A stretch of DNA of 64,000 nucleotides from Advenella mandrilli (GTDB taxonomy: Bacteria; Pseudomonadota; Gammaproteobacteria; Burkholderiales; Burkholderiaceae_B): NCBI RefSeq assembly GCF_016595155.1, contig NZ_JAENGP010000005.1, positions 150,457-214,456 on the forward strand. The letters run 5' to 3'. A program made the translations under genes and the position numbers. Within the stretch, counting starts at the first letter, position 1. Each line of letters starts with the position of its first letter. The notes below the pieces were generated by a model. The model made no database searches and was not told the DNA's origin. It saw only the letters and a list, made by a program, of their open reading frames with translations. This document shows positions 1-64,000 of the stretch, piece after piece.

Positions 1-1
1 T

Positions 2-1438
2 GAGCAACTTATCGAGAGCCTGAAAGTGATGGTGGATGATGCCGGTGTTGATGCCGTCATGGTCATGTTGGCACCCGATGAGCTGGTAAATATGCAAAAG
101 GTGGTAGAGCAACTGGCGGCTTATGCCCGCAAGGCACCCAAACCCATTGTGACCAGTATTCTGGGCGAAGCCACCATGCGACCGTTTCGCCGCTTGCTTA
201 ACCGTGCCGGCATGCCGGCGTTCAGGACGCCCGAAACGGCACTGGGTGCCATGATGTCGCTGTGTGATTATTTTTATAACCAGCAATTATTGCATCAACT
301 TAGAATTCCTCAACCTGATTCCCAGCCTGCCGATATTCCGGTTGCCCGTGCGCTGCTTGATGCGGTGCTTAAGGAAAACCGCAGCTCGCTGGATACGTCC
401 GAAGCCATGCGCCTGCTGGACTGTTTTCATGTGGGGCTTTCCTGGCAGGAAGACGAGCAGGATGAGCAGTTTTCCGTAGAGGATGGCGTGCCGGCCGTGA
501 TGATACAGGTCCAGAACGACCCCATTTTCGGGCCATGGATACGTTTTGGCGAGGGCGGTCACAAAGTCGTGTTTTCATCCCGCGACAAAGGGCTTGATTT
601 GCCGCCCCTGAATGCTTATCTGGCTGGTCAGCTCATCAAGCGCAGCCGGGTGTGGCGCCAGGAACTGGAAACCTATGTAGAACCGCACATATTCGTCAAG
701 TTGCAGCGTATTCTGGAATCGGTGGCCGATCTGGTCAGCGAGTTTCCCTGCATTCAAACGCTTGAAATAAATCCGATTATTCTGGGTTACCGTGAAGTTC
801 ATGCCAGGCATGTCAGGATTGTGCTTGATGAAGAAGCGGGTGTGTCGCCACGTGAGTCCGGTTACGAGCATATGGCTATCTTCCCGTATCCGCATTACCT
901 GACTGAAAACAGGCGCTTTGCTGATGAGATGGAATGGGTATTGCGACCCATCCGTCCGGAAGATGCCGAGGCGTTGCAGAATTTTATCAGGGGTTTGTCC
1001 GAGAAGTCGCGCTATATGCGCTTTGTTTCCATGATGCGTGAGCTGACGCCCAAAATGTTAAGCCGATATACCTATGTGGATTACCATCGTGAGCTGGCTC
1101 TGGTGGCCACCATTCAGGTACCCAACGAGGCCAATCGGGGGCTGCCACGGGAAGAGATTATCGGTTTGGCACACTATCTGCGCAATGCCGATGGGGTAGG
1201 AGCCGAGTATGCCCTGGTAATTGGTGATGGATGGCAAAAGCGTGGCTTGGGCAGAACCCTCATGAGTAAGCTGATGCAGGCTGCCCGTAAACAGAAACTG
1301 GCTTATATAGAAGGCGTTGTGCTGGCCAGCAATAAACCCATGCTGCATTTAATGACCAGCCTGGGCCTGCAAAATGATCCCGATGAAGAAGACCCTTCAA
1401 TGAGAAGGGTCTGGATGCCGTTGAGCCAGGAAGACTAA
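2..1438 (+). CDS. Protein lysine acetyltransferase Pat-like (acyl-CoA synthetase/GNAT fusion), 5' partial
   Basis: The reading frame is open from the first codon of the window, so the N-terminal part lies upstream. The visible part starts within an NDP-forming acyl-CoA synthetase-like region, passes through an ATP-grasp-like segment (around codons 130-280, with the ETYVEPHIFV and LEINPIIL stretches), and ends in a GNAT acetyltransferase domain (last ~160 codons). The GNAT acetyl-CoA loop is visible as GWQKRGLGRTLM. This architecture is that of Pat/PatZ (YfiQ), which acetylates lysines on central-metabolism enzymes such as acetyl-CoA synthetase; the synthetase part is usually regulatory. Its stop directly abuts the stop of the convergent esterase gene. 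The family call is firm; the substrate is inferred. Confidence 0.8.
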   Translation, partial: EQLIESLKVMVDDAGVDAVMVMLAPDELVNMQKVVEQLAAYARKAPKPIVTSILGEATMRPFRRLLNRAGMPAFRTPETALGAMMSLCDYFYNQQLLHQLRIPQPDSQPADIPVARALLDAVLKENRSSLDTSEAMRLLDCFHVGLSWQEDEQDEQFSVEDGVPAVMIQVQNDPIFGPWIRFGEGGHKVVFSSRDKGLDLPPLNAYLAGQLIKRSRVWRQELETYVEPHIFVKLQRILESVADLVSEFPCIQTLEINPIILGYREVHARHVRIVLDEEAGVSPRESGYEHMAIFPYPHYLTENRRFADEMEWVLRPIRPEDAEALQNFIRGLSEKSRYMRFVSMMRELTPKMLSRYTYVDYHRELALVATIQVPNEANRGLPREEIIGLAHYLRNADGVGAEYALVIGDGWQKRGLGRTLMSKLMQAARKQKLAYIEGVVLASNKPMLHLMTSLGLQNDPDEEDPSMRRVWMPLSQED

Positions 1439-2119
1439 TCAGGCAAGGTTTTTCTGGATGAAGTCTGAAATATCGCGGATTTCTTCCAGGCAAACCGAAT
1501 GCTGCATGGGGTAGGTATGCCATTGCAGGTTGCGGTAGCCCAGTTCTTCCAGTTTGGCCTTGCTGTTAAGCGCGCGCTCGGGCACTACTACCGGGTCCTG
1601 GGTACCGTGCGCCATAAAAATGGGAATATCCATGTTAGCCTGGCTGCGTTCGGCCCCGGTTTTGGCCGCCAGGGGCAGAAAGCCTGACAGGCAGATAAGG
1701 CCAGCCAGTTTTTCAGGGTGGCGCAGTCCGGTTAACAGGGCCATGGCGCAGCCTTGTGAAAAACCGGCCAGGAAAATGTTTTCGGTCGGAATGCCGCGCT
1801 CGTTTTCACGGGCAATCAGGGCCTCGATTGCCCGTTGCGTTTCTCGCAAACCGGCTTCGTCTTCGGGGCCATTGATGCGGTCAAGGGAAATAATATCAAA
1901 CCAGGCGGGCATGGCGATGCCGTTGTTCAGGGTAACGGGCCGAATCGGCGCATTGGGGAAAACAAAACGGATGCCTGACGGTTTGGGTAGTTTCAGTTCG
2001 GGAACCACCGGTACGAAATCATTGGCATCGGCACCCAGGCCGTGCATCCAGATAATAGAATGGGTGATGTGATTGCCCGTATTGATTTCAACGCAATCGA
2101 GCAGTACTTGATCTGACAT
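1439..2119 (-). CDS. Carboxylesterase/phospholipase family alpha/beta hydrolase
   Basis: A 226-residue serine hydrolase of the small cytosolic carboxylesterase family (EstB/YpfH-like, related to acyl-protein thioesterases). The nucleophile elbow AGFSQGCAMAL lies near residue 120, an Asp follows in GTQDPVVVPER, and the catalytic His is in MQHSVCLEE near the C terminus. An early HGLGADANDF segment supplies the oxyanion-hole region. There is no signal peptide. The length is typical. It lies six bases downstream of the darP-like gene on the same strand and probably shares its transcript. The natural substrate cannot be read from sequence. Confidence 0.85.
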   Translation of the reverse strand: MSDQVLLDCVEINTGNHITHSIIWMHGLGADANDFVPVVPELKLPKPSGIRFVFPNAPIRPVTLNNGIAMPAWFDIISLDRINGPEDEAGLRETQRAIEALIARENERGIPTENIFLAGFSQGCAMALLTGLRHPEKLAGLICLSGFLPLAAKTGAERSQANMDIPIFMAHGTQDPVVVPERALNSKAKLEELGYRNLQWHTYPMQHSVCLEEIRDISDFIQKNLA

Positions 2120-2125
2120 GGTAAC

Positions 2126-2671
2126 TTATTCCCCGGATAATAAAATAGACTTGAGTGCCTGAAACAGGGCGCGGTAATGTTTTTTTTGCGGCTCCTGGGT
2201 GTCAGGCAGGGCATTGTTGGCGGCCTGTTCTTTGCGGGCCGCGCGAATGAGTGCCCTGAATTGCTGAATATCCACCTGGGGATACTCGGAAAGCAGGACC
2301 GTTAATTCTTCATCACTGGCAATTAGCCGGTCACGCAGGGTTTCCAGCCGGTGCATATGGGCGGTAATTTCTTTCGAGCCGTTTTCCCAGACATCCAGTT
2401 GTTGTCGAATGGCATCGATATCGGCCGTGCGCATTAATTTGCCGACATAATGAATCTGGCGGCGTTTGCCTTCCCGGCCAGGCGTTTTTTGGGCTGTTTT
2501 AATGGCATCAAGCAGTTTCTCATCAAGGGGTAGCTGCTTTACTTTGTCATATGGCAGTTCAATAACTTGCTTGCCCAGATCCAGAATGGCATGCAGCTCT
2601 CTTTTGATTTGGGATTTGCTGGGCCGATCGTAAAAATCGTTATCGTCCTGATCTGTTTGGTCGCTATGCAT
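2126..2671 (-). CDS. darP: Ribosome biogenesis factor DarP/YjgA (DUF615)
   Basis: A 181-residue, highly charged helical protein matching the YjgA/DarP family (formerly DUF615). Recognisable family segments are the N-terminal [18 protein letters not shown], the central [11 protein letters not shown], and the C-terminal [12 protein letters not shown]. In E. coli DarP associates with late 50S ribosomal precursors and promotes assembly. The gene is divergent from the pmbA-like gene, a neighbourhood that recurs in betaproteobacteria (yjgA next to pmbA). The start at 2671 is preceded by an AT-rich divergent promoter region of about 90 bases. Confidence 0.85.
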
Positions 2672-2764
2672 AAATAAAATCGAAAAATGGTTGATATTTG
2701 GATATCATAACCGTGTATGCGGTTACAGTCATAATGAACAGAACAACTACTTATATTTTTATCT

Positions 2765-4105
2765 ATGAATCCTAATAGTCAGTCTAATTTTGAAGAGCTG
2801 GTTCAGCTGGCGCTGAAACATGCCGGTAAGCTGGGCGCAAGCAGTGCCGCTGCCGAAGTCTCCGAGTCTAGCGGGCTTGCCGTATCTGTTCGCAAGGGCA
2901 GTGTTGAAACGGTAGAGCAAACCAATGACCGTTCCCTGGGGGTAACTGTTTACGCAGGACAAAGCAGGGGCTCTGCCTCTACCTCGGACTTGTCCGGCAA
3001 AGCGATTGCCGAAACGGTAGAGGCCGCCTGGAATATTGCCAAATACACGGCGGCCGACCCGGCAGCGGGTTTGCCAGAAGCCCAATTACTGGCCACCCAT
3101 CTGCCAGACCTGGCTTTGCATAAAAGCTGGGATATCTCCGCCGATGACGCGGTTGCGCTGGCGATAGAGGCCGAGCAGGGAGCCCTGGGATATAGCAAGG
3201 AAATCACTAATTCCGAAGGCGCTTCCATTGACATCAGTGAGGGGCGCTTCGTGTTTGCCAACTCGCTGGGGTTCATGGGCGGCTACCCTTATTCACGCCA
3301 TGGGCTTTCTGTAGCAGCCATTGCCGGCAAGGGTAATCGCATGCAAAGGGATTACTGGTATACCTCTAATCGCTACCCCGAAAGGTTGGCCAAGGGACAT
3401 GATGTGGGTGTCTATGCTGCCCAGCGCGCGGTGTCGCGCTTGTCGGCCCGTAAAATACCCACCGGAAAATACCCGGTCCTGTTCGAGGCGCCGCTGGCGC
3501 TGGGGCTTATTGGTGCGCTAACCCAGGCTATTAGTGGCGGGGCACTGTATCGCAAGTCCAGTTTCTTGCTTGATTCTCTAGGTAAACAGGTCATGGCCGG
3601 CCATATTCAAATTCATGAAGACCCTTATATCCCGGGTGCCATGGGTAGTTCCGCCTTTGATGACGAAGGAGTGCAAACCCAGGCGCGCGATTTAGTGCAA
3701 GACGGCCTATTGCAGGGCTATTTGTTATCATGTTACACGGCCCGTAAACTGGGCATGCAAAGCACGGGCAATGCGGGGGGCTCGCATAATCTGCTGTTAA
3801 CGTCCACCCTAACCGAAGCCAGTGACAATTTTGACGCCATGCTGAAAAAAATGGGTGCCGGCCTGCTGGTTACCGAGTTGATCGGGCAGGGCGTTAACTA
3901 TGTCACCGGCGACTATTCCCGAGGTGCGTTTGGTTATTGGGTTGAAAACGGTCAAATCCAGCATGCGGTTCAGGAAATTACCATTGCGGGCAACCTGAAA
4001 GACATGTTCATGCAAATGGTGGCGGTGGGTAACGATGCCATTACGCGTGGTGCCAAAACATCGGGTTCCATCTTAATTGAAAGCATGGCGGTAGCAGGCA
4101 GTTAA
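2765..4105 (+). CDS. pmbA: Metalloprotease subunit PmbA/TldE
   Basis: A 446-residue protein of the TldD/PmbA (TldE) family, full length for PmbA. The N-terminal half holds the family beta-sheet domain (SVRKGSVETVEQTNDRSLG at about residue 40). The C-terminal half has the family glycine-rich pieces such as GNAGGSHNLLLT and VTGDYSRGAFGYWVENG near residues 335-400. In the E. coli TldD/TldE heterodimer TldD carries the HExxxH zinc site and TldE lacks it; no HExxxH is visible here, fitting the TldE role. The dimer degrades unfolded peptides, matures microcin B17 and processes CcdA antitoxin. No tldD is in the window. Start ATG 2765 fits the conserved N terminus. Confidence 0.88.
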   Translation: MNPNSQSNFEELVQLALKHAGKLGASSAAAEVSESSGLAVSVRKGSVETVEQTNDRSLGVTVYAGQSRGSASTSDLSGKAIAETVEAAWNIAKYTAADPAAGLPEAQLLATHLPDLALHKSWDISADDAVALAIEAEQGALGYSKEITNSEGASIDISEGRFVFANSLGFMGGYPYSRHGLSVAAIAGKGNRMQRDYWYTSNRYPERLAKGHDVGVYAAQRAVSRLSARKIPTGKYPVLFEAPLALGLIGALTQAISGGALYRKSSFLLDSLGKQVMAGHIQIHEDPYIPGAMGSSAFDDEGVQTQARDLVQDGLLQGYLLSCYTARKLGMQSTGNAGGSHNLLLTSTLTEASDNFDAMLKKMGAGLLVTELIGQGVNYVTGDYSRGAFGYWVENGQIQHAVQEITIAGNLKDMFMQMVAVGNDAITRGAKTSGSILIESMAVAGS

Positions 4106-4236
4106 GCACTTTGCAACCTTTATGCCGGTTTTAGGGAAAACCATTAATTCCGGTTCCGGCCTAAAGCAAGGGCTGTGGGTTACTATTTATCGTATAAAAT
4201 TTTTAGAATTTAAAATAATTTTGGAGAAATAAACAT

Positions 4237-5340
4237 ATGCAACGTCGTTCGTTTCTAAAAAAAGCCGGTATGGGCATGGTAGCCGGTACGGCTGCCGTTG
4301 GCGCGCCAGCGCTGGCCCAGGAAAATCCCAGCATCAAATGGCGCATGGCTTCCAGTTTTCCACGCAGCTTGCCTGCCTTGTTTGGTACCTCTGAAAAATT
4401 TGTCAACTATGTCAAGGAAGCTTCTGGCGGCCAATTTGTGATTGATGTATTCCCGGCCGGTGAGATTGTGCCCGCCTTGCAGGTGATGGATGCCGTGTCC
4501 AACGGTACTGTCCAGTGTGGACATACCTGCGGTTACTATTATTTTGGCAAAAGCCCGGCCTATTGCTTTGATACCGCCGTTCCTTTTGGCTTAACCGCCC
4601 GCCAGATGATGGCCTGGATCCTTGAAGGCAACGGCAAGACACTGCTACGCGAACTGTTTGATCCCATCAATATCGTCAACTTCCCACTGGGCAATACCGG
4701 TGTGCAAATGGGTGGCTGGTATCGCAAGGAAATCAATTCACTCGAAGACCTGAAAGGCCTGAAAATGCGTACCTCCGGTTTTGCCGGAGAAGTGCTGGCG
4801 CGCATGGGCGTGATTCCCCAGCAAATCGCGGGTGGCGATATTTATCCGTCACTTGAAAAGGGCACCCTTGATGCGGTTGAGTTTGTGGGGCCTTACGATG
4901 ACGAGAAACTGGGCTTTAACAAAGTGGCTAAATACTACTACTATCCCGGGTTCTGGGAAGGTGGGCCACAGGTTTCCGCTTACATGAACAAAGATGAGTT
5001 CGCCAAACTGCCCAAGAATTACCAGGCCATTGTAGAAGCGGCGAGCATGTATGCTACCGCCAACATGCTCGCGGTTTATGACGCCCATAACGCGGGTGCG
5101 CTGCGCAGGCTGATTGCCGGTGGTGCCGTCCTGAAAGAATTTCCTAAAGAAGTACTCGATGCCGGCTTCAAGGAATCAGTCCAGCTGTATAAAGAGTTTT
5201 CTGACAAAGACCCGATGTTCAAGAAGATTCATGACGATTACATGGCTTTCCGTGACGATCTGGTGCCCTGGTTTAACCTGGTTGAGGGTTCATATACCCG
5301 CTATTTGGCCTATGCCATTGCACAAAGCCGTAAAGCTTAA
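4237..5340 (+). CDS. TRAP transporter substrate-binding protein (DctP family), Tat-exported
   Basis: A 367-residue periplasmic solute receptor. The N terminus begins with a twin-arginine motif (QRRSFLKKAG), then a hydrophobic segment and an ALA-QE cleavage site near residue 28, so it is probably exported folded by Tat. The mature part has the DctP fold signature: VFPAGEIVPALQVMDAVSNG near residue 75, MRTSGFAGEVLARMG near 180, and a lysine/tyrosine-rich C-terminal lobe. The group looks like the 2-oxo-acid/TakP-type receptors. A good Shine-Dalgarno (GGAG at 4222-4225) precedes the ATG. No DctQ or DctM membrane genes are adjacent, so it is an orphan receptor here. The ligand is unknown. Confidence 0.85.
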   Translation: MQRRSFLKKAGMGMVAGTAAVGAPALAQENPSIKWRMASSFPRSLPALFGTSEKFVNYVKEASGGQFVIDVFPAGEIVPALQVMDAVSNGTVQCGHTCGYYYFGKSPAYCFDTAVPFGLTARQMMAWILEGNGKTLLRELFDPINIVNFPLGNTGVQMGGWYRKEINSLEDLKGLKMRTSGFAGEVLARMGVIPQQIAGGDIYPSLEKGTLDAVEFVGPYDDEKLGFNKVAKYYYYPGFWEGGPQVSAYMNKDEFAKLPKNYQAIVEAASMYATANMLAVYDAHNAGALRRLIAGGAVLKEFPKEVLDAGFKESVQLYKEFSDKDPMFKKIHDDYMAFRDDLVPWFNLVEGSYTRYLAYAIAQSRKA

Positions 5341-5647
5341 GTTGCCATAAGGCAAATAGCTGCCCGTACAAAATACAACAAAAAGCAAGGCTTGTATGGG
5401 TGGCTTTTCAAAAGATGCGGTTCTATTTCATTGTTTTTATTGAAAAAATAAAAGAATGGTGTTAATATTTCCGGCTAACCCAGAACTGTACGGCTGAAAA
5501 GTAAGATTTTACTTGTTTACAATAACGGCCTGGCAGCATCCGGTATTAATGTCTTTTATTAAATTGGCCTTAATAACTAACCGGAAACTGGGCATACCGG
5601 GTACGGTACAAGCCGGCCCCATTAATTTTTATTTAGGAATAACTATC
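5341..5647 (+). promoter_or_regulatory. Intergenic leader/promoter region of rplM-rpsI
   Basis: This 307-base stretch has no convincing gene. It is AT-rich in the middle and contains an inverted repeat AAGTAA-AT-TTACTT near 5500. It presumably carries the rplM-rpsI promoter and the untranslated leader. An in-frame extension of rplM to 5513 exists, but the L13 family begins at MKTF, so the extension is rejected. The promoter position is inference only. Confidence 0.4.
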
Positions 5648-6076
5648 ATGAAGACCTTTGTGGCAAAGCCGCATGAAGTCAAACGTGACTGGTTTGTTAT
5701 CGATGCAAAAGGCAAGGTCCTTGGTCGTGTAGCCAGCGAAGTTGCACGCCGTTTGCGCGGTAAACATAAACCTGAGTTCACCCCTCACGTTGACACCGGC
5801 GATTATATTGTAATTATCAATGCTGCCGATATCGTTGTTACCGGTAACAAGAGTGAAGATAAAAAATACTTCCGTCACTCCGGTTACCCAGGCGGTATTT
5901 ACGAAACGAACTTTAAAAAGATGCAAGAGCGCTTTCCAGGCCGTGCACTTGAAAAAGCCGTTAAAGGTATGCTGCCCAAAGGTCCACTGGGCTACGCCAT
6001 GATTAAAAAACTCAAGGTGTATGCTGGTGCCGAACATCCTCATACTGCCCAGCAGCCTAAACAGCTGGATTTCTAA
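5648..6076 (+). CDS. rplM: 50S ribosomal protein L13
   Basis: A 142-residue protein, the standard length for bacterial L13. The N-terminal [20 protein letters not shown] and the segment [16 protein letters not shown] near residue 30 are diagnostic, as is the HSGYPGG turn near residue 78. L13 binds 23S rRNA early in 50S assembly. The ATG at 5648 matches the family N terminus, and a purine-rich site (TAGGAA) precedes it. It is followed by rpsI after nine bases, the conserved rplM-rpsI operon. Confidence 0.97.
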
Positions 6077-6085
6077 GGATAAATC

Positions 6086-6478
6086 ATGATCGGTAATTGG
6101 AATTATGGAACAGGCCGCCGCAAAACGTCAGTGGCTCGTGTTTTCTTGAAAAAAGGTACAGGCGCTATCGTTGTTAACGGTAAGCCTGTTGATGAATATT
6201 TTGCCCGTGAAACAGGCCGCATGGTTGTTCGTCAGCCATTGGTCCTCACAGAACTCACCGAAGCATTCGACTTTCACGTCAATGTACACGGTGGTGGCGA
6301 AAGCGGTCAGGCTGGTGCGATCCGTCATGGTATTACCCGTGCCCTGATCGACTATGATGAAACATTGAAATCATCACTGTCCAAGGCAGGCTATGTAACC
6401 CGTGACGCCCGTGAAGTCGAGCGTAAAAAAGTCGGTTTCCACAAAGCCCGTCGTCGCAAACAGTTCAGCAAACGCTAA
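6086..6478 (+). CDS. rpsI: 30S ribosomal protein S9
   Basis: A 130-residue S9. The N terminus [18 protein letters not shown] and the C-terminal [17 protein letters not shown] tail, which in the ribosome reaches towards P-site tRNA, are both intact. AAGGAT upstream is a good Shine-Dalgarno site. It is the second gene of the rplM-rpsI operon and is followed directly by a strong intrinsic terminator. Confidence 0.97.
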
Positions 6479-6492
6479 TCTGTTTTCGAGTC

Positions 6493-6524
6493 AAAAAAAG
6501 ACCGCACATGCGGTCTTTTTTTTA
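6493..6524 (+). terminator. Rho-independent terminator of rplM-rpsI
   Basis: An A-run, then the hairpin GACCGC-ACAT-GCGGTC, then a run of eight Ts, starting 15 bases after the rpsI stop. The flanking A and T runs extend the stem. This is a textbook intrinsic terminator. Confidence 0.93.
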
Positions 6525-6683
6525 TTTAATGCGCGGTTATTCTATTTTGAAACGCAGTGAAGCAAAAACGGGGTTTAATTTTCAGGCAGACTGAACCAAA
6601 TCACGTGTAAAAACTCTCATAATGTGGTGCAATAATCGTTTAGGAACGTTTATACATCCAATCAATTAACAAAGGATTTAACC

Positions 6684-7742
6684 ATGGCATCTTCTTCTGC
6701 CCAGATCATCAAGGTTGGCATCGTTGGTGGTACCGGATATACCGGTGTGGAATTGCTGCGTCTTTTAGCAGTACACCCCAATGCAAGGCTTCATGCAATT
6801 ACCTCGCGCAAAGAAGAAGGCATGCCGGTTGCGGACATGTTCCCCAACTTGCGTGGTCATGTCGATCTGGCTTTTTCCGCCCCTGAAAATGCGGCGCTGT
6901 CTGAATGTGATGTGGTGTTCTTTGCGACACCCCATGGCGTGGCCATGGGGCAGGCCCGTGCCTTAATGGATGCCGGTGTAAAGGTGATAGACCTGGCCGC
7001 CGATTTTCGCCTGCAAGACACTGCGGTTTTTGAAAAATGGTACAAAATGCCGCATGCCTGTCCCGATGTATTAAAAGACAGTGTTTATGGTCTGGTAGAG
7101 CTTAACCGCGAAAAAGTGGCCAATGCACAGGTTGTTGGCAATCCGGGTTGTTATCCAACGACCGTTATTCTGGGCTTGACCCCATTGCTTGAAAAAGGCC
7201 TGGTCAAGCTGGACAATATCATTGCCGATTGCAAGTCGGGGGTGTCAGGGGCCGGTCGTAAAACCGAAGTGGGCAGCCTGTTCTCCGAGGCCAGTGACAA
7301 CTTCAAGGCGTATGCGGTCTCAGGCCATCGCCATCATCCTGAAATTGTCGAACAATTGGGTAAAATTGCCGGCCAGCCGGTAAGCCTTACCTTTGTGCCG
7401 CATCTGGTGCCCATGATCAGGGGTATGCTGTCCACCATTTATGTAAAAATCAAACCCGAAGCCATGGACACCGATTTTCAGGCCTTGTACGAGCAACGTT
7501 ACCAGCAAGAGGCGTTTATCGACGTGATGCCTGCTGGCAGTTTGCCAGAAACCCGTTCGGTTCGGGCATCCAACCAGTTGCGTATTGCACTGCATCGCCC
7601 GGGTAATGGAGATACTCTTATTGTGCTGGTTATACAGGATAACCTGGTTAAAGGCGCTGCCGGGCAGGCTGTGCAAAATATGAATGTGTTATTTGGTTTG
7701 GCTGAGCAAACAGGCCTGAATCAAGTGGCTATTTTGCCTTAA
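6684..7742 (+). CDS. argC: N-acetyl-gamma-glutamyl-phosphate reductase
   Basis: A 352-residue ArgC, full length. It reduces N-acetylglutamyl phosphate to the semialdehyde with NADPH in arginine synthesis. The N-terminal Rossmann motif [17 protein letters not shown] is at residues 13-29. The catalytic Cys lies in [15 protein letters not shown] near residue 158, and the SGHRHHPEI segment near residue 215 contributes the active-site His. AAAGGA precedes the ATG at 6684. The next gene begins 14 bases after its stop and is probably co-transcribed. Confidence 0.95.
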
Positions 7743-7756
7743 GGGGCCGGATAACA

Positions 7757-8449
7757 ATGCCGGCACGTATTTTTCTTCTTACCGTAGGCATTGCCCTTGG
7801 TGCAACCAGCAGCTATTACATTACCCAAAATGTCGTGCAGCGTAAAATGCTTGGGGTAGAAAACGAGCAGCTCACTTTGCTTTCTGATAAAGTAAAGCAG
7901 GGTGAAGTGAAAATCCAGACATTACAGGGGAAACTGGATGCCGCCAATGCGCAAATGGTGATAGACAAAAGCACGATTGATGAATTTAACCGGCAGGTAA
8001 CAAAGCTGCAGGATGAAATCAGCAGAAGGACCGAAGAATTGTTGCGTTATGAGCAGCTGATTCCTTCCAAAAGTAATATTCATGTCACGCTCAGGGAGTT
8101 TGATGCCATCCAGGAAGGTGCCCGTATCCGTTATAAGGTAATGCTTACGCGAACCCAGAAAACACCGGCAACATTCAATGGCCGTTTGCACTTTGAAGCC
8201 AAGGGAAAGATGGATGGGAAAACCACAACGGTGGTCCTCAAGCCAGAGTCGGCAGCCAAGGCTGAAGGCAATGGTAAATCGTCAACAGAAAAGGCTGATA
8301 ATACGGCCCTGAATTTAAAATTCAACAGAATTGAGCTGGCGCAAGGCTTGCTGGTTATTCCAGACGGGTTTGAGCCTGAAAGCGTTACCCTGAAAGTAGT
8401 CGAGGGTAAAAATACACGTGTCACACGAACGTTAAAGCTCAAGCCTTAG
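7757..8449 (+). CDS. Membrane-anchored coiled-coil protein (DUF6776-like)
   Basis: A 230-residue protein of unknown function. Residues 1-25 form one hydrophobic segment (probable N-terminal membrane anchor). Residues 30-95 are heptad-like and charged, a likely coiled coil. The rest is a beta-rich periplasmic-looking domain with FDAIQEGARIRYKVMLTRT near residue 115. The architecture matches the DUF6776 family found next to argC or erpA in betaproteobacteria. No catalytic motif is visible. It follows argC by 14 bases. The topology is inferred from sequence only. Confidence 0.65.
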   Translation: MPARIFLLTVGIALGATSSYYITQNVVQRKMLGVENEQLTLLSDKVKQGEVKIQTLQGKLDAANAQMVIDKSTIDEFNRQVTKLQDEISRRTEELLRYEQLIPSKSNIHVTLREFDAIQEGARIRYKVMLTRTQKTPATFNGRLHFEAKGKMDGKTTTVVLKPESAAKAEGNGKSSTEKADNTALNLKFNRIELAQGLLVIPDGFEPESVTLKVVEGKNTRVTRTLKLKP

Positions 8450-8532
8450 TTTGTTGTTATGGTAAAATAGATTTGTTATAGGCGTGTCTGCCTGTTTTAT
8501 TAGGGTGACTGTATCTCACCGGGAGTAAATAT

Positions 8533-8901
8533 ATGAGTAGCGTTTTAGAGTCAGTAGACTTGCAGGCTCCTCCAGTACCATTGGTTTTTACTGATGCGGC
8601 TGCAGCTAAAGTCAAGGATTTGTTAATCGACGAAGGTAACCCAGATCTCAAACTGCGCGTGTTCGTGCAGGGTGGTGGCTGTTCGGGTTTCCAGTACGGT
8701 TTCACGTTTGATGAGGTCATTAACGACGACGATACCTCTATCGATAAAGACGGTGTCCAGTTGCTGGTAGACCCCATGAGCTTTCAGTACCTGGTTGGCG
8801 CTGAAATTGATTACAAAGAAGATATTGAAGGTTCACAGTTTGTCATTCGTAATCCGAATGCCCAAACAACGTGTGGTTGCGGTTCTTCTTTTACGGTTTA
8901 A
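8533..8901 (+). CDS. erpA: Iron-sulfur cluster insertion protein ErpA
   Basis: A 122-residue A-type Fe-S carrier. The three cluster ligands of the HesB/IscA fold are present: Cys50 in GGGCSGF, and Cys114 and Cys116 in TTCGCGSSF. The N-terminal extension and the QYGFTFDEV segment fit ErpA better than IscA. ErpA delivers [4Fe-4S] clusters to apoproteins, notably IspG/IspH. A GGGAG site precedes the ATG. It converges on nadB with a shared terminator between them. Confidence 0.93.
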
Positions 8902-8959
8902 TTGCCGTAAGTCATTAACCGTCTTTATGCCTTGGTGGGCATAATATCTGGCATTAAAA

Positions 8960-9005
8960 ACATAAAACGGGTCTGCGTATTTTGATGCGCAGGCCCGTTT
9001 TATGT
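8960..9005. terminator. Bidirectional terminator between erpA and nadB
   Basis: An 18-base inverted repeat (arms 8960-8977 and 8988-9005, one G-T pair) has an ACATAAAACGGG outer portion. Read either way it gives a GC-rich stem with an A/T tail, suiting the convergent erpA and nadB genes. A smaller hairpin, TTATGCC...GGCATAA, precedes it at 8925-8944. Confidence 0.85.
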
Positions 9006-9019
9006 GGTGGTTTAGTGGT

Positions 9020-10603
9020 TCAGGACAAAACCGGTGCCAGTACGGTAGGTATAGCGGTTTCAGCCGTGTGTGGGTAGTCGGTGGTGTAATGCAGGCCACG
9101 ACTTTCCTTACGGGCCAACCCGCATTGCAGCATCAGGCTGGCCACATCAAGCATGTTTTTCAGCTCTATCTCATTCAGGCTTGGCGCTTGTACGCTATTG
9201 TCCGGGTGCAGCTGGGCTTTCCATGTATTCAACTGCTGCAGGGCCGCCTGCATGCCGGCATGGTTGCGCACAATGCCAAAGTAATGCGTCATGAGTTGTC
9301 GTAAACTGTTTACGTTAGGGGGGCTGGCTTGCGCAGGCTGGCCATTGTCGCTGGTTGCCGGGTTGATGGCAATGGTGTTGTCATAAGCGGCAGGAGTTTC
9401 CCAGGGAAGGCCGGCTTCAATATTATTGGCAATATTCCTACCAGTCACGATGCATTCCAGTAAAGAATTGCTGGCCAGCCGGTTGGCACCATGCAGTCCG
9501 GTGTAAGCGGTTTCACCGGCGCAGTAAAGTCCTTTAAGGTCGGTTTGCCCGGCCCGGTTAACCAGCACACCGCCGCAGGTATAGTGGGCAGCCGGGGCAA
9601 CCGGAATGGGGCTGGTGCAAATATCAAGCTCGTGTGAAAGACAGGTTTCATGAATCATGGGGAAGTGATGCAAAATCTCATCCCTTGGTTTATGCGAGAT
9701 ATCCAGCCAGACATGGTTGGTGCCGTGTTTTTTCATTTCCGCTTCTATCGCCCGTGCCACAATGTCGCGGGGGGCCAGTTCGGCCCGTTGGTCATAGTCG
9801 GGCATAAAGCGGCTGCCGTCGGGACGTTTTAAAATGCCGCCTTCACCCCTTACCGCTTCGGAAATTAAAAAGGTGGGTATATGGGGTAATGCCAGGGCGG
9901 TTGGATGAAACTGGATGAATTCCATGTTGGCAATCCGGCAGCCGGCATGCCAGGCCATGGCAATCCCGTCGCCCGTGGCAATTACCGGGTTGGTGGTATG
10001 GGTAAAAAGCTGTCCGGTGCCGCCTGTGGCCAGTACTGTATTGGGCGCCAGAAAGGTTTCCATGTGGCCAGACTGCCGGTTAAGTGCCTTTACTCCCATG
10101 CATTGGGCATTTTTTTCATGGTCAAGCAGTAACTCAACCGAGGCCCGTTGCTCAAAAACCTGGATGTTGGGATGCTGGCCCAGTAGAGACTGCAGGGTAT
10201 GGGTAATGACATGCCCTGTTTTGTCCGAGGCATGGGCAATCCTGCGCCAGGAGTGGCCGCCTTCAAGGGTTAAGTGCAGCTGTTGGTCTGTATCGTTACG
10301 GGTAAAATTGACCTGGTGCGCCAGCAGCCATTTCAGGGCGTCGGGCGAATGTTCAACAATGTGGGCAACCGCTTCTTTTTCACACAAGCCGGCACCGGCA
10401 ACCAGGGTGTCATTAATGTGTCGCTCGAAGGAGTCCTGGCTGTCCCAAACAGCGGCAATGCCGCCTTGTGCCTTGTCGCTGGCGGTGTTGATAAGCGCAT
10501 CTTTGCAAAGCATGGCAATGCGCTGACTATCCGGTAATGACAGGGCGACCGACAATCCGGCTAAGCCACTGCCAATAATAATAGTGTCAAACTGACGCGT
10601 CAT
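9020..10603 (-). CDS. nadB: L-aspartate oxidase
   Basis: A 527-residue flavoprotein, the expected length for NadB. It oxidises L-aspartate to iminoaspartate, the first step of de novo NAD synthesis. The FAD-binding motif IIGSGLAGLSVAL is at residues 9-21. The DKAQGGIAA and ATGGTGQLF segments and the substrate-region HPTAL and RGEGGIL motifs are all present. The C-terminal fumarate-reductase-type helical domain is complete. It starts five bases after nadA stops, so nadA-nadB is an operon on the minus strand. Confidence 0.95.
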   Translation of the reverse strand: MTRQFDTIIIGSGLAGLSVALSLPDSQRIAMLCKDALINTASDKAQGGIAAVWDSQDSFERHINDTLVAGAGLCEKEAVAHIVEHSPDALKWLLAHQVNFTRNDTDQQLHLTLEGGHSWRRIAHASDKTGHVITHTLQSLLGQHPNIQVFEQRASVELLLDHEKNAQCMGVKALNRQSGHMETFLAPNTVLATGGTGQLFTHTTNPVIATGDGIAMAWHAGCRIANMEFIQFHPTALALPHIPTFLISEAVRGEGGILKRPDGSRFMPDYDQRAELAPRDIVARAIEAEMKKHGTNHVWLDISHKPRDEILHHFPMIHETCLSHELDICTSPIPVAPAAHYTCGGVLVNRAGQTDLKGLYCAGETAYTGLHGANRLASNSLLECIVTGRNIANNIEAGLPWETPAAYDNTIAINPATSDNGQPAQASPPNVNSLRQLMTHYFGIVRNHAGMQAALQQLNTWKAQLHPDNSVQAPSLNEIELKNMLDVASLMLQCGLARKESRGLHYTTDYPHTAETAIPTVLAPVLS

Positions 10604-10608
10604 GATGC

Positions 10609-11799
10609 TTAAGCGGCTCCAACGTGTTGAAACAGCTTCATGTCCTGAACCAGGTCGCCACTGGCCTTGACTGATTTTTTATGGGCTTCGGCAAAGGCCA
10701 GCATCCGGTCAAGCGGCATGCGGGCACGTTCGGCCAGCGGCTTGTCCAGTATGACTTCACCCGAACCGTTTACCAGGCATTGCTTGATACCCGCCAGCCC
10801 GTTCATGGCCATCCAGGGGCAAAAGGCACAGCTTTTGCAGCTTGCGCTATTGCCCGAGGTGGGGGCTGAAATAAAGGTTTTGCCAGGGGCCCGTTTTTGC
10901 ATTTCGTGCATAATGCCGGCATCGGTGGCCACAATAAAGGTTTGGGCCGGCAGGTCGATGGCGGCCTGGATGAGTTTGCTGGTAGAGCCGGTTACATCGG
11001 CCAGTGCCGCCACAGAGGCCGGTGACTCGGGGTGTACCAGCACTTTGGCATCGGGGTATTGTTCTTTCAGGCTGACCAGCTCGGCGGCCTTGAATTCATT
11101 ATGGACCAGACAGGACCCTTGCCATAACAGCATATCGGCACCGGTATTGTCCTGGATATATTGACCAAGGTGACGATCAGGACCCCAAATGATTTTTTCG
11201 CCTTTTTCGTGCAGGTAGCTAACGATTTCCAGGGCAATGGAAGAGGTCACCACCCAATCGGCGCGTGCTTTTACTTCGGCGCTGGTGTTGGCATATACCA
11301 CCACGGTCCGGTCAGGGTGGGCATCGCAGAAGGCACTGAACTGATCGGCAGGGCAGCCCAGGTCAAGCGAACATTCGGCCTCAAGGGTTGGCATCAGCAC
11401 TTTTTTTTCAGGGCTGAGCATTTTGGCGGTTTCACCCATGAAGCGAACTCCGGCCACAATCAGGGTAGAGGCTTCATGGTCACGGCCAAAACGTGCCATT
11501 TCAAGCGAGTCACCCACGCAGCCGCCAGTTTCAAGCGCCAGGTCCTGCAAAACCGGATCAACATAATAATGCGCCACCAGAACTGCATTCTCATCTTGTA
11601 TGAGTTGCTTGATTTCCTGGATGTATTGTTGTTCCTGTTCTCGTGAAAGCGGGGCGGGTGTCTGGGCCCAGGCTTTACCTACCGCCAGGGCATCTGCGCT
11701 TTCTGGCAGTACTGACGTCATGCAGGCCTGCCCGTTCAGTTTGGCGGTTTGCAATAAAGGTTGATCAAATTCAAATGCTTTCTGTTCTATATGTCCCAT
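10609..11799 (-). CDS. nadA: Quinolinate synthase
   Basis: A 396-residue NadA. It condenses iminoaspartate with dihydroxyacetone phosphate to quinolinate using a [4Fe-4S] cluster. Cysteine-containing segments of the family are visible: [11 protein letters not shown] near residue 105, [10 protein letters not shown] near residue 150, and a C-terminal CKSCAFCPW in the CxxCxxC style seen in proteobacterial NadA. The N-terminal ~40 residues are variable extension. It is the first gene of nadA-nadB and lies 34 bases downstream of a palindromic operator facing a divergent NadQ-like gene. Confidence 0.95.
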
Positions 11800-11832
11800 G
11801 ATTTTTTAAGTCGTCATTTTGAAAAAAGTTAA

Positions 11833-11853
11833 TTATGCTCTTATTGAGCATAA
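11833..11853. promoter_or_regulatory. Palindromic operator, probable NadQ site
   Basis: A perfect inverted repeat: TTATGCTC, five bases, GAGCATAA. It sits 34 bases upstream of nadA and 124 bases upstream of the divergent NadQ-like regulator. A dyad of this size between a NAD biosynthesis operon and its presumed NAD-sensing repressor is most simply the repressor site. The factor assignment is inference; the palindrome is seen directly. Confidence 0.7.
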
Positions 11854-11976
11854 AACGCAAAACATTTTTATCAATCGGTTTTTTTGTTATTCAGCCGCTT
11901 GCAAATAGTTTTGCCCGGCCGGACACTTCCATATACAATGCCTATGCCAATATCCAATCATCAATAGCCATAAAGC

Positions 11977-12921
11977 ATGCCGGCATCAGAGATCTCCACA
12001 AACCAGAATGAGGGCGCCAGTGAGCTGGTTGCCGTTTTAATTGCCATCACCCGGTTTTCCGCCCGTGTTTTAACGGTGCTTGATGGGCAGTCCCTGCCTT
12101 TTGGCGCCTTGTCACCGGTTCACCACTCTTTGCAGTCGGGTGTCCGGCAATGGGTTAAAGCCCAAACCAGGCAGCCAATGGGCTATGTAGAGCAGCTGTA
12201 TACGTTTGTGGATACCACCCGAACCCGTCTGTCGGGGCATCCGGTGCTGTATGTTAGTTATCTGGGCCTGGTCAAGGAAATTGATGAAAGCCAGCTTGAG
12301 GCGCATGCCAGCTGGCAAGACTGGTACTATTATTTTCCCTGGGAAGATCATCGGCAGGGGCTGGTGCCGTGGGTAACACAAACGCTATTGCCGCAACTGC
12401 AGGATTGGATTCACCAGGAAAATGATCCTGTGATCTGCATGAACCGACAACGGCGGGTGGACATGTGCTGGGGACTTGACGGCTTTGACTGGGTGGAAGA
12501 ACATGTGCTGCTGCGTTACGAACTCATGTATGAAGCGGGGTTGATTCCCGAGACGCCCCATTTCCGGAGCATTGGCCTGGGGCCGGCCGAAGTCGGGGTT
12601 CCCATGCAGCGTGACCATCGCCGGGTGCTGGCTACGGCCATGTCCCGCCTGCGGGCAAAAATCAAATATCGTCCCGTTATTGCCGAACTCATGCCCGAGG
12701 CGTTCACCTTGTTCCAGTTGCAAAAAAGCATCGAGGGCCTGGCGGGGGTCGAGTTGCACAAGCAGAATTTTCGTCGCATGATGCAGCATCAGGATCTGGT
12801 GGAGGAAACCGGCAAGGTGACTGCCCAGGATCGTGGCCGGCCGGCCCGCTTGTATAAGTTCAAGGATCACGTCCTGCTGGAAAACATTCTGGCGGGTAGC
12901 AAGCTGCCGCAAATAAAGTAA
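11977..12921 (+). CDS. nadQ: NadQ-like transcriptional regulator of NAD synthesis (degenerate Nudix domain plus winged helix)
   Basis: A 314-residue protein matching the COG4111/NadQ group: an N-terminal Nudix-like ligand domain (residues ~15-215) lacking a Nudix box, and a C-terminal winged helix (~220-305) with TAMSRLRAKIKYRPV and a GRPARLYKFK wing. NrtR has the same plan, a Nudix fold reused as an NAD-metabolite sensor. Location supports the role: it is divergent from nadA-nadB with a perfect palindrome between them. No strong Shine-Dalgarno is visible before ATG 11977. The family match is from recalled segments rather than an alignment; context raises confidence. Confidence 0.75.
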   Translation: MPASEISTNQNEGASELVAVLIAITRFSARVLTVLDGQSLPFGALSPVHHSLQSGVRQWVKAQTRQPMGYVEQLYTFVDTTRTRLSGHPVLYVSYLGLVKEIDESQLEAHASWQDWYYYFPWEDHRQGLVPWVTQTLLPQLQDWIHQENDPVICMNRQRRVDMCWGLDGFDWVEEHVLLRYELMYEAGLIPETPHFRSIGLGPAEVGVPMQRDHRRVLATAMSRLRAKIKYRPVIAELMPEAFTLFQLQKSIEGLAGVELHKQNFRRMMQHQDLVEETGKVTAQDRGRPARLYKFKDHVLLENILAGSKLPQIK

Positions 12922-12989
12922 ACAATAGGATGGACGCCCCATCTCGTGACTCATCAATAACTGCAACCGAAAGGGGCGTGCGTTCGAGC

Positions 12990-14105
12990 TCAGGCCGGGT
13001 AGTAACAGCCCAGAACGGTTTTGCGCCGGGCGCCACTGACTGATGGTGTGCCGGCTGGCACCCGGTTGCAATGGGCCCAGGCCAGCCAGGCAAAAGCCAG
13101 GGCTTCCATGGATTGGCCGGGCACCCCGTAATCTTCACAGCGACTTACCGGAAGATGAGCCCGCAGCGCCAGTTCCTGCAGCAAGGGGCCGTTAAGTGCG
13201 CCACCGCCACAGGCAATAATTTCCTGTGTTCCGGGGGCATAGGCATGAATGGCGCTGGCAATGGTTTGGGCGGTTAGCGCACGCAAGCTGGCCTGTACAT
13301 CGGGGGCGCAAATGCTTTGTTTGAAGCCGGCCAGCCTGGTGTTTAGCCAGTCCAGGTTAAACAGGTCCCGGCCAGTTGATTTGGGTGGGGGGAGCGCAAA
13401 CCAGGGTTCAGCTGCCAGCAAATAATTCAATAAGACTTCATTTACCGTACCACTGGCACCCCATTGACCATTTTGGTCGTACTCCTTGCCGGTGTGGTGC
13501 TGACACCAGATATCCATTAAGACATTGGCCGGACCGGTATCAAACCCGCTGATTTCTTTTGCGGGGTGCAAAATACTAATATTGGCCATGCCGCCCAGGT
13601 TTAATACGGTAACGGGTCGGTGTACACCAAACAAAGCCTGGTGAAAAGCGGGCACCAAAGGGGCGCCTTGCCCGCCGGCGGCAATGTCTTTGCTGCGAAA
13701 ATCGGCTACCACCGCAATCTGCGTAAGCTCGCTTAATAAGGCCGGTGCATTCAGCTGTATGGTGTAGCCCAGTTCGGGACGATGGCGCACGGTTTGCCCG
13801 TGGGCACCAATGGCGGTCACCTGTTTCGGTGCCAGTTGTGCCTGCTTCAGCAACTGCGTACAAACTTGGGCATACAAATGGGCCAGTTCATTGGCAGCCA
13901 GACAGGATTTTTCCAGTTCGTTGTGTCCCGGGGCATTCAGCTCAAGGAAATGCTGCCTTAACATGGCCGGCATGGGCAGGCTGGCCCGGGCAAGAAGGCG
14001 GGGAGGTTGTTCGGGTGAAAAGGCGGCAATGACCCCGTCAACGCCATCGGTGCTGGTGCCGGACATGAGGCCGATGAAATATTGAGTATCCCGTACAGGA
14101 GACAT
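12990..14105 (-). CDS. anmK: Anhydro-N-acetylmuramic acid kinase
   Basis: A 371-residue sugar kinase of the ASKHA fold. It phosphorylates and hydrolyses 1,6-anhydroMurNAc to MurNAc-6-phosphate in peptidoglycan recycling. The phosphate-1 loop IGLMSGTSTDGVDGVI lies near the N terminus. GAHGQTVRHRP, LNLGGMANIS and the C-terminal ACGGGALNGPLLQEL complete the nucleotide site. An upstream extension to 14231 is possible, but the ATG at 14105 matches the family start (MSPVRDTQYFIGLMSGTS). It is divergent from tyrS, a pairing common in Alcaligenaceae and related groups. Confidence 0.93.
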   Translation of the reverse strand: MSPVRDTQYFIGLMSGTSTDGVDGVIAAFSPEQPPRLLARASLPMPAMLRQHFLELNAPGHNELEKSCLAANELAHLYAQVCTQLLKQAQLAPKQVTAIGAHGQTVRHRPELGYTIQLNAPALLSELTQIAVVADFRSKDIAAGGQGAPLVPAFHQALFGVHRPVTVLNLGGMANISILHPAKEISGFDTGPANVLMDIWCQHHTGKEYDQNGQWGASGTVNEVLLNYLLAAEPWFALPPPKSTGRDLFNLDWLNTRLAGFKQSICAPDVQASLRALTAQTIASAIHAYAPGTQEIIACGGGALNGPLLQELALRAHLPVSRCEDYGVPGQSMEALAFAWLAWAHCNRVPAGTPSVSGARRKTVLGCYYPA

Positions 14106-14245
14106 ATGCAATCTGAATTTGGATAAAAAGGTATAATTTAGCACTGAATCGCAGGAAAAAAGCGATAATAGCAGGTCTACCCCATTATCATCCCGGTTAC
14201 ATTTTGCTACTGGGGTGTTTATGTTTTGCATTGGATAAAGTTTTT

Positions 14246-15472
14246 ATGTCATCTTCCGAATCACCTGTTTCTCCAGAAGTCCAGAATGACCTGCGTGTTG
14301 TCTTGCGCGGGTGCGATGAGCTGCTGGTCGAGTCAGAGTTTGCCAAAAAGTTGCAAAAGAGCCGTGATACCAATACGCCGCTGCGTATTAAACTTGGGCT
14401 AGACCCTACCGCGCCCGATATTCACCTGGGTCATACCGTTGTCCTTAATAAAATGCGTCAGCTGCAAGACCTTGGGCATAATGTCATTTTCCTCATTGGC
14501 AACTTCACCTCCATGATTGGTGACCCCAGCGGCCGTAATGCAACCCGCCCGCCACTAACCAAAGAACAGGTTGAAGAAAACGCAAAAACCTATTATGAAC
14601 AGGCCAGCATGGTGCTGGACCCTGAACGCACCGAAGTCCGCTACAACGCCGACTGGTGCGAACAGTTGGGTGCCAGCGGTATTATCCAGCTGGCCTCACG
14701 CTATACCGTGGCCCGCATGATGGAGCGCGATGATTTCACCAAGCGTTTCAAGGGTGGCGTGCCCATTGCCGTTCACGAATTTTTATACCCATTGCTGCAA
14801 GGTTACGATTCTGTCGTGCTCAAGTCCGACCTGGAACTGGGCGGCACCGACCAGAAATTCAACCTGCTGGTGGGACGCGAACTGCAAAAAGAATATGGTC
14901 AAGAGCCCCAATGCGTGCTAACCATGCCGTTGCTGGTCGGGCTTGACGGCGTCGACAAAATGTCCAAATCCAAGAATAATTATATTGGCATTACCGAAGC
15001 GCCCGATTCCATGTTCGGCAAGCTCATGTCCATTTCAGACACACTCATGTGGAGCTACTACGAACTGCTTTCTTTCCTTTCCCTGGAAGAAATTGCCGGC
15101 TTTAAAAAACAAACCGAAGAAGGGCGCAACCCGCGTGACATCAAGGTCATGCTGGCCCAGGAAATTATTACCCGTTTCCATTCCGCCAAGGCGGCCGAAG
15201 AGGCTCTGGCCAATTTTGAGGCCCGCTTCCGTGATGGCGTCATCCCTGATGAGATGCCTGAGATCCAGTTGCCAGGCGGCCCATTGGGCATTGTCAAGGT
15301 ACTCCGGGAATCAGGCTTGTCCAGTTCGGGCTCGGAAGCCCAGCGCAATATTGTCCAGGGTGGCGTACGTGTTGATGGCCAGCGGGTTGAAGATAAATCC
15401 CTGCAGCTTGAGGCAGGTACTTATGTCGTGCAGGTAGGCAAGCGTAAATTTGCCCGCATCACTGTCAATTAA
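14246..15472 (+). CDS. tyrS: Tyrosyl-tRNA synthetase
   Basis: A 408-residue class I synthetase. The HIGH-type motif reads HLGH in [10 protein letters not shown] near residue 57. The KMSKS loop is exact in [11 protein letters not shown] near residue 240. A C-terminal S4 RNA-binding domain covers about residues 345-405. The HLGH form and length place it in the TyrZ-like clade usual in betaproteobacteria. The start at 14246 (MSSSESP) is preferred to a TTG 42 bases upstream because of family length and the GGATAAAG purine tract before it. Confidence 0.94.
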
Positions 15473-15513
15473 TTGACGTCCATCTATTAACATCAGGTTT
15501 TATTGGGGGATCT

Positions 15514-16143
15514 ATGAAATTACTTAGTCAGTCAATCGTTAACGGCCAGGCCATTCACGCTCGCTTTGCTTTTGGCAAACAAGATGCGGCGGCACATATT
15601 GCGCTGTCCGATAATCTGAACCCGCATTTCTCATGGGAAGGCGCGCCCGAAGGCACTCTTTCTTTTGTGCTGGTTTGTCGTGATCCGGATGCGCCCAGCA
15701 AGCCTGATGATGTCAATCAGGAAGACCGCGAAGTGCCGGCTGACTTGCCGCGTGCCAATTTTTATCACTGGGTGCTGGTTGACATTCCGGCCAGCGTGAC
15801 GGCCATTGAAGAAGGTGAATTCTCCAAAGAGGTGACACCCAAGGGGAAAAACGGTCCAACTGCGCCGCGCAACATGCGCCAGGGCATTAATGACTACACC
15901 ACCTGGTTTGCCAGCGACCATGATATGAAAGGCGATTACTACGGCTATGATGGCCCATGTCCCCCTTTCAATGACGCGCTGGCTCACCGTTATGAATTCA
16001 CGCTTTATGCCCTGGATATAGAAACGGTTCCTCTTGAAGGCCGATTTAGCACCGAAGATGTCCTTAAAGTCATCAATCCGCATATATTGGCCAGCGATAG
16101 TATTACCGGACTGTATACACTCAATCCTAAAGTGACCATTTAA
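15514..16143 (+). CDS. YbhB/YbcL family Raf kinase inhibitor-like protein (PEBP fold)
   Basis: A 209-residue phosphatidylethanolamine-binding-protein family member. The family core is visible: [26 protein letters not shown] near residues 30-60, [10 protein letters not shown] near 85, and [27 protein letters not shown] near 150-175, whose DPDAP and GPCPP pieces line the anion pocket. The bacterial role is uncertain. There is no signal peptide, so it is cytosolic. GGGGGATCT precedes the ATG. It lies between tyrS and glyA with short gaps. Confidence 0.85.
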
Positions 16144-16175
16144 TTTTTTTGCTTTTTATAAATTCAGGAAAACAC

Positions 16176-17420
16176 ATGTTTGATCGTTCCCTAACCCTGG
16201 ACAAAGTAGACCCCGCATTGTGGGATGCCATCCAGAAAGAAACCGTACGTCAGGAACAGCACATTGAGCTGATCGCCTCTGAAAACTACACCAGTCCTGC
16301 TGTTATGCAGGCACAGGGCACACAGCTTACCAACAAGTATGCCGAAGGTTATCCAGGCAAGCGTTATTACGGTGGTTGCGAGTTTGTGGATATTGCCGAG
16401 CAACTGGCGATTGAGCGGCTGAAAGAACTGTTTGGTGCCGAAGCCGCCAACGTTCAGCCCAACTCCGGCTCACAGGCCAACCAGGGTGTTTACATGGCTG
16501 TCCTGAAACCGGGTGATACCGTTCTGGGCATGAGCCTGGCCGAAGGCGGTCACCTTACACACGGCGCTTCCGTTAACGCTTCCGGCAAACTGTACAATTT
16601 CATCCCTTACGGCCTTGATGAAAACGAAGTGCTGAACTACGAACAGGTAGAACAACTGGCTAAAGAGCACAAGCCCAAACTGATTGTGGCCGGTGCTTCT
16701 GCTTACTCACTGCGTATCGACTTTGAGCGCATGGCTAAAATTGCCCACGATAACGGTGCTCTGTTCATGGTAGACATTGCGCACTATGCAGGCCTGGTCG
16801 CTGGGGGCGAATACCCCAACCCCGTGCCACACGCCGACTTTGTTACCTCCACCACCCACAAATCACTGCGTGGTCCACGTGGCGGCGTCATCATGATGAA
16901 AGCCGAGTACGAAAAAGCCGTCAATTCCGCGATCTTCCCCGGTATCCAAGGTGGCCCGTTAATGCACGTGATTGCCGGTAAAGCCGTTGCTTTTAAAGAA
17001 GCCCTGGCGCCCGAGTTCAAAGACTATGCCAAACAGGTTGCCCTGAATGCAAAAGTGCTGGCCGAAACATTGGTAAAACGCGGTTTGCGTATTGTGTCTG
17101 GCCGTACCGAAAGCCACGTCATGCTGGTAGACCTGCGTGCCAAGGGCATTACCGGTAAAGAAGCCGAAGCCGTCCTGGGTGATGCACATATCACGGTTAA
17201 TAAAAACGCCATTCCAAATGACCCTGAAAAGCCATTCGTGACCAGCGGTATCCGTTTGGGTACACCAGCCATGACTACACGCGGTTTTACCGAAAAAGAA
17301 GCTGAATTAACGGCCAACCTGATTGCCGATGTTCTTGATAATCCACGTGATGAGGCTAATATTGCCGCTATCCGTGAAAAGGTTAATCAATTAACCGCAC
17401 AGTTCCCGGTTTACAAATAA
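16176..17420 (+). CDS. glyA: Serine hydroxymethyltransferase
   Basis: A 414-residue PLP enzyme converting serine and tetrahydrofolate to glycine and methylene-tetrahydrofolate. The PLP lysine is in [13 protein letters not shown] near residue 229. [14 protein letters not shown], the YGGCEFVD segment and [14 protein letters not shown] are also intact. The start at 16176 ([10 protein letters not shown]) matches the family; an upstream TTG at 16149 is rejected. CAGGAA precedes the ATG. A hairpin terminator follows, then nrdR, a conserved order in proteobacteria. Confidence 0.96.
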
Positions 17421-17435
17421 GTTGCCAACCCCAGC

Positions 17436-17460
17436 AACGCCTGCTCCGGCAGGCGTTTTA
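17436..17460 (+). terminator. Terminator after glyA
   Basis: Hairpin CGCCTGC-TCCG-GCAGGCG, extended by flanking AA/TT, followed by a short T-rich tail. It lies 16 bases after the glyA stop and 19 bases before the nrdR start, so some read-through may serve nrdR. Confidence 0.85.
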
Positions 17461-17478
17461 CTTTAAGGTTTCGTTCAA

Positions 17479-17958
17479 ATGAAATGTCCGTTCTGTGCTC
17501 ACTCAGAAACCCAGGTGGTGGATTCCCGGGTTTCTGAAGATGGTGATACCATACGCCGGCGCCGGCGCTGTCTGGATTGCGACAGGCGCTTTACCACGTA
17601 TGAGCGGGTTGAGCTGTCTATGCCAACCATCGTAAAAAGAAATGGAACGCGCGTAGAATTTGACATTAATAAATTGAATGCAAGCCTTAAGCTGGCCTTG
17701 CGTAAACGGCCGGTGCCCACCGAGGCCCTTGAGGCTGCCGTTTCACGCATTCAGGAAGCCTTGCTGAATACACCGGGTAAAGAGGTTTCTACCGGGCATA
17801 TTGGTGAGCTGGTCATGAATGAGCTCAAGCAACTGGACCAGGTTGCCTATGTGCGTTTTGCCTCAGTTTATAAAAGTTTTGAAGATATTGGCGAGTTTGT
17901 GAAGGCCATTCAGGAAATGCAGGTGCCGGTCAGTGCCCCCAAACTGGAAAAGAAATAG
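17479..17958 (+). CDS. nrdR: Transcriptional repressor NrdR
   Basis: A 159-residue NrdR. The N-terminal zinc ribbon has Cys3, Cys6, Cys31 and Cys34 (MKCPFC ... CLDC), followed by the [10 protein letters not shown] segment. An ATP-cone domain covers about residues 48-138, starting [14 protein letters not shown]. NrdR represses ribonucleotide reductase genes in response to dATP/ATP. It is followed with one base gap by ribD, suggesting translational coupling. Confidence 0.95.
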
Positions 17959-17959
17959 G

Positions 17960-19102
17960 GTGGAATCCGTCTTGACGCAGCCTGATGATGTTGACTGGAT
18001 GAACAAGGCGCTGGAGCAAGCCGCTTCAGTCCTGTTCATTACCACCCCCAACCCCCGGGTGGGTTGTGTGATTGTTAAAAACCGACAATTGCTGGGGCAG
18101 GGGGCCACCCAAAAAGCAGGTGGCCCGCATGCCGAAATTTGTGCCATTCACCATGCGCAAAACAACGGGCATGACCTGGCGGGCAGCACCTTTTACGTTA
18201 CGTTGGAACCTTGCAGCCATTATGGTAAAACCCCACCTTGTGTTGATGCCATTATTGCTGTCAAACCGGCCAGGGTAGTGATTGCCATGGCAGACCCTAA
18301 CCCTTTGGTAGGGGGCAGGGGCATTGCCAGGTTGCAAGAAGCGGGCATAGAAGTACGCGTTAACCTGCTTGCAGCGCAGGCGCTGGCCCTGAATCCGGGG
18401 TTCATTTCCCGCATGATCACCGGTCGCCCCTGGGTATGGAGCAAACTGGCCTCTTCGCTGGATGGGCGCATGGCTTTGCATAATGGCCAGTCACAATGGA
18501 TTACCAGTGCCGCGGCCCGTGCTGACGGGCATTACTGGCGTGCCAGAAGTTGTGTGGTGTTAACCGGCATGGGCACTGTTTTGCACGATGATCCGCTAAT
18601 GACCGTGCGCTCAGTGGACACCCCGCGCCAGCCTGTTCGTGCCATTATTGACAGCCGCTTTATTGTGCCGGAAACCGCCCGAATATTTAATGCTGACCCG
18701 GTGTGGGTGTTTACGACTCACCCCGATGAAGCCAAGGCAGCCCGCCTGCAAGCGAAAAATGTTCAGGTGATTGCCATGCCCGAAAAAAATGGCCATGTTG
18801 ATCTTGAAGCAGTGCTGGACTGGATGGGCAAGCAACACATTAACGAGGTGCATGTAGAGGCCGGACCAGGACTGAACGGTGCTTTGTTGCAGGCAGGCCT
18901 GCTGGATGAACTGTTGCTGTACATGGCCCCTAAAATACTGGGTGATGCGCATGGGCTGTTTCGTTTACCTGTATTGAATGAATTGGATCAGGCTTACCAG
19001 TTTGATTTTTTTGAAACCCAAACCTTTGCGCCCGATTTGCGTTTGCGTGCGCGTTTGCCAAACCGCTGGGATACGCTTTTGAACAGCGTGATGCATAAGT
19101 AA
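17960..19102 (+). CDS. ribD: Bifunctional riboflavin biosynthesis deaminase/reductase
   Basis: A RibD of about 380 residues. The N-terminal deaminase has the zinc motif GPHAEICAI and PCSHYGKTPPC (residues ~60-95). The C-terminal reductase (from ~155) contains WVWSKLASSLDGRMAL and VHVEAGPGLNGALL. It performs the deamination and reduction steps of riboflavin synthesis. The start is uncertain: GTG 17960 sits one base after the nrdR stop, TTG 17972 has the better-spaced GGGTGGA, and ATG 17999 is the next ATG. No FMN riboswitch is visible upstream; the gene appears coupled to nrdR. Confidence 0.93.
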   Translation: MESVLTQPDDVDWMNKALEQAASVLFITTPNPRVGCVIVKNRQLLGQGATQKAGGPHAEICAIHHAQNNGHDLAGSTFYVTLEPCSHYGKTPPCVDAIIAVKPARVVIAMADPNPLVGGRGIARLQEAGIEVRVNLLAAQALALNPGFISRMITGRPWVWSKLASSLDGRMALHNGQSQWITSAAARADGHYWRARSCVVLTGMGTVLHDDPLMTVRSVDTPRQPVRAIIDSRFIVPETARIFNADPVWVFTTHPDEAKAARLQAKNVQVIAMPEKNGHVDLEAVLDWMGKQHINEVHVEAGPGLNGALLQAGLLDELLLYMAPKILGDAHGLFRLPVLNELDQAYQFDFFETQTFAPDLRLRARLPNRWDTLLNSVMHK

Positions 19103-19121
19103 GATCATCAAGGAAAGAAAT

Positions 19122-19727
19122 ATGTTTACCGGAATTGTTGCCGCTGTAGGTAAAATCACAAATGTTGAACCATTGGGAGATACAGGTCAGGACGGCGTGC
19201 ATTTAACCATCCAGGCCCCCGACTTTAATCTGGCGCACACCAAACTGGGCGATTCCATCGCGATTCAGGGCGCCTGCATGACCGTTGTAAAATTTGGCGG
19301 GCAGGAATTTGAAGTGGACGTTTCCCGCGAAAGCCTGAACCGTACGGTTGGACTGAATGCCGTGGGTGAGGTCAATCTTGAGCATGCGCTTAAAATGGGC
19401 GATTCACTGGACGGGCATATTGTTTCAGGTCATGTGGATGGCCTGGGTACGGTGGTGTCGTTTGATGCGGTGGGTGAATCACATGAGCTTAAAATCCAGG
19501 TGCCAGTGGAACTGGCTAAATTCCTGGCATACAAAGGTTCTATTACCGTTAATGGAATTAGCCTGACGGTAAATAGCGTGACCGATAATGCCAGTGGTTG
19601 TGTGATCAGCATCAATATTATTCCCCATACTATCCAGAATACAACACTTCGCAACACCAAAGACGGTGATAAAGTGAATTTGGAAGTGGATATGATTGCA
19701 CGATACGTGGAAAGAATGCTAAAATAG
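19122..19727 (+). CDS. ribE: Riboflavin synthase alpha subunit
   Basis: A 201-residue riboflavin synthase made of two tandem lumazine-binding barrels. The N terminus MFTGIVAAVGKI is diagnostic. Repeat one includes GDSIAIQGACMTVV (residues 43-56), and repeat two the matching GSITVNGISLTVN near residue 140. The DGHIVSGHVDG segment carries active-site residues. It forms riboflavin by dismutation of two lumazines. AAGGAAAG precedes the ATG, 19 bases after ribD. Confidence 0.95.
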   Translation: MFTGIVAAVGKITNVEPLGDTGQDGVHLTIQAPDFNLAHTKLGDSIAIQGACMTVVKFGGQEFEVDVSRESLNRTVGLNAVGEVNLEHALKMGDSLDGHIVSGHVDGLGTVVSFDAVGESHELKIQVPVELAKFLAYKGSITVNGISLTVNSVTDNASGCVISINIIPHTIQNTTLRNTKDGDKVNLEVDMIARYVERMLK

Positions 19728-19739
19728 TCGATTAAGTTG

Positions 19740-19764
19740 ATGCTGTTTTAGATTAAAACAGCAT
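19740..19764 (+). terminator. Hairpin after ribE
   Basis: A perfect 11-base inverted repeat, ATGCTGTTTTA / TAAAACAGCAT, with a GAT loop between ribE and tRNA-Ser. There is no T-run after it, so it may be a terminator or a processing hairpin rather than a classic intrinsic terminator. Confidence 0.5.
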
Positions 19765-19802
19765 TGCCGAAATTGGTTGGTGCAATGCCAGCTTATGAAA
19801 AA

Positions 19803-19890
19803 GGGTCGGTGGCCGAGTGGCTGAAGGCGCACGCTTGGAAAGCGTGTAAACGGAAACGTTTCGGGGGTTCGAATCCCCCCCAACCCGCCA
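19803..19890 (+). tRNA. tRNA-Ser (anticodon GGA)
   Basis: An 88-base class II tRNA with the 3' CCA encoded. The D-arm GGCCGAGTGGCTGAAGGC, an anticodon loop TTGGAAA inside a CACGC/GCGTG stem (anticodon GGA), a long variable arm with AAACG-GAAA-CGTTT, and the T-arm GGGGGTTCGAATCCCCC are all clear. The long variable arm and GGA anticodon give serine (UCC/UCU codons). The acceptor stem GGGTCGG / CCAACCC has one apparent C-A mismatch at position 5-68. The integrase gene next to its 3' end makes it the likely attachment site. Confidence 0.95.
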
Positions 19891-19987
19891 AGGTTCTAAA
19901 AAGCGCATTATTGTAAAAATAATGCGCGCCAGTGCTGGGTTAACAGCAAAAAATTAGTAATTGTTCTTTAATAATTATTATTTAGAA

Positions 19988-20905
19988 CTAAATACAGTTG
20001 GCAAAAACTGCTTCGGCTTTGTTGCCTGCGTTTTCGTTTGCAGATGGCATCCATCGTCCGTAAATTTTGGAGATCATACTCCAGTCTTTATGTCCCATTT
20101 GTTGGGCCACCCACATTGGATTTTCTCCTGCTGAAAGCATCATAGACGCATACGTATGACGAGTTTGATAAGGTCGTCTGTAACGTACCTGGGCCGCTTT
20201 CAGAGTTTTTGTCCATAATGTCCGTATTGGTGCATCACCTGCCCATCTTTCCTCTGTTTCTGGATCTAAAAAAACAGCTTTTCCCTTTTTATAGGTAAGT
20301 TGTTTTTGCATAGATAAAGCAACCATTGCGGGTTTAAGTAATTTTACCCTACGGTAACCGGATTTTGTTTTAGGAACTTCTGCAACGCCATTACTTGCAG
20401 CGGTTATGACTTTAGATATCCGTATTTGTTGGTGTATCAAATCTATTTGTGACCAATCTAAGCCAACAAACTCACTTGTTCGTAGGCCAGTCCAAAAAAG
20501 AAATTGAAATTGTGCTGCGATACCTGGATCAAATGCTGCCAAAATTGCCTGTTGCTCCTCTGGCGTGAATGGATCGACATCATCAAATTCTTTTGGAGTG
20601 TCTTTCTTTTGATAGCAGAAATCAAACATTATATTGGCATCAAGTAAATCATCATCAACGGCATCGGTTAATGCTTTGCGAATAACACTTTGAATATTGC
20701 TCAAGCGTTTATTACCACATTTCATTGGTCCTAGCCAGTCTTTGATATCTTTACGTTTTAGTCTGTTGAGTGCAAGATTTCCAAATTTGGGTATTAGCAG
20801 GTTTTCAACAATTTTTCTATAGCCATCAAATGTTGATGCTTTTAATTTATTTTCTTGTGTTTCTAACCAAGTAGTTAAATAGTCTTTAGTTTTTATAGTC
20901 CTCAT
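19988..20905 (-). CDS. Tyrosine recombinase/integrase of the island
   Basis: A 305-residue phage-type integrase. Residues 1-60 form an arm/core-binding SAM-like domain (TFDGYRKIVENLLIPKFG). The catalytic domain has the first Arg in TGLRTSEFVGL near residue 165, the box-II RPYQTRHTYASMML (Tyr in the usual His position, then Arg), GHKDWSMISKIYGRW with the Gly-His, and the nucleophile Tyr. It lies about 100 bases from the 3' end of tRNA-Ser and points towards it, the usual layout for a tRNA-integrated island. Two hairpins lie immediately upstream of its start. Confidence 0.92.
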   Translation of the reverse strand: MRTIKTKDYLTTWLETQENKLKASTFDGYRKIVENLLIPKFGNLALNRLKRKDIKDWLGPMKCGNKRLSNIQSVIRKALTDAVDDDLLDANIMFDFCYQKKDTPKEFDDVDPFTPEEQQAILAAFDPGIAAQFQFLFWTGLRTSEFVGLDWSQIDLIHQQIRISKVITAASNGVAEVPKTKSGYRRVKLLKPAMVALSMQKQLTYKKGKAVFLDPETEERWAGDAPIRTLWTKTLKAAQVRYRRPYQTRHTYASMMLSAGENPMWVAQQMGHKDWSMISKIYGRWMPSANENAGNKAEAVFANCI

Positions 20906-20937
20906 GTCGTATTGCTTTACATGAAATGGTTATTCAG

Positions 20938-20997
20938 CTTTTGATAGAACCCTTTGGAAAAAGGATTCTATCAAAAGCGTAGAGTAAGAATCTACGC
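20938..20997. repeat. Two adjacent hairpins upstream of the integrase
   Basis: First hairpin: 20938-20949 CTTTTGATAGAA pairs with TTCTATCAAAAG at 20966-20977, extended inwards by CCTTT/AAGG. Second: GCGTAGA at 20977-20983 pairs with TCTACGC at 20991-20997. They abut and share a base. They may insulate the integrase from upstream transcription or be arm-type binding sites. Confidence 0.6.
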
Positions 20998-21069
20998 TAG
21001 AGATATAAATGAATAATCTAATTTTAATTACAATTGTAATATATTGATTCTAAATTGTTACTTGTGGTT

Positions 21070-21400
21070 TTAAGGATTATTTATTCGAAGTTCGGAAATT
21101 ACCCGCCATTTCCGATGTGTGAATGCCTCACGGCAATCGGCGCCTTTTAAGGTCGTCAGTCTAGATACGGTTGCGCTATCTCACATAGCCCGTGTAAAGA
21201 CTGGTTTTTCATCGGTTTTACTTCAACCCCGATGTATTGCAGGTTGCCGTCCAATCGCTTTTCAAGCCGTGATGGCTTGAGAGGGGATGGTATTTATCGT
21301 TTCCAAATTGTAAAAGATCGTCGCAGTTACATTTTGTTATGTAACTGCATTGATGCTATTATCAATAACAAGTTGAAGTCTGTCAAGACAATATTTCCAA
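21070..21400 (+). promoter_or_regulatory. Structured non-coding leader upstream of the YdaS-like gene
   Basis: No gene is convincing here, but several nested stems are. GGAAAT...ATTTCC lies near 21095-21115. CAGTCT (21157-21162) pairs with AGACTG (21198-21203) and encloses AGATA...TATCT (21163-21181). CATCGG (21210-21215) pairs with CCGATG (21229-21234), and TCAAGCC-GTGAT-GGCTTGA follows near 21265. The sequence differs from the leaders at 37.4 and 56.7 kb but has similar size, multi-stem form and position before a DNA-binding gene. A cis-regulatory RNA is likely but not proven. Confidence 0.5.
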
Positions 21401-21676
21401 ATGAGCGATATTCAAAATAAAAACGAACCAAATGCAAAAATAGATTATTTTCCACCTATCAAATCAGCCTGTGACTGGTTTGGTGGAGTGTCTGCATTTG
21501 CCAAAGCGCTAGGCATTTCGCCCCAACTGGCTCATAGATGGGCTGTAAAACAACAGGCCGTACCGATTATTCGTTGTGTTGAAATTGAAGAGTTAACAGC
21601 CGGTATGGTTACGCGCAAACAGTTACGACCAGATGACTGGTGGTTGATCTGGCCGGAGTTGCGAGAGAAAACATAA
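21401..21676 (+). CDS. Small HTH protein, YdaS/Cro-like
   Basis: A 91-residue DNA-binding protein. Residues 22-55 contain a helix-turn-helix of the YdaS/Cro type: GGVSAFAKALGISPQLAHRW, followed by VPIIRCVEIEELTAGMVTRKQLRPDDWW. The final RPDDWWLIWPEL stretch is typical of YdaS-like proteins, which are antitoxins or phage repressors. No adjacent YdaT-like toxin is recognisable; the next intact gene is an IS transposase. It may regulate the integrase or be a relic of a phage control region. A long structured leader precedes it. Confidence 0.65.
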   Translation: MSDIQNKNEPNAKIDYFPPIKSACDWFGGVSAFAKALGISPQLAHRWAVKQQAVPIIRCVEIEELTAGMVTRKQLRPDDWWLIWPELREKT

Positions 21677-21903
21677 ATCTTACTTTTTGCTTGGATATAA
21701 CCAGACTTTCATCGTTTTTACATTAAAAATAATGTTGTCAGAGCCTTCAAAAAGATGAAGGTTATTGTTCTAGTTCATATGTGCTAAGATGTTATTGCTC
21801 AGCGTTAGGCACTTGCAGTGCGCCTACTATCCTCATAATCTCAACGTCACTCCGTGATAGTATTACCGACATGGGGTTTCCTCATGTTGAATCGACCAGA
21901 CTT

Positions 21904-22740
21904 TTATAGACAGTTCGTTGCCTCAGAAAAGTATTGCTGTTCGTAGTTTACCGGCGAAAGGTTCGCTGCATGGCTGTGCCGACGAATCGGGTTGTAAAAC
22001 ATTTCGATGTAGTCAAAGATATCTTCGCGTGCCAGCTCCCGAGTTTTGTAGATTTTCCGCTTAATGCGCTCACGCTTGAGCAACTGGAAAAAGCTTTCAG
22101 CAACGGCGTTGTCATGGCAGTTACCACGACGACTCATGCTGGGTTGTAAATTATGGGAAGCTAAAAACGCCGCCCATTCGTAGCTCGTAAATTGGCTGCC
22201 CTGGTCGGAATGCACCATGACGCGTTGCTTGGGCTTGCGCCGCCACACCGCCGCGAGCAAGGCCTGCAAAACCAGGTCTTTACTCATGCGCGAATCCATC
22301 GACCATCCCACCACTTGGCGTGAGAACAAATCCAATACAACAGCCAGATACAACCACCCCTCATGGGTGCGGATGTAGGTGATATCTGTCACCCAGGCAA
22401 TGTTCGGTGCGGCAACATCGAATTGCCGGTCCAGAATATTGGCGGCCACGTTATGCGGGATTCCACCATGGAAACCGGGACGACGACGATAGCCCACCTG
22501 AGCACGCCAGCCGCGGCTGCGCATCAAGCGTGCCACGCGATGACGACTACAGGATTCGCCCAAGTCGCATAAGTCGTGATGCACCTTGCGGTAGCCATAA
22601 ACCCGGCCGCTGTCCACCCAGGACGGCTCCACCAAGGCCAACAACCGCTGGTCTTCATGATGGCGCTGGCTATGCGGGTTACGCCGCCAAGCGTAATAAC
22701 CGCTGGGATGAACCTCGAGCACTTCGCAGAGTCTGCGCAC
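21904..22740 (-). CDS. IS3-family transposase OrfB (DDE catalytic part)
   Basis: A 278-residue integrase-like transposase. An N-terminal HTH_21-type segment (YGYRKVHHDL, residues ~48-57) precedes the DDE core. Catalytic residues: Asp in WVTDITYI near 119, Asp in VHSDQGSQF near 182, and Glu in NAVAESFFQLLKRE near 216. All are intact. The frame opens with GTG at 22740, but in IS3 elements OrfB is made as an OrfAB fusion by -1 frameshifting; the A6G run at 22812-22818 is the likely slip site. Confidence 0.9.
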   Translation of the reverse strand: MRRLCEVLEVHPSGYYAWRRNPHSQRHHEDQRLLALVEPSWVDSGRVYGYRKVHHDLCDLGESCSRHRVARLMRSRGWRAQVGYRRRPGFHGGIPHNVAANILDRQFDVAAPNIAWVTDITYIRTHEGWLYLAVVLDLFSRQVVGWSMDSRMSKDLVLQALLAAVWRRKPKQRVMVHSDQGSQFTSYEWAAFLASHNLQPSMSRRGNCHDNAVAESFFQLLKRERIKRKIYKTRELAREDIFDYIEMFYNPIRRHSHAANLSPVNYEQQYFSEATNCL

Positions 22741-22778
22741 GGTGTATTGAGTCGTGTGCTGCCGAATAAACGCGTACT

Positions 22779-23057
22779 TTAGCCTGACTCCTTGGCAAAG
22801 TACGCGGCGGCCTTTTTTAAGATATCGCGCTCTTCAGTGAGTCGCTTGACCTCTGAGCGCAAACGCCGAAGCTCAATGGCCTCAGCGCTGTCTTGTTCGC
22901 GTTGCTGTGCCGACTTGCCGTAGCGTTTGACCCATACGTACAGGCTGTGGGTCGATACGCCTAACCGCTTAGCCACTTCGGCCACTGGACGCTGGTGTTG
23001 GGTGATTTGCTTCACCGCTTCGAGTTTGAATTCTTCCGTAAATCGGGCCGTGCTCAT
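22779..23057 (-). CDS. IS3-family transposase OrfA (HTH)
   Basis: A 92-residue IS3 OrfA. Residues 5-45 are a helix-turn-helix of the HTH_Tnp_1 type (FTEEFKLEAVKQIT ... VAKRLGVSTHSLYVWVKRYGK). Residues 60-85 are a leucine-zipper-like coiled coil (IELRRLRSEVKRLTEERDIL). The ATG at 23057 is preceded by AGGAGA. A longer frame to 23141 would run into the neighbouring palindrome and is rejected. The AAAAAAG slip site lies at its 3' end. Confidence 0.9.
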   Translation of the reverse strand: MSTARFTEEFKLEAVKQITQHQRPVAEVAKRLGVSTHSLYVWVKRYGKSAQQREQDSAEAIELRRLRSEVKRLTEERDILKKAAAYFAKESG

Positions 23058-23082
23058 AATCATCTCCTCTGTGAGTATTATG

Positions 23083-23131
23083 GTAAGCATTCGCCCAATA
23101 CCGTCTTGACAGGTGCTGGGCGAATGCTTAC
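23083..23131. mobile_element. Minimal IS66-end palindrome (49 bp)
   Basis: Perfect 15-base inverted repeat, GTAAGCATTCGCCCA (23083-23097) and TGGGCGAATGCTTAC (23117-23131), 19 bases apart. The first 30 bases resemble the IS66-type terminus at 31283 (24 of 30 identical, including TACCGT and TTGACAG). It therefore looks like the two ends of an IS66 element joined with almost no interior. No 8-base target duplication is visible. Confidence 0.6.
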
Positions 23132-23168
23132 TTTGAATCACTTTTTTTATAAGAATGAACCAGGTTTT

Positions 23169-24218
23169 ATGAGCGCTTACTTATCTGATCACTTACTGGA
23201 AAGCAATTTTCGATCAATTTTTTTATTGGGTGCCAACACTGCTACCTACAAGTTTGCCCTTGCCAAGTCATTATTAAAATTATCCAAGTCAAATGCTACT
23301 TTTGTCAGTCTTGATGATCTCACGCCCATATACGCCAACTATTTGCTTGAGCATGTAAAAACAGGCAAAAGGCAATTAAGTGGCAAGGGTACCGCAAAGC
23401 TACTTAATGCCTTGAATCTTTACGACCAAGGACAAATCTCTGAAGAACTCATGCTTAACATCACCAGAGCAGAGGGTTTTAAATATGTTCTTGATGCTTT
23501 TCACAATTTACCCAAAAAACAAAAATCCTTATCTTTTTTTGAAAAAGGAATCCAAGATAAAAAACAAGGCATTGTTTTACATGACAATTTATTTGAGATT
23601 TTTCAAAGCCAGGATTTTTCCAATTTTGAATTTGAAATTGAAGGACGTTGGAATTTGGTGGAATCAGCCTGGAGTGAAGACCAATTAATCAATGTCAAAT
23701 ACGACACCAATACTGAAAATCTTTACTATCTAAAGCCTGTTTCCAATAATTCTTTCCTGAACTCTCATCTACGGACCAATCTATCCAAGGTACGATACCC
23801 TTTGAATGGGTATCAAAAAGGCAAATGTTTTTATTGCTTAAAGCCCATTTCCATCCAATCCAATCAAGAAAACACCTGTGATGTGGATCATTTGATCCCC
23901 ATGTCCATCCAATTTGGGTCGATGTATGACCTTCAGCTTAATGAAGTATGGAACTTGGTGTTGGCCTGCAAAGAATGCAATCGTTGGCAAGACGGAGGGA
24001 AAGCAGGCAACCTGCCTCAGAAAAAATTTCTTGATCGATTACATCATCGCAATGAATACCTGATTGAAAGCAATCACCCGCTGAAGGAAAACATCATATT
24101 AGCGACAGGCAAAATGGTGAAGGATCGTATTGATTTTCTGCTCAAGCGGTATGAGTTTGCCTGTACGATTCGTAAACCCAGCTGGGAACCAAAGGATGTT
24201 TTTGGTGACGTATTTTGA
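23169..24218 (+). CDS. HNH endonuclease, probable defence nuclease
   Basis: A 349-residue protein. Residues ~218-285 form a zinc-ribbon HNH nuclease: CFYCLKPI (Cys220, Cys223), CDVDHLIPMS (catalytic His near 240), and LVLACKECNRWQDGGK with a second CxxC and the HNH Asn. The N-terminal two-thirds has no recognised domain; residues 1-200 are mixed helical and lysine-rich. The start at 23169 follows AGGTTTT; an upstream extension would run through the IS sequence. The gene is bracketed by IS66-like palindromes. A 60-codon piece of a near-identical gene lies inverted at 56.3 kb. A free-standing restriction/defence role is inferred. Confidence 0.75.
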   Translation: MSAYLSDHLLESNFRSIFLLGANTATYKFALAKSLLKLSKSNATFVSLDDLTPIYANYLLEHVKTGKRQLSGKGTAKLLNALNLYDQGQISEELMLNITRAEGFKYVLDAFHNLPKKQKSLSFFEKGIQDKKQGIVLHDNLFEIFQSQDFSNFEFEIEGRWNLVESAWSEDQLINVKYDTNTENLYYLKPVSNNSFLNSHLRTNLSKVRYPLNGYQKGKCFYCLKPISIQSNQENTCDVDHLIPMSIQFGSMYDLQLNEVWNLVLACKECNRWQDGGKAGNLPQKKFLDRLHHRNEYLIESNHPLKENIILATGKMVKDRIDFLLKRYEFACTIRKPSWEPKDVFGDVF

Positions 24219-24220
24219 TG

Positions 24221-24288
24221 GTAATGCTCCGGCCAGTGCCGTCTAGAGTTCTGTTTTAAATTCTATACGGCACTGGCCGGAGCATTAC
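24221..24288. mobile_element. Mini-IS66 (68 bp, both ends joined)
   Basis: A perfect 22-base inverted repeat beginning GTAATGCTCCGGCCAGTGCC at each end. The left 46 bases match the left end of the IS66 element at 63413 with one difference, then the right-end repeat follows at once. It is an internal deletion derivative of that IS. It starts two bases after the HNH stop codon. Flanks TTTTGATG and GTTGTACA are not a target duplication. Confidence 0.8.
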
Positions 24289-24300
24289 GTTGTACATATT

Positions 24301-24531
24301 TCAATCTACCCGCATAGGGAACCACATGATTGAAAATGCCAAAGCAACGACACTTTCATAATTTATTGCTAATTTTTCATACCGTGTAGTCACTGCTCGG
24401 TATTTCTTAATTTTCAGGGAGGCATTTTCAACTAAATTGGGTATCGATATAAACACTAATTTATATCGTCATTGCCCCGACTGCTATTTTCTTTCCTTGG
24501 TCGCAGCTGATACCAAATGCAGATGGTATCA
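24301..24531 (-). pseudogene. IS5-family transposase C-terminal remnant
   Basis: On the minus strand the translation reads ENSSRGNDDIN, stop, CLYRY, then after a frameshift NLVENASLKIKKYRAV and TTRYEKLAINYESVVAL to a stop at 24301. That is the C-terminal YREK region of IS5/IS1182-like DDE transposases (NDDIDWxLYRYRHLVEN...ATRYDKLARNYES). A TGG-to-TAG change and a small deletion have inactivated it. The rest of the IS is missing; the DNA up to 24700 holds no other gene. Confidence 0.7.
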
Positions 24532-24714
24532 AAATACTCATTCCGACAATAATAAACTGCCAGCCCTGATCGAGCTACTAGGTATTAGTTCAATTCAAAA
24601 CGCTCTTGCCGTGGGGTATATCTACTTATAGAAATTGACTTTATTGTGTTTTCGGTCGAATATAAGTAAATTTGTGGTTAATGGACTAGAATTTGTTGTT
24701 TGTTTGGAGTGGAT

Positions 24715-25680
24715 GTGAATATTGTAGATGCTCTTGTTGTCAAGAGGTTAATGAACGTTGGTGATGAAACTGTTCTGTCCATCTTAAAGTTTTCAGCGTA
24801 TAGCGGAGTGGCAACACTCGAAGAACTGGCACACCACTCCTCCAATCTAAAAATATCAAACGGTAAATCTCGAGCAACTCTCGAAAGCTTCTTAGATACT
24901 GCGAACTTCCAAGCTCTTAGGGTCGAAGTACAAGCTGAGATTGATTCGTTCAAAAATAAAGGTGTTGAGATTGTTCTCTTCGGTACGAAAACCTATCCAA
25001 TTGCGTTATACGGTCTCCCGAAACCTCCTCCTTTTCTATACTGCAAAGGCAATCTGAACCTCTTAGATAATAGGCTTTCATTAGCGGTTGTAGGCACTCG
25101 TGAAAACACCCCCAAGGGGGAAACCATAACGATTAAAACTATTCAAAAGTTTGCGACTTATGGCTTCACGATAGTCAGTGGACTTGCACTGGGTATCGAT
25201 ACAATTGCTCATCGCGCGGCATTAGACGCCAAAACACCAACGATTTCTGTTCTTGTCGATGTGGAGTCTATTTCTCCCGCAAGTAATCGGGAACTCGCTA
25301 AGGAAATATTGGACGAGGGCGGACTTCTAGTTGCAGAGAATGCACCAGGAACCAAAGCAATACCTGCGTTCTTTGCTAAGCGAGACAGGATACAAGCAGG
25401 TTTATCTACTGCCGTCTTTGCTATTGAAACTTCGATAGATGGTGGGACGATGCACGCAGTCAAATCTGCTATCTCTATGATGCGTCCTGTCTTCGTTCCT
25501 GACGCACATAAAGCTAAGTATCCAGATCTTACTATCAAGGCAATTTCAGGAACTCAACAGCTAGTTAACGAAGGGAGGGCGATACCCTACACGAGCGAAT
25601 CTTATGAAGATATTCGTCTTCAATTAGAAGATATCGCGAGTTCATTTGGGTCGTTGAAAGCAAAAGGTGGCCTGCTGTGA
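24715..25680 (+). CDS. DprA-like DNA-processing protein, first gene of a defence operon (ShosA-like)
   Basis: A 321-residue protein with the DprA/Smf Rossmann fold. LSLAVVGTRENTPKGE lies near residue 120, followed by FTIVSGLALGIDTIAHRAAL near 155, NRELAKEIL, and KRDRIQAGLSTAVFAIETSIDGGTMHAVKSA near 230-260, which is the classic RNRIIAGLS / GSLxTA region of DprA in variant form. The N-terminal ~100 residues are a helical SAM-like part. The GTG start at 24715 has GGAG five bases upstream. It overlaps the next gene by four bases (GTGA). DprA loads RecA on incoming ssDNA, but a DprA-like protein next to a phosphoribosyltransferase is the ShosTA toxin-antitoxin arrangement, where ShosA is the protective partner. 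Confidence 0.8.
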   Translation: MNIVDALVVKRLMNVGDETVLSILKFSAYSGVATLEELAHHSSNLKISNGKSRATLESFLDTANFQALRVEVQAEIDSFKNKGVEIVLFGTKTYPIALYGLPKPPPFLYCKGNLNLLDNRLSLAVVGTRENTPKGETITIKTIQKFATYGFTIVSGLALGIDTIAHRAALDAKTPTISVLVDVESISPASNRELAKEILDEGGLLVAENAPGTKAIPAFFAKRDRIQAGLSTAVFAIETSIDGGTMHAVKSAISMMRPVFVPDAHKAKYPDLTIKAISGTQQLVNEGRAIPYTSESYEDIRLQLEDIASSFGSLKAKGGLL

Positions 25681-28600
25681 TAAAGGTCATCGTCCTCGAT
25701 CTTGATGACACGCTTATTGATACATCAAGCCTCGAACCACTTCGGTCAGCTGGCCGATGGAGAGACATACCCAGGTACTTTAATGGTTGTGTCATCTATC
25801 AGGACGTTGTCGGCCTTGTTACAACGGCTCGGGCGGTTGGAATCAAGGTTGCTATCTTCTCGAATACGCCTTCGAACTACGTTCAGGGGCTACTCAAACA
25901 CTTCAGTATCACTGTTGATTATGTAGTAGCCTACCATGATGTAACGCAGCATAAGCCGAGCCCTGAGGGCGTTACTCGTATTCTCGAGTACTTCGGTGTT
26001 AGCGCCGACGAGTCAATTTATTTAGGAGATAGTAACCTAGATCGAGACGCTGCTTCCAATGCAGGAGTTGAGTTTTTCTCAGTAGATTGGGGTTCTGCCT
26101 CGGAGATCGATTCGTCACATAAGGGAATAAGCGGTCTCTCCGAGCTTATTGGAAAAAACTCGACGCGGAGCTCCGCAAGAACTGGACGTTCTGAGTTAAT
26201 ACAATCTGGGAATAAACTTCATCTGGGATTCTATTTAGATGGTATCAAACAGGAAGTTTGGTCTTTCAAAGATAACAAGAATACTTCTGTTCGCCGCTGG
26301 GTTAACAAGACTGTTGAGCTAGCTCCTTCATTCCCAGCCATAGATATAGTTGTTCGAGCGTTAGGTCACGCTGAGCTTAGGGCTGAAGATGGCGATAAAG
26401 CATTAGATACCTTGGGCAAATCGCTGGCTGTTGCTTTAGGGGCTTCTTACCAACCTAAGATATTAGAGAAAGATCACGTATTAGATAAATCGACTAATTG
26501 CACTGCAGCACAAAGACTCCACCAGGTCAGAGGTGCCTATAAAGCCGATTTTGATTCAATAGAAGCTAATTCAAATCCGACATTTCTGATCGTTGACGAC
26601 GTATTAACTTCGGGGGCTACAACTGATGAGATAACACGCTGTCTATCTCAAGCTTTTCCGAATTCAAGTATTTACATTTTTACGTTGGTTAAAACTCTCT
26701 ATAGATTGGAGCTAGGCACTGACAGCCAAGAACAACAACACAATAACCAACTGTTTTCAGATTTGTACAACCCAATCATCGACTCGCTGGCGGACGAAAG
26801 TGAACTATCTAGACATGTCAGGTCGAAGTCTAGTAGCAGGCTTGTAAGCAAGAAGTTTTCTGCTAACTACGCGAGAACCAACCATAACTTCATTTTCCAC
26901 AATCTTCTCCAGTATTCTATCTCGTCTGAAACGGCGTCTGGACAGCTATTTGCAGCAATTCAAGTTCTTAAGAATATGCTTCAGAGAGGGAAGCCAACAA
27001 TAGCCTCGCGGAAACTGAGGAAGGCATTTGGCATTGAACTGGAGAGGAGCGGTCTTAATACATCAGCTCAGGCTCTTGTGTCAGATAAGCCAGTTTTTTG
27101 GAATAGATTGATTCGAGGCAACAAGCATTCTGGGTACTACCCAGCGAAAAGGTTTTTTGATGAGCTGATTCCAAAGTATTTCGGTGAGTACATTTTTGTA
27201 AAACAACTAATGCTCCCTGAAGTTCAGATTTACGATATGACTCAGGTCTACGTTGAACAATTCCAGAACCGACAGGTAGATTTTTACATTCCTCAAGTTG
27301 GTTTAATTATTGAGATAGATGGTCAACAGCACCAAAATTCTCAGCATTTAGATGAGATGAGGGATGCGTTTACTGAAACCTTGGGACTGAAGACAGTTCG
27401 TTTCACTGTTCAAGAAGTGGCATCTGAGAATCAGTCATTTATCAGTAAGATAAATTCGATTATTTCTCAAATTCAGATCGTTGATAGTCTAGAGCGAAAT
27501 GGTGTCCTAACGCCTCCTAATGGTATTTCTTTATTGAATTACCAAGAGGCTTATGAAAATGGAGTCGATGTTACTGACTCGCGATTGAGGCTGACCTCGG
27601 CGTTGCGTTTCCAGATACTGTTATTAGAGCTTCTTGAACGAGGTCAGATCAGACTAGGGGAGTTGAAAAAACTATTCATAGTCAATCGTGATGGAACTGA
27701 TTTTGCTGAAGCGGCACTGGACGACCTGAACGATTTGTTATCGAATATCTTTCGTCTCATCGGCATTGAAGAAAAGCGAATTGAGGTTGCGCTGATCGAA
27801 TCAGATGAGCTTCCGAGCGAACGGTCTGGTGAAAATATATTCATCGACTTCAGCTTACTGGAGCGTTATGACGATTCCTTTCAAGTTAACCAAGACGTCA
27901 TATATTCACGTACGGATTACTTCGATTTCTATCGAAACTTCGAAGATTCTGATGCTGTTTCAATAGAAACCAGTCAATTGATTGACTATGACTTTTTCGA
28001 GCTTTCATGTAGTAACCCCATTACCTACAAGCTAGATCTTAGCCCAGGCAGCGAGCAGCGAGAGTCGCTGAGATACTTCCTCAGCAACCTGTTTCTACCA
28101 TACCTAGAGGATGTAGATTTCAGGGAAGGGCAGGTTGGTATCATAGGATCTGCACTTTCGAAAAACGGCACAATAGGATTGCTGCCTACAGGTTCGGGTA
28201 AGTCGATTTGTTACCAGCTGTCTGCGGTCCTGCAACCAGCCGTTAGCTTTGTCGTGTGCCCGATAAAAAGTTTGATGTATGACCAGAAAGCAGATTTGGA
28301 TAGCATCGGCTTCACTCGAAGCAATTTTATTACAAGTGATTTGAAGGCAGGAGAGAAGGCCAAAGTTCAGAGAGATTTCGGACGTGGTAAGTACTTCTTC
28401 GTTTTCATATCGCCTGAGCGATTCCAAACCCATGCGTTTAGAAAAGAGATGTTGGCTATCGGACTAGATCTCTCATTTGCCTACGCGGTGATCGATGAAG
28501 CTCACTGTTTGTCTGAGTGGGGACATGATTTCAGGACTTCTTATCTGAACCTGGCAAATACAATCGAACGGTTTGCTCCTAGTGCAAGTTATATAGGCCT

Positions 28601-30353
28601 AACGGCAACAGCATCAGTTAACGTCTTAAAGGATATTCAAACAGAGTTTGATATCCCCGATGATTTTGTCCGTACCCCAATGGACTTCACTCGCGAGGAA
28701 CTCTCATTCCACGTTATCGACGATAAAGGCCTTAAAGGTGATGCAGTCGTCAAGCTTGTTTCTGAAATGGAGGGTAAATGGAATTCCGATCGGGAAGACG
28801 GCAATAAGGCGGGGATCATATTCACACCTACCGTCAACGGAGCTAAGGGTTGTCATAGCTTAGCGGGCCGAATTTCAACACTCTTGAAGATGGATGTTAG
28901 ATATTTTTCGGGGTCGGCTCCGAAAATGGGTGGATTGCAGGGAGAGGCTTTCGATAGGTATAAGCGCCAAGTTCAAGACGAATTTAAAGAAAATAAATAC
29001 CGCCTACTTACTGCCACTAAGGCATTCGGAATGGGCGTGAATAAGGGGAATATTGCCTATACGATTCACTTCGGAATACCTGGGTCGATGGAGGCCTTGT
29101 ATCAGGAAGCAGGCAGGGCCGGGCGAGATAAAAAACTATTCAAGGAAGTACCCGCAGATTGCTATGTGCTTCTCACAAAAGAGCCCAATTCAGCTATTCT
29201 CGACAAGATTTGGGACGCTAGCACGAACGTCAAAGATCTGAAGGAGTACGTGAAGTCATTGAGTCGCGATAGCGACCTGAACACAAATCTATTCCTGATG
29301 ACAAACGGCTTGGACACAATCAATGATGAGTTCAAGTTGATGACAAATGTATACGAATTCTTTAAGTACAATCAGGAACACAACACGGTGACTATTACTG
29401 CCAGGCAGTTTGGTACGGAAAAGTTTAAATTGGAAAAGGCTATCTACCGTCTTTCTCAATTAGGTATTGTCTCTGACTGGGTAATCGAAGACTTTTTTAA
29501 TGGAACGCTCTATGTCGAGTTCCAGTGCCTATCGGAAGAAGGCCTGGAAAAGAAAATTGAGCATACCGTCAGAAAGTATGATCCTGAGTTTAAGCTCGCT
29601 GATGTGTTCAGTAGTGATAACCAGTACTACAAAATTCTCTGCGACAAGCTGAGAAAAGGGTCTATCGATAAATCGCAATTTATCTTTCTTGTTCTTTTAC
29701 TTTGGTCCTATGACCATTTTGTCTACAACCGCCGCCAGTCACAGAAGAACGTTTATGAACACTGTAGTTTATTTGCTGAAGGCAGGATGGATGGCAAAGA
29801 ATTTAAGGAGAAGTTGGAGGGTTATTTCAGACACGACAAGTCGAGCCAACTTTTGCTCTATATGGCTGAGAATTCTGCATCGGCGAAGTTATGGCCATCA
29901 GTTTTTTTTGAAACTGATGAAGAAGAGGGCACGGAACATCTAGTAGGCAGCGAGAAGATGACGATCCTACGAGGTCAGATTTCTCGATTCCTAGAGTCAT
30001 ACAAAGATAATGCATTCTTGAACTACTTGAGTGGTGTGCTGCGACTAGCTTCCGATGAGTTTGATGATGCAGATGGAGAGCGAAGAATGGCATCGTCATT
30101 TGATCGGTTGATCAGTGATAATAGGGATGAAGCACTAGAGCTGGTCCGAAAAACTATGCAGCTAAAGCCAATGTTCTCTGAAAATGCGCGAAGCCGCTTT
30201 GCTCGTTTGGTCCATGAGAAATTTGAAGATTTGGATTTTCTTGAGGAGGTAAATGAAGAGCTAGGAGATCCGTTCTCCTATCACACTTTGTTAGCTCCAC
30301 TAGCAATTAGACTTGAAAAACTTACCAGCCTATACAAGGGGATTAATTGGTGA
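25677..30353 (+). CDS. HAD / phosphoribosyltransferase / nuclease-like / RecQ helicase fusion (ShosT-like N-terminal half)
   Basis: A 1558-residue multidomain protein. Residues 1-150: HAD phosphatase fold (LDLDDTLIDT, later HKPSPEG and YLGDSNLDRDAA). Residues ~190-350: type I phosphoribosyltransferase with the PRPP loop VDDVLTSGATT near 307, like ComFC. Residues ~500-600: DUF559/Vsr-like nuclease segment, QVDFYIPQVGLIIEIDGQQHQ near 545. Residues ~800-1190: RecQ-type helicase with Walker A LLPTGSGKSICYQL near 835, DEAH box VIDEAHCLSEWGHDFR near 937, TATAS, and motif VI YQEAGRAGRD near 1142. The C-terminal ~370 residues are unassigned. It starts on a GTGA overlap with the dprA-like gene. HAD-PRTase plus DprA recalls ShosTA; the helicase and nuclease fusion makes this much larger. 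Effector logic is inference. Confidence 0.8.
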   Translation: MIKVIVLDLDDTLIDTSSLEPLRSAGRWRDIPRYFNGCVIYQDVVGLVTTARAVGIKVAIFSNTPSNYVQGLLKHFSITVDYVVAYHDVTQHKPSPEGVTRILEYFGVSADESIYLGDSNLDRDAASNAGVEFFSVDWGSASEIDSSHKGISGLSELIGKNSTRSSARTGRSELIQSGNKLHLGFYLDGIKQEVWSFKDNKNTSVRRWVNKTVELAPSFPAIDIVVRALGHAELRAEDGDKALDTLGKSLAVALGASYQPKILEKDHVLDKSTNCTAAQRLHQVRGAYKADFDSIEANSNPTFLIVDDVLTSGATTDEITRCLSQAFPNSSIYIFTLVKTLYRLELGTDSQEQQHNNQLFSDLYNPIIDSLADESELSRHVRSKSSSRLVSKKFSANYARTNHNFIFHNLLQYSISSETASGQLFAAIQVLKNMLQRGKPTIASRKLRKAFGIELERSGLNTSAQALVSDKPVFWNRLIRGNKHSGYYPAKRFFDELIPKYFGEYIFVKQLMLPEVQIYDMTQVYVEQFQNRQVDFYIPQVGLIIEIDGQQHQNSQHLDEMRDAFTETLGLKTVRFTVQEVASENQSFISKINSIISQIQIVDSLERNGVLTPPNGISLLNYQEAYENGVDVTDSRLRLTSALRFQILLLELLERGQIRLGELKKLFIVNRDGTDFAEAALDDLNDLLSNIFRLIGIEEKRIEVALIESDELPSERSGENIFIDFSLLERYDDSFQVNQDVIYSRTDYFDFYRNFEDSDAVSIETSQLIDYDFFELSCSNPITYKLDLSPGSEQRESLRYFLSNLFLPYLEDVDFREGQVGIIGSALSKNGTIGLLPTGSGKSICYQLSAVLQPAVSFVVCPIKSLMYDQKADLDSIGFTRSNFITSDLKAGEKAKVQRDFGRGKYFFVFISPERFQTHAFRKEMLAIGLDLSFAYAVIDEAHCLSEWGHDFRTSYLNLANTIERFAPSASYIGLTATASVNVLKDIQTEFDIPDDFVRTPMDFTREELSFHVIDDKGLKGDAVVKLVSEMEGKWNSDREDGNKAGIIFTPTVNGAKGCHSLAGRISTLLKMDVRYFSGSAPKMGGLQGEAFDRYKRQVQDEFKENKYRLLTATKAFGMGVNKGNIAYTIHFGIPGSMEALYQEAGRAGRDKKLFKEVPADCYVLLTKEPNSAILDKIWDASTNVKDLKEYVKSLSRDSDLNTNLFLMTNGLDTINDEFKLMTNVYEFFKYNQEHNTVTITARQFGTEKFKLEKAIYRLSQLGIVSDWVIEDFFNGTLYVEFQCLSEEGLEKKIEHTVRKYDPEFKLADVFSSDNQYYKILCDKLRKGSIDKSQFIFLVLLLWSYDHFVYNRRQSQKNVYEHCSLFAEGRMDGKEFKEKLEGYFRHDKSSQLLLYMAENSASAKLWPSVFFETDEEEGTEHLVGSEKMTILRGQISRFLESYKDNAFLNYLSGVLRLASDEFDDADGERRMASSFDRLISDNRDEALELVRKTMQLKPMFSENARSRFARLVHEKFEDLDFLEEVNEELGDPFSYHTLLAPLAIRLEKLTSLYKGINW

Positions 30354-30838
30354 ATGACATACAGAAACTACACCGGGTAATCGATTCACTCGAAGAGCAA
30401 TCGACGCAAGTGGCAGAGTTTAATGGCCTGTTGAGCGCCGTCAACGATGCAAGAACTGAGATAGAGGCAGCGAAATCAACGCTCGCAAGTCTAGCTTATG
30501 AACAGGCTGAATTGGTTACGAAGAACTCGAATAAATTTGAAGAGTTTGACGGTCGCCTTACGTCACTGAATGATCTTCTAGGCCAGATCAAAGATGAACA
30601 GTTGAAACTAAGGCGTGAGGTTGCAGCCTTGAAGTTTGTAACACCTGATCAGTTTGAACAAGGCTGCACAGCAATTGATAGCCGCATTGCTAAACAATTA
30701 GCGGAATTGAAAAGCAAGTTAGAGGCGGCGGTGGAGTCTCAGCAAAGATCGATAAGCGGGCTACGAACCATAGTTGTTTTAGGTATCTTGGTGTTGGCTG
30801 GAGGTGTCGGATTCTTGGCTATGAATATGGTTCTTTAA
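30350..30838 (+). CDS. Coiled-coil protein with C-terminal membrane anchor, third gene of the DprA operon
   Basis: A 162-residue protein. Residues 5-130 are predicted coiled coil from heptads rich in Leu, Ile, Glu and Lys (IDSLEEQSTQVAEFNGLLSAV, RLTSLNDLLGQIKDEQLKLRREV). Residues ~138-160 are one hydrophobic segment (TIVVLGILVLAGGVGFLAM), a tail anchor. The start GTG 30350 overlaps the upstream stop in the same GTGA manner as the first pair, implying coupled translation of all three genes. No enzymatic motif is present. A membrane scaffold or effector for the helicase is plausible but unproven. Confidence 0.7.
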   Translation: MNDIQKLHRVIDSLEEQSTQVAEFNGLLSAVNDARTEIEAAKSTLASLAYEQAELVTKNSNKFEEFDGRLTSLNDLLGQIKDEQLKLRREVAALKFVTPDQFEQGCTAIDSRIAKQLAELKSKLEAAVESQQRSISGLRTIVVLGILVLAGGVGFLAMNMVL

Positions 30839-30860
30839 TTTTTAGATTGTCATTCAGTTT

Positions 30861-31090
30861 TTAATTGTAATCAATAAGTTGGAATACAGAATCGAGCCAA
30901 GCTTTGAACTTTGCTAAGATAGGCAATACTTTTTCTTGTCGAAGTTGGTAGCGTTCATCTGGGGTTAGGTTTTTACTTTTCGCCTATTGTGCCAATGCGT
31001 AGAGTTTGCCGATATAACTTTTTGCTATATTCGCTCGGCCTTTAACGCGCTTTTCTGATTTAACGCATCTTCATATTTACGTCTAGCATG
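30861..31090 (-). pseudogene. IS66 transposase (TnpC) fragment
   Basis: Minus-strand translation gives HARRKYEDALNQKSALKAERI, a stop and frameshift, then KSYIGKLYALAQ, stop, KSKNLTPDERYQLRQEK and VLPILAKFKAWLDSVFQLI. This is the middle of an IS66 TnpC (HARRKF ... IGxLYxIE ... LRQEKSxPxLxxLKxWL). Both ends are missing, and it has several frame breaks. It marks the right edge of the DprA operon. Confidence 0.85.
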
Positions 31091-31159
31091 TGCCCCCCTG
31101 TGTCAGGATAGTTGTCACCCTCCCATTTCAACTAAAACAGGCGGTAAAGGACACTCATC

Positions 31160-31282
31160 ATGGCCCGTTATTCCCATGAACGTAAACAAGCGGTACTTAA
31201 TAAATTACTCCCCCCTTACAACCTGACGGTTGCCGAACTGGCCCGTCAGGAAGGCATTAGTGAAGCAACCCTTTATAATTGG
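31160..31282 (+). pseudogene. N-terminal remnant of an IS3-like transposase, cut by IS66
   Basis: The frame begins MARYSHERKQAVLNKLLPP and LTVAELARQEGISEATLYNW, an HTH of IS3-type OrfA, and then runs into an IS66 end at 31283. The IS left terminus is near 31099 (GTGTCAGGATAGTTGTCAC). The C-terminal part of a related transposase reappears at 31821. Confidence 0.8.
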
Positions 31283-31825
31283 GTAATGCTCCGCCCCATA
31301 CCGTATTGACAGCTTAAAACTTGTTTTTTACAGCTGCACTCGCCAGGGCAATAACTCGTCTACGCGATTAACCGGATAGTCAGCAATCACCGACAGCACA
31401 TGACACAGGTACGCCTCGGGATTGATATCGTTCAGTTTGGCCGTGCCCAGCAAACTGTAAAGCGTTGCCGCCCGCTCACCACCCGCATCCGAACCCAGGA
31501 ATAAGTAATTCTTGCGTCCAACAGACACGCCGCGCAAGGCTCGTTCTGCAGCGTTATTATCGATGTCGATTTCCCCATCATCCAGATAGCGTGTCAAGGC
31601 CTGCCACTGGTTAAGGGCATACTGGATGGCATCGGTCGTTACGGATTTACGTGACAGAGTCGGTAACTGCTGCATGAACCACTCATGCAAGGCAAGCACA
31701 ATTGGCAATGACTTGTCCTGGCGCTCGGCCTGACGAGTTTGTGGTGGACTGCCCCGGATGCCGGCCTCAATCTCATATAAACGGCCAATTTGAGTGAGCA
31801 CATGATGGGTAATATCAGAGGGCCG
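31283..31825 (-). pseudogene. IS66 remnant: right end and TnpC C-terminal half
   Basis: 31283 begins with an IS66 terminus (GTAATGCTCCGCCCCATACC). On the minus strand 31328-31801 encodes the C-terminal 157 residues of TnpC, including the IS66-specific LTRYLDDGEIDIDNNAAERALRGVSVGRKNYLFLGSDAGGERAA region with the catalytic Glu, and the terminal VDELLPWRVQL. The N-terminal two-thirds, tnpA and tnpB are deleted. The inner edge joins an IS3-type fragment near 31825. Confidence 0.85.
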
Positions 31826-32066
31826 ATGGTATAACGAAGAACATCGTCATAGCCAAATCCGCTATGTCACACCGGCTCAGCGCCATGCTGGCCAGGATGA
31901 GAATATCCTACGGGCTCGCCACGAACTGTACCAACAGGCCCAACGTGCCAATCCCGCCCGCTGGTCAGGTCAGACACGTAACTGGCAACCGATTGGAGAA
32001 GACTGGCTCAATCCCGATAAAAACCTGAAGATCATTCAACAGGAAAAAACGTTAGAGGCGGCATGA
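31821..32066 (+). pseudogene. C-terminal remnant of an IS3-like transposase
   Basis: The open frame reads GRWYNEEHRHSQIRYVTPAQ, RHAGQDENILRARHELYQQ and ends NLKIIQQEKTLEAA. WYNEEHRHS is the post-catalytic signature of IS3 OrfB. It continues the element whose N terminus is at 31160, interrupted by the IS66 remnant. The IS terminus CTACCTTGACAAACACC follows at 32079-32095, and an inverted copy of that end lies at 35735. Confidence 0.8.
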
Positions 32067-32095
32067 TTCACGTTCCAACTACCTTGACAAACACC

Positions 32096-32448
32096 GAGTA
32101 TAAGATCACGACTAAACTGGATCAGTCAAACTGATCGTTTAGTTTCCGCTCAACTGGTTAATAAACGTTAACGATCTTGCCCTGGCTTGATGTGTCCTTC
32201 AGTTGCGAGCGAACAAATAATGTTGACTTGAATTTTATTCTTGTATAGAGTGTTATTAATGCATTAATGCATTAATGCATTAGTAGAAACCTCTCTACCG
32301 TATAGTGTTCGTTCCGAACTATCACACATAAATTGTGACTTTAGTCTTGCTAAGAGGGGACGTATCCCCTCGACCACTTTTGTGTGCACATATTGTTTGA
32401 TGGAATTACCACGAATATTCTGCTTATTCATTTTAACAGGGAGTAAAA
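32096..32448 (+). promoter_or_regulatory. Non-coding region upstream of the AT-rich polymerase cassette
   Basis: There is no gene in this 353-base stretch. It holds an AATGCATT-type tandem repeat (32255-32282), a perfect hairpin GAGGGGA-CGTA-TCCCCTC (32354-32371) without a T-run, and a short inverted repeat GATCAGT...ACTGATC near 32120. The hairpin 78 bases before the first gene may be an attenuator or a small RNA stem. Confidence 0.5.
32255..32282. repeat. Short tandem repeat ATTAATGC
   Basis: Three perfect tandem copies of ATTAATGC followed by a partial fourth (ATTAG). The array contains overlapping ATTAAT and ATGCAT palindromes. Iteron-like spacing of 8 bases; the function is unknown. Confidence 0.85.
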
Positions 32449-32832
32449 ATGCTTTTCTATGCTGTAGTGTTCATAGTTTTAGGAGTGATTTTCAAACTTC
32501 TATTAAGTGAAAAGATATTATACCCAGCAATTATTATAACCACTATTTTATGGGCTTTTGCCTTTGGCCCTTGGGCAATTTTAACATTTTTTGAATTATT
32601 GCTCGGCGTTACTATAGTTGAATCAGTGAAAAGTAATACTGACATTAATAGTAAAAATACCGAATCAAATAAAAACACCTCCCCTACAAGAAAAGATTAT
32701 TTAACACCCACATCAAGAAGAAATATAGTGGCTAAAGAGAGCAGCTCTCCTATAAAAGACGATAATTTTGATATTGACATTAAAAAGCTTAACGTTGCAT
32801 ATACAAAAGAATTAAATAAGAATAGCTGGTAA
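32449..32832 (+). CDS. Small membrane protein, first gene of the polymerase cassette
   Basis: A 127-residue protein with two hydrophobic segments: residues 3-20 (FYAVVFIVLGVIFKLLL) and 26-56 (YPAIIITTILWAFAFGPWAILTFFELLL). The remaining ~70 residues are hydrophilic and Asn/Ser/Lys-rich and probably cytosolic. AGGGAG lies six bases before the ATG. The gene is very AT-rich, like the next two and unlike its surroundings. No family is recognised. The polymerase gene starts four bases after its stop. Confidence 0.7.
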   Translation: MLFYAVVFIVLGVIFKLLLSEKILYPAIIITTILWAFAFGPWAILTFFELLLGVTIVESVKSNTDINSKNTESNKNTSPTRKDYLTPTSRRNIVAKESSSPIKDDNFDIDIKKLNVAYTKELNKNSW

Positions 32833-32836
32833 TTCC

Positions 32837-34672
32837 ATGAATCAAAAAATTGCCATTTCAAGGCATGACGATAATTTTTCATTTTTAAATGAAGTAACAA
32901 ATTCAAACAAACGAATACGCCTTGGCTCAGTTAACCCGAACAAATTAAATCAGGTTGATTACACTCCGATATCCACTAATGGTCACACCGTACTCTATAA
33001 TCAAAAATATTTTGAAATTCATGAATTTTTTCATAAAGTAAAATCAGAAAACGTTCAGAACCTAATCGTTTTGACTACAAAGGAAAAAAGCAAAATATTA
33101 GAAGACTTGTTAATTTATAATCAAAGGATGTATGTGCTAGAAGAACTCTATCCCATATTTTCAGATTTAAAATATATTAGCAATTTAGAGCGTAATTTGA
33201 ATGAATTAGTGAAAAGACTTAACGATGTAAGAAACTTATGTATTAAAGGCGGGTCATTAAATAAATCGTTATCAACAAAATATCGGTATGCTATAGAAAG
33301 AGCTATTAGATACAAAAGTGAGCTTGATTCAACACTATATTTTGCTTGTCTGCCCCCTTACCAAGAAGTGTTTAAGTTGACTGAAAAACAAAAAGATAGA
33401 GTGATCTTCAGTGTCGATTATAACTCCATGTTTGCAAAGTGTATTCAAGGCTCGTTCCCTGATCCCAGAAAGCTTAAATTAAAATCGTTTAAAGATAGTT
33501 ATGAATTAAATGAGTTGTCACCTGATGGAGTTTATAGGGTACTATTAATTGGAGCTAAGAATTCAATTTTCTTAAAGCATCACCCTTTAAAGTTTTCAAG
33601 ATCAAATCAATCTTTTCATTTTAACCTCGAAGTAGGAGATAATATCGAGGTCTTTTTACCAAGAGATGAGATCATTTATTATACGTCATTTTTTGAAGGA
33701 TATCGCGTTTATAGCGGGATCGTTTCTTCCAGAGAAATCTTACATCCATTATCTAAAACGGTTCAAACGTTGTATAACGATAGAAAATCTTCACGAATAG
33801 GTTGTTTAAAAAACTCTTTAGCCAAGCAATCTATCGTCATTGCCACTAGCGTTACCAATGCCAAAAGGTATATAAAAGTTAACTCGGAGCAGCCAAATGA
33901 TATCATCAACTTTTTCGAACAACATTTTAAATGCCGATTTGACGATTCGTTCGATGTATTTCAAAAATTAGAATTAGCAAAAATCAGCAATAGACTAGTA
34001 ACTTCGGGCACTAATATCAATAAGTTAAGGTCTAAGGTTATCAATTATAAAAACAGGGACTCGATTTATTCTTTTCATTCCAAAATGCTTTCTAACTCTA
34101 GGATCATGATGATGAAATTAATAGAAAAATTGTTAAAGATTAATACCGTAGAAATATGCTATGCCAATGTCGATTCAATTCATTTTTCGCTAAATCGTGA
34201 TATGGTCAATGAAGTCAGATCTTTTCTTAATGAAGAATGCTCTGATGAGTTAGGTAAGTTGAAAATAGAAACGCAAGCAACGTTTGGTTACTGGTTTGAC
34301 TTAGGCAGATATTGGTTAGGCAAGGAAAACTTTGAAGTAACTAAATACAGTAATACCTTATTCAATAACTCTTTTGATAATAAAATCTATAATAGAAGAA
34401 GGGTACTTAAAAAGGTTGATTCCATACAGGGTTATAGATACATATCTTATCTCCCAATCGCTATAGAAAAGACTTTCAGTTTTAAAAAGAAATTAGTTGT
34501 TAGTAATAACCCTGATCAGACCTTATATAAAAGATTTGATTATTCTGAAATAAAATCAGCTCCGATTGCGAGTAATTCAGTAAATAAAGAAAAGATAACA
34601 AATTACAGGCACAAATTTTCTTTACTAAATGAAATGGCTTCAAACATTCAACAATTAACAATTAACAACTGA
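32837..34672 (+). CDS. Divergent family B DNA polymerase, protein-primed-like, lacking exonuclease domain
   Basis: A 611-residue protein. Polymerase motif A reads SVDYNSMFAKCIQGSFPDP near residue 193, matching DxNSLYP of phi29-type polymerases. Motif B is degenerate: IGCLKNSLAKQ near 333. Motif C reads ICYANVDSIHFSL near 450, matching YCDTDSIHL but with the first Asp as Asn; the main catalytic Asp is kept. The following FGYWFDLGRYWLGKENFEV resembles the segment after motif C in protein-primed polymerases. The N-terminal ~185 residues show no 3'-5' exonuclease motifs. It is AT-rich and sits between a membrane-protein gene and an unknown gene. Fold assignment is by motif reading, not alignment. 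Confidence 0.65.
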   Translation: MNQKIAISRHDDNFSFLNEVTNSNKRIRLGSVNPNKLNQVDYTPISTNGHTVLYNQKYFEIHEFFHKVKSENVQNLIVLTTKEKSKILEDLLIYNQRMYVLEELYPIFSDLKYISNLERNLNELVKRLNDVRNLCIKGGSLNKSLSTKYRYAIERAIRYKSELDSTLYFACLPPYQEVFKLTEKQKDRVIFSVDYNSMFAKCIQGSFPDPRKLKLKSFKDSYELNELSPDGVYRVLLIGAKNSIFLKHHPLKFSRSNQSFHFNLEVGDNIEVFLPRDEIIYYTSFFEGYRVYSGIVSSREILHPLSKTVQTLYNDRKSSRIGCLKNSLAKQSIVIATSVTNAKRYIKVNSEQPNDIINFFEQHFKCRFDDSFDVFQKLELAKISNRLVTSGTNINKLRSKVINYKNRDSIYSFHSKMLSNSRIMMMKLIEKLLKINTVEICYANVDSIHFSLNRDMVNEVRSFLNEECSDELGKLKIETQATFGYWFDLGRYWLGKENFEVTKYSNTLFNNSFDNKIYNRRRVLKKVDSIQGYRYISYLPIAIEKTFSFKKKLVVSNNPDQTLYKRFDYSEIKSAPIASNSVNKEKITNYRHKFSLLNEMASNIQQLTINN

Positions 34673-34694
34673 AATGTGAAAGTAGGACAGTGCG

Positions 34695-35660
34695 ATGAGC
34701 TATTATGTATCAACATTTGATAATAAATTTAAGAGAATCTTTGCTTCGAGTTATATTAATTTAGACAAAAGAGATATTTATGATTTGGCGTTACAGATCC
34801 TATCCAGTCACGTCAGTAACATGTCTTACTCGATTGAAAGAGAAATCAAATCAATACTAAATTCCTATTTTGATATTAATCAACGTTACAAAGACGTTTA
34901 CGTAAATTTTTGCTTATCGAATAAATTGATGGCGCTTTCTGAGTCTTCTAATGAATTACATTCTATTCCAAAAGGCAAAGATGTTCGAAAGGTTGTCTAC
35001 TTAAAAAGAGTCAACAAATTTTATCGAAGCTCCTTATTAGAGTATGCCAAAAAAGAAAATATCAACATTGAATTCGTTGAATTAGCCATGAAAAGAAACT
35101 TTCTTAAAGTAATAACGGGATTCTTTTTACAGCGGCACTGTAACCAAACGTTAACCCCTCAGATACTTAGCAAACTCGAATTTTTTGTAGAGACTATTAA
35201 TACCAACAACAGGTTATTAATCCCCTATCAAAAAACAGAAAGATTTCAAAGATTCATCCATGAGCTTTGTTCAACCATAAAGGGTGATACTTCTGTTCCT
35301 AGTATACCTTCTAAGTTAATGCGTACCATTTTATCTTCAACAAGGTTCCACTTCAGTTACATTAACGAACTAGACTTGAGTATGCAAGAGTTAACTCGGA
35401 TAAGACAAATACAGAACACCGCATTCGATGAAGTTAATTTATTTGATCATGATCGCATGTCACCTAAAATCGGAGCTAAATATATAAAAAATTGGAAACA
35501 ACGACATCAAATACCAATATTTGGCTGGAAACATGAATCAATACTCGACGAAATAAATCAAATCGATAATGATGACTTGTTGTATGTGAACTTGTGCATT
35601 TATAGCAGTTTAAACATAAAAACTATGGATGAGGTATCGCTTGAAGTTCTTGGATTTTGA
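34695..35660 (+). CDS. Unknown protein, third gene of the polymerase cassette
   Basis: A 321-residue, mainly helical, basic protein without a recognised family. There are no transmembrane segments or signal peptide. Charged stretches such as KGKDVRKVVYLKRVNKFYRS (residues ~95-115) and YIKNWKQRHQIPIFGWKHESI (~260-280) could bind nucleic acid. AGGACA precedes the ATG 22 bases after the polymerase stop, and codon and base use match the polymerase gene. A partner role (primer protein, accessory subunit or effector) is speculation. Confidence 0.6.
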   Translation: MSYYVSTFDNKFKRIFASSYINLDKRDIYDLALQILSSHVSNMSYSIEREIKSILNSYFDINQRYKDVYVNFCLSNKLMALSESSNELHSIPKGKDVRKVVYLKRVNKFYRSSLLEYAKKENINIEFVELAMKRNFLKVITGFFLQRHCNQTLTPQILSKLEFFVETINTNNRLLIPYQKTERFQRFIHELCSTIKGDTSVPSIPSKLMRTILSSTRFHFSYINELDLSMQELTRIRQIQNTAFDEVNLFDHDRMSPKIGAKYIKNWKQRHQIPIFGWKHESILDEINQIDNDDLLYVNLCIYSSLNIKTMDEVSLEVLGF

Positions 35661-35770
35661 AAAATTCTGATTGTGTGATGGTTACAGTGCTTACGACAAT
35701 ATTGACGGGATATTCCCTGTTGGTTGCTGGGCACCGGTGTTTGTCAAGGTAGTTGTCACTGTTTTTTGTC

Positions 35771-36032
35771 TTAAGCAGCTTGTTGCATCTTCATCTCTTT
35801 TTCAGGGTTCAACGTGACAGGTCCAATCGGCTCACAATTTCTGACTGGGCGTGTTCCCCAGCGTGAGGGGTTACGCAGCTTGGCCTGCTCCAGTATTGCC
35901 TGGCGTTGAGCCAGTAATGCAGTGTCTTTACCGTTATGCCGTTGCTGGGGCGTCACGAAGTTGAGTTTGCTATGACGATGCTCGGTGTTGTACCAGCTGA
36001 CAAAGCGCTCAACCCATTGCCGTGCCTCATGC
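35771..36032 (-). pseudogene. IS3-like transposase C-terminal fragment
   Basis: Minus-strand reading gives EARQWVERFVSWYNTEHRHS and KLNFVTPQQRHNGKD, ending NPEKEMKMQQAA with stop at 35771. It is related to, but distinct from, the fragment at 31821. The IS terminus GTGTTTGTCAAGGTAGTTGTCAC is at 35736-35758, inverted relative to 32079-32095. The upstream side is cut at 36032, where another IS begins. Confidence 0.8.
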
Positions 36033-36284
36033 GTAAACTTACCCTAAAAAGGCACAAGCCATAACCAGAGATTTCAGCCATTGTCATCTTTGATGGAGGA
36101 AATCATGAAACGATCCAAATTTACAGAAACTCAGATTGTGGCTATTTTGAAATTGGCTGAGCAAGGCATGAAAGTCACGGATATTTGTCGCGAGCATGGC
36201 ATCAGCAACGCGAGTTATTACCAGTGGAAAAGCAAGTACGGTGGCTTGGAGCCTTTTCTTTGCCCCCCGTTTAGGGTGAGTTAA
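36033..36284 (+). pseudogene. 5' fragment of a second IS3-family element (truncated orfA)
   Basis: From GTAAACTTACCC at 36033 to about 36251 the sequence nearly repeats the left end of the IS at 60755. It contains orfA from ATG 36105 (MKRSKFTETQIVAILKLAEQ ... SKYGGLE). After 36251 the match stops and a short unrelated tail closes the frame at 36284. The 36285-36481 stretch holds no gene; near its end TGTCTATAA and CGTCTATAAA repeats may be resolvase sites. Confidence 0.8.
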
Positions 36285-36481
36285 ATTCTAACATCGTTGA
36301 GGGCTCCAACTAGTCTGATACAGGGGGCAGTGACGCGATTGGGTTTTGAAAATAGCCAACAGAAAATAGTGTCTAAAAAACGGTCGTTTTTAAGATACTG
36401 TGAAATTAACCCCTAAATGGGGTTTAATTATGTCTATAAGTGTTATATACTCGTCTAAAAATCAACGTCTATAAAAAGTCT

Positions 36482-37081
36482 ATGAATCAACGAATTGGAT
36501 ACGCCCGTGTTTCAACTGATGATCAGAATTTAGATCTTCAACGTGATGCCTTGTTAAAAAGTGGTTGTACTCTGATTTATGAAGAAGCAATCAGTGGAAA
36601 AAATACTGAACGCCCAGAATTGCAGCAATGCTTAAAAGCCATTCGCGCTGGTGACACTTTGGTTGTTTGGCGCTTGGACAGATTGGGACGAAGTCTACCT
36701 GATTTGATTCATATTGTGACGGACCTTGAGCAGCGCAATATTGCTTTTGAAAGCCTTACTGAGAAAATTGATACAGGGAGTGCTACTGGTAAGTTGGTTT
36801 TTCATGTGTTTGCGGCTTTGGCGGAGTTTGAACGGAATTTAATCCGGGAACGTACACAAGCCGGATTGATGGCAGCCAGGGCTCGTGGTCGCAACGGTGG
36901 CCGACCCAAAAAACTAAACAAACAGCATGAAAAAGAAATTCAGCGGTTGATGGATGACCCAGAAATACCCGTCAAGCAGATTGCTGAGCGGTATGGTGTA
37001 TCCAGGGCAACTATTTATAAAGTAGCACCACGTAATAGTGCAATGATTTTAAAGGATGAAAAAAATGAGTATAAAAACTGA
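36482..37081 (+). CDS. Serine recombinase (resolvase/invertase)
   Basis: A 199-residue small serine recombinase. The catalytic Ser is Ser10 in RIGYARVSTDDQNLDLQRDAL. The family core includes VWRLDRLGRSLPDLI near 70 and the E-helix AALAEFERNLIRERTQAGL near 125. The C-terminal DNA-binding HTH is GRPKKL ... VKQIAERYGVSRATIYKV (~145-185). ATG 36482 matches the family start. TGTCTATAA-type repeats at 36430-36480 immediately upstream look like its own res/operator region. No Tn3 transposase accompanies it. It overlaps the next gene by 17 bases. Confidence 0.92.
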   Translation: MNQRIGYARVSTDDQNLDLQRDALLKSGCTLIYEEAISGKNTERPELQQCLKAIRAGDTLVVWRLDRLGRSLPDLIHIVTDLEQRNIAFESLTEKIDTGSATGKLVFHVFAALAEFERNLIRERTQAGLMAARARGRNGGRPKKLNKQHEKEIQRLMDDPEIPVKQIAERYGVSRATIYKVAPRNSAMILKDEKNEYKN

Positions 37082-37331
37082 CCCCGGTGAATATGGTAGA
37101 AAAATGGCTACTATTGAGCAATTAATACAATTTATTAATGACGGGGATACTGAATCAAAAGGTGAGTTGCAAAAGCGATTGCCGACAGAGTTGGCAAGCC
37201 TGAGAACGCTTTATCAGGTGGCTTATGGTATTGATGATGCTGATAAGACATTAATTGCTCATTTGGCTAGTTTAAAGCCATCATCTAATTACAAAGAAAT
37301 CCCGCATAACAGTGCATGGACCTTGAACTAA
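37065..37331 (+). CDS. Hypothetical protein coupled to the resolvase
   Basis: An 88-residue acidic helical protein (IEQLIQFINDGDTESKGELQKRL ... ELASLRTLYQVAYGIDDADKTLI). No family is recognised. ATG 37065 has AAAGGA eight bases upstream; an ATG nine bases earlier overlaps that site. Overlap with the resolvase stop (37081) implies co-translation. The coupling suggests a partner or regulator of the recombinase, but this is inference. Confidence 0.6.
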   Translation: MSIKTDPGEYGRKMATIEQLIQFINDGDTESKGELQKRLPTELASLRTLYQVAYGIDDADKTLIAHLASLKPSSNYKEIPHNSAWTLN

Positions 37332-37366
37332 ACGTAAAGCCCATTATTTTAAGGTTATTTCCCCGA

Positions 37367-37588
37367 GGTGCTAATTGGCATTGTAGGGAAACGGCATCTT
37401 TCTAACAAGAGTCTCACAAGCCCAGCGGTGGGGCGGTCTTGCTATCCGTCAGTGTGTCACACCGTTCTCGCTTTCAAGGGCTGCGCACTGCGTGCTTGTG
37501 GCCTGGCGGCCATTGACACCCTTGAAAGCTGCGCTGCGGCGTACCCCAAAAGGATAGGCAATCTCGCCTAATTCTTTTGGAGACCGTT
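37367..37588 (+). ncRNA. radC-motif-like structured leader, copy 1
   Basis: A 222-base structured leader before radC, shared with 56690-56913. Stems: TTGCTATCC (37439-37447) with GGATAGGCAA (37552-37561), one bulge; CTTTCAAGGG (37471-37480) with CCCTTGAAAG (37519-37528); and CCAAAAG (37546-37552) with CTTTTGG (37574-37580). The last stem covers the start of the radC Shine-Dalgarno GGAG (37579-37582). The first and last stems compete for GG at 37552. The published radC RNA motif occurs in leaders of radC, methylase, integrase and antirestriction genes, which fits. Assignment is from memory of that motif and its gene context. Confidence 0.75.
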
Positions 37589-38107
37589 ATGTCTAGCGCA
37601 CTTTCATTTGATAATCTGAACAATCACAAAACATTGTATGTTTGTGATGATCTGGGGCGATATCAAGTAGCAACATCAGAAGAAATACTCGCAACGGCCA
37701 GGTATGTTGCCGATGAGCTTCTCGCCGATAGAATTGCTTGCGATAATCCTGTAAAAGTTAAACAATTTTTAATTGGCAAGCTGGCAGGCATGGAACACGA
37801 AGTGGCTGCTTTTATTTTTCTGGACAGCCAATATCGATTGATCGACTATCAAGAGTTATTTCATGGCACGATTAATCAGTCGTCGGTCTATCCACGAGAA
37901 GTAGTCAAAGTGGCCTTACGTCTGAATGCAGCGGCGGTTATTATGGCGCATAATCATCCCAGTGGCAATCCGACAGAAAGCACAGCGGATCGAGCGCTTA
38001 CTGAGCATCTTGTGAAAAGTCTCCAGTTGTTGAATATACGACTTTTAGACCATTTGATAGTGGCTGGTTCACGTGCTATATCGTTTGCAGAAAAAGGATT
38101 TCTGTAA
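37589..38107 (+). CDS. radC: RadC family JAB-domain protein
   Basis: A 172-residue RadC-like protein of the short mobile-element type. The JAB/MPN domain has AAFIFLDSQYRLIDYQELF near residue 72, then AVIMAHNHPSGNPTESTADRAL with the HxHP...D metal ligands near 118-130, and HLIVAG near 155. It lacks the N-terminal HhH region of chromosomal RadC. Such genes are common on plasmids and integrative elements; their function is unresolved. The ATG at 37589 follows TTTTGGAGACCGTT, whose SD can be masked by the leader. It converges with brxL. Confidence 0.9.
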   Translation: MSSALSFDNLNNHKTLYVCDDLGRYQVATSEEILATARYVADELLADRIACDNPVKVKQFLIGKLAGMEHEVAAFIFLDSQYRLIDYQELFHGTINQSSVYPREVVKVALRLNAAAVIMAHNHPSGNPTESTADRALTEHLVKSLQLLNIRLLDHLIVAGSRAISFAEKGFL

Positions 38108-38117
38108 TTAATAACGG

Positions 38118-38145
38118 AGTCTCCCGAAAGGGAGGCTTTTATTAT
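38118..38145 (+). terminator. Terminator after radC
   Basis: Hairpin AGTCTCCC-GAAA-GGGAGGCT with a GNRA loop, then a T-rich tail (TTTATTATTATTTTTT), 10 bases after the radC stop. Confidence 0.85.
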
Positions 38146-38285
38146 TATTTTTTGTGCTGAGTTGAAATCGTCTTCGGTAGGAATGTCTTTAATCATGTGT
38201 GTTTAATCTTTTGCTGTTACGGGCGTGGGGCACTCACGCCGTACAGCGATGAGCTGATTAAGCCAACCCTAAGGAGGCCGAGTGA

Positions 38286-40376
38286 TCACAACCGAATATA
38301 CGTCACCTCAAACGCCTTACAAGCCCGGTGCTGCTGCAGGCGGTTGGCAAACGAGAAGACGTCGTTCATTTCATAGTGCTGGAAGATGTCCAGGCCGCGA
38401 TCAAGCGATATCTTCCAGCCGTGGTCGGTGACAATGTGGCGGGCGTGCATGGTTCCTGGAGTGTCGAAAGTCCAGGTGAAGTCGATTCCCGTGGTGGCAG
38501 CGCTGGCCTGGATTTTTTCGAAGTGTTCCCGTTGCTGTTCACCTTTGAACTCGTCTTCGACAGTAACCAAGTGGACAGACACTTCGTCGTCAGGGGCTTT
38601 GAGCTTGACTACGGTTTCCAGCAGCTCCATTAGGTTGCGTATCTGGTAAAACAGCCGGATGTACGGGTCGGTGATCGTCAGGTTCGTGGCGCCTTTGAGG
38701 TAGGGGCCAATCAGTTTGTCGTAGGAAATTCCTTTCTGGTTTTCCTCGAAGCTCAGGTGCTGCTCCTTGAGTTCCGGTGTTGCTGTGGCGATGTTCTGGA
38801 ACGCACTAAGGTCAGATCCGTCTGCCGCCGCAGCGTGATTAGTGGTGCTACCTGTGCCCTCGTCCGAAATGCTGTCACCCACTTCAGGTTTTGCGGTACC
38901 TGCATCAGCCTTTTGGTATAGCGACGGGTATTCCCGTTCTTCCAGGGTAGTGACCGCATATACATTACCTGCTGCATCGGTATACGTAAATCGTACAGGC
39001 GGGTAGGTGGGGTCGATGCGCATTGTGTGGTCTTTGACCCGTTTTCGGCCTTCAATGGCAAAGCGCAGCAGTTCTTCTATTTCTTCGCGGCTTGCGTCGC
39101 CGTGCGGGTACAGAATCTTCATCAGCCCGGAGAAGGTCTTATGTATGCCGTCTCGGTCGCGGGTGGAGATGTCTGACGATAAGGTGAAGTGCTCCTGGTA
39201 GCGGTGCGATTCATCTTTGTTGCGCTGGTCGCGCAGGATCTCGGCGAGATAATCCACTACAAAGCCATACCCGCTGGAGAACATCTCGCTGCGGATGACA
39301 TCCACTTCCCAGCCTGGTATGTAGAAATGGATACGATCCAAGAAGGCAGAGTCGCAGAATTTCTCGGACAGGTCGCAGAACAGGTGAGAGTGGCGTAGCA
39401 TCCACGGTACGGTGTGTTGGGTGTTGCCCACGAAGGCCATGGAGGCTTCTGCGCCCAAGGTTTCGACCCCACGCGAGAAGGATTTGTTGGCCATGTAGTT
39501 CTTCAGGATGTCTACCAAGGCCTTGTCTACACGCTTTTGCTTGCCGGCGAATTCGTCAAAGGCGACGCAGTCCCAGTAGCCCACCAGGCCGAGTTTGCCT
39601 GTGGAATTATTCACAAACAGCTTTGGAACAGTGACCTCACCACCTGAAATCAACATGCCGTGCGGCGAAAACTCTGAATAGATGTGAGATTTCCCGGTGC
39701 CCTTGGGGCCGAGCTCAATCACGTTGTAGTTGCGTTCGCAGAAGGGGATTAGGCGCACAAGTTGGGTCAACTTACTGCGGCGGCTGAAGAGTTCGGGGTT
39801 GAAGCCCACGCTCTGTATCAGCAGGTCTATCCATTCATCGGTGCTGAACTGACGCCTGGCGTGTGCATAACCGTCAAAATCGAAGTGGGACAGTTGAATG
39901 GGCTTTAGTGAAGAAAGCAGCCAGGGGCAGGCGTTCTTGTCTTCTGTGGCCATATATTCAAGATCGGCGATGCACCAGACACCGCCCACCAACAGCTTGG
40001 GGTGGGTTTTGATGGTGCTGGGATTCACCAATACCTTCTTGATTCCCAGGTTGGAAAACTCGGCTTCATACACGTCGTCTTTGTCGTTCAGCGAGACACT
40101 GATCTTGTCGATGACCTTGTATCGGCCTTTTTCGCGGATGTTGGAACGAACCAGCCCGGCTTCGTTACGGTGTACATAGTGTTGAGCCAGAATTTGCTTG
40201 ACGGTTTCAATGCCGGTCTGAATGCTGGCTTCGTCGCTGGTGGCGCAGTATTGCCCCAGCAGGTATTCGAGAACATACGACGGCACGATGGCATTGCCCT
40301 TGACTGTCTTCACAAGGTCCTTGCGGACCACCAAGCCGGGGAAATGTTCGTTAATTTTCGTGTCCAGTGCGTTCAT
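38286..40376 (-). CDS. brxL: BREX protein BrxL (Lon-like ATPase)
   Basis: A 696-residue BrxL. The central AAA+ module has Walker A ELGPKGTGKSHIYSEF near residue 225 and a Walker B-like DCVAFDEFAG near 270. The N-terminal domain (FPGLVVRKDLVKTVKGNAIVPSYVLEYLLGQYC) is the BrxL start. The C-terminal ~170 residues form a separate alpha/beta domain after a low-complexity linker (~505-545). BrxL is needed for phage exclusion in type 1 BREX and binds DNA as a ring. It is the last gene of the operon, 14 bases after pglZ, and faces radC. Confidence 0.93.
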   Translation of the reverse strand: MNALDTKINEHFPGLVVRKDLVKTVKGNAIVPSYVLEYLLGQYCATSDEASIQTGIETVKQILAQHYVHRNEAGLVRSNIREKGRYKVIDKISVSLNDKDDVYEAEFSNLGIKKVLVNPSTIKTHPKLLVGGVWCIADLEYMATEDKNACPWLLSSLKPIQLSHFDFDGYAHARRQFSTDEWIDLLIQSVGFNPELFSRRSKLTQLVRLIPFCERNYNVIELGPKGTGKSHIYSEFSPHGMLISGGEVTVPKLFVNNSTGKLGLVGYWDCVAFDEFAGKQKRVDKALVDILKNYMANKSFSRGVETLGAEASMAFVGNTQHTVPWMLRHSHLFCDLSEKFCDSAFLDRIHFYIPGWEVDVIRSEMFSSGYGFVVDYLAEILRDQRNKDESHRYQEHFTLSSDISTRDRDGIHKTFSGLMKILYPHGDASREEIEELLRFAIEGRKRVKDHTMRIDPTYPPVRFTYTDAAGNVYAVTTLEEREYPSLYQKADAGTAKPEVGDSISDEGTGSTTNHAAAADGSDLSAFQNIATATPELKEQHLSFEENQKGISYDKLIGPYLKGATNLTITDPYIRLFYQIRNLMELLETVVKLKAPDDEVSVHLVTVEDEFKGEQQREHFEKIQASAATTGIDFTWTFDTPGTMHARHIVTDHGWKISLDRGLDIFQHYEMNDVFSFANRLQQHRACKAFEVTYIRL

Positions 40377-40390
40377 CGTATGCCCTTGCT

Positions 40391-42898
40391 TCAGAAATCA
40401 AAATCGCTGGTAAACGCGCGTCGAATCGTATAACGCAGCGATTTATACGTTGTCGTGTGCGTGGTGCCTGCGTATTGCTCTTCCAGTCTCAGGTTCACTT
40501 CTTGGCCATTGGCTTGGTCGGCCTGACGGGTCAGCACAAAGCGTACAGAGACTTCGCGTTCACGCGGGTTGTCGGAGTCCAGATCAAAATGCACCTCATG
40601 GCTGTCGGAAATCAGTTCGCCGTCATCGGTGTAGATGCCCGCTTGCAATATCCGTGGCTGGGTCTTGTCAGTCACAGGTGTGGTCTGGAAGAACGTCACG
40701 GCCAGTTGCCCCGAGGTGATAACGGAACTCGCGCCGCGCAGAATATCCACTTCCACCAAGACCGTGTCGCTCTGGCGCTTTTTGTGAATCTTCAGCACCG
40801 GAATGACCACTTCTTGCAGGGTGGCACCACCATGAACGAAGCGGCTGCCGGAGCCTTGTAGACGCAGGCGATTGATCGACTTTGGGATTTGTACTTCGAT
40901 CTCACCCTGCAGGCCAAGCTGTGATGGGAAAAAAGTGTGTACGCTGGGGTGGGGAGACAGGCCTTTGCCGAGCAGGAAGCGTCGGTTTCGGAACCGTACT
41001 TTGTCACTTGTCACATCAGCAGCAAGAAAATCGCTCTCGGCGAGTTCGCGGTTCTGGTAAATGAAGCCGTGGTCGGCAGTCACTAAAATATTGCTGGCGT
41101 TCGCTGCCGTCAGCTTCTTCACCAGTTGCACGATATCAGCCAAGGTCTCTTCAGCTGCGTCGAAGGCCAGGCCTTCGGACTGGAGCTTGTCGCCAGTGTG
41201 ATCAATACGGTTGTGAGACAGGTACAGGACACGATTGGCTTTCAGGACTTCACGGCTTTCTTCACGGTTCAACTGCATGAAATCTTCCGCTTTCATGGCC
41301 TGGCCGTGCCCACCAAGCGCCTGCGACAGTATCTTGTTCCGGTTGATAGTGCCTTGGGAACTGACGCCATCAACCAGTACGCCCGCTTGGTCGTTATCGG
41401 TGATTTCCAGTTTCTTGTGCGGCAGCAGAGCGGCCATGCCTAGCTGGGTGTAGCTGGGCAGCATAGCCAGTGCAGGCTGCAGATCAGCGCCATAGCGGTC
41501 CTCGCGTCGAATCAGGCTCAGTAGTTCTTCACCAATTTCATAGCGCATGGCATCGGACACAATCACGCAGACGCGTGTGTCCTTATCCAGAAAGGGCTGC
41601 ACCCAGTGTTTGAAAAAATCATCCTGGCGGCGAACGGGCAGAGCTTCCCAGGCCTTGGCGCCATCAACGCAGGCCTGAAAGCGGTCGCCCAGCTTCAGCA
41701 GGAAGTTGTTGGTGTAGAGGTTTTCTACACGGTCGGACAATGGCTCCATCAGCGAATTCTGGCCTGACTTGCGAATGTGGTAAATGAACTTGCGATAGTG
41801 GCGGTCCGTCAAATACCAGGTACGACTGTAGCGCTGCACGCCATCGGCGATACTGGACATCTCCACACGAGCATCGGCTAGGGTTTGGGTGAACTGGGCG
41901 GCGATATCCAAGGCTTCGTACAGGTGCTTGAATTCCCCATACCAATGGCTTTGGCGCCGTTGGCGCACCCACTGCGACACCTCGCCGGCGGCGACGGTTT
42001 GCCCAGCTACGGCGCGCACCAGGTCGCTGATGATTTTTTGATCGATCAGGCGGAAGTAATCCAGTTCCATCAGCGTGCGGTAGTCGCGCTTGCCAAGATC
42101 CTGTTCAATGCCCAGTACCTGTGCGCACTCATGCGACAGCGTTTCGAACGCTTGCGCAGAAAGGCGGCTGTTCTTCCACCGTTTAAGAAACACCAGGGCG
42201 TCGCCATTCAGTTTGATGGTGCCCTCTGTCCCCATTGCATAGCAGGACTTGAACAACTCAACGGCGAAGTCGCGCAGGCTTGGGTGCTCGGAATGGTAAG
42301 CAAAATGCCGGCTCATCTGCTCCCATAGGTAAGTATCCAGTTTGCATCGTGTGATCAGTCTGAATTTCTCAGCGCTGCCTTCTGCGAGTTCCTGAAGCAG
42401 TTGTTCCAGCACTGCATCGAGGCGAGCATCGCTTTCCGCACAGACGGCCAACATCTTGTTGCGGATCTGATTCGCTGTGTCCTGCTTCTGTAGAGAATCT
42501 TTCAGCTTCTCCCGGCGTTTAGCAGCTTGGAAGAACTCGTTATGGCTTTGCACCAGGTTGATGAATTCGGGGTCAGGGTTCAGCTCTAGTTCAGACAGCC
42601 AGATGGCGTTCTGGTCAGTGCGGAACTCCGCATGCGCCAGCATCACATCCAGCAGCCAGTTATCCAGTTCGGCGGGCGGGGGGCCGTCGTGATACAGCAG
42701 GAATTTTCTTTCGGGTTCGCTGCGCAGAATTCGGTGCTTTACGCCGAACTCGTTATTGGCCAGCTCTACTGGCGTAACATCAGCCAGCGACAGCGACTCG
42801 AAATCAGCACGAAACTCGTGGTTGCTGTCATACCAGAACACAATACGGTGTTTGGTGAAGAGGTTGCTCAGCGCCTGGGTGATTCTGGGGTTGCTCAT
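40391..42898 (-). CDS. pglZ: BREX type 1 alkaline-phosphatase-like protein PglZ
   Basis: An 835-residue PglZ. The alkaline-phosphatase-superfamily metal sites are visible: VCVIVSDAMRYEIGEELL near residue 455, LYLSHNRIDHTGD near 560, and NILVTADHGFIYQ near 610. The N terminus (ALSNLFTKHRIVFWYDSNHEF) is typical. PglZ is the signature BREX protein; a phosphodiesterase/nuclease activity has been described for the family, but its target is unclear. It follows the AlbA-type gene by two bases and precedes brxL. Confidence 0.95.
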   Translation of the reverse strand: MSNPRITQALSNLFTKHRIVFWYDSNHEFRADFESLSLADVTPVELANNEFGVKHRILRSEPERKFLLYHDGPPPAELDNWLLDVMLAHAEFRTDQNAIWLSELELNPDPEFINLVQSHNEFFQAAKRREKLKDSLQKQDTANQIRNKMLAVCAESDARLDAVLEQLLQELAEGSAEKFRLITRCKLDTYLWEQMSRHFAYHSEHPSLRDFAVELFKSCYAMGTEGTIKLNGDALVFLKRWKNSRLSAQAFETLSHECAQVLGIEQDLGKRDYRTLMELDYFRLIDQKIISDLVRAVAGQTVAAGEVSQWVRQRRQSHWYGEFKHLYEALDIAAQFTQTLADARVEMSSIADGVQRYSRTWYLTDRHYRKFIYHIRKSGQNSLMEPLSDRVENLYTNNFLLKLGDRFQACVDGAKAWEALPVRRQDDFFKHWVQPFLDKDTRVCVIVSDAMRYEIGEELLSLIRREDRYGADLQPALAMLPSYTQLGMAALLPHKKLEITDNDQAGVLVDGVSSQGTINRNKILSQALGGHGQAMKAEDFMQLNREESREVLKANRVLYLSHNRIDHTGDKLQSEGLAFDAAEETLADIVQLVKKLTAANASNILVTADHGFIYQNRELAESDFLAADVTSDKVRFRNRRFLLGKGLSPHPSVHTFFPSQLGLQGEIEVQIPKSINRLRLQGSGSRFVHGGATLQEVVIPVLKIHKKRQSDTVLVEVDILRGASSVITSGQLAVTFFQTTPVTDKTQPRILQAGIYTDDGELISDSHEVHFDLDSDNPREREVSVRFVLTRQADQANGQEVNLRLEEQYAGTTHTTTYKSLRYTIRRAFTSDFDF

Positions 42899-42900
42899 GG

Positions 42901-44421
42901 TCAGTCCCCCTTCATCTCTGCTACAAGCGCCCGGCCTTGAGGGGTCAGGCGATACTGCTGCAGGCGACTATTGGGTTTCTCTGGTAGGGTCATTTCAATG
43001 AATTGTTGTTCCAGTAGGGATTTGATCTGTCGGTGCAGGGTGCCTGAAACTGTTTTCTGGCCCAGCATTTGTGCAAGTTGTGCCTTTCCGGCGGGTTGCT
43101 CAATGAGCAGTAGAACGACTCTAGCCGCGAGTGCTGACTCTAGCCGCGACTCTAGCCGCGACTCTAGCCGCGACTCTAGCCGCGACTCTAGCCGCGACTC
43201 TGACTCTACCCCGTTTGTTGTGTCATCGCCCGATTCCTTCGGATGGCCTGTTGTGACCGCCGTCTCGGCTGTCATGGGGTGTGCGAAATACACAGTGAAG
43301 CGTAAGTGCAGGCCGATTTCCTCAATGCTGGGCTCAGGCAGCCCTTGTTCTTGGGCTTCCCGGAAAATACGGCTGACACCGCTGCCCCATTGCTCGATCA
43401 GCCTCAGTTCTCGAAATACCCGTGCAATAACGCGGTTGCGCAGGTTGGACACCCCACGCTTCATCGCCTCCACAGTCATGCCTGGAACGAGGATGCCAGG
43501 GTTTTCGATCTCGATCCGGTCGTCAAAAAAGGCCACGCGTATGGGAGCCCCTTGATGCGAGTAGTCTGCGTGGACCAGCGCGTTGACGATGGCTTCCCGT
43601 AGGATAAGCAGGGGGATACTCCAGACATCTTTGCGCTGAACGCCCGAAAAGTCTGCGGCACGCATAGCGTGTTTTTTCAGGAAATCCATAATCTCCTCGA
43701 CGCACGAAGGCAAGTGAGAATGGATTTCCGTATGGTCGAAAATGCGTGCTTTGTCTGTTCCGACGAAACGGCCGCACTGCACCCAGGCATCTGGAAAATA
43801 TTGCTCCCGATTCTTCCCAAAAAGCAGAATCGCTCCTTTAGTGGGCACCAAGCGACCCTGTTCCCGTACCAGCAGCCGCAAGGTCAATAGCGCTTCTTCT
43901 GTGAGGGTATGTTCTGGCCCGAACATACGCTGTGCTGCATCAATGTTCAGATCATTGATACTTAACGCCGGCATCGGCTGTTCATCAAAAGCCACACCGC
44001 TTGTAGAACGCCTTAGTTCGGCAATGAGTTCGGGGCTGGCCTGACGGTTGCTAGAGCCCAGGCGCACATACACGCCTTTTTCATGGCCTTCATTTTTCAG
44101 GTAGTGGGGCCGTGAGCTACTGGGAAAGGTTTCAACCACCAAGACGCTTTTGTCTTCATGGGTCACGATTTCTACATTCGGAACCAGATGCGGGCTGATG
44201 GAATCAGCAATCAGATTGCAAAGGCGTTCTTCATCGTCCAAAGGGCGTTCCACACCCACCACTTTACGGTCATCATCAATGCCGATCAAGAGCTGGCCGC
44301 CAGCGCTGTTGGCAAAAGCCACCAGGGTCTTGAGAATATTCCGCGGGGAAGACAGATCACGCTTGAACTCCAGCGTTTTTCCTTCTGCGGCGGCGAGCAG
44401 TTGCGTGATGGGTGGATTCAT
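42901..44421 (-). CDS. AlbA/Schlafen-type ATP-binding protein inserted in the BREX operon
   Basis: A 506-residue protein. Residues 10-140: AlbA_2 domain (EGKTLEFKRDLSSPRNILKTLVAFANSAGG, then GIDDDRKVVGV). Residues ~260-350: GHKL-like ATPase portion (REAIVNALVHADYSHQG, IEIENPGILVPG). A low-complexity linker of five SRLE repeats (~418-440) leads to a C-terminal winged helix (AQLAQMLGQKTVSGTLHRQIKSLL). One base separates it from pglX-C and two from pglZ, so it is embedded in the operon. It is not a core BREX gene; a regulator or accessory defence protein is inferred. The gene is encoded on the same strand as BREX. Confidence 0.8.
   Translation of the reverse strand: MNPPITQLLAAAEGKTLEFKRDLSSPRNILKTLVAFANSAGGQLLIGIDDDRKVVGVERPLDDEERLCNLIADSISPHLVPNVEIVTHEDKSVLVVETFPSSSRPHYLKNEGHEKGVYVRLGSSNRQASPELIAELRRSTSGVAFDEQPMPALSINDLNIDAAQRMFGPEHTLTEEALLTLRLLVREQGRLVPTKGAILLFGKNREQYFPDAWVQCGRFVGTDKARIFDHTEIHSHLPSCVEEIMDFLKKHAMRAADFSGVQRKDVWSIPLLILREAIVNALVHADYSHQGAPIRVAFFDDRIEIENPGILVPGMTVEAMKRGVSNLRNRVIARVFRELRLIEQWGSGVSRIFREAQEQGLPEPSIEEIGLHLRFTVYFAHPMTAETAVTTGHPKESGDDTTNGVESESRLESRLESRLESRLESRLESALAARVVLLLIEQPAGKAQLAQMLGQKTVSGTLHRQIKSLLEQQFIEMTLPEKPNSRLQQYRLTPQGRALVAEMKGD
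43136..43195. repeat. Five 12-bp tandem repeats encoding SRLE
   Basis: Five perfect copies of GACTCTAGCCGC in the AlbA-type gene, with a sixth detached copy at 43117-43128. Each 12-base unit encodes four residues (SRLE), so copy-number change keeps frame and alters linker length. Not a CRISPR: there are no spacers. Confidence 0.95.
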
Positions 44422-44422
44422 T

Positions 44423-46204
44423 TCAATCGTCCTTGGCTTCCAGGCCGGGGATCTTCTTCAGCGCAGCGCCAAATTTCGGGTAGTTGGCTTTCACCCCGTC
44501 ATCCAGGTCAATTTCTAGCTGTTGGGTAGCCAGAGGGTAGAGGGTATCCCGTTCGTAGGCGTCTACCTCGGCAATCATCTTGCTGATCTTTTCGATTTCT
44601 TTCAGAGCCTTGGTTTTCTCGCCCTGGCTGGCCGATGCGCTGATACCCAGTGCTTCCAGGTGATTCTTGCGAGCCAACAGCTTGGCGCGGAATTCACGCA
44701 GGTAATCGTTCAGTACCACGCTGACGGTGTCTGGCCGGTAGCGGTGCATATAGATCAAGGCATTAAAGCTACCCTTGGCGCTGGAGAACAGCCAGTAGAT
44801 AGGGCGTTTCTTATAGCGCTTCAGATGATCGGTATAGAACTCGCTTAGGAAGTAATCGCGCAAGCTGTAATTACGTTTGCGCTTGACGTTCAAGGCTTCC
44901 TCAATAAAGCGCAGGTTTTCCTCGTAGTGTTCCTCGCCAAACGTCATTCGCAGGAAACGACGGAAGCGTTCGGTAATGTCGTCGGCGAACCAGTCACCGT
45001 CCAGCATGGGGATGACGTTGTCTTTATCAGGCATGTAGGTGGGCTCAGGCACCTGCGCCAGGTAGTCGGCCAGTGTTTCACCCTGATTCGCCAGAATCAG
45101 ACCGGGTTTGTCCAGGCTGTAGCGCCCGAACATGCAGCCGACTGCATAGGAAATGAATTCCCGCATGGTGTCGGCCAATAGCAGGGCTTCCAGTTCCTCT
45201 TCTGTTTTGTCACCACCGTAGCGATAGTGTGGGTTGCAGGTGAGGGTAATTTCTTTCAGAGGGACTTCGGGAGTGAGTTCGTCTTGCAGGCCGTAGGCTT
45301 CAATGAAGATGCGGTTGTTTTCTTCTTCCAGGCGCTGCATTTCTAGTGAAACGGAACGCCAGTGAGCGCGGAGGGACTGATAGCAAGCGTTGAGCTTGAC
45401 CTGGCGATGATTGGGGGGCAGCAAAGGATTTCCAGCAAAATCCCATGATTGCTCATAGCTATTCCAGTCCAGTACCGAAAAATTGATTAGTTGTTTTGTA
45501 TGTTTCTTTATTGAATCATTCTTTGGGAAAATGACTGGTATTCCTCCCACAGAGCCCGCACCAAAATTCAGGGTTGGGTTGATGGCGTAAAGTGACTCTC
45601 TCGTTACCCGCGAGTTCAGCATTCCAAGTAAGCAGTCGGTTCGATCCTTGGGAAACATTGTGGATCCGGCTGAGTCAAAAATCGCTCCGTAATCTGTTAG
45701 CCGAAAGCTTGAAATGCTAGATGTTAGGGCGTTCCACGTTATTCCATCTGAGAAATACCTATCTTCGCTCCGAATCTCTTTCGTATAGCTTCCGCCACCG
45801 TATGCAGATATGACGGCTGCTTTGATCTCTTCCCCATCATTTTTCCAGTTGATGACAAAATCTTTGTTGCCGTACCATTTTCTAAAATTTCCCCCTTTAT
45901 TCAACGGAAACCATTTTTTTCCCGAGTGCATTGCTGAGGAGCGGCACTTGCTATTTACCTGGATATCCGAGAAATTAATTTCTGACCAAACTCTTATAAA
46001 ACGTGAGTTATCTGTGGTTGCTAAACCTTTTCTTGGGCCTGCGACTGATTGGAGCGATTCTCCTTTTATGAAGGCATTGCGAAATGTAGCGCTCATCCAG
46101 TAAGCGATCGGGCTCCCTGGTATTTTTTTGAATTCCTTAGTCGAGGCACGAAAGAAATTATTACCCATGTCCCGTTCATAACTACTGCTCTGCTTCTCAT
46201 TCAT
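44423..46204 (-). CDS. pglX: PglX C-terminal half (target-recognition part), separate gene
   Basis: A 593-residue protein equal to the C-terminal half of BREX type 1 PglX. It opens with a short leader and then NFFRASTKEFKKIPGSPIAYW, a segment normally found mid-PglX just after the methylase domain. Residues ~40-250 are the sequence-variable target-recognition region; the remainder is conserved (RYSLDKPGLILANQGET, RFLRMTFGEEHYEENLRFIEEAL, RKRNYSLRDYFLSEFYTDHLKRYKKRPIYWLFSS). There is no methylase motif. The ATG at 46204 lies two bases after the RT-nitrilase stop. DNA of the recognition region is visibly more AT-rich than the rest. The two halves probably assemble into one methyltransferase. 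Confidence 0.88.
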   Translation of the reverse strand: MNEKQSSSYERDMGNNFFRASTKEFKKIPGSPIAYWMSATFRNAFIKGESLQSVAGPRKGLATTDNSRFIRVWSEINFSDIQVNSKCRSSAMHSGKKWFPLNKGGNFRKWYGNKDFVINWKNDGEEIKAAVISAYGGGSYTKEIRSEDRYFSDGITWNALTSSISSFRLTDYGAIFDSAGSTMFPKDRTDCLLGMLNSRVTRESLYAINPTLNFGAGSVGGIPVIFPKNDSIKKHTKQLINFSVLDWNSYEQSWDFAGNPLLPPNHRQVKLNACYQSLRAHWRSVSLEMQRLEEENNRIFIEAYGLQDELTPEVPLKEITLTCNPHYRYGGDKTEEELEALLLADTMREFISYAVGCMFGRYSLDKPGLILANQGETLADYLAQVPEPTYMPDKDNVIPMLDGDWFADDITERFRRFLRMTFGEEHYEENLRFIEEALNVKRKRNYSLRDYFLSEFYTDHLKRYKKRPIYWLFSSAKGSFNALIYMHRYRPDTVSVVLNDYLREFRAKLLARKNHLEALGISASASQGEKTKALKEIEKISKMIAEVDAYERDTLYPLATQQLEIDLDDGVKANYPKFGAALKKIPGLEAKDD

Positions 46205-46206
46205 TA

Positions 46207-49200
46207 TTACTCTCCCAGGGGCAATACTTTGCGGCCAAATTCAGTTTTGAATCCATCTGGTACAGGTTTGAAGGAATCGTTAGGCGAGCGAAAGCTACTC
46301 TGAAACTTCCGTAAAGCCTGTACATCGATCTCACCTGTGATGCAATAGTCATGATTACCGCCCTTAACGCGTAGAAGATCGCGCTTCCACCGATCTTTAT
46401 ATGGTGCACGGATTCGGCTGTCACCAAAGCGGCGATTATTGCATTGGATGATGTAAGCGTGAATATCCAGCGCCGCAGACTCTACTAGCGCGTTAAAGGT
46501 ATCAGTGTCGCTATTCCATTCAGGAATAAACAAGGCATCAATCTTGCCCCTTAACTCTGCACGATATCGAATGTTGGTCAGTTCACTGCAGATAAGCATG
46601 GCGAAGTGAAAATCACCATGCTGAATGACCGGTGGTATGTCGTTTTTCCACGTTTTAGCGGGCTTTAGGCAGACACCAGCGAGTCGAAATAGCTCCCGCT
46701 CTTCGTGAAAAGCAGGTTTTTGCTTGTCTTGCCGATAAAGCATTAGTGAAGGAAAACCAAGGCCATCGTGGGTGAGTGATGCCCAAGTCTGGTTGTGCAC
46801 GTGTTTTTTTCCTGAACGTAGATACTCGACCCCGGAGATCAGCGATATGCGCCGACCGTTGAGCTTACCTGCGATTCGTAAAAACCATTTAGGAGGTATC
46901 GCCAACTCTGGCAGGATCACATACCCGGCATGATCAGGCCTGGAAATCAGTTCGTTGATCAGACGATTGAGGCGCTGGTAGCGACGCCTGCTTGCTGGAT
47001 CTGGCTTGCCCATGGCAGCAGCCGTAAAGTTGCTGTCACTGGTTTCCCAGCTCGAAACGGCGATGGTCTGCCTTGCTTTGGGTTCCCCATCAGGTATTAT
47101 CAGAGTGCGCTGATGTTTGTCCCATTGTGGCATTTTATCTGCATGTAGCTCAAAGCCGCGCAGTGCATAAATAACCTTGTCCAGCCTCGGCAGGCTCGTG
47201 TTGCTGAAGGGTTCAGGCGCAATGAGGTATAGCTCGTTCAGAGTAAACGGCCGCGTGGCGAAGTAAAGGCCTGGCGGTATACCGTTGATCAGCTTCGGCT
47301 TGAACCATTCAGCCAATATTTCGATGCCTTCGGAAATCTGAGTTGCATCGTTAATCAGCCACTTGACACCCGACAGGCTCTTACGAAAAGGGATGCTTCG
47401 TTGCCAGGCCAACTCTCTGGGTAACCCAGCAAAGCGCAAAGGAATATGGGCGAGATCGTGGCTGAACAGGTGGGCGTGTAGTTTCTGTAAATCTCGAATT
47501 GACTTCGAGACTCTGTTTTTCAGCCAAGTGATTCGGAGATGTTCGGAAAGCCGTTGCCAATGACTCTCCATGTTTTGTTGCCAGTCTTGTTGCGCTTTTC
47601 TACCCAGTCGTGGGGGTAAGGCGCTGAGAATGGCTTCTGAAATTACGTTGGCGTGATGGGTTTTCCAGAGGCTGATCCCGTGGCGAAATCCTACATCAGG
47701 TTTTTCTTTAGCCTTTATTCTCAGCGAACACTGTTCACATACACTTTGGATCGTCTTATCCAACTTTTCTATGATTTTAGCCAGATGCTGAAAATCCTCG
47801 CATGCTGTAGCCATTCGGATAATGCGTGGTAGGTACTGGGCTAGTTCAAAAAATTTTACCGGGGTCAACAGGTGATCTATTACCGCTTCGAAAAAAGCGT
47901 GGCGGTGTGCTTGCCACGCTTCTGGCAACAGGTCACGTTCAAAGGCTTCGTAATCTCGCAGATTCAGAGCAAAGCCCGCTCTGTGCAGCGTCAGACAGTC
48001 TGTCTTACGCAAATTGTCAGCGTGTTCGCCAGAATGGTTAGTAGCTTTTAATAAGTCAGTAGCGATAGATCCTGGGTTGTCCGGCAGGTCTGGTAACGAG
48101 CGCCATTCACTGGCACGCTGGTTGATTTGTTCGCTGATGGCATTGATCAGCACTGTACCCGGTGTGCCTCCGAGAATGAACAGCTTGTTTTTGTTGTTTT
48201 CGAACGCAATATGGCTGTCAGCCAAGTAGCTCCGATGGAAAACGATGCTCCCGTTTTCCTGTTTGAGTAGATCGTTGCCACCATCGCGATTAATAATCCA
48301 TTCCCAGAAGTGCGCGCTGCTGCTGAGTTTGCTGGTGTTGTGCATCACTAGCAGAATGTCATCAACGTAACGACCATAGTAAAGAGGTACAACCTGCTGC
48401 TCTATGAATTGGTCGAGTTCGATCAGCGCAGCATTCGCGACTATTGCCGACGCGGGCAGTCCTACGGGTAGCCCACTTTTTAGTGGGGTTTTATCAGACC
48501 AAGCTTGAAGCGCCTTAATGAATAATTTGTTGAGCTGGGCGAGGGGGGCCGCGTCGAGCTTTACACCTGCTTTCTGGTGAAACTCATCGTCCAACATAAA
48601 AGCAGGGTTGAGCTTGTGATAGAAGCTGCTGACATCCGCAGTAAGCGCAATGACTTCTTTCCCTTGTGACAAGGCGCGTCGCATAGCATCAATGGCACCG
48701 TCGCGCCAATCACGAAAAGGCTTCAGGTAAGGCTTGAAAGAACCCAACGCCATATCATTGAAGTCGTCATGGCGAGTGCGGCGTAAGCGGCTTCCGTAGA
48801 CATTTTCGCCCAGGGTTCTGTCGAACAAGTGACCGACTTTCATAATCCACAGAGCTGAGAATACGTGAAAATCGATGCTGCAGTCCGCCATTAAGCGAAA
48901 TTCCGCAGTAGGCCGATCACCGTTTGAGATGTGATTGGACCACTCGGCATCCTGAGAAGCAAAGATTAACGTTGTTTCGTGGGTGTGGTCCTCTGCAGGG
49001 GAATGTTTCTTACTACCTTCCGTCGTTTTTGGCTTTTTTGGAAACGAAATGGACTTTGGTGCGAGAGTCCATGTTCCGAGAAATTTTGGATCAGTAAGCC
49101 ATTCCTGATCATCGCTGTTGATGCACTCGCGTAGATTCTCCAGATTTTCTAGGAGATTGTCCTCGTAGTCAGCCATGGCGAGTAGTGGCGGGTTAGTCGA

Positions 49201-49260
49201 GTAGTACAGGTCGACTTTTGCCTTGCGCCAAGCGAGGATGAGATCTTCAAGGGTGATCAT
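46207..49260 (-). CDS. Reverse transcriptase-nitrilase fusion (DRT type 1 / UG1-like) nested in split pglX
   Basis: A 1017-residue protein. The N-terminal ~420 residues form a reverse transcriptase: motif A EVIALTADVSSFYHKLNP near 205, LKSGLPVGLPASAIVANAAL near 265, and the catalytic YVDD in YYGRYVDDILLVM near 297. Residues ~740-1000 form a nitrilase/C-N hydrolase domain with the full triad: Glu in YVILPELAIP near 783, Lys in QDKQKPAFHEE near 848, Cys in FAMLICSELTN near 888. A helical linker joins them. RT plus nitrilase defines defence-associated RT type 1 (UG1). The start overlaps the pglX-N stop as ATGA; the stop is two bases before pglX-C. Its position inside pglX is the unusual feature. 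Confidence 0.9.
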   Translation of the reverse strand: MITLEDLILAWRKAKVDLYYSTNPPLLAMADYEDNLLENLENLRECINSDDQEWLTDPKFLGTWTLAPKSISFPKKPKTTEGSKKHSPAEDHTHETTLIFASQDAEWSNHISNGDRPTAEFRLMADCSIDFHVFSALWIMKVGHLFDRTLGENVYGSRLRRTRHDDFNDMALGSFKPYLKPFRDWRDGAIDAMRRALSQGKEVIALTADVSSFYHKLNPAFMLDDEFHQKAGVKLDAAPLAQLNKLFIKALQAWSDKTPLKSGLPVGLPASAIVANAALIELDQFIEQQVVPLYYGRYVDDILLVMHNTSKLSSSAHFWEWIINRDGGNDLLKQENGSIVFHRSYLADSHIAFENNKNKLFILGGTPGTVLINAISEQINQRASEWRSLPDLPDNPGSIATDLLKATNHSGEHADNLRKTDCLTLHRAGFALNLRDYEAFERDLLPEAWQAHRHAFFEAVIDHLLTPVKFFELAQYLPRIIRMATACEDFQHLAKIIEKLDKTIQSVCEQCSLRIKAKEKPDVGFRHGISLWKTHHANVISEAILSALPPRLGRKAQQDWQQNMESHWQRLSEHLRITWLKNRVSKSIRDLQKLHAHLFSHDLAHIPLRFAGLPRELAWQRSIPFRKSLSGVKWLINDATQISEGIEILAEWFKPKLINGIPPGLYFATRPFTLNELYLIAPEPFSNTSLPRLDKVIYALRGFELHADKMPQWDKHQRTLIIPDGEPKARQTIAVSSWETSDSNFTAAAMGKPDPASRRRYQRLNRLINELISRPDHAGYVILPELAIPPKWFLRIAGKLNGRRISLISGVEYLRSGKKHVHNQTWASLTHDGLGFPSLMLYRQDKQKPAFHEERELFRLAGVCLKPAKTWKNDIPPVIQHGDFHFAMLICSELTNIRYRAELRGKIDALFIPEWNSDTDTFNALVESAALDIHAYIIQCNNRRFGDSRIRAPYKDRWKRDLLRVKGGNHDYCITGEIDVQALRKFQSSFRSPNDSFKPVPDGFKTEFGRKVLPLGE

Positions 49261-51062
49261 TTGCCAATCCTACGTGCTGCTTGGATAATTTCCAACGCGC
49301 GGGGGCCTTGCTGATCTGCTCCACGGAAGTCGGACAGGCGAACATATCCACCCTTGTAGTCCGGTTTGTATGCGTTCTCTAGCGTGAAAGTACAAATTGG
49401 CACCGTAGCACCGTCAAAGCCTGAGTATTCAAGTTGTATAAGGGAGGTGATGGTCTTCTGTTCGATAAGGAAGGTGCGAAGCTTTTCGTAGCTAGATATG
49501 AACATCCATACGAACGGTGTCATGAAGCCGATATGCCCTTTTGGAACAGCTAGTTCGAGGTTGCGAATGATGAATGCGGCGAAAAGGTCAGTTTTTACCG
49601 ATTCGTAGTTTTGCTTGAGCCAGCTGCTTAAGCGTGGATTCATTCCTTTGCCGCCCATGTAGGGTGGGTTTGCCACTACGATGGCGTAACGTGGGCTGAG
49701 GTAATCCGCCATGCGCAGCACAGTCAACACACGCTGGTGGGTTTCTGCCAAGAACAGCCTGCCACCCATGTCCTTGGTTTCAAGAGTCGCCAGAATATCA
49801 GCTACGTTGCTGGCTTTGGGCGTAATCAGCGAGCCGAAGTTATCGGCCTCATCGAACTGCCGTAGCGTCTTGCGCAGTTCCGGCGTGAACAGGTCTTTGC
49901 CCACTGCGATCATGTATTCGGTCAATACATCATCGTCGAATGCGATCTTTTCCAGCACGCAGATATTGGGGCGTATGCCCTTGCTGAAAAACCGCCGTTG
50001 GCGTTCGCGGGCTTTCATGGTCAGGGCGAAGGCGGCAAGCTCACCGGCGCGTTCATCCAGTTCAATGCCGTACAGGTTGTGGGTCAGGATGTTTTCCGGA
50101 ATCTCTGACGGGTCGTAGCCCTCTTCCTCGTAGATGTCGTAGAGCAGGTCGAAGGCATAGGTCAGCATATGGCCGGAACCGCAGGCCGGGTCGCAGACTT
50201 TGATCTCTTCCGGCCCGTTTATCTTCAGGAAGTCGGTGTCGGGTTGTTCCGGTGGAATGTAGTATTCCATCTGTTCGGCCAGACGCGATTGGGGCCGGTT
50301 CAGCAGCCACAGGCGCCCCAGCGAGTTCTGCACCAAATAACGCACGATCCAGTGGGGGGTGAAGAGCTGGGTGGCGGCGGGAATATTACTGGGAGTGATC
50401 TTCTGGTTCTTTTTCAGGCCGTCAAAGATCTGGTCTTTCTTTTCAGAAATATAGAACTGGTACAGCCAGCCAATCACTTCCACGCTTTCGCAGGCGTCTG
50501 GTGTCATGGCCTCGCGGGTGTAGGCCAGGATGGAATTCTCCGACAGCAGGTCATCGGGGAGCAGCAGTTCGGTGTAGTCGTCGATGTGCTGGAACAGGAA
50601 AGGCATGTTCCGGTGCCAGTCGCGGCAGGCGGCGACCACCAGCAGGCGGTAGGCTTCGCCTTGTGAGTCGCGGCTGGGGGTGCGGCCCGACAGCAAGCCT
50701 TGTATTTCCTGGCGAACAGCGGCAGGCACCATGTCTTCGTCGATATGGCCCATCTTGGCTTCGGCCAGAATCTCGGGCTGAAATTGGCCTTCGGTGGGTG
50801 ACACCACGCCTACCCGCGTGTAGCGGTTCACATCCATGAAGCGCAGGGCGCAGAAACGGTTGAACCAGATGTAGGCCACGCGTTCAATCACGTATTCCCG
50901 GCTATTGTTGGAAATGGCTTTTTCCAATGCCTTTACCGCTTCAGCGCTTTCACGGCGAGCCAGGCTGTCTGTGGTCAGCACCGTATCGAGCTTCAAATCC
51001 ACTTGTTCGATCAAACTGCTACGGGCGAACTGAGCGAACTTCTTTAATTTTGAGGTGTCCAT
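49257..51062 (-). CDS. pglX: PglX N-terminal half (adenine methyltransferase domain), separate gene
   Basis: A 601-residue protein, the N-terminal half of BREX PglX. The N6-adenine methylase motifs are intact: SAM-binding VCDPACGSGHMLTYAFDLLYD near residue 292 and catalytic VVANPPYMGGKGM near 463. The segment NLYGIELDERAGELAAFAL and the RGADQQGPRALEI ending occur in whole PglX just before the recognition domain. It stops at RRIGK and overlaps the RT gene start by four bases. 601 plus 593 residues equals a normal PglX of about 1200, so nothing seems lost. PglX methylates host DNA to mark self in type 1 BREX. Confidence 0.9.
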   Translation of the reverse strand: MDTSKLKKFAQFARSSLIEQVDLKLDTVLTTDSLARRESAEAVKALEKAISNNSREYVIERVAYIWFNRFCALRFMDVNRYTRVGVVSPTEGQFQPEILAEAKMGHIDEDMVPAAVRQEIQGLLSGRTPSRDSQGEAYRLLVVAACRDWHRNMPFLFQHIDDYTELLLPDDLLSENSILAYTREAMTPDACESVEVIGWLYQFYISEKKDQIFDGLKKNQKITPSNIPAATQLFTPHWIVRYLVQNSLGRLWLLNRPQSRLAEQMEYYIPPEQPDTDFLKINGPEEIKVCDPACGSGHMLTYAFDLLYDIYEEEGYDPSEIPENILTHNLYGIELDERAGELAAFALTMKARERQRRFFSKGIRPNICVLEKIAFDDDVLTEYMIAVGKDLFTPELRKTLRQFDEADNFGSLITPKASNVADILATLETKDMGGRLFLAETHQRVLTVLRMADYLSPRYAIVVANPPYMGGKGMNPRLSSWLKQNYESVKTDLFAAFIIRNLELAVPKGHIGFMTPFVWMFISSYEKLRTFLIEQKTITSLIQLEYSGFDGATVPICTFTLENAYKPDYKGGYVRLSDFRGADQQGPRALEIIQAARRIGK

Positions 51063-51074
51063 CCTTCCTGCCCT

Positions 51075-54000
51075 TTAAATCTGTACTTTGTGACCTTGCT
51101 GCACTTCGCTGAGCAAGGCTTTGCGTAAGGCATCTAGGTAATTATCGATATCGGTTTCTGTTGCCAGCCACGCCTTGGGGTAGTCGGGTTTTAAACTGCG
51201 GGCCGGTACGATTTTTGGGGCGGCAGGCGGTACGGGCGTCGGCGCAGACGGCTGTGGTACATCTTGAATGCGGTTGCTGTTGTCTGAGCCCGCGCTGACA
51301 GGCTCGGGGGTACGGGTTTGCTGCGCCATAGCTGCGGTCTTTGTCAGCAGCGTGGCATAACCCTGGTCTTCGAAGTGGTGCATGCGGTCGTTGATGGCCG
51401 CGATCAGCGTTGTCTGTTCAACGTACTGTTGCAAGTCCTGGAAGGGTTTGTCGAGTTCTTCCTGCCTCGGTGCTGGCAAGGCTTGGTATTCTTCCATGCC
51501 TTGCAGTCGGGATTGCAAACGGCTCAGTTTTGCAATCGCCTGTTCCGTGGCCTGCTTTACTGCAGTAGTGACTTCTGCACGTAAGGTGTCGACCAGCCCC
51601 TTGAGCTGCTGCATGCGGTTGCTGCGGTAGCACTTGGGGTCAGCCAGAATGGTCTGGATCTGTTTTGGCGTGTCGCTTTCAAGGTAGTGAAAGTTCGATT
51701 CCTGTGACTGCAACAGGTTTCGAGCTTCCAGGTAGATCTCTTTCTGTGATCCCCCCATAAAACTGAGGATGGGGTCCAGGATGTCTTCTTTCAGGGCCAG
51801 CAGCTTGTCTTCTTGCTGGCGAAGTTCGGTCAGCCACCATGTGTAAGGCTTGCCGGCCAAGTCCTGGAAGGTCTGTTGTATCGGTTGCAGGTTTTCCAGG
51901 AATGGAAAACGGTCTGCCTGTGAAAGCAGCGGTTTGATTTTTTCGTTTATCAGGCGCTGAGCATTGGCCGAGGCTTCCTTACCCAGGGCTTTGGCTTCGC
52001 TGCTGCTGGGTGGGCCAAAGAACTCCTCATGGAATTCTTTCAGCGCCCGAACTTGAGACGCAGTGAACTCAATCTGTGGCTCTAACACCAAATGCCCGTG
52101 GGCGCTGGTGTTGCGCAGGGCTTGTTCCAGGGCGTCGGTTTCCAGCAGGTTGCTGTCGCTGCGTGCTTCCAGTTTGCCGCGGGCCCAAAGGTTGGCCGTC
52201 AGGCACAAGATCGCGGCGTAGTACCAGCCGTAAGGCTTGCGCTCGAACCGTTCCAGCACGCTCTTGAGTGTGGTGCGAACGCCTTCGCGCTGGTTGCCGT
52301 GAATAAAGGCCAGAATTTCCTGCTCGGATTCGGGCAGGGTAGCGGCATCATTGCCAATCAGGCCATCAGTGGCCAGTTCCAGGCAGCGGCGGATATCGTT
52401 TTCGGTGTAAACGACGCCGCGCAGCATGGAAAGGTTGGGGTACACCCGGGTAACCAATTCATGGAAGCCGCGGGTGATGCGTGTGGCAGGTTCATTCGCC
52501 GTGACTTCGACATCGGCCCCGGCAATCATCAGCCTGGCGTTGCCGATCAGCTCGTGCACCAGCAGGCGGATGCGCGCTTCGCGCTGCTGATTCTGGTGGC
52601 CTTTGTCATACAGAATGCGTTTGGTGGTTTCATTCTGGGTAATGGAAATGTTCTGCCGGATGTAGCGTTCAGTTCTCTTGTACATCAGCAGTTCGCGCAT
52701 CAACTGTTCGTCAGGCCGCATCACGACAAACAGCGCTTCCATCTGGTAGGCCGAAGCAGTGCGCAGCATCTGCTCGCTTTCCACGTGCTCATGAAACGGG
52801 CTGATCACGTGAATGCTCAGTTCGTGGTCGCGGCCGTGCAGGCGGTCGTCCAGACGCCGGGCGAAGGAGTAATCCTGCCCCTGGTTGGCTGAAGTACCCA
52901 GGCTCACACGGATCTTGCGCTGCCCCAGCACCTGATCAAACACCATTTTCTGAAGCTCTTCGGCAACGTCGGTGGTATCGACATCGGTGTTTTTGATCTC
53001 CTGCTCGATGTCTTTTTCTTCGTCGCTCAGGAACTCAAACAGTTCGCCGTTACGCTGGATGTAAGTCTGGCTTTCCAGCAGGTTAAGCGCTTCTTCCACG
53101 CGGCGCTTCAGGCCGGGCAGGTCTTGTTCAAAACCTTCCAGCATCAATACGCACAGGTTGCGTATCGAGGGCTTGAACTCCTTTACATACTTGACCAGGA
53201 ACAGCGCTTTCAGCAGGCGTACTGCGAATTCATCTCCCAGGTGTTGCTCTGCCTGCAGGATGGCGCGTTGAATGTTGGATTTCAGCGCCGTGCGGATGCC
53301 TTCGAACATTCGGTCAAATGTAGCCAACTGACCCACATCGGTGTCGCGGATCTGTATGACGACTTGCTGGAATACGCCCAACATGGATCGTTCACCCACA
53401 GAGCTGTGCTTGCCTTCAAAGGCGTTCTGTTTCGATAGGTTCTGTATGGCTGCCTGAAACAGTGAAAACTGATACGGAATGAAGGGGTAGCTATTGACGA
53501 AGTGATCCTGGTCGCGGAAGTTCTGATAGTGCTGACTGCCATCCGTGAAATCGAACAGGGTTTTGAAATTGTTCGATTGCGCATGGTAGATCTGCGCGAG
53601 TTGGGTGGCGCCGTCTTCCGTCTTCGCCAGCAGGCGCTTTTGGATCACTTCGGCAACGTCCTGGGACGTTAGCTTCATGCGATTGGCAAAACGCGCCTGA
53701 ATCTTGGTGAAGTCGTTCTCCTGGCGCTTGTTCATTTCGCCCAGAACGGTGCTCATGTCCTCTTGCGCCGTGACAATGATCCAAGCACGGCCACGGCATT
53801 TGGTCGCCAGGCTTTCTGCAATGGTCTGCAGATTGGTCATCAGCTTGGTGTTCTCGGCAATGTATTGCCCCACTTCATCGACAAAGAAGTTCAGGCGAAA
53901 TTCCGGCCCTTGTTGGTCTACCCAGCGCCGCACCTGCTCGGCGAAGTCTTCAATGGACACCCGATACTGGGCACGGTATTTGTCTAGAATGCCCAATGCC

Positions 54001-54647
54001 TGGTCTGCCTCGGTTGCGGTGGCCTGAGCATAGGCTTGCGCAATGTTGCGATTTTCGAGCAGGGCCTGTTCGCGCCCGATGTGCCAGGGTTTGCCGGCGA
54101 CCGCCTCGAATGCCTGTTTGAAGGCTTCGTATTGGCCTCGACTATCAAGGTCGCGCTCGAACTGGGCAATGTGACCCTGATTGCCGTAGTAGCCACACAT
54201 CTCATCGAAGACCTTCACGAACACTGATAGCAGGGCATCAATTTCAGTCTTACTGATGATGGCGGCTTTCTGGTCGATGTTGAACAGAATGCTCTTTGAT
54301 GGAACGGCTACGGCCTTTTTCAGGTCGGCGCGTAGCATCTCGTTGCTACCGCATTTGGGCAAGAACAGATCCAGCGTGTTGGCCCCGTCTATTGAGCGGT
54401 TTTCCAGCACCAGGGCCAGCATTTTCAGCAAGTGCGACTTACCAGAGCCGAAGAAGCCGGATATCCACACCCCGTTCGCATGGGTGTAGTTGTTGTAGGC
54501 CTCAAGAAAAGCCTCCAAGCGCTTTTCCACCTCGTTGGTGAGGACATATTCCTCGATTTCGAGGCGCAGGCTGGCTTCATCGTCGGCCTTGATGACGCCT
54601 TCGATGGGGCGATCGACCGGTTTGCTGAAAATGGTTTTCAAATGCAT
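51075..54647 (-). CDS. brxC: BREX ATPase BrxC
   Basis: A 1190-residue BrxC. Walker A is in VWISGFFGSGKSHLLKML near residue 60; FRLNFFVDEVGQYI near 260 is Walker B-like. The IIVTAQEDMSTVLGEM segment near 300 is also characteristic. The C-terminal third is long and helical with a proline-rich linker (~1130-1165). BrxC is an essential P-loop ATPase of type 1 BREX. The ATG at 54647 has GAGGAAA upstream and matches the family start (HLKTIFSKPVDRPIEGVIKA); an ATG at 54665 overlapping the brxB stop is the alternative. It is followed by pglX-N after 12 bases. Confidence 0.94.
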   Translation of the reverse strand: MHLKTIFSKPVDRPIEGVIKADDEASLRLEIEEYVLTNEVEKRLEAFLEAYNNYTHANGVWISGFFGSGKSHLLKMLALVLENRSIDGANTLDLFLPKCGSNEMLRADLKKAVAVPSKSILFNIDQKAAIISKTEIDALLSVFVKVFDEMCGYYGNQGHIAQFERDLDSRGQYEAFKQAFEAVAGKPWHIGREQALLENRNIAQAYAQATATEADQALGILDKYRAQYRVSIEDFAEQVRRWVDQQGPEFRLNFFVDEVGQYIAENTKLMTNLQTIAESLATKCRGRAWIIVTAQEDMSTVLGEMNKRQENDFTKIQARFANRMKLTSQDVAEVIQKRLLAKTEDGATQLAQIYHAQSNNFKTLFDFTDGSQHYQNFRDQDHFVNSYPFIPYQFSLFQAAIQNLSKQNAFEGKHSSVGERSMLGVFQQVVIQIRDTDVGQLATFDRMFEGIRTALKSNIQRAILQAEQHLGDEFAVRLLKALFLVKYVKEFKPSIRNLCVLMLEGFEQDLPGLKRRVEEALNLLESQTYIQRNGELFEFLSDEEKDIEQEIKNTDVDTTDVAEELQKMVFDQVLGQRKIRVSLGTSANQGQDYSFARRLDDRLHGRDHELSIHVISPFHEHVESEQMLRTASAYQMEALFVVMRPDEQLMRELLMYKRTERYIRQNISITQNETTKRILYDKGHQNQQREARIRLLVHELIGNARLMIAGADVEVTANEPATRITRGFHELVTRVYPNLSMLRGVVYTENDIRRCLELATDGLIGNDAATLPESEQEILAFIHGNQREGVRTTLKSVLERFERKPYGWYYAAILCLTANLWARGKLEARSDSNLLETDALEQALRNTSAHGHLVLEPQIEFTASQVRALKEFHEEFFGPPSSSEAKALGKEASANAQRLINEKIKPLLSQADRFPFLENLQPIQQTFQDLAGKPYTWWLTELRQQEDKLLALKEDILDPILSFMGGSQKEIYLEARNLLQSQESNFHYLESDTPKQIQTILADPKCYRSNRMQQLKGLVDTLRAEVTTAVKQATEQAIAKLSRLQSRLQGMEEYQALPAPRQEELDKPFQDLQQYVEQTTLIAAINDRMHHFEDQGYATLLTKTAAMAQQTRTPEPVSAGSDNSNRIQDVPQPSAPTPVPPAAPKIVPARSLKPDYPKAWLATETDIDNYLDALRKALLSEVQQGHKVQI

Positions 54648-54661
54648 GCCGCTTTCCTCGT

Positions 54662-55273
54662 TCATACTTCGAAGTGATAGATGTTGAAGGCCCGGTAGTA
54701 CTTGTCATCGTGCAGGCGTCCGAACAGATCCAGCGACGCGCCGGATATCTGCGACTGGGTATACACGCCGGGGAAGAACATGACAGTGGGCTTTTCTTTC
54801 GCTGTGCTTTGCAGGTTGTTCAGCACGTTGTGGGAACGAATGTAGGGGAAGACTTCGCCTACACCGGACAACAATAGGATGTCGAAAGTGTGCGTGGCCA
54901 ACTTCTGTGCAATGGCGGGCACCAGGTGGCTTTCAGGGTCCAGCACGCCCTGCAACAGCTCCTTGAGCTCGTCCTTAGTGACGGTAGGTTCTACTTCCAG
55001 TATTTGTTCCCAGATACCGCGTGTATGCAGAAGCTCGATGGCCAGGTCGTAAAGATTGATCTCCAGAACCTGAACACCCTTTTGCTCAAGATGCTGGGTC
55101 AGTTGCCTGCGTAGGCGGTCCATCGCCACCGCCTCTTCAGGCGGGTAGGGGCAGATGAAGAAGGGCACCTCATTACCCAACCCTTGCTTTTGCAGAAAGC
55201 GTTGCCCCGACATGACCGCACAAAGGTGGTCAAAGCGTTCTTTTATTGGACGGCGAGCGATGTCGTGAGGCAT
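54662..55273 (-). CDS. brxB: BREX protein BrxB (DUF1788)
   Basis: A 203-residue DUF1788 protein. Family segments: PFFICPYPPEEAVAMDRLRRQL near residue 37, LLLSGVGEVFPYIRSHNVLNNLQ near 134, and PTVMFFPGVYTQSQISGASLDLFGRL near 164. It ends with YYRAFNIYHFEV, as is usual. BrxB is a core type 1 BREX protein of unknown biochemical activity. It starts three bases after brxA, and its stop overlaps a possible brxC start. Confidence 0.94.
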   Translation of the reverse strand: MPHDIARRPIKERFDHLCAVMSGQRFLQKQGLGNEVPFFICPYPPEEAVAMDRLRRQLTQHLEQKGVQVLEINLYDLAIELLHTRGIWEQILEVEPTVTKDELKELLQGVLDPESHLVPAIAQKLATHTFDILLLSGVGEVFPYIRSHNVLNNLQSTAKEKPTVMFFPGVYTQSQISGASLDLFGRLHDDKYYRAFNIYHFEV

Positions 55274-55276
55274 GGG

Positions 55277-55897
55277 TCAGGTCTTGATCTGTGTGTCGAA
55301 AGTGGGGAAGTACAGGGCTTCTTCGGGACGACCCTGACGGAGCAATTGCGCGAGTTGGGGGTTAAGCTGAACACCCTGAATGGTGCGTTGTGCAGACAGC
55401 AAACCTGCTTCGCGCAGCAGGCGGAACAACACCTGACGTAATTTGTTGTGTGTGGATGGGCTGATCGAATCAAGTTCAGGATGCCATTGCACCTTGCGGT
55501 TGAAAAAGGCATCGAACTCACCGAGTGGCAGCTCATACTTCAATGACAAATAACGTTCGCGTACCACTTCGGCAGCGAACTCGGCAACAAAGGGGTAGCA
55601 GCGGCAGACAGCCAACCATAGGACCTGAGCTTGATGCGGTTCGGTGGCTTTGGTTAGTAACTCCAGTTCCGCGGGACTGAGGGTTTCCAGACGAGTCGTC
55701 AGCTCGCGCAGCAGGCGACGTAAGGAGCTTTGTGTCCTGACCTGCAGTAGATTCTCGGCGAAAGCCCCGTTGCGTACTTGCTCCCAGTCGCCCTGATCCA
55801 GATAGCGCCCTGCCAGTATTGCGGAATCGCTGATACAGAGGCTGGCTGCTGTGAAGGACATGCGGTAGTCTTTGGAAAGCGGAGTAATGCTGTTCAT
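55277..55897 (-). CDS. brxA: BREX protein BrxA (DUF1819)
   Basis: A 206-residue DUF1819 protein. Characteristic segments: YRMSFTAASLCISDSAILA near the N terminus, RTQSSLRRLLRELTTRLETL near 55, LWLAVCRCYPFVAEFAAEVVRERYL near 92, and the C-terminal TIQGVQLNPQLAQLL. BrxA is a small DNA-binding-like protein found in all type 1 BREX loci. It overlaps the preceding HTH gene by four bases (ATGA). Confidence 0.94.
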   Translation of the reverse strand: MNSITPLSKDYRMSFTAASLCISDSAILAGRYLDQGDWEQVRNGAFAENLLQVRTQSSLRRLLRELTTRLETLSPAELELLTKATEPHQAQVLWLAVCRCYPFVAEFAAEVVRERYLSLKYELPLGEFDAFFNRKVQWHPELDSISPSTHNKLRQVLFRLLREAGLLSAQRTIQGVQLNPQLAQLLRQGRPEEALYFPTFDTQIKT

Positions 55898-56088
55898 TCG
55901 TGATGCTCTGCCGCGCCACCGGCTTTGACCCAGGCGTCTACTTCGTCACGCTTGAACTTCCATAGCCTGCCCATCCGGTGAGCAGGCATGGCGTGCTTAT
56001 CGATCCACTTGTACACGGTGTCGTTGCTGACCCCAAGGTACTTGCAAATGTCGTGGATAGACAGCCAACGGTCGTCGAGTTCGGTCAT
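55894..56088 (-). CDS. Small helix-turn-helix protein heading the BREX operon
   Basis: A 64-residue excisionase/MerR-like DNA-binding protein: WLSIHDICKYLGVSNDTVYKWIDKHAMPAHRMGRLWKFKRDEVDAWV. This is the HTH_17 pattern with a helix-turn-helix and a short wing. It overlaps brxA by four bases and is the first gene of the operon, so it is probably an autoregulator. It is much smaller than the WYL-domain BrxR regulator described for other BREX loci. Confidence 0.85.
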   Translation of the reverse strand: MTELDDRWLSIHDICKYLGVSNDTVYKWIDKHAMPAHRMGRLWKFKRDEVDAWVKAGGAAEHHE

Positions 56089-56265
56089 GGATGTTTAGCA
56101 GGCAGCGTGAACAGATAGGCAAGACAAAGTTATCCTGCATGATGATGTAATAATATCTTTGCTGCGGGTCGATGTCAAACGATATTTGCCGATTTAAGCC
56201 GAAATTGGCGACGTAAGATGCAATCACCAGGTGAGGGCGGCGGTTGTTGCTCCCATATCGCTATG
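56089..56265 (-). promoter_or_regulatory. Presumed promoter region of the BREX operon
   Basis: 177 bases between the HTH start and an inverted HNH gene fragment. Contains near-palindromic CCGATTTAAGCCGAAATTGG at 56189-56208 and AT-rich stretches that could provide -10/-35 boxes and an operator for the 64-residue HTH protein. No gene is visible. The promoter role is inferred from position. Confidence 0.4.
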
Positions 56266-56455
56266 CAAGGTTTCCTTCAGCGGGTGATTGCTTTCAATTA
56301 GGTATTCATTGCGATGATGTAATCGATCAAGAAATTTCTTTTGAGGCAGGTTGCTGGCTTTTCCTCCGTCTTGCCAACGATTACATTCTTTGCAGGCCAA
56401 TACCAAGTTCCATACTTCATTAAGCTGAAGGTCATACATCGACCCAAACTGGATG
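56266..56455 (-). pseudogene. Inverted fragment of the HNH endonuclease gene
   Basis: The minus strand encodes IQFGSMYDLQLNEVWNLVLA, CKECNRWQDGGKASNLPQKK and FLDRLHHRNEYLIESNHPLKE, about 60 residues almost identical to the HNH gene at 23909-24091 (one visible residue difference, G to S). The nucleotide match is near-complete over about 180 bases. Both ends are cut; the distal side joins an IS66 transposase fragment at 56458. Confidence 0.9.
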
Positions 56456-56457
56456 AA

Positions 56458-56597
56458 GGATGTCCTCACACGCTTGCCCACTCAGCCCGCCAGCCGTATT
56501 GCTGAACTGTTGCCGCATAATTGGCAACCACAGACAGCGATGTAAAAAAAACAGGTTAAAGAAAACCGCTGTCAAGATGAGATGGCCGAACGCTTAC
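56458..56597 (+). pseudogene. IS66 right-end remnant with TnpC C terminus
   Basis: The plus strand encodes DVLTRLPTQPASRIAELLPH and NWQPQTAM, the last ~28 residues of an IS66 TnpC, then ends at an IS66-type terminus (CTGTCAAGATGAG ... GGCCGAACGCTTAC, to 56597). The rest of the element is absent. Confidence 0.85.
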
Positions 56598-56689
56598 AAA
56601 TGAGTTTGCATTAAGATGTTTAGAGTACAGTAGATGTAGATATCATGGCTACGATTTAGGATATAAAGGCATGAGACGATATTACCAAA

Positions 56690-56913
56690 GGTGCTAATAG
56701 GCGCCGTAGGGAGACGGTATATTTCTAACTCCAGCCCCACAAATTCATCGGTGGGGCGGTCTTGCTATCCGTCATGATGCCACACCGTTCTCGCCGTCCA
56801 GGGCTGCGCACTGTGTGCTTGTGGCCTGTCGGCCATTAAAACCCTTGACGGCTGCGCTGCGGCGTGACTCCAAAAGGATAGGCAATCTCGCCAAAATCCT
56901 TTTGGAGTCCGTT
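56690..56913 (+). ncRNA. radC-motif-like structured leader, copy 2
   Basis: Homologous to the radC leader at 37367. TTGCTATCC (56762-56770) can pair with GGATAGGCAA (56876-56885). CCGTCCAGGG (56794-56803) pairs with CCCTTGACGG (56842-56851); relative to copy 1 both strands changed together. CTCCAAAAGGAT (56868-56879) forms a perfect 12-base stem with ATCCTTTTGGAG (56896-56907), hiding the GGAG Shine-Dalgarno of the downstream gene. The two alternatives share GGAT. Confidence 0.78.
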
Positions 56914-57729
56914 ATGAATACAATTCAACAAAACAAAATTTTAAATACAGCAGATGAACATCAACAAGCCATTGTCAAAATCATTGAAGCATTATCCAGG
57001 ACATATGGGTTAGATCGTGTTTGGTCTGATTGGGTTGAGATATGCGCCATTGCATTAGCCAGAGCTGATAGGGCGCAATTTGAAGCCAGGGAAACACGTT
57101 ACCTGAGTATCGTTAATCACTACGACAAGAAGGAACTTAACGGACTGGTACAGGCTTTTTCACATCTTGTCATGGCTTTTGAGAAGCATGTAGAGAACGG
57201 TCAGATCATTGATGTCCTCGGTAAGATTTTTATGATGCTGAACATGGGGAACTCAAATTCTGGACAGTTTTTTACACCATTTGAAGTCTCGTTGATGATG
57301 GCTCAAATGCTTACGCCTAAAAACGGATATGACATTATCAGGCAACGAGGGTACGTCCGATTGGCTGAGCCAACGGCTGGGGCAGGGGGCATGATCCTTG
57401 CCTATGCCAGGACAATTGCTGAGGCAGGATATAGTTATCAACGAGAGCTACATGTGACAGCAACAGATATTGATAGCCGTTGTGTACACATGACATTTGT
57501 ACAGCTGGCTTTGCTACATATACCGGCAGTCGTTATACACGGCAATGTACTTACTGTTGAAGAGTGGCAGCATTGGTATACTCCAGCCCATATTATGGGT
57601 GGCTGGCATTGGAAGTTACAGCAATCAGATATGACCAATAAACAGCCTGATACGGCAGAGTCTGAATTGATTATGCCAGTGCCAAGCATTGAAAGCTTAT
57701 TAACTGCCGATCAATTACAACTTTTTTAA
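56914..57729 (+). CDS. N-6 DNA methylase-like protein lacking the NPPY motif
   Basis: A 271-residue protein of the HsdM-like methylase superfamily typical of integrative elements. The N-terminal helical part (~1-110) is followed by MGNSNSGQFFTPFEVSLMMAQML near 115, the SAM motif LAEPTAGAGGMILAYART near 155, and the acidic loop TATDIDSRCVHMTFVQLALL near 190. At the place of motif IV (N/D-PPY) there is only GNVLTVEEWQHW, so the catalytic tetrapeptide is missing. It may bind SAM or DNA without methylating, perhaps as an anti-restriction factor. The start at 56914 follows the leader SD TTTTGGAG. Confidence 0.8.
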   Translation: MNTIQQNKILNTADEHQQAIVKIIEALSRTYGLDRVWSDWVEICAIALARADRAQFEARETRYLSIVNHYDKKELNGLVQAFSHLVMAFEKHVENGQIIDVLGKIFMMLNMGNSNSGQFFTPFEVSLMMAQMLTPKNGYDIIRQRGYVRLAEPTAGAGGMILAYARTIAEAGYSYQRELHVTATDIDSRCVHMTFVQLALLHIPAVVIHGNVLTVEEWQHWYTPAHIMGGWHWKLQQSDMTNKQPDTAESELIMPVPSIESLLTADQLQLF

Positions 57730-57738
57730 TCAGCAGTA

Positions 57739-57765
57739 GGGCCGCATTAGCGGCCTTTTTTTTAT
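57739..57765 (+). terminator. Terminator after the methylase-like gene
   Basis: Hairpin GGCCGC-ATTA-GCGGCC followed by eight Ts, ten bases after the stop codon. A strong intrinsic terminator. Confidence 0.92.
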
Positions 57766-57779
57766 TTGGTCAAATACTC

Positions 57780-58179
57780 CAATTACTTGTAGGTAGCTAA
57801 GAGGTTAGTGGCCGTAAACGGCCTATGGGTGCTCGCCGCACGGCTGGTGTTAACCCCCGGATGCAGCGGTTACGGCTAATGCCATTCCCGAGAGTTTCTT
57901 GGCCCAAAAGCGCCGACTGTATCACTCCACTCCTGCGCTTCAAGGGCTTTCGCGGCATAACAGGCACCTCCCGCAAGCGGGGCCCTCCTATTATTCCACG
58001 GTCCCTTTCCGCTTGTCATTGCGTGATTCAGTACGGCAAGGGCGAAGAAACTCACGGGAACGGCGGCTTACCACCGAAACACCAGATAGAGGAATCAATA
58101 CCAATTTTTTGAATCAGGCTCAAAAATCTTCGGGCTCGGTCAGCAGGAAGAAAAACTTAATTTTTTTTGTGGAAATAAT
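57780..58179 (+). promoter_or_regulatory. Structured leader upstream of the ART-like gene
   Basis: A 400-base non-coding stretch with strong local hairpins: GGCCG-TAAA-CGGCC at 57808-57821, and CCCGCAAGCGGG near 57968. A run of codons through it (57825-58112) reads as low-complexity Arg/Pro/Gly sequence with no family match and is rejected as a gene. Its sequence differs from the two radC-type leaders but it occupies the same position before a mobile-element gene. Confidence 0.5.
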
Positions 58180-58803
58180 ATGCAAGCAACTCAAACTGAA
58201 ATTCATTCTGAGCTTTATCACGGTACGGTTGAATACTTTGATACTTTTCGTGATCCAGCTATTTGTCGTGTAGACCGTGGGGCTGGATATTATCATCAGG
58301 GGAAGGGTGTGTATCTGACTACAGATCCCAATGGATATGGTCGTTTTTTTGCCCGTACATCTTCTGCAAAACTAGTTGTTGAGATGTTAATACAGAAAAA
58401 GTACATAGAAGCAGACAAATACCATGTCTCGCGCGGGGTGATTTTGTCAGTTAAATTGAATGAAGGTGTTCGTATCTTGGACCTTACTAAGGCGCCGGAG
58501 ACTATCAGGGTATTGTTTGAAAGTAGTGTTGGAGATATGGGAGTGGGTTATCAATTACGCCAGGCAGTCTTAGAGGCGGGTTTTGATGGTATTTCCTTTA
58601 AAGAACCAAATTATCCTGAAGGTTGGGAGGTTGCGCATAACGCTATGACAGTGGTTGTATATAACCATGGCCAATTAACAATTACAGGCTGTAAAGAGGC
58701 CGATTTTTATGAATTGCCTTCAGGCTGGGCAGGACGTGGGGATAGTGGAGAAAAGCAATCTGAGTCAGTATTTGAGAAGTTGGACAATAAAACCATTTAC
58801 TGA
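58180..58803 (+). CDS. Possible ADP-ribosyltransferase-fold protein of the mobile element
   Basis: A 207-residue protein. The N terminus has SELYHGTVEYFDTF (residues 10-23) and GAGYYHQGKGVYLTTDPNGYGRFFA (~34-58). An LYHGT strand followed by a GxGVYLTxDxxxAxxYA stretch is the H-Y pattern of ADP-ribosyltransferase-like folds, including those in phage polyvalent proteins. A catalytic Glu is not obvious. Residues 140-165 (AGFDGISFKEPNYPEGWEVAH) are also in keeping with that fold. It lies between the methylase-like gene and umuDC. A host-modifying or anti-defence role is inferred; the assignment is tentative. Confidence 0.55.
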   Translation: MQATQTEIHSELYHGTVEYFDTFRDPAICRVDRGAGYYHQGKGVYLTTDPNGYGRFFARTSSAKLVVEMLIQKKYIEADKYHVSRGVILSVKLNEGVRILDLTKAPETIRVLFESSVGDMGVGYQLRQAVLEAGFDGISFKEPNYPEGWEVAHNAMTVVVYNHGQLTITGCKEADFYELPSGWAGRGDSGEKQSESVFEKLDNKTIY

Positions 58804-58963
58804 TGAGATGTCCGAAGCAGCCCAAAAATCGACTATGGTAAATTTCAAGGATCAGAATCATAGTGACGTGCGAACTGAGCCTTCTCTTGGATTTGATGAT
58901 TGATCTAATCTGTAAATTCAAATAGATCTTCAACACAAATCATGGGTAAAAAATGGCATAATA

Positions 58964-58983
58964 TACTGTATAAATAAACAGTA
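58964..58983. promoter_or_regulatory. LexA (SOS) box of umuDC
   Basis: TACTGTATAAATAAACAGTA fits the LexA consensus CTGT-N8-ACAG with the flanking TA. It lies within a larger inverted repeat, CATAATATACTGT (58957-58969) and ACAGTATATTATG (58978-58990). It ends nine bases before the umuD ATG and overlaps a TATAAT-like box, so LexA binding would block initiation. Confidence 0.93.
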
Positions 58984-58992
58984 TATTATGCT

Positions 58993-59421
58993 ATGAATAT
59001 CACTTCAGAACTTTTTCCGCTTGTTGTCAGCCCAGTCTCAATTGGCAATATAGACGCCAAAACCCCTGCCGGGTTTCCTTCTCCGGCCCAGGATATGGCC
59101 GTTAACCGAATAGATATTGGTGAAATCCTGGTTAAGCACCCAACATCTACGTATTACATGTGTGTCAAGGGGCATTCCATGGTGGAGGCGGGCATCGACG
59201 ACGGTGATCATTTGATTGTGGACCGCTCCCTGACCGCCAGGCATAACCATATTGTGATAGCCGAAATCAATGGAGAGGTAACAGTCAAGCGTTTGTATTG
59301 CCGCAACGGTATTGTTCGGCTTAAGGCAGCCAATGTCACTTACCCGGATATTGCACCCGAGCCCGGCCAGGAATGGACAATCTGGGGTGTGGTAACGCAT
59401 GTTATCAAAGACCTTATATGA
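58993..59421 (+). CDS. umuD: UmuD-like polymerase V subunit (S24 peptidase)
   Basis: A 142-residue UmuD. The RecA-stimulated self-cleavage site is an Ala26-Gly27 bond in TPAGFPSPA. The catalytic dyad is Ser62 in VKGHSMVEAGI and Lys99 in EVTVKRLY. Length equals E. coli UmuD plus three residues. UmuD' with UmuC forms translesion DNA polymerase V. The gene has a LexA box directly upstream and no obvious Shine-Dalgarno site; transcription may start close to the ATG. It overlaps umuC by four bases. Confidence 0.94.
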   Translation: MNITSELFPLVVSPVSIGNIDAKTPAGFPSPAQDMAVNRIDIGEILVKHPTSTYYMCVKGHSMVEAGIDDGDHLIVDRSLTARHNHIVIAEINGEVTVKRLYCRNGIVRLKAANVTYPDIAPEPGQEWTIWGVVTHVIKDLI

Positions 59422-60692
59422 CTTTCGCACTTATTGATGGCAATTGCTTTTATTGTTCCTGTGAACGTGTTTTCCGTCCTTCACTCAAGGGCAAGCCTTT
59501 AATTGTCTTAAGCAATAATGATGGCTGCGCCATTGCGCGAACCGATGAGGCCAAAGCCTTAGGTATTAAAATGGGCGATCCTTGGTTCAAGCTCAGGCAT
59601 TTGGAAAACTCGCATGGCCTAGTGGCACTGTCTGCCAACTTTCCGCTGTATGGAGATATGTCAGACCGTATGATGACGGTTATTGGGCGCTATTCCCCAA
59701 AGCAGGAAATTTATTCAATTGATGAGAGCTTTATTGATCTGTCCGGTTTTAACCGTGATTTGTCAGAATACGGCCAGCGTATCCGGGGTGAAGTGCTGCG
59801 GGATACTGGTATTCCCACCTGTGTGGGTATAGGCTCAACCAAAACCTTGGCAAAGCTTGCTAATTATGTTGCTAAGAAGCAGCCCAAGTGGAAGGGCGTT
59901 TGTGATCTTACTCAATTGAATCGTTATGAACTGGCTGCGCTTATGCAAAGCATTGATGCAAAAGAGGTCTGGGGTATTGGTCGAAGAATCTCTAAGCGGT
60001 TGGAAGAAATGGGCGTCCATACTGTACTGGATTTGGCGAAAGTAGATCCCGAAGTAGCTCGGGCAGAGTTCTCTATTGTCACCAGTAAAACCATTCAGGA
60101 GTTGCGGGGGATTTCCCGTCTTGAATTGGAAGAAATCGCAGCACCTAAAAAGCAGATTATTTCTTCCCGGTCTTTTGGTTTTCCAATGATAGATTTTTCT
60201 CAAATGCAAAGTGCATTATCTGAATTTATAGCTATTGCCTGCAATAAATTAAGGTCCCAAAATTCTATTGCAGGTTGTATGCAAATTTTTATTACCACCA
60301 GTCCATTTGATAAGGATAGGCAATATGGCAATAGCAGAATGGTTATTCCTCCTTGCCCAACAGCAGATAATCTAATTTTTACCAAATTTGCACTAAAAGC
60401 CTTGGAGGCCATTTGGCGACCTGGTTATAAATATAAAAAAGCCGGTGTTATGTTGATGGAAATTTTGCCGTCACAGCCAGTTCAAGGCGAGTTGTTTTTT
60501 GGCTACCCCGAGCAGGAAAAGCGGGTGCAACTGATGGCAACACTGGATGAGATCAATGTCCGTTTCGGACGAGGTTGCTTAAAAACGGGCAATATCGGTT
60601 TTCATGAAAGAGAGCATTGGTATATGCGGCAAGAGCGTAAAAGTCCAAGTTATACAACGAATTGGCTAGAGGTTCCGATTGCTCGAGCTTGA
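59418..60692 (+). CDS. umuC: UmuC-like Y-family DNA polymerase
   Basis: A 424-residue Y-family polymerase, catalytic subunit of Pol V. The first metal site is FALIDGNCFYCSCERVFRP at the N terminus; the second is YSIDESFIDLSG near residue 105. Helix-hairpin-helix and little-finger regions follow (VWGIGRRISKRLEEMGV near 195). The C-terminal ~50 residues (PSQPVQGELFFGYPEQEKR) are the UmuC-specific DUF4113. The start overlaps umuD as ATGA. Island-borne umuDC operons like rumAB or impB/samAB are well known. Confidence 0.94.
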   Translation: MTFALIDGNCFYCSCERVFRPSLKGKPLIVLSNNDGCAIARTDEAKALGIKMGDPWFKLRHLENSHGLVALSANFPLYGDMSDRMMTVIGRYSPKQEIYSIDESFIDLSGFNRDLSEYGQRIRGEVLRDTGIPTCVGIGSTKTLAKLANYVAKKQPKWKGVCDLTQLNRYELAALMQSIDAKEVWGIGRRISKRLEEMGVHTVLDLAKVDPEVARAEFSIVTSKTIQELRGISRLELEEIAAPKKQIISSRSFGFPMIDFSQMQSALSEFIAIACNKLRSQNSIAGCMQIFITTSPFDKDRQYGNSRMVIPPCPTADNLIFTKFALKALEAIWRPGYKYKKAGVMLMEILPSQPVQGELFFGYPEQEKRVQLMATLDEINVRFGRGCLKTGNIGFHEREHWYMRQERKSPSYTTNWLEVPIARA

Positions 60693-60826
60693 ACATATTC
60701 CAATTTAATGGGATCGTAAGTTTAAAAATATCTATAAATTTCATAAATAATTTCGTAAACTTACCCTAAAAAGACACAAGCCAAAACCAGAGATTTCTGC
60801 CATTCTCATCTTTGATGGCGGAAATC

Positions 60827-61090
60827 ATGAAGCGATCTAAATTTACAGAAACTCAGATTGTGGCTATTTTGAAATTGGCTGAGCAAGGCATGAAAGTGAC
60901 CGATATTTGTCGCGAGCATGGCATCAGCAACGCGACTTATTACCAGTGGAAAAGCAAGTACGGTGGTTTGGAGGCGTCGGATTTGAAACGATTGCGGGAC
61001 ATCGAGGTGGAAAATGCCCGTCTAAAGAAAATGTACGCAGAATTGGCTTTGGAGAACGCAGCGATCAAAGATTTGCTGGGAAAGCTCTGA
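60827..61090 (+). CDS. IS3-family transposase OrfA
   Basis: An 87-residue OrfA: MKRSKFTETQIVAILKLAEQ, then MKVTDICREHGISNATYYQW as the helix-turn-helix, then a leucine-rich coiled coil (RLRDIEVENARLKKMYAELALENAAIKDLL). ATG 60827 is preceded by GGCGGAA. OrfB lies in the -1 frame and overlaps its end. Confidence 0.9.
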   Translation: MKRSKFTETQIVAILKLAEQGMKVTDICREHGISNATYYQWKSKYGGLEASDLKRLRDIEVENARLKKMYAELALENAAIKDLLGKL

Positions 61091-61955
61091 CGCCGGAGCG
61101 ACGACGTGAAGCGGCCTTGCACTTGGTTCAGCAAGGTTCGCTTTCCATTGCCCGGGCATGTCGTCTGACACGCCTGTCTCGTCGCAGTTGGTACCGGCCT
61201 GACCCCAGTCAGCATCGTCTTGAACGTGATCAACCTATCATTGATGCGCTTAACGCAATCGTGCAAGATCCAACGCGATCCCGTTGGGGCTTCTGGAAAT
61301 GTTTTTATCGATTGAGACTGGATGGAAAACTTTGGAATTTCAAGCGAGTGTGGCGTATTTACTGTGCGCTGAATTTGAACCAAAAACGTCGCACCAAAAA
61401 ACGCTTACCCGAGCGTGCGCCAGCGCCTTTGGCGGTGCCTGCGGAATCGAATTACAGTTGGTCTTTTGATTTTATGAGCGATGCACTTTACAACGGTACG
61501 CGCTTTCGTGTGCTCAATATCATTGACGAAGGCGTCAGGGAAGCCTTGGATATCGTGATTGATACCTCACTGCCGGCCACCAGAGTGGTGAGAACGCCGG
61601 AGCAACTTAAAGCAGAAAGAGGCCTGCCTAAAATGATTCGCGTGGATAATGGTAGTGAAATGACGTCGCTTGCTTTTACACAGTGGTGTGAAGCACATGG
61701 CATCAAGATTTGTTATATTGAGCCAGGCAAGCCAAACCAAAATGCTTATATATAGAGCGATTTAATCGCAGTTATCGCACCGAAGTCCTGGACCCGCATT
61801 TGTTCTCATCGCTGGATCAGGTGCGAGACCTCAGTTGGGCCTGGATGTTAAGTTATAACGAGGAACGACCCCATGAGTCATTGGGTAACTTACCACCCAG
61901 TGAATTTAAACGACAGTTAGCAGCAGAAGCCTCTAGTTATGAACTGTGCGCTTGA
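61087..61955 (+). pseudogene. IS3-family transposase OrfB with 2-bp frameshift
   Basis: The frame LTPERRREAALHLVQQGSLS ... NYSWSFDFMSDALYNG (first catalytic Asp) ... RVDNGSEMTSLAFTQWCEA (second Asp) runs to NQNAYI and a stop at 61755. The sequence TATATATAG there has one extra TA; removing it restores NAYIERFNRSYRTEVLDPHL with the catalytic Glu and WAWMLSYNEERPHESLGNLP to a stop at 61953-61955. The transposase is inactivated by this small slip. Confidence 0.88.
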
Positions 61956-62165
61956 CGGTAAGCTTACGGGTCTGACCCTACATTAGGGCCTGAATGCCAA
62001 CTTACTACAACATTAGATACGTGAAAATGACCACGAAAAATACAAACATGCCGTCACAGGAAAAATATATATCCGCGACTGGTAAACATCTATTTCAATA
62101 GCAGACACAAAAACTTATAACTGTAAGTATTTGACGATAGAAATACAAAAATAGGAATGAAACAC

Positions 62166-63416
62166 ATGAGTCATCCCCTTAGCGCCAAAGAACAGGCACT
62201 TTCAAAAATTTTCTCCGACGATTACGTATTCAATATTCCCGGCTACCAGCGTCCGTACTCCTGGGGTGAGGAGCAAGCCCTAGAGTTACTCGATGACTTG
62301 CTAAGTGCTTTACGAGAAGCACCGCAAAAACTCATTGATTCCATGCCCTACTTTCTTGGCAGTATCGTTCTAATTAAACGTGATTCAATACCAGATGCAA
62401 TCGTAGTTGATGGTCAGCAACGCCTTACCACCCTGACTCTACTTTTATCGGCGATCAGAGATACAGTCAAAAACACCGAAGTCCAAGACGGTATCACTAA
62501 ACGTATTTATGAAAAAGGCGATGTAGTTTCCGCGACTGAGCCTAGGTACAGACTCACTTTACGTGAACGTGACCGAGATTTCTTCCGACAATATATCCAG
62601 CATAAAAATGGATTGCTACAGTTAATGAAAATCAACTCGGAGCTTCCTGATGCCCAGAGCCGCCTAAGAGCTAATGCTCACGTTTTCCTACACGAATTGA
62701 GCAAGTTAGAGCAATCTGAACTAGTCCGACTAGTGCAATTCATCGTTACGCGTTGCTTCCTTGTAGTTGTAGCCACTCCTGATCTTGATTCGGCGTACCG
62801 GATTTTCGGCGTATTAAATAGCCGAGGACTAGATCTTAGTGCAACCGATATCCTAAAGGCTGAGATTATCGGTGAACTATCTGATGAACTAAGAGATTCC
62901 CATACCAAAAGTTGGGAGGATATTGAGGAGTCCTTGGGTAGGAACAGTTTTAACGAACTCTTTAGTCATATTCGCATGGTCTATCGTAAAGCTAAGCCAC
63001 AGGGTACTTTATTAAAGGAGTTCCGTACTCATGTAACACCCACCTCTGATCCTAGTTTATTCATGACTCAGGTGCTACTTCCAATGGCTAAAGCATATGA
63101 AACCATTACCGACTCAGCATACAGTAGCACCGAGCTGGCAGAAGAAATTAATAATCATCTGCGTTGGTTGAATCGTTTGGAATTTAAAGACTGGATACCA
63201 CCATCATTGGCCTTCTATATACTACATCACAATGACTCCCAAGCTATGCTAAAGTTTTTCAAGGATCTTGAGCGTTTGGCGTATTCGATGTTAGTGCGTA
63301 AGGCTGGGGTGAACGCACGAATGGAGAGGTTCTCCAAACTGACTGAAGCAATCGAAAAAGGTATTGACCTCTCAGAAATTAAGTCACCACTCCAATTATG
63401 GCCAACAGAACAGTAA
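62166..63416 (+). CDS. DUF262 (GmrSD N-terminal type) protein, C-terminally truncated by IS66
   Basis: A 416-residue product. The DUF262 domain is clear: YVFNIPGYQRPYSWGEEQALELL (residues ~21-43) and AIVVDGQQRLTTLTLLLSAI near 80, the (D/N)GQQR nucleotide-related motif, then the helical repeat LNSRGLDLSATDILKAEI near 220. Full-length relatives carry a C-terminal DUF1524 HNH nuclease; here the reading frame ends where an IS66 begins, and the TAA stop is supplied by the IS terminus GTAATGC. GmrSD-type enzymes cut modified phage DNA. ATG 62166 is preferred to 62157 for its spacing to AGGA. Confidence 0.85.
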   Translation: MSHPLSAKEQALSKIFSDDYVFNIPGYQRPYSWGEEQALELLDDLLSALREAPQKLIDSMPYFLGSIVLIKRDSIPDAIVVDGQQRLTTLTLLLSAIRDTVKNTEVQDGITKRIYEKGDVVSATEPRYRLTLRERDRDFFRQYIQHKNGLLQLMKINSELPDAQSRLRANAHVFLHELSKLEQSELVRLVQFIVTRCFLVVVATPDLDSAYRIFGVLNSRGLDLSATDILKAEIIGELSDELRDSHTKSWEDIEESLGRNSFNELFSHIRMVYRKAKPQGTLLKEFRTHVTPTSDPSLFMTQVLLPMAKAYETITDSAYSSTELAEEINNHLRWLNRLEFKDWIPPSLAFYILHHNDSQAMLKFFKDLERLAYSMLVRKAGVNARMERFSKLTEAIEKGIDLSEIKSPLQLWPTEQ

Positions 63417-63499
63417 TGCTCCGGCCAGTGCCGTCTAGAATTCTGTTTTAAATTCTAGCAATATAGATGTCCATTTATTCAACTAGGTTTTGATGCGTT

Positions 63500-63871
63500 A
63501 TGGATGTTTCTCTTTATTCGGTGCCGGTGGCCGAGCGACCCCGGCGTCGCTATTCAAACGAATACAAACGCCAGGTCGTAGAGGCTTCTTTTCAGGCCAA
63601 CACTTCGGTTGCTGCCGTTGCTCAAGCACATCAGATTAATGCCAATTTACTGCATACCTGGCGCTGGCAATATCGGAAGGGGCAATTCGGCGCGGTTGAT
63701 CAGGCAGTATCTTTGGTTCCTGTGTGCTTAACCAACCCGGAACCCCCTGTCACCACAACGACAGACACTGGCTACTTTGAACTGCATATCAATGCCGTTC
63801 GCTTGCAAATTCATGGCACACCGGATATGCAATTATTACCTGAACTGCTGAAGATGATAAAAGCATGTTAG
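63500..63871 (+). CDS. tnpA: IS66 accessory protein TnpA
   Basis: A 123-residue IS66 TnpA. The N-terminal helix-turn-helix is [20 protein letters not shown] ... [23 protein letters not shown] (residues 14-58). The C-terminal part ([17 protein letters not shown]) is the usual IS66 TnpA beta tail. It overlaps tnpB by seven bases. ATG 63500 follows a weak Shine-Dalgarno site. Confidence 0.88.
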
Positions 63872-64000
63872 GTTTACCTGCAGGAACCCGCGTCTGGCTG
63901 GCGGCAGGTGTGACCGATATGCGCCGGGGCTTTGATGGTTTGGCCGCCATTGCCCAGGACGTCTTGCAACAGGATCCCTTCAGTGGTCATGTGTTTGTAT
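63865..64000 (+). CDS. tnpB: IS66 protein TnpB, 3' partial
   Basis: 45 codons are visible: [20 protein letters not shown] then [25 protein letters not shown]. The [12 protein letters not shown] and DPFSGHVF segments are the TnpB (IS66 Orf2) signature. The gene overlaps tnpA and runs past the window end. Confidence 0.9.

Follow-up and report, generated by a model that had tools for sequence, protein, structure and literature searches.

What is a reverse transcriptase (RT) gene doing inside pglX, a core gene of the BREX immune system, and what becomes of PglX around it? The question is raised by a stretch of 64,000 nucleotides from Advenella mandrilli (assembly GCF_016595155.1, contig NZ_JAENGP010000005.1, positions 150,457-214,456 of the forward strand), hereafter the window. 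Its minus strand carries a type I BREX operon of nine genes (Table 1), in which PADLOC matched all six type I core genes (brxA, brxB, brxC, pglX, pglZ, and brxL) in one locus, as in other type I systems. PglX has been described as one chain doing both recognition and methylation; in the window it is encoded not as the usual single chain but as two chains, with another gene between them. Promoter-like sites, one of which lies upstream of brxA, were not in excess (6 found against 10.4 expected in shuffles). An intact second pglX elsewhere, considered in a preliminary description of this DNA, was not found in a search of the genome, where the extra match, on another contig, scored only 18.5 bits.

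Table 1. Features of the BREX operon in the window, in the order of the minus strand.
Feature	Positions	Strand	Description
Promoter-like site upstream of brxA	56150..56178	-	11/12 consensus matches; consensus match only
brxA	55277..55897	-	PADLOC match
brxB	54662..55273	-	PADLOC match
brxC	51075..54665	-	PADLOC match
pglX-N	49257..51062	-	601 aa; helical bundle and N6-adenine methyltransferase half
Block unmatched in nearest relative (L094)	45373..49824	-	no blastn match to L094 except 39-base island 46097-46135
Joint 1	49257..49260	-	pglX-N stop overlaps RT start (ATGA); 4-base overlap
UG5-nitrilase RT cargo gene	46207..49260	-	1017 aa; PDLC03780, 1023.1 bits
RT catalytic motif YVDD	48358..48369	-	residues 298-301
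Nitrilase cysteine C891	46588..46590	-	alignment conservation
Joint 2	46205..46206	-	2 bases between RT stop and pglX-C ATG
pglX-C	44423..46204	-	593 aa; recognition half: hinge motif, target recognition domain (TRD), spacer helices, C-terminal region
Schlafen/AlbA_2 + HATPase_c_4 gene	42901..44421	-	domain matches
pglZ	40391..42898	-	PADLOC match
brxL	38286..40376	-	PADLOC match

The two pglX pieces were compared with intact PglX. The N half, which retains the SAM motif DPACGSGH and NPPY as previously reported, matched the profile PDLC02525 (827.6 bits, 1-578 of 607) as well as the Eco57I and N6_Mtase domains, and the C half matched PDLC02516 (708.9 bits, 11-591 of 593). In alignments with the closest two of seven full-length relatives on plasmids, the N half covered residues 1 to about 580, and the C half began at about 601 and ran to the end; in the numbering of PDB 8c45, the N half aligned up to 628 and the C half from 640. 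These alignments indicate that no sizeable segment of PglX was lost, as the preliminary description had supposed, and place the split at a domain boundary, in a variable loop that precedes the hinge of solved PglX by 15-25 residues. The halves also have many relatives of their own size. Among length-restricted candidates, 105 of the 120 listed C relatives were 570-615 aa long, and 85 of the 120 carried the hinge motif at a constant offset. Of the 120 listed N relatives (the window's own included), 105 were 585-615 aa long and 82 ended in LEIIQAAxxxGK. Judged from these counts, made on sequences alone, public data contain an abundance of half-length PglX chains whose ends are fixed. PADLOC itself contains half-length PglX models, which means that split halves were in its data. 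For Salmonella PglX, PMC11341690 describes a C-terminal domain that could not be expressed alone, which argues against an independently folding C chain in that PglX. The AlphaFold models of pglX-C and of the RT (pLDDT 64.6 and 61.2) were too weak to test assembly.

The positions, lengths (601, 1017, and 593 aa), and joints of the three reading frames had been given exactly to the base. The first joint reads GGCAAATGATCACC, with the TGA stop of pglX-N inside the ATGA of the RT gene, and the second reads GAGAGTAATAATGAAT, with the TAA stop of the RT gene, two bases, and the ATG of pglX-C. The search for the same neighbours in other genomes, which the preliminary description had proposed, found the N/RT/C order in two further loci, L004 and L037. 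Both have a 4-base N/RT overlap, and the RT/C joint is a 4-base overlap in L004 and a 2-base gap in L037. The recurrence of the order, again with tight translational spacing, shows that the arrangement did not arise from an assembly error in a single contig. The RTs of L037 and L004 are 63% and 67% identical to that of the window, where PglX is 39-42% identical. As for mobile insertion, neither direct nor inverted repeats of at least 14 bases were present in 46050-49420, in line with the earlier report of no IS marks or direct repeats at the joints, and a search of 38000-57000 against the described Rfam families (E up to 0.5) gave a sole, sub-threshold match in pglZ. An IS element, a group II intron, and a retron were therefore rejected.

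The RT had been assigned to defence-associated RT type 1 (UG1), and this was wrong. Its best profile by far was RT_UG5-nitrilase (residues 2-1014; next best 153.6 bits), and the Drt1a model scored only 85.4 bits, even though the C-terminal part is similar to that of DRT type 1, the structure 9yfd matching RT residues 881-1005. YVDD and the residues E785, K846, and C891, which we take to be the nitrilase Glu-Lys-Cys triad, were kept in 120-121 of 121 aligned sequences. With the weak structural model, Foldseek returned the defence RTs DRT4, UG15, and DRT2 at E values of 4e-4 to 1e-3, which gave no family assignment. PMC8934634 notes a link between class 5 RTs and nitrilases; the window's RT shares their profile and C-terminal nitrilase, but differs in being lodged inside another gene.

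Genomic context was read for seven split-pglX loci, the window included, and the same joint was occupied in all seven. The window, L004, and L037 hold an intact RT, and L065 (E. coli ET896) holds RT remains only, of about 90 codons. In L091 the occupant is a Schlafen/AlbA-HATPase gene, 60% identical to the gene that lies downstream of pglX-C in the window's own operon (42901..44421). L092 carries an AAA gene and a 201-aa gene, flanked on either side by Schlafen remains, the best PADLOC match of this AAA pair also being HEC-02A, and L093 carries HEC-02A/B (343.6 and 209.9 bits) followed by RT remains. There are thus at least three kinds of occupant, or four with the L092 AAA pair taken separately. 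Former occupants have left remains beside pglX-C, and in one locus on both sides. The gap is likely to be a slot for exchangeable backup defences, and the RT-nitrilase is one occupant of it, not a fixed partner of PglX. Of the earlier interpretation, the exact split and the tight spacing stand, and the pairing of PglX with an RT has to be widened, given the Schlafen-type, AAA, and HEC-02 genes in the slots of relatives.

How common the split is, and how often it arose, was assessed next to intact genes. A census of PglX-C matched 18 distinct genomes, 5 with split and 12 with intact pglX, and one (G454) apparently cut by contig ends, so that splits account for 5 of the 17 genomes that could be classified. 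The frequency of the split varies: in the family of L037, none of the four PglX matches other than that of L037 was split, nor was any of the six other classifiable matches in the searches that contained the window's split. Approximately unbiased (AU) tests, run on gene trees that are blurred by exchange inside pglX, rejected holding together four split N halves (p 2.8e-8), the N halves of the window and L037 (p 1.3e-72), three split C halves (p 7.2e-83), the C halves of the window and L037 (p 8.0e-6), and the four splits in the family of the window (p 0.0025), whose tree required at least seven state changes. Of the 120 listed C halves, 10 entered the C-half test, from which the partial L004 C half was left out; L051, one long row, was present in the N-half and C-half tests and dropped in the window-family test. 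A single ancestral split was thus rejected, the splits being scattered among intact PglX lineages; one split may be common to L004 and L037. As a separate observation, a Rhodovulum pglX without its front (L058) adjoins a Tn3 transposase gene; it was excluded from the counts.

The nearest BREX relative read, L094, has a BrxC 97% identical to that of the window and an intact pglX. Blastn matched it at 91.8% identity over 56203-49824 and at 83.8% over 45373-38295. The unmatched block in between comprises the 3' end of pglX-N, the RT gene, and the TRD part of pglX-C. Since the splits do not form one clade and this nearest relative has an intact pglX, the slot, its cargo, and the recognition domain look as if they were exchanged as a block. 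Diversifying selection, instead of exchange, could also account for the low identity of the TRD block: in all six compared pairs (both split, or one intact), a set with no close intact-intact pair as a control, most of the first 280 C-part residues were low in identity.

On these grounds, we favour with moderate confidence the reading that the cut pglX holds the UG5 RT-nitrilase as the occupant of a cargo slot, that the two PglX pieces assemble in the manner of HsdM and HsdS, and that the passenger is a co-translated backup effector. The PglX hinge would tolerate a break in the chain, and the methyltransferase and target recognition chains would meet as subunits. Recombination in the conserved flanks would swap the block of the 3' end of pglX-N, cargo, and TRD, such that a new recognition specificity would arrive together with a new effector. 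The translation of the RT would be tied to PglX by the overlapping starts and stops, and during infection the RT-nitrilase would work independently, as an anti-phage effector. Type I restriction-modification systems with an embedded PrrC likewise have separate methyltransferase and recognition chains and an effector gene in the locus, but no hsdR is found among the nine operon genes of the window, which has BREX partners instead. A natural two-chain PglX, if true, would offer a ready system for studying the coupling of recognition, methylation, and restriction in BREX, and would allow a change in specificity by swapping one subunit.

A possible but less probable alternative is that the cargo is a guard, which would sense PglX or BREX blocked by an Ocr-like anti-restriction protein of a phage and then fire. 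PrrC, encoded inside a type IC locus, is activated upon inhibition of the restriction enzyme according to PMC12707154. A 2026 survey (PMC12839542) proposes backup effectors in BREX loci (GmrSD/BrxU, PARIS, Schlafen, and OLD-ABC), PARIS-like modules among them countering Ocr. The slot's Schlafen-type and AAA occupants are similar to these effectors, whose classes, as described there, include Schlafen with a histidine-kinase-like ATPase and AAA/OLD-type ATPases. RT kin at 52-54% identity adjoin type I restriction genes, a DUF1016 nuclease gene, or neither, so that type I restriction operons are among their settings; other RT kin, however, were read in stretches that contain neither BREX nor restriction genes, so that PglX sensing cannot be a need of the RT family as a whole. 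The survey, as far as consulted, describes its effectors as neighbouring genes, as genes inside core loci, or as domains of fusions, and the words "split", "reverse transcriptase", and "nitrilase" do not appear in its main text.

Somewhat more doubtful still is a broader version, in which the hinge is a natural and general docking slot, recombination moves the recognition half of a two-chain PglX together with a guard effector that can be exchanged, and blocking of PglX by a phage makes the RT-nitrilase fire. If true, a change in specificity would also renew the fail-safe, be it RT-nitrilase, Schlafen-type, HEC-02, or another AAA.

It is very improbable that the RT forms a dedicated machine with PglX, as a structural subunit between the two halves. 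The gene order is identical and the joints near-identical in three loci, and all three RTs lodged in pglX fall in one RT clade (26 rows, of which these three have their context read; SH-aLRT 93, not starred). Unrelated occupants, or RT remains only, nevertheless fill the same joint elsewhere, and a truncated member of the RT family (68% identical) is found away from BREX, next to AbiE genes; the other occupants and the RT kin outside BREX make a dedicated machine less likely than a cargo slot. The least probable reading, that an insertion inactivated pglX and left BREX dead or dying, finds some support in the E. coli ET896 first half, which is annotated as frameshifted, but meets nine open operon reading frames in the window, halves that keep their ends across many clusters, and the five splits among the 17 classifiable genomes of the census.

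Two-piece pglX genes are already known; those of Ca. Regnicoccus frigidus are read as damage in PMC9716671, which, as far as consulted, mentions no cargo gene between the pieces. The preliminary description knew of no example of a pglX split by an RT, and the literature searched, with 10.1093/nar/gkac467 and PMC4337064 outside its scope, likewise describes neither an RT-split pglX nor a pglX cargo slot. Such a slot would add the RT-nitrilase to the list of backup effectors and, with the remains of earlier occupants in a core immune gene, would directly record the trading of these effectors. The space between half-length pglX genes is a place to look for unknown anti-phage genes.

Relatives of the RT were found in several other settings. 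None was found among the phages or viral contigs searched. A plasmid search gave RT matches in 12 records, 5 of them with at least 80% cover. Three of these five were inspected: BREX was absent beside the RT in two, and the third is an unannotated record. The contig of L008, whose RT is 49% identical to that of the window, is too short, at 4.2 kb, to show the context. In the family of genome G249, the one member for which context was read, distant RTs (34-45% identity) occur in 6 of 221 genomes.

Alignment of both halves of pglX to intact PglX proteins confirmed the proposal of the preliminary description that the gene is split exactly in two. In alignments to seven full-length PglX chains from plasmids, the N (methyltransferase) half ran from its residue 1 to its residue 557-597, and the C (recognition) half started at their residue 592-606 and reached their end. 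On the Salmonella PglX structure (8c45), the alignment of the N half ends at residue 628 and that of the C half begins at 640. In this structure residues 654-659 are assigned to the hinge and 662-849 to the TRD, and the C-terminal domain is likened to type I specificity subunits (PMC11341690). From these alignment ends and the published hinge position, the cut lies in a variable loop, 15-25 residues ahead of the hinge. The halves add up to 1194 aa, compared with 1148-1225 aa in 14 translated full-length relatives. DPACGSGH and NPPY are present in pglX-N, and the hinge motif and TRD in pglX-C. A pglX in two pieces is known from a cyanobacterium, where it was taken for damage (PMC9716671).

ORF calls reproduced the coordinates and lengths reported earlier for the two halves and for the reverse transcriptase (RT)-nitrilase gene between them. 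By ORF coordinates, adjacent genes of the operon either share 4 bases or leave 1-14 bases between them; stop and start overlap in ATGA at the pglX-N/RT joint, and the RT/pglX-C joint reads TAA-TA-ATG. The flanks give the operon a defence-island-like setting.

Features of the window and of related DNA stretches (L-numbers), with the contents of the gap between the pglX halves
Stretch	Positions	Strand	Feature
Window	38286-55897	minus	Nine-gene operon: brxA, brxB, brxC, pglX-N, RT-nitrilase, pglX-C, Schlafen/AlbA_2-HATPase gene, pglZ, brxL
Window	49257-51062	minus	pglX-N (601 aa)
Window	46207-49260	minus	RT-nitrilase (1017 aa); occupies gap
Window	44423-46204	minus	pglX-C (593 aa)
Window	36440-38107, 56815-63416		Flanks: resolvase, RadC, N6-methylase-like gene, S24/IMS (UmuDC-like) pair, rve integrase, GmrSD_N gene
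Window	25677-30353		1558-aa protein: HAD-type hydrolase, DEAD/DEAH helicase, DUF559
L091			Gap: Schlafen/AlbA-HATPase gene, 60% identity to the window gene after pglX-C
L092			Gap: AAA gene (PADLOC best HEC-02A, 118.5 bits) and 201-aa gene without match
L093			Gap: HEC-02A, HEC-02B, then decayed RT end directly before pglX-C
L093	13005-13865		Bro-N domain gene between brxC and pglX-N
L065 (E. coli ET896)			Gap: RT remains only, about residues 921-1009 of the L037 RT
L037	1957-8469		RT-split BREX; two UvrD-like helicases and GmrSD_N gene behind pglX-C
L030	12379-16676		Annotated nuclease next to RT kin
L039	5354-11677		DUF1016 (YhcG) next to RT kin
L038	13133-14245		DUF1016 (YhcG) next to RT kin
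L041 (G414)	9416-10396		326-aa ORF matching only the nitrilase part of the RT (residues 749-1008, 68% identity); AbiEi/AbiEii genes adjoin, without pglX

The RT had been labelled UG1, an assignment that PADLOC overturned: RT_UG5-nitrilase scored 1023 bits over residues 2-1014, versus 85 bits for Drt1a (UG1). When the protein was aligned with 120 listed relatives, D209, Y298, V299 and D300 of the RT and E785, K846 and C891 of the nitrilase were conserved in all 121 rows, and D301 in 120. Of 7994 candidates scored, 949 were accepted as relatives. Kin with 52-54% identity are adjoined by type I restriction genes and a DUF1016 nuclease in L039 and in E. coli L030 (nuclease by its record), by the nuclease in L038, and by neither in S. 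meliloti L025; the setting is a type I restriction operon in two of the three stretches with a nuclease. Kin of about 30-36% identity occur in other settings (L026, L040, L042, L043). No PglX or BrxC match was found in these eight stretches. The 326-aa ORF of L041 is a truncated or free-standing relative. On Methylomonas plasmids, an intact pglX is followed by a PDDEXK nuclease.

The pglX-N/RT/pglX-C order recurs in L004 (a 5-kb contig of a gammaproteobacterial MAG) and L037 (same class), with joints identical or almost identical to those of the window. Identity to the window is 67% (L004) and 63% (L037) for the RT and 39-42% for the PglX halves. In trees of the halves, the window groups with intact Methylomonas and alphaproteobacterial PglX, L037 with intact Azotobacter PglX, and E. 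coli ET896 with intact enterobacterial PglX. A single clade of splits was rejected; one split event may underlie both L004 and L037.

An occupant (cargo) or its remains was present in all seven split loci read (window, L004, L037, L065, L091, L092, L093), and the gap between the halves is a slot. L092 keeps the start of a Schlafen gene (residues 8-33) behind pglX-N and its end (346-480) before pglX-C; the RT remains of L093 cover residues 915-1017 at 41% identity. Among 121 genomes sampled from the window's family, pglX-C was matched in six, four split and two intact. Four partly overlapping searches (150, 398, 121 and 114 genomes) together matched 18 distinct genomes: 5 split, 12 intact and one (G454) apparently cut by contig ends. 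Beyond the family, L037 was the sole split among 11 classifiable genomes.

The closest BREX relative read, L094 (BrxC 97%, BrxL 93%, PglZ 90%), has an intact pglX of 1162 aa. Its DNA is 91.8% identical to the window over 56203-49824, falls to about 40-60% at the pglX-N end and over the initial 800 bases of pglX-C, and recovers from 45373. L091 and L092, with unlike cargo, follow the same pattern (87.6% until pglX-N residue ~484, recovery at pglX-C residue ~268). Judged from sequence, we infer that the end of the methyltransferase domain, cargo and TRD would be exchanged as one cassette. Alternatively, diversifying selection on the TRD may explain part of the drop; each close pair compared has at least one split member. 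In protein profiles, L091 matches the window at 78-95% over residues 481-600, the end of the N half, despite unlike cargo, which fits exchange of cargo within a gene already split. Two PglX-C halves, both named Oligella urethralis (P0143, P0189), have their first 36 residues in common and then unlike TRDs, as expected from specificity exchange.

We consider it probable that the operon works as follows. A single message would run from brxA onward, from a promoter-like site at 56178 (consensus match only). After terminating at the end of pglX-N, ribosomes would reinitiate at the cargo gene and again at pglX-C, which would yield all three products at once. Pairing of the PglX chains would resemble that of HsdM with HsdS, and the RT-nitrilase would serve as a second line. 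A backup-effector layer of this kind is proposed in a 2026 BREX survey, which names Schlafen and OLD-type modules (PMC12839542); the words "reverse transcriptase", "nitrilase" and "split" are absent from its main text. A bolder version, modelled on PrrC (PMC12707154), in which the cargo would guard PglX, seems unlikely to us.

Half-length PglX is abundant. In a search confined to lengths of 326-1037, 7969 of 7998 scored candidates were C relatives; 105 of the 120 listed measured 570-615 aa, and 85 had the hinge motif at one common offset, 29. Among the 120 N relatives listed, a set that includes pglX-N of the window, 105 measured 585-615 aa, 86 of these exactly 601 or 602, and 82 of the 120 ended in LEIIQAAxxxGK. 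One N cluster held 361 contigs (Pseudomonas aeruginosa per one source). Compared by eye, ten listed N/C cluster pairs (lengths of e.g. 4750728 and 545468), two RT-N pairs (lengths 15648, 20969) and one RT-C pair (length 15648) had equal-sized longest contigs, indirect signs of N-C and RT linkage. There is also a sign that most listed halves lie off the listed RT contigs; in half-length PglX read without context, the gap may hold other things or nothing.
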